Virus record (IMG/VR): IMGVR_UViG_3300035127_000024
Span: 1 to 21,226 of that record
From: a virus
Reading direction: 5' to 3' (one strand)
Length of the DNA: 21,226 bases
The translations under genes were made by a program, and so were the position numbers. This document shows positions 1 through 21,226 of this stretch, piece after piece (the stretch's first letter is position 1; each line of letters begins with the position of its first letter). Below the pieces are notes generated by a model, which was given only the letters and a program-made list of their open reading frames with translations, made no database searches and was not told where the DNA came from.

Positions 1-41
1 ATTATACCAGTAGACCTCTCTGATCTAAAACTATGTCCTTT

Positions 42-72
42 AAAACCCTACTAACATAGGGTTTTTGTTTTT
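42..72 (+). terminator. Intrinsic terminator upstream of the integrase
   Basis: A 9-bp perfect stem (AAAACCCTA at 42-50 with TAGGGTTTT at 57-65) has a 6-nt loop and is followed by a T-rich tail (TGTTTTT). It ends plus-strand transcription entering from the left and insulates the integrase gene. The source of that transcription, a neighbouring phage gene or the host, is outside the window. Confidence 0.75.
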
Positions 73-80
73 AAAATACC

Positions 81-106
81 AAAAACGGTAAAAAAAACGG
101 TAAAAA
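81..106. repeat. Tandem pair of AAAAACGGTAAAA repeats upstream of int
   Basis: Two copies of AAAAACGGTAAAA (81-93 and 93-105) repeat with a 12-bp period just upstream of the integrase promoter. Short direct repeats here are typical of arm-type integrase or excisionase binding sites next to attP. That role is inference from position; no core att site can be shown from one window. Confidence 0.35.
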
Positions 107-119
107 CTCAAATAATTAT

Positions 120-127
120 TATATTTG
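120..127 (+). promoter_or_regulatory. -7 box of the integrase promoter
   Basis: TATATTTG fits the Bacteroidota -7 consensus TAnnTTTG and lies 32 bp before the integrase ATG. No TTTG is seen at the expected -33 distance, so the promoter may be weak or activator-dependent. The AAAAACGGTAAAA repeats lie where the -33 element should be, so integrase binding there could feed back on its own expression (inference). Confidence 0.5.
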
Positions 128-159
128 TGAAACTAAAACAAAACTAAACCCAAACAAAA

Positions 160-1290
160 ATGAACAACTACAGAAAAGCAAAACTACACAGACCAAAAAC
201 AGGTAATGATTGGTACGTTTATTACTCCATCTTAGAAGACGGACAATGGAAACAAAAAAAAGAAAGAAAAGGATTCTCTAAAATGAGAACCATAAGTGAA
301 AAAATAGATTTTGGCACCACTTTAGCCAATAATATTAATGAACATCTGGAGGCGGGTGCAGTTTCATTATCAAAAGAAAAAATTGAACTAGATAAAAAAA
401 AACAGGATTTTTTGTGGTGGTATGAAGAAGTGTTGAATTATGCCAAGGTTAAATTTAGTTACAATACATATGTTACAGTTAATATATGTTATAGTCGACT
501 AAAAAAATATAAAAAAGAAATAAAGGTTAGTGAAGTAACGCATAAATTTTTAGAGGATTATGAAGCTCACCTTTTAAAAACATGTACTACAAATACAGCC
601 GCAAATCATTTGACTCGGCTTCGGGTAGTTGTTAATAAATTAATAAAAGCAGGGGAGTTGGAGTATCATAAAAACCCGTTTATTAATTTTAAGATCAAAA
701 AGGCTCGAAGCTCAAAACCCAGATTAGGACCCCAGGAGATTGCAGCACTCGAAACAGCAACAAATTTAAGTGAGATTGAAGAGGTAGCCCGAGATATGTT
801 TCTTTTCTCCTACTATTGCGCTGGCATGAGATTTACTGATTTGTGTCTTTTAACACGTGCAAATGTGAAGGATGGGTACTTGGAGTATATTATGCACAAA
901 ACCAAAAAACCCCGAAAAGTTCTTTTGATCGAACCTGCACTAAATATTTTAAAAAAATACAACCAGTTAGGATTCATCTTCCCAACCAAGATAGATTTTG
1001 ACACTAAAAATCCGGCGACAATTCACAAAAGCATAAAATCTCGCAACGGCATTTTAAACATAGCACTACAAAGGGTCTGTAAAAAAATCGGAATCACTCC
1101 CGTTTCTTTTCACAGTACAAGAAAAAGCGTTGCCGATAGAGCTATCGCGTTAAACACAAACATGCATACACTCAAAGATTTATTGGGACACTCATCGGTA
1201 GCGATTACAGAAATATACACCCAAGACTCCTATCCGGAAAGAAGCGACGATGCCATGAGAAATATCTACGATAACAAAAAAGCCGGTTAG
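160..1290 (+). CDS. int: Tyrosine site-specific recombinase (phage integrase)
   Basis: This 376-residue protein catalyses integration of the phage DNA by strand exchange at att sites. It has the usual three-part layout: an N-terminal arm-binding-like region (about 1-75), a SAM-like core-binding helical domain (about 84-175, with an RLRVVVNKLIKAG helix) and a C-terminal catalytic domain (about 188-365). The catalytic residues are visible: Arg224 in AGMRFTD, a lysine around 247-249 in HKTKKPRK, His318 and Arg321 in FHSTRKS, His344 in LLGHSS and the nucleophile Tyr353 in TEIYTQD. The length and the LLGHSS-EIYTQ ending are typical of Bacteroidota phage and mobile-element integrases. It is the only plus-strand gene at this end and converges on the lysis genes, and its TAG overlaps the TAA of the opposing gene (shared bases 1287-1290). 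No excisionase is adjacent in the window. Confidence 0.95.
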   Translation: MNNYRKAKLHRPKTGNDWYVYYSILEDGQWKQKKERKGFSKMRTISEKIDFGTTLANNINEHLEAGAVSLSKEKIELDKKKQDFLWWYEEVLNYAKVKFSYNTYVTVNICYSRLKKYKKEIKVSEVTHKFLEDYEAHLLKTCTTNTAANHLTRLRVVVNKLIKAGELEYHKNPFINFKIKKARSSKPRLGPQEIAALETATNLSEIEEVARDMFLFSYYCAGMRFTDLCLLTRANVKDGYLEYIMHKTKKPRKVLLIEPALNILKKYNQLGFIFPTKIDFDTKNPATIHKSIKSRNGILNIALQRVCKKIGITPVSFHSTRKSVADRAIALNTNMHTLKDLLGHSSVAITEIYTQDSYPERSDDAMRNIYDNKKAG

Positions 1291-1805
1291 AACTTATTGA
1301 TATATTTCAATAAAAACCGCTTTAGTATAAAGAATAATACAATGATCCAAAACAAATAGCCGGATACAATGAAGAAGCTTCGCCAGGTTGTCAGGTGTTT
1401 CTTTTTACATTGTGCCGGCGTTTGTTTATAAACAAACTTTGTTCGCGTCTCCCTTACTTTATCCACATCAACCGGAGTACTCAACCCATCTAAATCATCT
1501 TCCAACTGAACTTTATCTCCTTTAGAAAATATTTTGAGCTTTGTACCTTTTTCATTCTTCACCTCCAGGTTAAACGCTTTTAAGCGGCCATATTCATCAC
1601 AAATATCCCTACAAGGATTGTCCACCATATACTTGAGAGTATCGTGAACTATAACAAATTCTTTTGTTGTGACCGAATCAATCCTTACGCTATCCTGTTT
1701 TACAATAACTTCAGGAGAAGACAATTCAGCGCAACGTTTTTTTGTGATGCAGGAAATAAGCAACAGAAAAGCACTAAAAAATATTATTTTTAAAAAATTA
1801 AACAT
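1287..1805 (-). CDS. Lipoprotein with C-terminal membrane anchor; candidate unimolecular spanin
   Basis: This 172-residue protein starts with a lipoprotein signal peptide (basic Lys6, hydrophobic 7-18, lipobox L-I-S-C with lipidated Cys19). It ends with a single hydrophobic helix (about 143-161) and a basic tail (KRFLLKYINKF). About 120 charged residues lie between, with further cysteines at 25, 65, 69 and 133. A lipidated N-terminus plus a C-terminal transmembrane helix is the architecture of unimolecular spanins such as phage T1 gp11, which span the periplasm and fuse inner and outer membranes in the last step of lysis. It is the last gene of the lysis cassette, after the endolysin and holin, which fits. 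A bidirectional terminator separates it from the holin gene and no clear promoter of its own is visible. The spanin role is inferred from topology and position, not from sequence homology. The alternative is an ordinary phage lipoprotein such as a superinfection-exclusion protein. Confidence 0.6.
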   Translation of the reverse strand: MFNFLKIIFFSAFLLLISCITKKRCAELSSPEVIVKQDSVRIDSVTTKEFVIVHDTLKYMVDNPCRDICDEYGRLKAFNLEVKNEKGTKLKIFSKGDKVQLEDDLDGLSTPVDVDKVRETRTKFVYKQTPAQCKKKHLTTWRSFFIVSGYLFWIIVLFFILKRFLLKYINKF

Positions 1806-1810
1806 TTAAA

Positions 1811-1824
1811 ATCAATTAATTGAT
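1811..1824. promoter_or_regulatory. Perfect 14-bp palindrome between the spanin gene and a plus-strand -7 box
   Basis: ATCAATTAATTGAT is a perfect inverted repeat 5 bp upstream of the spanin-like start codon and 9 bp upstream of the plus-strand TATATTTG box at 1834. The position suits an operator controlling the small RNA, the spanin gene or both. AT-rich palindromes of this size can also arise by chance. Confidence 0.3.
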
Positions 1825-1833
1825 GTTATTTAT

Positions 1834-1922
1834 TATATTTGCTGAACCATGTAAATGGTGTAGTTAGATCTGGGTGTTCTAGTGATAAAAAGCTCCTTTT
1901 TTAAAAGGGGCTTTTTATTTTT
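1834..1922 (+). ncRNA. Predicted small RNA 1 opposite the spanin leader (about 75 nt)
   Basis: A plus-strand -7 box (TATATTTG, 1834-1841) should start transcription near 1847. The RNA would begin with a 5-bp hairpin capped by a GUAA tetraloop (ACCAT 1846-1850, ATGGT 1855-1859) and end at the strong terminator at 1887-1922. No open reading frame of useful size lies on it. It would be antisense to the stretch between the holin and spanin genes and to the last bases of the holin gene. There is no TTTG -33 element; a palindrome occupies that position. It is a prediction from promoter, 5' hairpin and terminator only. Confidence 0.35.
1887..1922. terminator. Bidirectional intrinsic terminator after the holin gene
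   Basis: A 10-bp stem (AAAAAGCTCC at 1887-1896 with GGGGCTTTTT at 1907-1916, one G-T pair) has T runs on both sides (TTTTTATTTTT on the plus strand, TTTTTATC on the minus strand). It overlaps the holin stop codon. It can end the lysis transcript and the predicted plus-strand small RNA, and it may lower read-through into the spanin gene. Confidence 0.8.
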
Positions 1923-2247
1923 CTGTTTCTTCAATCTTTTCTTTTATCTCCTTCTGAGCTTTTCCCATAAAGAAAATAAGTATAGACTGACCCATATATC
2001 CAATGGTCACGAAAGAAAGCCCTAGCCAATCGCTTACCTTGTCCAGTTGTTTGATCTCATTTTTTATTAACAAAGCAATCACAACAACCACAACACTCAC
2101 AAGCATACTCAGGTATTCTTTCTTTATATAACTCATAAAGGAAAAGTCATTACCCTTGAGTTTATTGAGTTTGTTCATCTCAATTAAGTTATGTGCGACG
2201 ATCCCCAGAAGCCCCAATCCCAAAAGGACCATGTTTGAATAATTCAT
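1915..2247 (-). CDS. Holin, three transmembrane helices
   Basis: This 110-residue membrane protein has predicted helices at about 5-21, 46-62 (SMLVSVVVVVIALLI) and 75-93, a basic loop between the first two (NKLNKLKGN, YIKKEY) and a charged C-terminal tail (KAQKEIKEKIEETEK). Size, three helices and a charged cytoplasmic tail match class I holins, which form holes that release the endolysin to the cell wall. The gene lies directly downstream of the CHAP endolysin, which has no signal peptide and so needs a holin. A 132-bp gap separates them and carries the predicted plus-strand small RNA 2. No specific holin family is recognised by sequence. Confidence 0.65.
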   Translation of the reverse strand: MNYSNMVLLGLGLLGIVAHNLIEMNKLNKLKGNDFSFMSYIKKEYLSMLVSVVVVVIALLIKNEIKQLDKVSDWLGLSFVTIGYMGQSILIFFMGKAQKEIKEKIEETEK

Positions 2248-2252
2248 AACAT

Positions 2253-2283
2253 TTTGATTTATAGTTAATAATGCTTAATTTTG
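2253..2283 (+). promoter_or_regulatory. Consensus Bacteroidota promoter of small RNA 2
   Basis: TTTG at 2253-2256, a 19-bp spacer and TAATTTTG at 2276-2283 match the Bacteroidota vegetative promoter (TTTG, 19-21 bp, TAnnTTTG). It points away from the holin gene, whose start codon is only 6 bp from the TTTG. The only thing downstream before a terminator is the structured RNA region 2289-2388. It is the best-matching promoter in the window. Confidence 0.65.
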
Positions 2284-2288
2284 TGCAA

Positions 2289-2388
2289 CCACTTAATGAT
2301 CGACCCTTCATCGACACGGCAAGAGTGGTGGACTTGCCAGGCGACGTTAACGTTTTTCCCCGGTCCTGGTGGCCGGGGTTTATTTTTC
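2289..2388 (+). ncRNA. Predicted structured small RNA 2 opposite the endolysin-holin gap (about 100 nt)
   Basis: Transcription from the consensus promoter should start near 2289. The RNA begins with a possible 6-bp closing stem (ACCACT 2288-2293 with AGTGGT 2324-2329). It also contains an alternative hairpin GGCAAG (2318-2323) / CTTGCC (2333-2338) and ends with a GC-rich terminator (2358-2387). The two stems overlap slightly and could be exclusive states. The segment is clearly more GC-rich and more structured than its surroundings. It is antisense to the mRNA leader of the holin gene. No known RNA family is recognised, and no convincing small protein is encoded. Confidence 0.5.
2358..2387 (+). 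terminator. Intrinsic terminator of small RNA 2
   Basis: CCCCGG (2358-2363) pairs with CCGGGG (2373-2378) around a 9-nt loop and is followed by TTTATTTTT on the plus strand. On the minus strand the stem is followed by AAAAA, so it is directional. It should stop plus-strand RNA while letting late mRNA continue from endolysin to holin. It overlaps the last codons and stop of the endolysin gene. Confidence 0.75.
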
Positions 2389-2829
2389 CTTCACATGTAC
2401 GAATAGCACATTTTTATTCTCGCGGATACGTCTCATCACCTCTCCACCATTGCTCTGATTATACTTGCCGGTATTGCCTTCTATGGTTTCAAATTTTTCA
2501 CCGTCAAGCCACTTGACAAAAAGTCCTGTATGATCCCACCGGCCATCACCGTTCCAGTCAAAAAACACAATATCTCCTTCTTGCGGGGCCTCTACAATAC
2601 ATTTCTCTTTTTTAAAATGCTCCACCGCTGTCATACTTCCAGCAAAACCATTTAAAAACCCAATCTTTCCCAACGGTTTTCCGGCGCTTGCATAACACCA
2701 GCTAACAAACATTCCACACCAAGGAACACCATCAAAGCCGAACCACGCACCATATTTTGTTTTGTTGGTATTGGGAGGCATTTCGGTATAACCGATTTCC
2801 TGTTCTGCTATTTCTATAACTGTTCTCAT
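2380..2829 (-). CDS. CHAP-domain endolysin (peptidoglycan amidase or endopeptidase)
   Basis: This 149-residue protein is essentially one CHAP domain, a cysteine peptidase fold that cleaves peptidoglycan amide bonds. The nucleophile Cys38 is in VPWCGMFVSWC, the catalytic His100 is in GRWDHTGLF, and the polar third residue is likely Glu117 or Asn119 in TIEGNTG. The DWNGDGRWD segment (91-99) resembles a calcium-binding DxNxDG loop. There is no signal peptide and no wall-binding domain, usual for phages of Gram-negative hosts, so export depends on the holin. It starts 4 bp after the XhlA-like gene and is followed by the holin. The exact bond cut cannot be told from sequence. Confidence 0.88.
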   Translation of the reverse strand: MRTVIEIAEQEIGYTEMPPNTNKTKYGAWFGFDGVPWCGMFVSWCYASAGKPLGKIGFLNGFAGSMTAVEHFKKEKCIVEAPQEGDIVFFDWNGDGRWDHTGLFVKWLDGEKFETIEGNTGKYNQSNGGEVMRRIRENKNVLFVHVKEK

Positions 2830-2833
2830 TTTT

Positions 2834-3088
2834 TTATGATAAATGTTGCCTTATATATTCTACTATTCCCGCCAACCCTACCGCAGAAAGAGCTTTAACA
2901 ACAATAGAACTCTCCCGCGCTTTATCTTTTAATTTTTCAATGTCTTTTTGATGATTTTCTAGCGACTCCCCCGTTGCCTCTGATTTTGTTTTGATAATAG
3001 CAATATCTACCAATACTTGTTGCTGAAATTTATTGGAACTATCTGCATGCTTCTGGAGCATCTGCTTTATTTCGGTCAAATCATCCAT
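2834..3088 (-). CDS. XhlA-like lysis-associated protein
   Basis: This 84-residue protein has a heptad-rich helical N-terminal part (DLTEIKQMLQKHADSSN to KDIEKLKDKARE) and a short hydrophobic C-terminal segment (about 61-78). That is the layout of haemolysin XhlA-type proteins, membrane-bound partners of phage lysis genes. An upstream in-frame ATG at 3139 would overlap the preceding gene by 50 bp. The ATG at 3088 lies one base after that gene's stop (TAATATG) and gives a better-spaced start, so it was chosen. It sits immediately before the endolysin. The C-terminal helix is only weakly hydrophobic (one Glu), so membrane insertion is uncertain. Confidence 0.5.
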   Translation of the reverse strand: MDDLTEIKQMLQKHADSSNKFQQQVLVDIAIIKTKSEATGESLENHQKDIEKLKDKARESSIVVKALSAVGLAGIVEYIRQHLS

Positions 3089-3089
3089 A

Positions 3090-3428
3090 TTAATATTGCC
3101 ATTCTCCATCAACAAAACATGTAAATAAAATAGCTGCACCTCCCGAACCTAACGGGATTGCTGTATCAGCCGCTAATCCAACAATATTTTCTCCGGATTG
3201 AGGGAATATATCCATAACATTTGCCCCGTTGTTCCAGACTTTTTGCCTGGCCCCGGCTGTTGCCGCTTTTAATTTTACGCTGTCTCCTGCTGTCGCCACC
3301 GTAGTTACGTTATTGTCATAAACCGTAAGCTGCGTTGCGTTGGCTTGTCCACCTCCTGCGAAAGCAGTGATTCCGGTAGCCGTACCATTACTGGCAGAGG
3401 ATGACACTCCTATTAGTGTTGTTATCAT
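3090..3428 (-). CDS. Small virion protein, fibre or decoration-like
   Basis: This 112-residue protein is rich in Ala, Gly, Thr and Val with almost no charge, as in beta-rich virion appendages. The stretch NNGANVMDIFPQSGENIVGLA and the Trp-containing end (CFVDGEWQY) resemble small beta-barrel modules found at the tips of phage fibres and in capsid decoration proteins. That is recall of pattern, not a demonstrated homology. Its start overlaps the stop of the preceding gene (ATGA, 3425-3428), so the two are translationally coupled and probably work together. Between the tail genes and the lysis genes, it is most likely a receptor-binding or head-surface protein. Confidence 0.45.
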   Translation of the reverse strand: MITTLIGVSSSASNGTATGITAFAGGGQANATQLTVYDNNVTTVATAGDSVKLKAATAGARQKVWNNGANVMDIFPQSGENIVGLAADTAIPLGSGGAAILFTCFVDGEWQY

Positions 3429-3925
3429 CGCAGTATCGTTACTTGAATTAATGTTCCTGTGGCATTTGCGATCAGAGGATCAACAAGGCCATCCCTGTTT
3501 GTGTTGTAAGCGCTGTTTTTTCCGAAGGTGACAGGAGATCCATTAGGCAGCGTTTCACCATCAATCTCCCCCCACGCATATGGGCTTCCGCCACTGTCTA
3601 AAGGAGGGATGGCAACGCTTAACTCTCTTAAATGAAGGTCTTCAACGGGGATAACATTCGGGGTGGTGCCTGCACTTATGTCTGAAGAAAAAGCCGAATC
3701 AAGTTCAGCATATGTATCGCTTGTGACCCGGGTGACCCTTCTTAATTCGTTATTGGTAAGATCTGTCAGCCAGGAACCTGCACGCATTTCTGTCATAAAC
3801 AAAGTACTTGTTCCTACCACATATTTTCCTTCTGTTTTAATCGTACCGGTTTTGTTGGCGGATGCAGGGACTGCTGCCTTGGCGTTATTGATTGTATAGT
3901 AGAGAGTGTTTTTAGTATTTGCCAT
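3425..3925 (-). CDS. Virion structural protein of unknown function (fibre or appendage)
   Basis: This 166-residue protein has an N-terminal part (NTLYYTINNAKAAVPASANKTG) followed by a module (KYVVGTSTLFMTEMRAGSWL to VTRVTSDTYAELDSAF) that looks like a beta-rich repeat seen in phage structural proteins, where 'VxGxxTxFxxE...GxxL' precedes 'VxxVxSDTxAxL'. It is the first gene of the transcription unit read from the composite promoter at 3947-4012 and is coupled to the 112-residue gene after it. A role as a virion surface or fibre protein is inferred from composition and position. No enzyme motif is visible. Confidence 0.45.
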   Translation of the reverse strand: MANTKNTLYYTINNAKAAVPASANKTGTIKTEGKYVVGTSTLFMTEMRAGSWLTDLTNNELRRVTRVTSDTYAELDSAFSSDISAGTTPNVIPVEDLHLRELSVAIPPLDSGGSPYAWGEIDGETLPNGSPVTFGKNSAYNTNRDGLVDPLIANATGTLIQVTILR

Positions 3926-3941
3926 GATTGATAATTTTGCT

Positions 3942-4016
3942 CATAACAAATTTACCCCACATCACTTATTTAGAATAATTCTAAATAAAGTTGCTTTTCA
4001 TTTAGTTTGCAAGTTT
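3942..4016. repeat. 75-bp repeat, copy A (promoter-bearing)
   Basis: This 75-bp block matches 12812-12886 in the same orientation with about 6 mismatches. Four of them cluster in the 11-bp spacer between the palindrome and the -7 box. The repeat contains the whole composite late promoter and stops where the coding regions begin. Conservation outside the boxes suggests recent duplication or continuing recombination between the copies. Confidence 0.9.
3947..4012 (-). promoter_or_regulatory. Composite late promoter P3 for the fibre-lysis unit
   Basis: On the minus strand: TTGCAAA (4006-4012), 17 bp, a perfect 23-bp palindrome (3966-3988; half-site TTATTTAGAAT around a central base), 11 bp, and the -7 box TAAATTTG (3947-3954). 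Transcription should start near 3940, just before the ATG at 3925. The palindrome covers the place of the -33 element, so the promoter probably depends on, or is blocked by, a dimeric DNA-binding protein. The same arrangement with identical spacing occurs at 12817 and 17896. Confidence 0.7.
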
Positions 4017-4033
4017 TTAGAGAGTCCTCTAAA
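4016..4033. other. Hairpin downstream of the 1265-residue gene
   Basis: TTTAGAG and CTCTAAA form a perfect 7-bp stem with a 4-nt loop, 17 bp after the TAG of the tail gene and just upstream of promoter P3. There is no T run on the minus strand, so it is not a classic terminator. It may mark the 3' end of the tail mRNA. Confidence 0.3.
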
Positions 4034-4049
4034 GGCGTTTTACAGAAGG

Positions 4050-7000
4050 CTATCTGGAGTCCAGGTTATGATAATTCGACATGATATACCTCAAATTCAA
4101 CGCAAACAGCTTATTGTATTGCTGCGGGTTATACCTGAACTTCAGCAAAAACGTTCTGTCTCGCATAGGATCACCATTAATCAAAGGGAAGTTTACGTTA
4201 GGAGTGGTTTCATCCATTCTCACCGGGGCATACTGAACATTCTCGATGGTTGTAAAGTCGTCCTCTATCAGGTTGGATTGCTGGCCGTTTGAAGAGATTA
4301 TCTCGTACACAGCCCACTTATCATCCGAATCAACCTCTATAGACTGCAATATCTTAACATTCATAGGATTATCATTCAAAACCGTCCATACCTCCGAAGG
4401 GGTGAAAGACCCGTAGAACTCATTTTGAGAAGCATTGGTATTGTGAGTATACAAGCCTCCTGTTTTGAAAGAAATAAAATCAATCATATTACCCACCATC
4501 ATTTCTGGAGTAAAACTGTAAAATGTAGAGAAAAAATTATGCTTTTCATTAAATGCCAGGGTAAAAGTGGGAGATGCTAAAATATATTCACTAAACCGAA
4601 CATCATAACAACCATATAAATTAACCTTTGTAGCCGAACTATTAAAAGCCTTGAATTGATTGCTAATAAAGGTATCTTGTCCATACAACTTGCTTATAGG
4701 TGTAAGGCCATCTGTTGAAAGCCTCCAAATCACCCCTCTCCTTACATCAACTCCATATTTTGCATTTCCATAGACAGCAAAACTCTCGGGATAAACCCCG
4801 ATTCCATACTCACCATCGTAATACTTGGCTTGAGGTCGTAAAACGTTTTCAGAGGCCCCTACAGTTATATTACCTTGTAAATCATCATAAATAATCCTGC
4901 TTACCGGCACACTTGCGATCTTAAGCTCCTGGAACATATACAACTCCTGTTTATCCGCATAAAGTTTTTGTATGCTACCATAATTCTGATTATAAGTCTC
5001 ATAATTAGTATCATAGACAGAGCTCAAGCCATTAATAAACGTTTCCGGGATCAGGGCTTCTGAATAATAAACGGTAGTTGGCCTTAATATTCCTTTGTAT
5101 TCTCCCGCTATTATCTCTGACCGGTTGGGCCTTCCAAAATCAGGAGCAACAGAAGAGAAGAAGTTGGAAGCATTGGGCTTTTCAATCCAATAGGTAGCTC
5201 CTCCCGTTGCAGGAGGGGACAATAAATATCTATCATTAGTCCTGAAGGTGTCCCCTCCTATTATCGTTACCTTTGCAGGAGAGGTAATAAGACCTTGCGT
5301 ATTATTGCTTACATCCGCAGGAGACTCAATAACAGCATATTCCCCGATAACAATTGTATAAGGAGCTGAAACACTTACTCCTGTTATTTTTATCCTTACC
5401 TGACCTCCTGAATCCGGAGTATAATATACAAAATCACCAACCTGTCCACTATACGATATACTAGACACCAGCATAGCAATAGCATTACCGCTAGTGCTAG
5501 ATACTTGTGCTACGGTAATTGACTGGTCCTGTATGTTTCCTGTATGAAACCTACGGCCATTAGCATCAGTCTTTATTTTATAGCATTCCCCAATCTCATA
5601 GAGTATATCTGTAGCATTGGAAGAAGGATTAAATATTTCAACAAAAGATACTGTCGTTAATGTAAGGGGAGTATTGATTCCAACTCGCACATCCACATAT
5701 CCTGACCCAGAATTGTACAACAACACATCTTGTTCATTATATGGATACTCATCATCCGTTGCATTGGCAATAAACCTGATCCTGTCTCCTGTCTGATATC
5801 CATAGACTAAAGAAGTTAGGTTGGAGGTATTGTAATTATCCAATGTTGTTAAGTACACCCTTAATCCATCCGCAGCAGAAGGAGCAACCACCCCTCCTGT
5901 GGCAAGGTCAATGTATTCAATATTATCGGTAGGAAATTGAATGTATCGCCCCATCCCTTTATTGTGGCTCATCACTACCTGATAGTGAGAAAATCCTTCA
6001 GGAGGTGCATGATAAATACTTAAGGTAGGATATGTTGTCCATTGTATTTTTTTATAAGTTGATGGAGGAGTATAGTCAGATGAGTTCATGAAAGGCATAT
6101 ACAAAACAGAGCCGTAATAACCGTTTTCAAGACTATCGAACCGATAGTCTCTTATATTGGCTAACCCACTTCTGTTTCCTGCCTCATCGTAATACACAAT
6201 CCCCGTAGTATAAATACCTCCTCCTTTCAAATAAGATTCGACAGGAAATTTTTTATTTTGCTTTCCGGCATATACATTTTCCAGGGCTTCATAATTTATC
6301 GTCAACCTCACGTCTATTTCCACAGGGTCATACCCCTCAAAAATATTCCCATCGGCAAGCCGGTTATTGGGCAATAACTCTTGCGCTTTACTTTTCAATG
6401 GTACGTAATCAAAAAGCTTTGCGCTTTCGGCTGCATTCAAGGGAGCATAATTTCCCTGGTTATAAAAATCAAGAACATACGTTGAATTGTCGGGGATATT
6501 TAGCGCTTCTTTATCCAAATCGGCAATCAACACAAAATCCTCCGAAGACACTTCCTGGGCCGCGACCCTTATACGTGTGACTATACTATTACCTGTAGGA
6601 ACATAAATACGGATCAAATTATCCTGGGAAATAATATCCTCTTTTCCTCCCGTTGTAGTATTGGGAAATACATATTTACTTATTGGAGACCAAGCACTTA
6701 ATTCATAATCATCATAGCCAAACTGCACCTTGAACCGAAAGAGTTTTTTATACAGGTAATTAGTCCTTACATCCACAGAGTCAGGTTTAACCACCGTAAG
6801 GGAAGTTCCAGAGCTAACTATCCTTTGATAGGCATCTCCGGAAGACGCTAGTGCTGACGCATAAAAACTCAAAGTATCTCCTGTTGACATAGGAATATCA
6901 ATAGACAAAGAGATAGTCGCGTAATTAAGCATTTCCCACGTCCTGTTGTTAGGCAATATAGGATCGTTGGTTTGCGTATAACCATAGGTTACCGAATTAC

Positions 7001-7847
7001 TCGATACAACCACTCCATTTTTTAAAATGAATAACAGTCCGGTACCGGTAGGAGCACTTGCCTGGGTATATACATACAAGTCCAGATATGCTACAGTAAG
7101 CGATACCGTCCGAACACCAGTGCTAGCTGCCGTATAAACATACGTCGAGTTATTAAACTCATTGGACGTGTCCAGTACTTCATCTTTAAAAAAGATAATA
7201 GAAGCAGTAGAGGTAATCGGCTGATAAAATGTTCCCACCCTGGCAATCACCCGGGATCCGGTTAACGGAGATTCTGAGTTTAATAGCCACGTATAAGTAG
7301 GGGGACATAACGGAGGCTGCTTGATCCTGTTTAAGATCAATGGATCAAAAGGGAATTTGTATCCATTAACATAATCCCCTTGCATAAACAGCTTTGCCTT
7401 TTGTATGTTTAATTTTCGTGGCTCATTTAAAAAATTTGTCCAATATAAAAGATCATTATTTTCATCCAGCTTGATAATATTAATACCCGTTATAAGGTAA
7501 TTAACATCAAACCTTAATATATTAAGGGTATCCCGGAAAACCTCTTCTATAGTATTGGTAACCTGATCGTACTCTAAAATAAGATGAGCACGATTATCAT
7601 TATGCACAAAGTAATATATTTTTTTTTTTAACTGATATTCTCTTGCACCGATAACCGTATTGACTCCGGAAGGAAGCGTAAAGGTAACAAGGGTATTCCC
7701 GTTAACAGTTTCTATCGCCCCCTCATTGGCGCTCTGTGAGGATAACACACGGACATTCAGACGATATCTGTCCATGCCGGCAGCCAGGTATTCGTCCGCA
7801 GTATCTGAATTTATACCAGAAGTAAATATTTTTTTTTGTGATGCCAT
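4050..7847 (-). CDS. Large tail protein (muzzle / tail barrel-like)
   Basis: This 1265-residue protein is the largest in the window. Its N-terminus (FTSGINSDTADEYLAAG, then NVRVLSSQSANEGAIETVNGN and FTLPSGVNTVIG) has the form of the large tail 'stabilisation' or muzzle proteins of crAss-like and other Bacteroidota podoviruses, which start with an SGxNSD-type motif and an N-x-G-x-x-E-x-x-x-G-N segment. The rest is beta-rich, with many Tyr, Asn and Ser and few Cys. It follows three ring-like proteins and is directly coupled to the last of them (TAA then ATG, no gap). That gene order matches short tails in which stacked rings end in a large distal barrel comparable to T7 gp12. Two long A runs lie in codons 4-7 and about 73-77. 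The family assignment is from remembered sequence patterns; the structural-tail call is firmer than the exact role. Confidence 0.65.
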   Translation of the reverse strand: MASQKKIFTSGINSDTADEYLAAGMDRYRLNVRVLSSQSANEGAIETVNGNTLVTFTLPSGVNTVIGAREYQLKKKIYYFVHNDNRAHLILEYDQVTNTIEEVFRDTLNILRFDVNYLITGINIIKLDENNDLLYWTNFLNEPRKLNIQKAKLFMQGDYVNGYKFPFDPLILNRIKQPPLCPPTYTWLLNSESPLTGSRVIARVGTFYQPITSTASIIFFKDEVLDTSNEFNNSTYVYTAASTGVRTVSLTVAYLDLYVYTQASAPTGTGLLFILKNGVVVSSNSVTYGYTQTNDPILPNNRTWEMLNYATISLSIDIPMSTGDTLSFYASALASSGDAYQRIVSSGTSLTVVKPDSVDVRTNYLYKKLFRFKVQFGYDDYELSAWSPISKYVFPNTTTGGKEDIISQDNLIRIYVPTGNSIVTRIRVAAQEVSSEDFVLIADLDKEALNIPDNSTYVLDFYNQGNYAPLNAAESAKLFDYVPLKSKAQELLPNNRLADGNIFEGYDPVEIDVRLTINYEALENVYAGKQNKKFPVESYLKGGGIYTTGIVYYDEAGNRSGLANIRDYRFDSLENGYYGSVLYMPFMNSSDYTPPSTYKKIQWTTYPTLSIYHAPPEGFSHYQVVMSHNKGMGRYIQFPTDNIEYIDLATGGVVAPSAADGLRVYLTTLDNYNTSNLTSLVYGYQTGDRIRFIANATDDEYPYNEQDVLLYNSGSGYVDVRVGINTPLTLTTVSFVEIFNPSSNATDILYEIGECYKIKTDANGRRFHTGNIQDQSITVAQVSSTSGNAIAMLVSSISYSGQVGDFVYYTPDSGGQVRIKITGVSVSAPYTIVIGEYAVIESPADVSNNTQGLITSPAKVTIIGGDTFRTNDRYLLSPPATGGATYWIEKPNASNFFSSVAPDFGRPNRSEIIAGEYKGILRPTTVYYSEALIPETFINGLSSVYDTNYETYNQNYGSIQKLYADKQELYMFQELKIASVPVSRIIYDDLQGNITVGASENVLRPQAKYYDGEYGIGVYPESFAVYGNAKYGVDVRRGVIWRLSTDGLTPISKLYGQDTFISNQFKAFNSSATKVNLYGCYDVRFSEYILASPTFTLAFNEKHNFFSTFYSFTPEMMVGNMIDFISFKTGGLYTHNTNASQNEFYGSFTPSEVWTVLNDNPMNVKILQSIEVDSDDKWAVYEIISSNGQQSNLIEDDFTTIENVQYAPVRMDETTPNVNFPLINGDPMRDRTFLLKFRYNPQQYNKLFALNLRYIMSNYHNLDSR

Positions 7848-8615
7848 TTACCATTTTGTCGTTGCAACATTACCGGTCCTGAATGCCTCTGCCCATTCTT
7901 TAGGGGTATAAGCCGTAAACCTTCTTCGCGCCCATTTGTCTGCTTTGATATAATCCATTTCTGCCATCTGTTTCTCTCCTAATCCCATTTTTGTATTCCG
8001 CTGTATAGACTTCCAATACAACCATGCCTTTAAGGGTTCTATAAGATAAGGATGTACCTGGAAGTCGCCATTGATAACATTTATATCAGCAATATATTCC
8101 AGTACAAGATTTTGAATATTATAACCAACCCTTTTAATCAAAATCAAACGGTTGTTGATATCAATTTTAAACTCTCCGTCTACATTATTACCTCCTCCTA
8201 TTCCGAAAAACCTACCCACAAGTTCGCCATTCTTCCAGTTCGCGTTATAAGGATAATAAGGATAATAAGTCCCATTAGGAGGGTCAATCCCCTGGTAAAC
8301 ATTCAGCTTTATTTCATCCCCGCAATCATCAAAAACCTTTAACAACGACAACTTATCATTCCTACCTAAAGAATGCATTTGTCCATCGGTCCCAATAATG
8401 CCGATATTGGTATAATCAATAAAGTCAGAAGGCAAATTAGCGGTATCGTTAGAATTAATACTTAAACTTACCACTTTGATGATGCCGTTTTTATCAATGT
8501 TGGCCTCCCGCAAATAAGCAACACCCAATTGATAAAAGCGGGCATACTTATTCTCTCCCGTTTCCCCGGTCTCAATTAAATACTCTTTGATGATATTGTT
8601 TAAAGTATCTGTCAT
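7848..8615 (-). CDS. Tail ring / adaptor-like protein (third of three)
   Basis: This 255-residue protein has an N-terminal helical part (LNNIIKEYLIETGE, ARFYQLGVAYLREANI), a beta segment with LPSDFIDYTNIGI and LVLEYIADI, and a C-terminal helical part (PLKAWLYWKSIQRN to KADKWARRRFTAYTPKEWAEAF). A Pro-Ser-x-Phe turn before a strand, followed by long helices, is the form of phage neck and tail adaptor rings. The three consecutive genes of about 200-250 residues between capsid genes and the large tail protein match the ring proteins of crAss-like phages. It overlaps the preceding gene by ATGA (8612-8615) and abuts the large tail gene. The assignment is by pattern and gene order. Confidence 0.55.
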   Translation of the reverse strand: MTDTLNNIIKEYLIETGETGENKYARFYQLGVAYLREANIDKNGIIKVVSLSINSNDTANLPSDFIDYTNIGIIGTDGQMHSLGRNDKLSLLKVFDDCGDEIKLNVYQGIDPPNGTYYPYYPYNANWKNGELVGRFFGIGGGNNVDGEFKIDINNRLILIKRVGYNIQNLVLEYIADINVINGDFQVHPYLIEPLKAWLYWKSIQRNTKMGLGEKQMAEMDYIKADKWARRRFTAYTPKEWAEAFRTGNVATTKW

Positions 8616-9199
8616 GTAAGTGTGTCAGGCTGTTTCTCCTTTTTATACTGATACTGGCTCATCACCAGGTCTATTATTTCATTGACCATCGTTGATGGGA
8701 TGTTTAACTCTTCATCTACTTCAACCGTATCCACCGCAATGGAGAGCTTTAATGTTATTGGGCCCACCGAGGTTGCTTTGGTCATCTTGTCAAAATAGAT
8801 ACGCCCTCCCTCAACTGTATGGGCCTGCCGCCCTCCCATCCCAAAAGATTTCAATCCACTGAAAAGCCCCAGCGTTCCCGGAGGAAGCCGTATAAATCCT
8901 TGATCCTGAGCATCAGTATACCCCACAAAGCTGATCCCCATCTCATGAGGAAGCGTTAAATACCTTGATGGGAGCTCTACATAATATCTTCCTTGGTCAG
9001 TATCCAGCTGAGCTGAAAGGTTATTAAACACATAAAGTCCACTTCCGTCAACCTCATTGTTTCCTTCCGCATAATTCTCCCACCATTGTTTCTTCGCCAC
9101 ATACGCATAGGCATTACGTACAGCCTCAGCAATCTCCTGAATCGAGCCTTTCCCCGCAATGGAGATGATCTGTTCCGATATTTTTAACAAACTTGTCAC
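8612..9199 (-). CDS. Tail ring / adaptor-like protein (second of three)
   Basis: This 195-residue protein begins with GTG, overlapping the stop of the upstream gene as GTGA (9196-9199), so translation is coupled. The N-terminal helices (LLKISEQIISIAGKGSIQEIAEAVRNAYAYVAKKQWWEN) and the following beta region with LPSRYLTLPHEMGISFVGY resemble head-completion and tail-ring proteins, in which a PSxxxxLP segment precedes a strand. The C-terminus is a helix (PSTMVNEIIDLVMSQYQYKKEK). Together with the genes before and after, it probably builds the stack joining portal to distal tail. The order of the rings cannot be read from sequence. Confidence 0.5.
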   Translation of the reverse strand: MTSLLKISEQIISIAGKGSIQEIAEAVRNAYAYVAKKQWWENYAEGNNEVDGSGLYVFNNLSAQLDTDQGRYYVELPSRYLTLPHEMGISFVGYTDAQDQGFIRLPPGTLGLFSGLKSFGMGGRQAHTVEGGRIYFDKMTKATSVGPITLKLSIAVDTVEVDEELNIPSTMVNEIIDLVMSQYQYKKEKQPDTLT

Positions 9200-9852
9200 A
9201 GTGTACTATTGGTTTGTTGACTGTATAAATTAGCGAACCCTTGCAGATCCCCTTCTCTTAAGTTCATGCCGATCAGCGTTAAATAATGAGCCGCCACATT
9301 GTTAAAGCTATACTGGTCAAACTCAAAATTTGTACTGGTAGTAGCGTCATACACCTCTCTGTTATTGACAACAGTAAACCCCCATACCGGCGCATCGGGA
9401 ACTTTTAAGTAATCCAGGTAGACCGTATGAACGCTTTTGGGCTCAATTAATATTTTAGCTCCCATTAAAGTGAACTTAGGAAAGCGTGTGGTGGGTTTGT
9501 ATAGCGCCGAAGAGAGAACTCTTCCCCAGCTTTCGTTTTTAACCTCATCAGCTCCTACCACTTTCCCTCCGTTTTCACCCACATAATAAGCATCAATGGA
9601 TGATACATGTTGAAAGTTAGAAGGATATGCGATAGAGCCTTTTACATTACTGTAAATCTTACTGGTAATGAACTTAATGAGAAACCGACTTAATTCCTTT
9701 GTTTGTAGAAATGTCTGATAGTCTTTCTCATAGACCAACATCTGCGCCCTGTGCGCCGTTTCATTAAATAAAGTAGGCGTAATAGTCCCCCCAACCTGCG
9801 CCTTGTTCGACACAAATTCCACAAAACGCTTAAAATCATTGACATTAACCAT
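9196..9852 (-). CDS. Tail ring / adaptor-like protein (first of three)
   Basis: This 218-residue protein has N-terminal helices (VNDFKRFVEFVSNKAQVGG, LFNETAHRAQMLVYEKDYQTFLQT), a beta domain (IAYPSNFQHVSSIDAYYVGENG, ILIEPKSVHTVYLDYLKVPDAPVW) and a C-terminal helical end (NNVAAHYLTLIGMNLREGDLQGFANLY). The YPSNF-x-x-V-S-S-I and L-x-Y-L-x-x-P-x-x-P motifs are typical, as I recall them, of crAss-like ring or adaptor proteins. It overlaps the previous gene by one base (TAATG at 9850-9854) and the next by four, so the three ring-like genes are made as a coupled set. Confidence 0.55.
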   Translation of the reverse strand: MVNVNDFKRFVEFVSNKAQVGGTITPTLFNETAHRAQMLVYEKDYQTFLQTKELSRFLIKFITSKIYSNVKGSIAYPSNFQHVSSIDAYYVGENGGKVVGADEVKNESWGRVLSSALYKPTTRFPKFTLMGAKILIEPKSVHTVYLDYLKVPDAPVWGFTVVNNREVYDATTSTNFEFDQYSFNNVAAHYLTLIGMNLREGDLQGFANLYSQQTNSTL

Positions 9853-10196
9853 TATTTAGGAGGTATAAAAAAACCTTTTGACATAATGCAAAAAGCAGCC
9901 GTCATCTTCCTTAACTTTAAATAATCCGTTAGGCTCATCCATTCCTTTGTAAACTTATAAGTCTTCAGCCCAGGCCTGCCTACCATCTCTTTATCTACTA
10001 CTACCGTAAAAGCATCACCATTTAAGCCTGTAATAAATTTATCATCTTCATCCTCTACCACTACCAATGAATTTCTTAGCTTATAGCGCATATGATACTC
10101 ATGGGTACTCGTAGGCACTACAACTCCATCACTGTTTTTATTCCACCATCGTCCGTCTTCAAAAAATATTATTTCAGTGCCTTCTATCGGATTCAT
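9852..10196 (-). CDS. Small virion-module protein of unknown function
   Basis: This 114-residue protein is not recognised. It starts with IEGTEIIFFEDGRWWNK, has an acidic loop (VVVEDEDDKF) and ends with FCIMSKGFFIPPK. There is no signal peptide or membrane helix. It lies between a fibre-like gene and the coupled ring genes, 1 bp after the former and overlapping the latter by one base, so its product is probably needed with the tail proteins. It could be a tail connector or an assembly factor. Confidence 0.4.
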   Translation of the reverse strand: MNPIEGTEIIFFEDGRWWNKNSDGVVVPTSTHEYHMRYKLRNSLVVVEDEDDKFITGLNGDAFTVVVDKEMVGRPGLKTYKFTKEWMSLTDYLKLRKMTAAFCIMSKGFFIPPK

Positions 10197-10197
10197 A

Positions 10198-11208
10198 TTA
10201 AGTTTTAATGTATTTAACAGTTACCTGTACCTTTCCTCCTGCTGTAGTCTTTGCAGTTGTTAACGTCATGTATTCCCCTGCCGCAAAGGTGTTGTTTGCC
10301 GTAGGAGTAGAGGAATAAGCCGTTCCAAAAGCATCCGATGCGGTAAATGTTATTGTGCCCGCAGTCATTGTTGTCCCTGCGTTATCTTTTGGAGTTATGG
10401 TGCCATCATCGGTTGCCGCAATTGCTTTTGTTGCCCTTGCATATATCTTTTCAACCGTACACGGGAAGGGGAACTCAATTTTGTAGTCTCCTTGCTCTCC
10501 CGTTTCAAATGTCACCTCTGCCACCGCAAACCCTCTTTTCAGATCATCTTCTACCTTGGCCACGGTGACATTATCATCCAGTATCATGGCTGTCACCACC
10601 TTGTCATTACCAATCGCAGAAACGCCGGCAGAGCTGAATGTTACATCCCCGCTTTGTGCTACCGATTGTAAGGTCGTTCCGTTTCCAATCAATATATAAC
10701 CGTTCTGAGCCGCATTAAGCTGGGTAACAGCACCGGCTGCCCCTCCTATAATCACATACCCTTGTCCGGTTAAATCGGCTATCTTAGCAACAGGCATTTT
10801 TCCATTCGGGAATGCATCTGCACCCAATGTGCCATCGACAATCTGGCTTCCCCAGATAGAGGGTTGGGAAAAGATATTATAAGGAAATTTACCTATGCTC
10901 CATGCTCCATTATAATAAGTGGCCTCTATTCTCAGGGCAGTCAGAGCCTCCGCATCGGTTAAGTCTGTTCCAAAGAAGCTAACCGTTATCCCTCCACTGG
11001 AATTAGACGTTACGCCTCCGGTGTATATGATATTGAATGTAAGTCCATCATAAGGAGTTCCTGACGCTGAAAATATCATATCAGCGACCAACGTAGCCGC
11101 CGGACTAGCGGTTATAATATATTTACTTACATCCTCTGCTAAATCATATGCTTTAGTACCACCAGCAGCAGTAATATTATACGTATCTATTGTTTCAAAT
11201 TTTGGCAT
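10198..11208 (-). CDS. Fibre-like virion protein
   Basis: This 336-residue protein is low in charge and rich in Gly, Ala, Thr, Ser and Val. It has an N-terminal beta domain (about 1-110), a central repeat-like stretch (GQGYVIIGGAAGAVTQLNA, then NGYILIGNGTTLQSVAQSG, then SGDVTFSSAGVSAIGND) typical of trimeric tail-fibre shafts, and a C-terminal beta domain (about 225-336). The shaft motifs 'GYxxIGxGxxxxxxxxxSGDVTxSxxGV' occur in many phage fibres. It follows the 527-residue appendage gene with a 3-bp gap and probably forms a head or tail fibre with it. The receptor and the attachment point are unknown. Confidence 0.6.
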   Translation of the reverse strand: MPKFETIDTYNITAAGGTKAYDLAEDVSKYIITASPAATLVADMIFSASGTPYDGLTFNIIYTGGVTSNSSGGITVSFFGTDLTDAEALTALRIEATYYNGAWSIGKFPYNIFSQPSIWGSQIVDGTLGADAFPNGKMPVAKIADLTGQGYVIIGGAAGAVTQLNAAQNGYILIGNGTTLQSVAQSGDVTFSSAGVSAIGNDKVVTAMILDDNVTVAKVEDDLKRGFAVAEVTFETGEQGDYKIEFPFPCTVEKIYARATKAIAATDDGTITPKDNAGTTMTAGTITFTASDAFGTAYSSTPTANNTFAAGEYMTLTTAKTTAGGKVQVTVKYIKT

Positions 11209-11211
11209 GAT

Positions 11212-12795
11212 CTAAATGTTATATTTTTTAATGGTGAGAGATATAGCTTGAGTGGTTGTTCCGGGATCCGAAGCCCCTCTTATGCTAAATGTATTTGTCA
11301 GTGTGCCAAGGTTATTAACAGCAAGAGATGCAACATATCCAGTGTAATTACCAACAATAGGCGCTGAAGTAGCAATCTGCCGATTATACGTATACATTAC
11401 AGTTGTAGCGGAGGTTCTCACCAGAAATGCCTTAAATATCAATTTCGACTGTCCCGCGCCAAGATTTGCTCCGGAAGCAACAGAAGAAATGGTTCCATTT
11501 ACAAATATTCCTGCATTAAAAGTGCCAGTACTAGCACCTACAACAAAGGAATCAATCTCAATAGAATCGCCATCATTTGCCAATGTGCCAGCCGGCAATG
11601 TGTATGTTTTTAATGTTTGATAAGAAGCTAAACCTATACCATCGGTAGGAGTGTCTACCGTTACATTATTGGCAAGCAATGTTGATCCACTACTTGCCCC
11701 ATACAGCTTCCATAGGCCTGCAAAATCAGCAGCAGCAGGTGATAAGATCGCTGCTGTTGTGGTTTTTATGGCAATGTAATTAAGGGCAGAATTAAATGTG
11801 GTAGTAAAGCCGGTTCCGGAAGCATCTGAGGCATAAGCGATGTAAGTATAAGAACTGTCTCCATCCGTTCCATTTATCCCCACAACAGTACCAAACCCTG
11901 TAACCTGGGCATTAGCATCGGCACCACAGTCACAATCAGAAGTGCATTCGGTCAGGTTGTATACCTCAGTAATATATTGGTCAACATAATCTGCCTGCCC
12001 ACACTTAATCATCGTATCAATCATCTCCACAAGGCCCATTATCTCGCCAAACTTAGGCCTGTATTCTGTCTCATACCGATAAGGATTAGCAGTCCGGGCA
12101 GCGATGGTCCTGTTGGCATATTCCCTTATGCAGCAGACAATTGAGCAAATAAAGGTACAGTCAACTTTAACCTCTTTAGAGCCATACACAGTATCTTGTA
12201 CTGTTAAGCCATCAGCAAAAGTATATTCTAGTACTGTACTCACCGTTCCGGTCTGAGTACCATTGAAAAAGGTAGCGGTACTTAAAGTTGCGGCAGAGGT
12301 TGTTAGTGAACTAGGGGGGCTTCCGCCATTGGCTCCCTGTGGATAAATAAGTTTTTGTGTCCGGGTCAATGTGCCCGGTGTTACTCCGTTAACAACGTAA
12401 TTGGTAACATCTTCTTGCCCGAATAAAACAGCAACACAATCCACCGTCTGCTCAATAGAGACTGTAGGTGCAACATATTCATTATCATATGTTTGTATAG
12501 CCGTTCCATAAACGACAGCTCCTGTGGCCTGGTCAGCAATCGTATAAGTAATTGTATAAGTCCCTAATTCGGGCGTAAAGGTGATGGTCTGCTGACTTGC
12601 GGATTCGCCGTTGTTTAATTCTATGTCACAATTTGCCGCTGAAAAATCTGTGTTGTCATATATCGTGTCTCCGGAGGGGGACACAATCTTAAAACACCCG
12701 TTATTTCCGGCAGGGATACCAGTAGAAGTATCGGTGAAATCTATCTCTGCCGTGGAAGGAGTCAGATTGAAGGTGGTTAAAAAGCTGATTGCCAT
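11212..12795 (-). CDS. Fibre / appendage protein with Ig-like N-terminus and cysteine-rich centre
   Basis: This 527-residue protein starts at the ATG at 12795. A TTG eight codons upstream opens the frame but lies inside the -7 box of the promoter at 12817-12824, so it cannot be the start. Residues about 1-105 look like an Ig or PKD-type beta sandwich (IDFTDTSTG, FTPELGTYTITYTI). The centre (about 213-290) is helical and cysteine-rich (Cys213, 217, 221, 222, 265, 284, 288, 290). The C-terminal half is a Gly/Thr/Ser-rich beta domain ending AISLTIKKYNI. It is the first gene of the tail transcription unit. The design suggests a surface appendage, probably adhesive. The cysteine cluster is unusual for a phage fibre. 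Confidence 0.55.
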   Translation of the reverse strand: MAISFLTTFNLTPSTAEIDFTDTSTGIPAGNNGCFKIVSPSGDTIYDNTDFSAANCDIELNNGESASQQTITFTPELGTYTITYTIADQATGAVVYGTAIQTYDNEYVAPTVSIEQTVDCVAVLFGQEDVTNYVVNGVTPGTLTRTQKLIYPQGANGGSPPSSLTTSAATLSTATFFNGTQTGTVSTVLEYTFADGLTVQDTVYGSKEVKVDCTFICSIVCCIREYANRTIAARTANPYRYETEYRPKFGEIMGLVEMIDTMIKCGQADYVDQYITEVYNLTECTSDCDCGADANAQVTGFGTVVGINGTDGDSSYTYIAYASDASGTGFTTTFNSALNYIAIKTTTAAILSPAAADFAGLWKLYGASSGSTLLANNVTVDTPTDGIGLASYQTLKTYTLPAGTLANDGDSIEIDSFVVGASTGTFNAGIFVNGTISSVASGANLGAGQSKLIFKAFLVRTSATTVMYTYNRQIATSAPIVGNYTGYVASLAVNNLGTLTNTFSIRGASDPGTTTQAISLTIKKYNI

Positions 12796-12811
12796 TTCAA
12801 GTGGGTTTTTA

Positions 12812-12886
12812 CATAACAAATTTACCCCACCTGCATTATTTAGAATAATTCTAAATAAAGTTGTTTTTCATTTGGTTTGCAAGTTT
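12812..12886. repeat. 75-bp repeat, copy B (promoter-bearing)
   Basis: This block matches 3942-4016 in the same orientation with about 6 mismatches in 75 bp. It holds the composite late promoter of the tail unit. Its outer end carries the TTTG elements that may serve as -33 box for the opposite-strand NinG gene. Confidence 0.9.
12817..12882 (-). promoter_or_regulatory. Composite late promoter P2 for the tail unit
   Basis: On the minus strand: TTGCAAA (12876-12882), 17 bp, a perfect 23-bp palindrome (12836-12858), 11 bp, and the -7 box TAAATTTG (12817-12824). Transcription should begin near 12810, leaving a leader of about 15 nt before the ATG at 12795. Spacing is identical to promoters P1 (17896-17961) and P3 (3947-4012). 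The expected TTTG -33 element is replaced by the palindrome, so regulation by a dimeric protein is likely. Confidence 0.7.
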
Positions 12887-12928
12887 TAATATTGTAGGTT
12901 TGTTCTTATTTAGAACAATTCTAAATAA
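12871..12928 (+). promoter_or_regulatory. Divergent promoter and operator of the NinG operon
   Basis: TTTG (12871-12874), 20 bp and TAGGTTTG (12895-12902) fit a Bacteroidota promoter on the plus strand. The fourth copy of the palindrome (12906-12928, one mismatch between arms) starts 3 bp after the -7 box and covers the transcription start. A protein bound there would block this promoter, while at P2 it sits upstream of the -7 box. The two palindromes in the intergenic region are centred 70 bp apart. Confidence 0.6.
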
Positions 12929-12947
12929 CAAAAACAAAACGCTATAC

Positions 12948-13340
12948 ATGAAGATTAATAAGGCAGACAAGTGGTTCTCTATTTTTATCAGGCTACGGGA
13001 TGCCAATGACGAAGGGTTTTGTAAATGCATTACTTGCGGAAGGATAAAGCACTGGAGGTTACTGGATTGCGGCCATCATATTAAACGACAACATCAAGGG
13101 ACTCGTTATCATGAAAAAAACTGTGCTGCACAATGCAAAGGATGCAATAATTTCGGCCAGGGCGAAGACGCCAAATTCAAAGAAGCGATCATTAAAAAAT
13201 ACGGACAACAGCAATATGATCTATTGGAGGCCTGTAAAAGAACGATATGCAAACGGAGCCAGCTGGAGCGCGATTTACTTGCAGAAGAATATGAGAAAAA
13301 AGCCAGAGCCCTTGCAGCAGAAAAAGGAATAGAAATCTAA
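12948..13340 (+). CDS. ninG: NinG/Rap-like recombination endonuclease
   Basis: This 130-residue protein belongs, by motif, to the phage lambda NinG (Rap) family, structure-specific DNA endonucleases acting on recombination intermediates. Visible motifs are a zinc-ribbon pair Cys27-x2-Cys30 (CITCGR), CGHHIKR (Cys41, His43, His44), TRYHEKNC, and Cys63-x2-Cys66 followed by Asn-Asn (QCKGCNN), then a KKYG motif and a basic helical end. The open frame extends upstream to 12861, but that stretch contains the promoter and operator. The ATG at 12948, 20 bp after the palindrome, is the credible start. It is transcribed against the surrounding virion genes together with the next gene, 8 bp downstream. 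Confidence 0.8.
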   Translation: MKINKADKWFSIFIRLRDANDEGFCKCITCGRIKHWRLLDCGHHIKRQHQGTRYHEKNCAAQCKGCNNFGQGEDAKFKEAIIKKYGQQQYDLLEACKRTICKRSQLERDLLAEEYEKKARALAAEKGIEI

Positions 13341-13348
13341 AATATACG

Positions 13349-13627
13349 ATGGGAAAATCCGATAAAGTATTTGTTAAAGTAAAAATCCATCAGTTTGATG
13401 ATATCCCTTCGGCGCGACAATCCAAAAAATATCCCTTTGACAAACTGGAAGTAGGCCAGGGGTTTGAAATCGACCGGGCCGACTGGCAACATTTAACCGC
13501 TGCTCAAAAGATGGTAAAGTTTAACGGATATGTTACCTACTACAATAAAGCCAGAGGAAGCTTAATGGGTAAGCACTTCGTTCAACGAATAATCGACGAA
13601 AGACTTTTTGTAATACGGGTGGAATAA
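13349..13627 (+). CDS. Small phage protein with a KKYPF-x-x-L-x-VG motif, unknown function
   Basis: This 92-residue protein contains KKYPFDKLEVGQGFEI, a motif I recall from a family of small phage proteins of unknown function found in early or DNA-metabolism operons. The rest has AAQKMVKFNGYVTYYNK and a C-terminal strand LFVIRVE. There are no cysteines, signal peptide or membrane helix. It is co-transcribed with ninG (8-bp gap). A DNA-binding or recombination accessory role is only a guess from the partner gene. Confidence 0.55.
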   Translation: MGKSDKVFVKVKIHQFDDIPSARQSKKYPFDKLEVGQGFEIDRADWQHLTAAQKMVKFNGYVTYYNKARGSLMGKHFVQRIIDERLFVIRVE

Positions 13628-13649
13628 TTTTCAGAAACTAATCCAACCA

Positions 13650-13883
13650 TTACAGATTATTATCATTAAGAAATTTGCAGATAGCTTCCATTCGTTTATT
13701 ATTAGCGGCAACCCATTCCTTTGTGCCCTTTTCTCCTAATTGTTCAATCTCGTGATCTTCTGGAAGATACGCGCTTATAATCCCAACTGTATACCCTTCG
13801 ATATCAGTCGTTTTTGCAATTTGCGTATGAATATTGCCAAATGTCACTAAAACGTATTGATTTTTAGCTTCTTCTTTTGCCAT
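13650..13883 (-). CDS. 77-residue hypothetical protein
   Basis: This soluble 77-residue protein (MAKEEAKNQYVLVTFGN, YTVGIISAYLPEDHEIEQLG, MEAICKFLNDNNL) is not recognised. It looks like a small alpha/beta protein with a beta-rich first half and a helical end. It has its own -7 box and lies between a terminator on one side and the convergent plus-strand operon on the other (22-bp gap), so it is expressed apart from the head genes. An independent small gene set among late genes is typical of phage 'morons', which often serve lysogeny or defence; that is inference. Confidence 0.5.
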   Translation of the reverse strand: MAKEEAKNQYVLVTFGNIHTQIAKTTDIEGYTVGIISAYLPEDHEIEQLGEKGTKEWVAANNKRMEAICKFLNDNNL

Positions 13884-13904
13884 AGCTAAAGGTCGATTTT
13901 AATA

Positions 13905-13912
13905 CAAATATA
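13905..13912 (-). promoter_or_regulatory. -7 box for the 77-residue gene
   Basis: TATATTTG on the minus strand lies 21 bp upstream of the ATG at 13883 and directly after the terminator hairpin. No TTTG is found at the -33 distance, where the hairpin stem lies instead. The palindrome of the late promoters is absent, so control differs from the virion units. Confidence 0.45.
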
Positions 13913-13917
13913 CAAAT

Positions 13918-13943
13918 AAGAAGTTCCCCGAAGGGAACTTCTT
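13918..13943 (-). terminator. UUCG-loop terminator after the head operon
   Basis: On the minus strand an 11-bp perfect stem (AAGAAGTTCCC / GGGAACTTCTT) is capped by the very stable TTCG tetraloop and followed by ATTTGTATATTTG. It lies about 45 bp after the stop of the 377-residue gene and should end the scaffold-capsid transcript. The T tract is imperfect, so some read-through is possible. Confidence 0.7.
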
Positions 13944-13985
13944 ACCGACCGGGGACACCCCAATCCAAAATCAGGATAACTATAA

Positions 13986-15119
13986 TTAAGCTCCTTCCGC
14001 TTGTTTTTGCATTAAGGCTACCAGGTTGCTGTCAGACTGCATGGCATCCATGAGCTCTTTCTTACGATATTTCTTATCGTTATACTTCCACCAGGAAGGA
14101 CCTATTTTCTCTATCACCCCCTGCTCATGAAATTCATTGAACATCGCCTCTGCCGTTATGTTGTCAATACCGGTAAAAGATATCTGTGGCTCTTCCGTAG
14201 AAGAAACCGGTGGAGCTATTTTCTCCGGATTGGGCATTAACTGCCGCGAGATCTCCGCCATTAATCCGGACCCTTGTTCTGTAAAGGAAGCTTCTATCAT
14301 ATAGTCCAGTGGATCAGTACCCATTGGCGCTATCACAATTTCCCTTCCGGTATTGCCCCACTTCATTCTGTTGTTCTGTTTATCAACCACCAGAATATCC
14401 ATGTCAATAGCATCCAAGGCAATTCCTTTTCGAATCAATCTTTCGTCCTTTCTATTATTCATAAAACGCGCAGGATCCAGCATGGCTTCTGTTAAAAGCT
14501 CCCAGCGCAATTGCTGAACACTTTTACCAACCACCCATGAGGTACCTTTTAACGCCCGGCTAAAGCGGATAATATCATTGGGAAGTGCATTGTGACACCA
14601 CGCTTTCGCCTCTTCCCGGACGGTATCTTTATCAATAGCTTCCCTGAAGACAGCTTCTTTATCAAATAGATAATAACCTCCCGGCTTCTCTGTTATTTTA
14701 TGCGGATTATTTACATTCCAGTTGCTTTTAAACATATAGTCCAAAAGCGTCCATTCGTCTCCGGAAACAATCCTCACTCCCCGCTCAAACTTGATTTTGT
14801 AATCATGTTTATTCTCCTTGGCTATGTCCGACATTTCATCGTGATAGATGGTGGTCTCTCCCGGGATATAACGGATTGCCCTTCGCATCCTTTTTCTTTC
14901 ATCAAAAATTATATCTGAACTGGGAATTTTTTCTAAAGGAGGATAGTAAAGCGGTTGCCCACCTTCTCCTCTTTCATCTGCTCCGGTTAGCATCGAAGGT
15001 TTTTCGTTTCTTTTCACACTTACAAAGGTGAATTTTTTGCCAATACAAGCTTGTTGCCCTGCCTGGTAATCGGCATAAGTGCCCTGGTCAGTAGATGACC
15101 TTAGAGATGTTGTTTTCAT
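13986..15119 (-). CDS. Head-associated protein of unknown function (377 residues)
   Basis: This 377-residue protein is mixed alpha/beta and charged, quite unlike the fibre genes. Segments include KFTFVSVKRNEKPSMLTG, a tract with FERGVRIVSGDEWTLLDYMF, and a C-terminal domain (about 315-377: NITAEAMFNEFHEQGVIEKIG, WWKYNDKKYRKKELMDAM) that looks like a small helical or winged-helix fold. The loop before it is Pro/Glu-rich. It is the last gene of the scaffold-capsid unit, separated from the capsid gene by a hairpin, and its A-rich leader repeats that of the scaffold gene. Its place suggests an abundant head or internal protein. The C-terminal domain could instead bind DNA or the portal. I do not recognise the family with certainty. 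Confidence 0.45.
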   Translation of the reverse strand: MKTTSLRSSTDQGTYADYQAGQQACIGKKFTFVSVKRNEKPSMLTGADERGEGGQPLYYPPLEKIPSSDIIFDERKRMRRAIRYIPGETTIYHDEMSDIAKENKHDYKIKFERGVRIVSGDEWTLLDYMFKSNWNVNNPHKITEKPGGYYLFDKEAVFREAIDKDTVREEAKAWCHNALPNDIIRFSRALKGTSWVVGKSVQQLRWELLTEAMLDPARFMNNRKDERLIRKGIALDAIDMDILVVDKQNNRMKWGNTGREIVIAPMGTDPLDYMIEASFTEQGSGLMAEISRQLMPNPEKIAPPVSSTEEPQISFTGIDNITAEAMFNEFHEQGVIEKIGPSWWKYNDKKYRKKELMDAMQSDSNLVALMQKQAEGA

Positions 15120-15148
15120 TGTGTTTTATTGTATTATATTAAAAAGAT

Positions 15149-15175
15149 AAGCAGCGCGGATGATCCGCGCTGCTT
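15149..15175. other. Perfect 13-bp hairpin between the capsid and 377-residue genes
   Basis: AAGCAGCGCGGAT pairs with ATCCGCGCTGCTT around one base, so the real loop would be about 3-5 nt. It is very GC-rich for this genome and lies 7 bp after the capsid stop. On the minus strand it is followed by ATCTTTTTAATA, so it can act as a partial terminator or as a 3' stabiliser of the capsid mRNA, raising capsid over the following gene. Confidence 0.7.
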
Positions 15176-15182
15176 TAAGTGT

Positions 15183-16619
15183 TTATGATCCTTGCAAGAA
15201 GGCATAAGCATTAGGACGGAAACCCTGGAACCCAAAGTGTGTCCTGTAGTTGATATCCAACTTATCGAGAGTTGTGTTGTTAACAGGTCCGTTAGAACCA
15301 ATCAACCACTCACGGAACTCGCGGTCATATTCTCCGTTTTTCACGTAATTCATACGCAGCGCCGGAGTTTCAATTTTCTCCATATTCGTCCCTTCTCTTG
15401 CTGACCCATAATCCATAGGAATAAACACTCCCATATTTTGGTATTTAGTGGTGTTTCCTAAATAAGAAGGATTATTCAACAGGTTGTAAGTTTTTAAGTG
15501 GAAAGTATATCCCAAATGCTCAAACCCGCTAAATCCGAAATTCACATATTGGTCTTTACCACCGCCAAACATTCCGTATACAACGGCTCCTGCCTGCATC
15601 TCCGGACGGATAAACGCATCAATAGATTGACGCAACCGGATAGAGCACCATCCTGAATACTCCATAGATCCTTTGTTTTTATCAATCTGATCTATTATCA
15701 TGTCTTCAAAGTCACTCAAGGTCACGCCAGGAGTAATGTTGTAATTGGTGGTTCCATTATAGCTTTGTGCAAACGAAAACAAACCTTTTGTTTTTAAGAG
15801 TGTTGCATCGTATGTCGCCAAAGCGCTAGTGTTATCCACTTCTTCTCCAGTTACAAAAGAGATTTCTCTTTGATTCAGGATTTGTTTACGGGAATCATTC
15901 TGGTTTTTGAAAAACCATACTTTTCCTGTTGTTCCATTTCCATCATCAAAATCCGTCCATGTTTGTTCTCCCAGTGCAGAACCGGTAGAAGATGCTGTTT
16001 CTGCAAGAATCTCCATTACCCCGGTAATCACATTTAAACGGAAGTTCATTGGATCTGGCTGATCGCCACCCTCACCGTTTACGATACCGCCCAAACGAAT
16101 AGGCTCCGCGCCTGTTTGTGTTGGACACACATAAGAAGCCCCGATTTTATCCGGTGCCACGGTAAATGTAGTGGTGGTTCTTGCTGTCACCGTCCCTTTA
16201 ATTCCAGTACTAAACTCTACAGTCTGATTAACACGAACCGGGTTTAGCGTTGTTGTGCCACCAGCATTAGGAGCTGCTGTTCCTGCTGCTGCTGCAATAT
16301 AAGGATCGTAGGTTGCCGGATAACTTGTAATTGTTGAATTTGAAAGCGTATAAACTACTGCTGCTCCGGATGCCCCTGCTGTGCCGGTAGCATACACGAC
16401 AGCGTTCAGACGGTCTTCTTCAAAATGACGAAATGTAAGCCCTGGAACAGGGTGTTTTCCCCCTCCGACCATATCTAACATTCCTGTAACGTCCTGGTTA
16501 CCGAAAGCCTTAATAACATCCGGATTGTTTTGCGGCATCAGCATGTTATATGCTGAAGACGAGCTGATCCAGTTATTTGATGTAGCAATCTGTACATTGC
16601 TTGGTTGTAATCCTGCCAT
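15183..16619 (-). CDS. Major capsid protein
   Basis: This 478-residue protein is the probable HK97-fold capsid subunit. It follows portal and scaffold-like genes and has the usual length. The N-terminal part contains LMPQNNPDVIKAFGNQDVTG and TFRHFEEDRLN, an insertion-like beta stretch follows (about 80-190, Thr/Gly/Ala-rich), then a helical spine-like region (SDFEDMIIDQIDKNK, SIRLRQSIDAFIRPEM). The conserved C-terminal third (FSGFEHLGYTFHLKTYNLL, GVFIPMDYGSA, LDINYRTHFGFQGFRPNAY) resembles capsid proteins of crAss-like and other Bacteroidota podoviruses. It has many Gly and Asn residues and a single Cys. It starts 26 bp after the scaffold-like gene. A strong hairpin follows it, as is common for the most abundant virion protein. 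Confidence 0.82.
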   Translation of the reverse strand: MAGLQPSNVQIATSNNWISSSSAYNMLMPQNNPDVIKAFGNQDVTGMLDMVGGGKHPVPGLTFRHFEEDRLNAVVYATGTAGASGAAVVYTLSNSTITSYPATYDPYIAAAAGTAAPNAGGTTTLNPVRVNQTVEFSTGIKGTVTARTTTTFTVAPDKIGASYVCPTQTGAEPIRLGGIVNGEGGDQPDPMNFRLNVITGVMEILAETASSTGSALGEQTWTDFDDGNGTTGKVWFFKNQNDSRKQILNQREISFVTGEEVDNTSALATYDATLLKTKGLFSFAQSYNGTTNYNITPGVTLSDFEDMIIDQIDKNKGSMEYSGWCSIRLRQSIDAFIRPEMQAGAVVYGMFGGGKDQYVNFGFSGFEHLGYTFHLKTYNLLNNPSYLGNTTKYQNMGVFIPMDYGSAREGTNMEKIETPALRMNYVKNGEYDREFREWLIGSNGPVNNTTLDKLDINYRTHFGFQGFRPNAYAFLQGS

Positions 16620-16645
16620 GATTTTAAATCTTTAAAGCGTTAATA

Positions 16646-17872
16646 TTATTTGCCCGGAAACATTGCGTTCATTAAGTTTTTCGCAGTTTTTTCCTGAGCT
16701 GTTTCTTTTTTAGTGTCCACAGATCTTCCATCGGTTTTAAAGTTGATATTCTTAATTCTTTTAATCTCCTCTTTAGCACCTACGGCCCTGTAGTTTTTGG
16801 CGATTAACTTCAAAATATCTTCACGGTTCTCCCTTAACACAAGGGTCTCGTAAATTGCTTTAAAGTCATATTCACCACGGTCATTTTTAAACAGATTCCA
16901 AAAAGCATTGACATCTGTTCTCATTTCCTTCACTACCTCAGAAATCTTCTGTTGGGTAGCCTGGGGAATTTCAAAGTCAAATATGTCTTCGCCTTTATCA
17001 TCTATGGGACTTGACAACTTCGGAGTTTTAGAGATAATTTCATTCTCCACAAAATCATCCCATTCTTCTTTCTGTTTCTGAGCAGCTTGTTCAGCTTCTC
17101 TTCGTTCAGCTTCAGTGGGTTGTTTTGGTGAGAAAGAAGTCTTTTGTTGCAGTTCCAGTAATCTTTCCCGTTCCATCTCCGCATCGCGTTCGAAACGTTT
17201 CCTGGCTAACAACTCTCTTTTATCTCTTTCCTCTGCGTTCTCTGACCATTCGTCCCTTCTATATTTGTCATCCAGCTCCAGCATTAACTCCTCGCGGGAA
17301 TAACCCTTGTATTCCGGATTTAAAGACATCGCCTCTAAATGGACCTGTTCGGGTGTTAATTTGCTAAAGTCACTGGACTTTAAATACCAAAATTGTTCAT
17401 CAAGCTTTCCTCCTCCCTTCACATATTCATTCAGTTGCTTAATTTCTTCGCTTGCATAAGCAGGCTGCTGGCTCTGTGCAGCTTCCACTATTTCACTAAT
17501 GCTTTTAAACTTTCCTCCTGTCTCCTTTGCTATCCTTTCAGCATATAGTTCATCAAAACTTTTTTCAGGAGCATCGTCTTTCTTTCCACCTTCCGGTTCA
17601 TTGTTTGAAGCAGCCGCTTCTTTTAATCGCTCTTCCTCCTCCAGCTTCTCTTTAAGTTCTATATCCTCAGCACTTGGCTGTGATTCTTCTCCCGGTTCTG
17701 TAGATTCTTCCTTCGGCGGTTCCTCTTTTGGAGGTTCTTCCTTCGGCGGTTCCTCTTTCGGGGGTTCTTCTTTTGGTGCTTCCGCTGCTGGAGGATTATT
17801 ATCTGATGCAGGAGGATTATCACCTGATCCCCCTACTGCTTTTCTCATTAATTCTTCTACAGTAGTCGTCAT
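16646..17872 (-). CDS. Scaffold-like protein
   Basis: This 408-residue protein starts at the ATG at 17872 (MTTTVEELM). A longer frame begins at 17911, but the -7 box at 17896-17903 lies inside those extra codons, so that start cannot be used. The N-terminal quarter is disordered and acidic with five PKEEP-type repeats (residues 33-56). The middle is a long, highly charged helical region (ELMLELDDKYRRDEWSENAEER to EAEQAAQKQKEEWDDFV), and the C-terminus is helical and basic (KKETAQEKTAKNLMNAMF). An acidic, helical, low-complexity protein encoded between portal and capsid is the classic place of a scaffolding protein, which directs capsid assembly and then leaves. It is the first gene of the unit under promoter P1. 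No protease is seen in the window. Confidence 0.65.
   Translation of the reverse strand: MTTTVEELMRKAVGGSGDNPPASDNNPPAAEAPKEEPPKEEPPKEEPPKEEPPKEESTEPGEESQPSAEDIELKEKLEEEERLKEAAASNNEPEGGKKDDAPEKSFDELYAERIAKETGGKFKSISEIVEAAQSQQPAYASEEIKQLNEYVKGGGKLDEQFWYLKSSDFSKLTPEQVHLEAMSLNPEYKGYSREELMLELDDKYRRDEWSENAEERDKRELLARKRFERDAEMERERLLELQQKTSFSPKQPTEAERREAEQAAQKQKEEWDDFVENEIISKTPKLSSPIDDKGEDIFDFEIPQATQQKISEVVKEMRTDVNAFWNLFKNDRGEYDFKAIYETLVLRENREDILKLIAKNYRAVGAKEEIKRIKNINFKTDGRSVDTKKETAQEKTAKNLMNAMFPGK
17705..17776. repeat. 15-bp in-frame tandem repeat in the scaffold-like gene
   Basis: About five copies of a 15-bp unit encode PKEEP repeats in the disordered N-terminal part. Unit sequences differ at third positions (for example cggcggt versus tggaggt), so it is not a fresh slippage product, but the copy number could still vary between relatives. 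Confidence 0.85.
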
Positions 17873-17895
17873 TGTTTTATTGTATTGTTTTAAAG

Positions 17896-17961
17896 CAAAA
17901 TTAAATGTCATTTTTTATTTAGAATCATTCTAAATAACATTCATTTGCAATTTTTTTGCAA
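17896..17961 (-). promoter_or_regulatory. Composite late promoter P1 for the scaffold-capsid unit
   Basis: On the minus strand: TTGCAAA (17955-17961), 17 bp, the 23-bp palindrome (17915-17937; perfect arms with a C-G difference only at the centre), 11 bp, and the -7 box TAATTTTG (17896-17903). A second TTGCAAA lies closer, at 17944-17950. The element sits in the gap between the portal stop and the scaffold-like gene, allowing extra capsid mRNA over portal mRNA. The flanks are unlike copies P2 and P3, so the conserved parts here are likely the functional ones. Confidence 0.7.
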
Positions 17962-17974
17962 TCATTTATAATAA

Positions 17975-20341
17975 TCAAGCTGTTTCAGACTCTTTTTTCT
18001 TCGATTGTTGCTTTATCGCTTCGGTATCCCTTTTACCTTCATTAGCTACCTGCTGAGTAATGGCTTTTCCGCTGGCGCTTATTTTAGCTCCTGACTCAGT
18101 ACCCTGATTTTTAAGAATTTGTATCTCTGCATCTATTTTACCCTGAAGTGCTATTGTTTTTCTTTTTTCTTCTTCCTCTGCCCGGATTTTTTCAATCTCT
18201 GCTTTTGTTTTCACGTCAATAAGACGTTCGTCAGCCTGTGATTTTGCAATAATAGACTGCTGTTGTACCTGACCGTTATTTTGTATATCCTGGTTTTTCG
18301 CTGCCTGCGCATCGTCCCTGTTTTTCTTTTCAAGGGTCATCAGTAGCTGGGCCGCTCGTTTGGTGTTCTGCTTCATCTCCTGTCTTACACGAATAGCATC
18401 CGAAGAGTTCAAGCTACCGGTTTTAAGCCCCAATTCAATAAGGCCTTCTATTTGTATTTTTTCCTCATCATCTGGTAATAGTTCTATTTCAATCCCAAAG
18501 CTATTTAGAGGTAAGTCTTTCCCTATGCTCAGGATTTTAGTAGCATAGGGGCCCAGAGAAGTAGTAAAGGCCTTGTAATTATGCTCCAGACAATCCTGTA
18601 TCATTAAAACACTCGTTTTGGCTGCTTTTTTTATAAGGTTTGCATGGGCGTTATAGATGGGTCTTAACGCATTTTGAGTAGCTTGGGCAGCCATTTTCTG
18701 AACACCCACCAAAGCGTCTTTGTTGGGAGAACTGGCATCCACAGCACTATTAAACCCAATCACATCATTCATCAGCTGCATGATGTGTTGCTGGGTCATA
18801 ATATATGCCTGGATCGTTCCGGAGATATTAGGAGCCAGCTGCTCCACTCCTGAAGAATTAATATAACGACCATCTTTATCTACAGAGCTATAAGGAAAAC
18901 TACCAGTTTGCAGATACATTTTTAAAATCTCCAACGGATCTGCATCTGCTCCTTTTTTCAGTATAATACCATCCAATGAAGCCACATCAAACTTAACACC
19001 CGGAGGAACTGCCTTAATCAGCACTTGTTGATACTTTTGATATGTAAGGTTCCACTGATCCTCCAGGCTTCTTAATCGCTCCACAATGGATTTATTCTCC
19101 ATATCCCTAATGCCGGGAGCAATAATACAAATAGGCATTATTACCTCTGGACTAAAACTTCCATCAGGCAGTTTGTCCCTCACCTCGTTATCTACTCTTT
19201 TATAGCCCCACAGATGTTTGCTTCCGGTAATCCATTTCCCTTTATACAAACACTCCATCTTTCTTTTTAACACCTCCTTTTTATCGGTCGTTTCCTTGTT
19301 GTATGAAGAAGATTTTGTATTATAGAAAGTTCCACCTTTTGAGTTTTTTTTAATCTCTCTCACTTCGGTACTAGGTGTCATATAAAAGAACTCCATCACC
19401 TCTATGTTAAAATCCATATAAGGCCTGGCACCATTGTTTGACTGGTAATATCCTTCATAGGATTCTCCTAAGTTCAGGTTAATGGCATTTTTATATTTCC
19501 CCTGATATTCTTTGGCGATTTGCCACAAGTCTTTTTCGGTAAACTTTGGGTTCATCTCTGCAATTTCCCAAAGTTGATATTGTTTTAAAATCCCTACCCA
19601 GGTAATATTCCTGAAATCATCATACTTAGAATAAGGAGTAATAATATCAATAGGATCCATTGCTTCCACCCTGATGTTCCAGTCGTCATCATAATAAGTA
19701 TAAATGGCAGCTCGTTTAATAGTGATTAAATCCTCTATGATGGTATTCCTTACCTTTTCATCCAGATCATTTTCACCCATCACCCACGACAAGGCTTGTT
19801 CCATAGCAATGGATTCATCCAACCGGAAGGTGGAAAACATTAAATTTGCCTCATCTGTTGTTGCGGGGATTTCCTTCCCATAAGGAGTTGCAGGGATGCC
19901 CGTCATTTTAGAGATTTCTTCTGCATGTTTCTTTAAAAACATATCAGCGTACATCTCTTTTTTGTATTTGTCAAATTTTGACTGGGCTTCAGAATCAATA
20001 GGATTACATTGAATATTAATGGGCATATTAATAAGCTTGCCCTTAATGTTGTCAACAATAGAAGCAATACGGGTTATAGGGCTTAAGTCAAGGTTCAGGT
20101 AAGACGAATCACCATCAATATCCAGTCTGTTCTTCATATTTTGAACCGACTGCATCCCTTCCCGGTATTTGCGGTTGATGATATCGTTTTCTCGCTGGCT
20201 TGTGTAGAGGTCTAAATTCTTTCTGTGCTGAGAATAAATAAAGTTGGCATACTTCAGGCCGTACTCATCTGTTCCCTTTTCTGCTTTACTCGCAGTTGGA
20301 TCAGGCATTCCGTATGTCGATTCTTTGACATTTGCACTCAT
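17975..20341 (-). CDS. Portal protein
   Basis: This 788-residue protein forms, by family, the dodecameric ring through which DNA enters and leaves the head. Evidence is the gene order (before scaffold and capsid), the size usual for podovirus portals, an N-terminal region with repeated Tyr/Asp-rich segments (FIYSQHRKNLDLYTSQREND, AAIYTYYDDDWNIRVEAMDP), and a conserved block at about 524-563 (MNDVIGFNSAVDASSPNKDA then VGVQKMAAQATQNALRPIY). That block I recall from portals of crAss-like and related Bacteroidota phages. Residues about 656-788 form a long charged Gln/Lys/Glu-rich coiled coil, like the barrel or tail extensions of large portals. The gene starts 35 bp after a small basic gene. Its promoter must be further upstream, outside the window. 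Confidence 0.85.
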   Translation of the reverse strand: MSANVKESTYGMPDPTASKAEKGTDEYGLKYANFIYSQHRKNLDLYTSQRENDIINRKYREGMQSVQNMKNRLDIDGDSSYLNLDLSPITRIASIVDNIKGKLINMPINIQCNPIDSEAQSKFDKYKKEMYADMFLKKHAEEISKMTGIPATPYGKEIPATTDEANLMFSTFRLDESIAMEQALSWVMGENDLDEKVRNTIIEDLITIKRAAIYTYYDDDWNIRVEAMDPIDIITPYSKYDDFRNITWVGILKQYQLWEIAEMNPKFTEKDLWQIAKEYQGKYKNAINLNLGESYEGYYQSNNGARPYMDFNIEVMEFFYMTPSTEVREIKKNSKGGTFYNTKSSSYNKETTDKKEVLKRKMECLYKGKWITGSKHLWGYKRVDNEVRDKLPDGSFSPEVIMPICIIAPGIRDMENKSIVERLRSLEDQWNLTYQKYQQVLIKAVPPGVKFDVASLDGIILKKGADADPLEILKMYLQTGSFPYSSVDKDGRYINSSGVEQLAPNISGTIQAYIMTQQHIMQLMNDVIGFNSAVDASSPNKDALVGVQKMAAQATQNALRPIYNAHANLIKKAAKTSVLMIQDCLEHNYKAFTTSLGPYATKILSIGKDLPLNSFGIEIELLPDDEEKIQIEGLIELGLKTGSLNSSDAIRVRQEMKQNTKRAAQLLMTLEKKNRDDAQAAKNQDIQNNGQVQQQSIIAKSQADERLIDVKTKAEIEKIRAEEEEKRKTIALQGKIDAEIQILKNQGTESGAKISASGKAITQQVANEGKRDTEAIKQQSKKKESETA

Positions 20342-20376
20342 GTTTGCTTAAAATTTGTTAGGAGAATTAAGCTGAA

Positions 20377-20523
20377 TCAGTTGTTTAATTCCGGAGCCTG
20401 AATCATTTTATTCCCTGTAATTTGCTCCAAAGCCTTTACCAGATGTTTTGCCTCAAGAGGTGTTTTATGCAGGCTTTCAGTCATTCTTTTGATATAAAGC
20501 CTTTTTGCTCGTGTGTTTTTCAT
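20377..20523 (-). CDS. Small basic 48-residue protein
   Basis: A short frame begins ATG at 20523, two bases after the stop of the preceding gene, and ends TGA at 20377. The product is basic and helical (MKNTRAKRLYIKRMTESLHK, then LVKALEQITGNKMIQAPELNN). Tight spacing on both sides and the strand shared with its neighbours support a real gene. Small genes directly before the portal are common in phages, but nothing links this one to a known family. It is inferred from spacing and composition. Confidence 0.5.
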   Translation of the reverse strand: MKNTRAKRLYIKRMTESLHKTPLEAKHLVKALEQITGNKMIQAPELNN

Positions 20524-20525
20524 GT

Positions 20526-20747
20526 TTAAAATGCTTCATTGGATGACCTGCGCCAAACGCCTGGCCCAAGATTAACATAAGTGTACCAATTACCTGCATC
20601 ATCAATAGCCCTTGATCCATAAGGTATTGTTGAGGAAAGCCCCATCGAGGTAAGTGCCGTGGTTATATTTGATGCTTCAGCATTGGGATTGCTGTTTATT
20701 TTGAATATCGGAATATCCCCTTCAAAACGTATTATCTGTGCTGCCAT
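20526..20747 (-). CDS. Small 73-residue protein of unknown function
   Basis: This small protein (MAAQIIRFEGDIPIFKIN, then GSRAIDDAGNWYTYVNLGPG and VWRRSS) is not recognised. The Trp/Tyr/Gly-rich second half suggests a compact beta structure. It starts 9 bp after the preceding gene and is followed after 2 bp by the 48-residue gene, so all belong to one late operon ahead of the portal. It may be a minor head, fibre-tip or chaperone-like protein. Confidence 0.5.
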   Translation of the reverse strand: MAAQIIRFEGDIPIFKINSNPNAEASNITTALTSMGLSSTIPYGSRAIDDAGNWYTYVNLGPGVWRRSSNEAF

Positions 20748-20756
20748 GATTAATGA

Positions 20757-21226
20757 TTATTGAGAATAAAAAATAAACGTAAAAGCCATTACTTTATCTG
20801 CCTGTGTAATCGGATACCACCCTGATCCGATCCACTCATCAGGAGCGTTGCCCCCCATTACCATTACCCTAAAATGAGTTGCATCGTAAGGCACTATAAT
20901 TGCAAAGTCATAAAACACGTCCCCCTCAATTATACCCTTCGGCTGCCCTCTGTCAATAGCATATATGGCCAAGCTGCCATTACTAAGGTCAGTCGTGCCG
21001 GTATAAAAAGCATGTTCGCCAGTGTCAAATTGATAACCATTGGGCAGTTGAAAAAGATAATTCCCCGAACCACCAGCAGTACCGGTTGCAGAAGTTGCAG
21101 AATAGATATAGTCAACCTCTACACGTTGCGGCGTAGACCCAACCGCCTCCGAATACACTCTGTATCTGACCGAATCCCACTGGGTTGTAGTTGCTTTAGT
21201 GGGGGGGGTCGTTACGGCAACTACAA
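20757..21226 (-). CDS. Virion or fibre-like protein, 5' end cut by the window edge
   Basis: The frame is open to the right end of the window, so the true start lies outside. The GTG at 21158 is only an internal valine codon. The visible part (about 155 residues) is beta-rich, with a Thr/Pro-rich linker (VAVTTPPTKATTTQWDSVRY), a Ser/Gly/Ala stretch, GYQFDTGEHAFYTG, and a Trp-rich end (DEWIGSGWYPITQADKVMAFTF). The composition suits the C-terminal domain of a fibre or head-surface protein. A run of eight C bases on the coding strand lies in the linker. No family is recognised. Confidence 0.5.
   Translation of the reverse strand, partial: VVAVTTPPTKATTTQWDSVRYRVYSEAVGSTPQRVEVDYIYSATSATGTAGGSGNYLFQLPNGYQFDTGEHAFYTGTTDLSNGSLAIYAIDRGQPKGIIEGDVFYDFAIIVPYDATHFRVMVMGGNAPDEWIGSGWYPITQADKVMAFTFIFYSQ

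Follow-up and report, generated by a model that had tools for sequence, protein, structure and literature searches.

Putative Host Fur Boxes Precede Structural and Lysis Operons in Bacteroidota Phages

INTRODUCTION

Host iron regulators are known to act on phage genes, and in the case of stx1 the regulator is Fur and the target a single gene. In the Shiga-toxin phages, the stx1 promoter carries a Fur box between its -35 and -10 elements, and, as we propose here for another locus, a late-region phage gene is repressed by host Fur and expressed in low iron (PMC10042803). However, what is affected there is a single cargo gene for a toxin, which has a promoter of its own, and low iron causes no lysis (PMC10042803). 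A second parallel is offered by DtxR of Corynebacterium glutamicum, a host iron regulator that binds promoters of the prophages CGP3 and CGP4, which thereby "eavesdrop" on the iron state of the cell; here the regulator family and the motif are different, and the targets are mostly hypothetical genes, with no identified structural operons (PMC12327846). Similarly, colicin Ib, which is under a LexA and Fur double lock, is a release-type trait that is carried on a mobile element and held by host Fur, albeit a plasmid toxin rather than a function of phage morphogenesis (PMC4675545).

In Riemerella anatipestifer, the Fur-box consensus is ATTTAGAATTATTCTAAAT, and purified Fur gel-shifts promoter fragments containing such boxes (PMC5609570). 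At the variant box of rhuB, Fur binds in an Fe2+-dependent manner, and either mutation of fur or iron limitation relieves repression of the gene (PMC10986502). All of these published binding and derepression data concern host promoters. This Bacteroidota regulon resembles the phage locus described below in its identical 19-bp core, its -7/-33 promoters, and the position of the box near the start codon, but its targets are chromosomal genes for iron and heme uptake (PMC5609570, PMC10986502), whereas the units concerned here are those for the head, the tail, lysis, and ninG of a phage.

In the current study, we analyzed a stretch of DNA of 21,226 nucleotides from a virus (IMG/VR record IMGVR_UViG_3300035127_000024; hereafter, the window), in which palindromes of this kind stand at the promoters of structural and lysis genes, in contrast to cargo genes of the stx1 or tox kind. 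Whole virion operons under Fur appear to be new; a search of the open-access literature, with most subscription journals outside its scope, returned neither Fur-controlled virion or lysis operons nor several phage lineages of Bacteroidota sharing them. The triggers of prophage induction are poorly known in the Bacteroidota, which are dominant in the gut, in soil, and in the sea.

RESULTS

The window covers part of the genome of a temperate-type, podovirus-like Bacteroidota phage, and its gene content includes a tyrosine integrase, a P22-like portal, a major capsid protein (MCP), tail genes, a tail-fibre-like gene, a CHAP endolysin, and NinG. The features referred to below are as follows.

160-1290, plus strand: tyrosine integrase (temperate-type phage)
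2380-3925, minus strand: unit 3 (tail fibre and lysis), behind palindrome 3, start at 3925
2380-2829, minus strand: CHAP endolysin of unit 3
3425-3925, minus strand: tail-fibre-like gene of unit 3, followed by two small genes
3947-3954, minus strand: -7 box TAAATTTG, 11 bp past palindrome 3
3966-3988, minus strand: palindrome 3 (predicted Fur box), exact 19-mer ATTTAGAATTATTCTAAAT inside
11212-12795, minus strand: first gene of unit 2 (527 amino acids), behind palindrome 2, start at 12795
12817-12824, minus strand: -7 box TAAATTTG, 11 bp past palindrome 2
12836-12858, minus strand: palindrome 2 (predicted Fur box), exact 19-mer ATTTAGAATTATTCTAAAT inside
12895-12902, plus strand: -7 box TAGGTTTG of a divergent unit
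12906-12928, plus strand: fourth palindrome (one mismatch), 3 bp past the plus-strand -7 box, in a repressor position
12948-13340, plus strand: NinG-like gene, behind the fourth palindrome
13986-15119, minus strand: further gene of unit 1
15183-16619, minus strand: virion structural protein/MCP, unit 1
16646-17872, minus strand: first gene of unit 1 (408 amino acids; probable scaffold, by position), behind palindrome 1, adjoining the MCP gene, start at 17872
17896-17903, minus strand: -7 box TAATTTTG, 11 bp past palindrome 1
17915-17937, minus strand: palindrome 1 (predicted Fur box; TTATTTAGAATGATTCTAAATAA on the minus strand), spanning the -33 region

Unit 2 extends through tail and virion genes to 4050, and unit 3 probably extends to 1287.

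The 23-bp palindrome TTATTTAGAATNATTCTAAATAA occurs exactly at 3966-3988, 12836-12858, and 17915-17937, and the copy at 12906-12928 is absent from the preliminary description. In 100 dinucleotide shuffles of the window, the mean number of chance matches at up to three mismatches was 0.00. The preliminary description had placed three composite elements, each comprising TTGCAAA, the palindrome, and TAnnTTTG, at 3947-4012, 12817-12882, and 17896-17961, and we find all three there with the spacings that it gave; it also had the palindrome over the -33 region and took these to be regulated late promoters of a Bacteroidota phage, and on both points our analysis agrees, the units concerned being structural and lysis units. 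Its emphasis on three copies with invariant spacing stands only in part: TAnnTTTG does start 11 bp past each of the three minus-strand palindromes, but copies 2 and 3 show 92% identity across 76 nucleotides and thus represent one recently duplicated promoter, which leaves two independent observations of the spacing. TTGCAAA, in turn, has to be dropped from the module, since it occurs at chance frequency in the window (7 found versus 7.5 expected) and precedes none of 73 comparable composite promoters from IMG/VR. It is present twice upstream of copy 1.

Within copies 2 and 3, the inner 19 bp match the R. anatipestifer consensus at every position (19/19), and copy 1 matches it at 18 of 19 positions, differing at the center base only. 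Among GTDB genomes, the exact 23-mer was found in at least 119 stretches, mostly from Bacteroidota and some from Streptococcus. TonB siderophore or heme receptors accounted for 12 to 14 of the 102 open reading frames (ORFs) adjoining it among the matches listed, a set from which prophage-like spacings had been left out; HmuY, DUF4856, glutamyl-tRNA reductase (hemA), cytochromes c, solute-binding proteins, and FUR also were among these neighbors. The Streptococcus matches adjoin P-type ATPases. On the host side of the Flavobacterium sp. 1355 genome, which encodes a canonical Fur, near-matches adjoin three TonB receptors, hemA, and a PLP decarboxylase. Fur (PF01475) was present in all three host genomes (3/3), and the hosts carry a second Fur-family gene. 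Judged by these matches, the palindrome is best identified as the host Fur box rather than as a private operator of the phage. The preliminary description had not recognized the system and expected that a phage regulator was yet to be found, a view that we find difficult to reconcile with this identity and with the presence of a Fur homologue (PF01475) in 0 of 40 box-bearing phage records. Likewise, no Fur-like protein was seen among the proteins scanned in the 21-kb window fragment.

Searches with the window portal returned nothing from IMG/VR (peptide patterns) and nothing from 395 Bacteroidota genomes, and relatives therefore were reached via the palindrome itself. Two IMG/VR records were fetched by the palindrome alone, and their kinship was recognized afterwards: 3300033148_001982 shares 46% identity with the window in the portal and 47% in the MCP, and 3300033067_002245 shares 38% in the portal. 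In both, boxes precede the portal gene as well as homologues of the genes that follow palindromes 1 and 2. The palindrome thus lies ahead of the same genes in relatives, and the preliminary description passes a test that it had set itself. The spacing at those homologues is 12 to 13 bp in 3300033148_001982 and 5 bp in 3300033067_002245, versus 11 bp in the window, and the distance from palindrome to -7 box is thus not fixed across relatives (11 bp in the window, 5 bp in genome G442, and 7, 12, 12, and 13 bp in genome G020). Pfam matches to 85 proteins of the two relatives revealed no common transcription factor. At up to three mismatches, no palindrome match was found in the distant cultured relatives phi38:1, elemoE, phi13:2, Gundel_1, RAP44, PT33, PJN03, BS-TP2, and Porphyromonas phage 005b, and Nekkels_1 had only two weak matches. 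Control through the box is therefore not universal.

The exact 23-mer was found in at least 118 IMG/VR stretches, versus none for a control palindrome of the same composition whose half-site had been permuted. The spacing is specific: following the core TTTAGAATNATTCTAAA, TAnnTTTG occurred at 10 to 15 bp in 83 IMG/VR stretches, at 3 to 8 bp in 24, and at 17 to 22 bp in 12. The first class yielded 73 distinct composite promoters, 35 of them with a spacing of exactly 12 bp. Counted by position, 24 boxes were observed at a distance of 12 bp against a background of 0.26 per position. The ORFs behind 60 of the 73 fall into 12 unrelated groups, including phrog_5824, tail fibres, and the portal families phrog_12, phrog_2662, phrog_5929, and phrog_2271, although a few groups (e.g., a 266-amino-acid group, L243 and its kin) may not represent phage promoters. 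The boxes are spread over several phage lineages whose portal families are unrelated, and they precede head, portal, and tail-fibre genes; unlike in the stx1 case, it is the virion and lysis operons themselves that carry them. In the phage region of Flavobacterium sp. 1355, boxes with 0 and 1 mismatch lie ahead of head and tail-fibre genes, in the order terminase, portal, box, phrog_5824, major head protein, later structural genes, box, and tail fibre. A box between the portal and head genes is common to this phage and the window, but their portal families differ (phrog_64 versus phrog_6547).

DISCUSSION

We propose that iron-loaded host Fur represses the structural and lysis operons of this phage and that iron limitation releases them, a reading that we consider probable and in which the palindrome is a near-ideal site for Fur. 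In an iron-replete host, Fur-Fe(II) would occupy the 23-bp site and, once bound, would block RNA polymerase by masking either the -33 region or the start site. When iron is scarce or Fur is inactivated, Fur would leave the palindrome, and host polymerase could then transcribe the structural and lysis genes from the TAnnTTTG promoters. We infer binding, repression, and an iron response of the phage from the identity of the site, the host regulon, the conservation among phages, the geometry and overlap of the promoters, and the presence of Fur in the host with no detectable Fur in the phage. Given that a Fur site recurs at similar promoters in several unrelated Bacteroidota phages, virus production is probably tied to host iron supply. 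If this is true, iron supply sets when such phages are made, and their release is coupled to the moment at which neighboring cells carry the most iron receptors; moreover, an otherwise anonymous phage palindrome becomes a searchable marker for iron-controlled phages.

The preliminary description left it open whether these promoters are activator dependent or repressor controlled, and our data favor the latter. Some palindromes lie over start sites (12906 in the window, 18488 in record L343, and 17894 in record L344); the fourth palindrome of the window starts 3 bp past TAGGTTTG and would cover the position at which transcription of the ninG unit is expected to start, and in L343 one -7 box is sandwiched between two palindromes (18452 and 18488). 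Together with the shift of 6 to 8 bp between relatives, this arrangement favors repression, for a contact-dependent activator would hardly tolerate such a shift. Activation by a member of the Fur family nonetheless deserves consideration. In the activator-dependent middle or late promoters of phages, such as those served by T4 MotA and lambda CII, the operator occupies the -33/-35 position, and the palindrome could similarly replace the -33 element, with bound host Fur or a phage regulator recruiting RNA polymerase. Promoters with a spacing of 12 bp have no TTG at -33 and have the palindrome exactly there, and the spacing is nearly fixed within each phage (11, 11, and 11 bp in the window and five times 5 bp in G442). 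However, related phages have the same genes at 5 versus 11 to 13 bp, which is more than half a helical turn off, the spacing scatters from 10 to 15 bp, and a few palindromes coincide with the -7 box or follow it closely. In Flavobacteriales, moreover, host boxes with this sequence are published repressor sites. We therefore regard activation as unlikely. No phage-encoded activator was recognized in two relatives, and the window itself is a fragment.

It is about equally unlikely that another Fur-family protein of the host, PerR or Zur, is the main reader of the palindrome, in which case the signal would be peroxide or zinc rather than iron. Boxes of the 7-1-7 type are common to Fur-family members, and the hosts do carry a second Fur-family gene. 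In Streptococcus, where the 23-mer also precedes P-type ATPases, PerR controls such a P-type ATPase gene. Against this, the site adjoins genes for iron and heme uptake in Bacteroidota, and binding of such boxes has been reported for Fur itself. A PerR-type paralogue may, even so, read a similar site.

We give still less credence to a phage regulator from outside the Fur family that has evolved to use the same palindrome. Temperate phages usually encode their own late-gene control, and the window and several of the other records are fragments. Nevertheless, an identical set of 22 specified bases would need to have arisen both in phages unrelated to one another and in the iron regulon of the host, and neither the Fur family (in the 40 records) nor a common transcription factor (in the 85 proteins) was detected. 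Least probable of all is a decoy function, in which the boxes would sequester host Fur during infection so that iron uptake by the host is derepressed, and would play no part in transcription of the phage, since, although the phage copies are nearly perfect palindromes and multicopy Fur boxes titrate Fur, there are only 2 to 7 boxes per genome, and these stand at a fixed distance from -7 boxes ahead of structural operons rather than in arrays.

A broader version of the Fur proposal, to which we would assign somewhat less than an even chance, is that host Fur has come to repress particle-building, tail-fibre, and lysis operons independently in unrelated Bacteroidota phages. Iron starvation, which also raises TonB receptors on the surrounding cells, would then serve as a general permission signal for virus production, and titration of Fur by replicating phage DNA might reinforce the switch.

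An integrase or recombinase is encoded in 14 of 20 long box-bearing phage records, but it is also present in two of five isolates without the box, and we do not claim a clean division between temperate and lytic phages. In genome G041, the boxes of the phage do look stronger than those of the host, but the genomes had been picked by exact matches, and we make no claim of such a difference. A spacing of 11 to 15 bp was found at 38 of 110 viral sites versus 10 of 112 genomic sites (P = 3e-6); prophages account for several of the latter ten. This preference speaks against pure copying of host promoters, and the excess of this geometry in phages over hosts could reflect phage-specific wiring.

An identical copy of the 23-bp palindrome (Fur box) of the phage promoters adjoins heavy-metal P-type ATPase family ORFs in Streptococcus genomes (L128, L170, L172, and L224), where the ORFs share about 60% identity with one another and the palindrome is probably a PerR site. 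One Fur-family box is common to two phyla.

Within the window, two promoters (3942-4017 and 12812-12887) are 92% identical across 76 nt and represent a promoter cassette duplicated inside one phage. The following arrangement may be a promoter that lacks a Fur box:

13946-13915, minus strand: strong terminator-like hairpin
13905-13912, minus strand: TATATTTG, directly after the hairpin and ahead of gene 13650-13883

In the siphovirus group, a conserved membrane-type protein carrying a His-rich segment (HHHHHEHK or HYHEHK) is transcribed divergently from the tail-fibre promoter, its gene having its own TAnnTTTG box 32 bp from the Fur box of that promoter. It possibly has a metal-related role.

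L011:2611-2850, L022:3975-4187, L072:262-498, L150:3256-3468, plus kin: His-rich protein, 65 to 80 aa

The probable scaffold gene (16646-17872) contains in-frame 15/30-nt repeats at 17696-17822, which encode a Pro/Glu/Lys-rich stretch (EEPPKEEPPK). GroES-like co-chaperonins are encoded by two IMG/VR relatives of the window phage (G020 and G442; L338-L342), with four proteins matching Cpn10.
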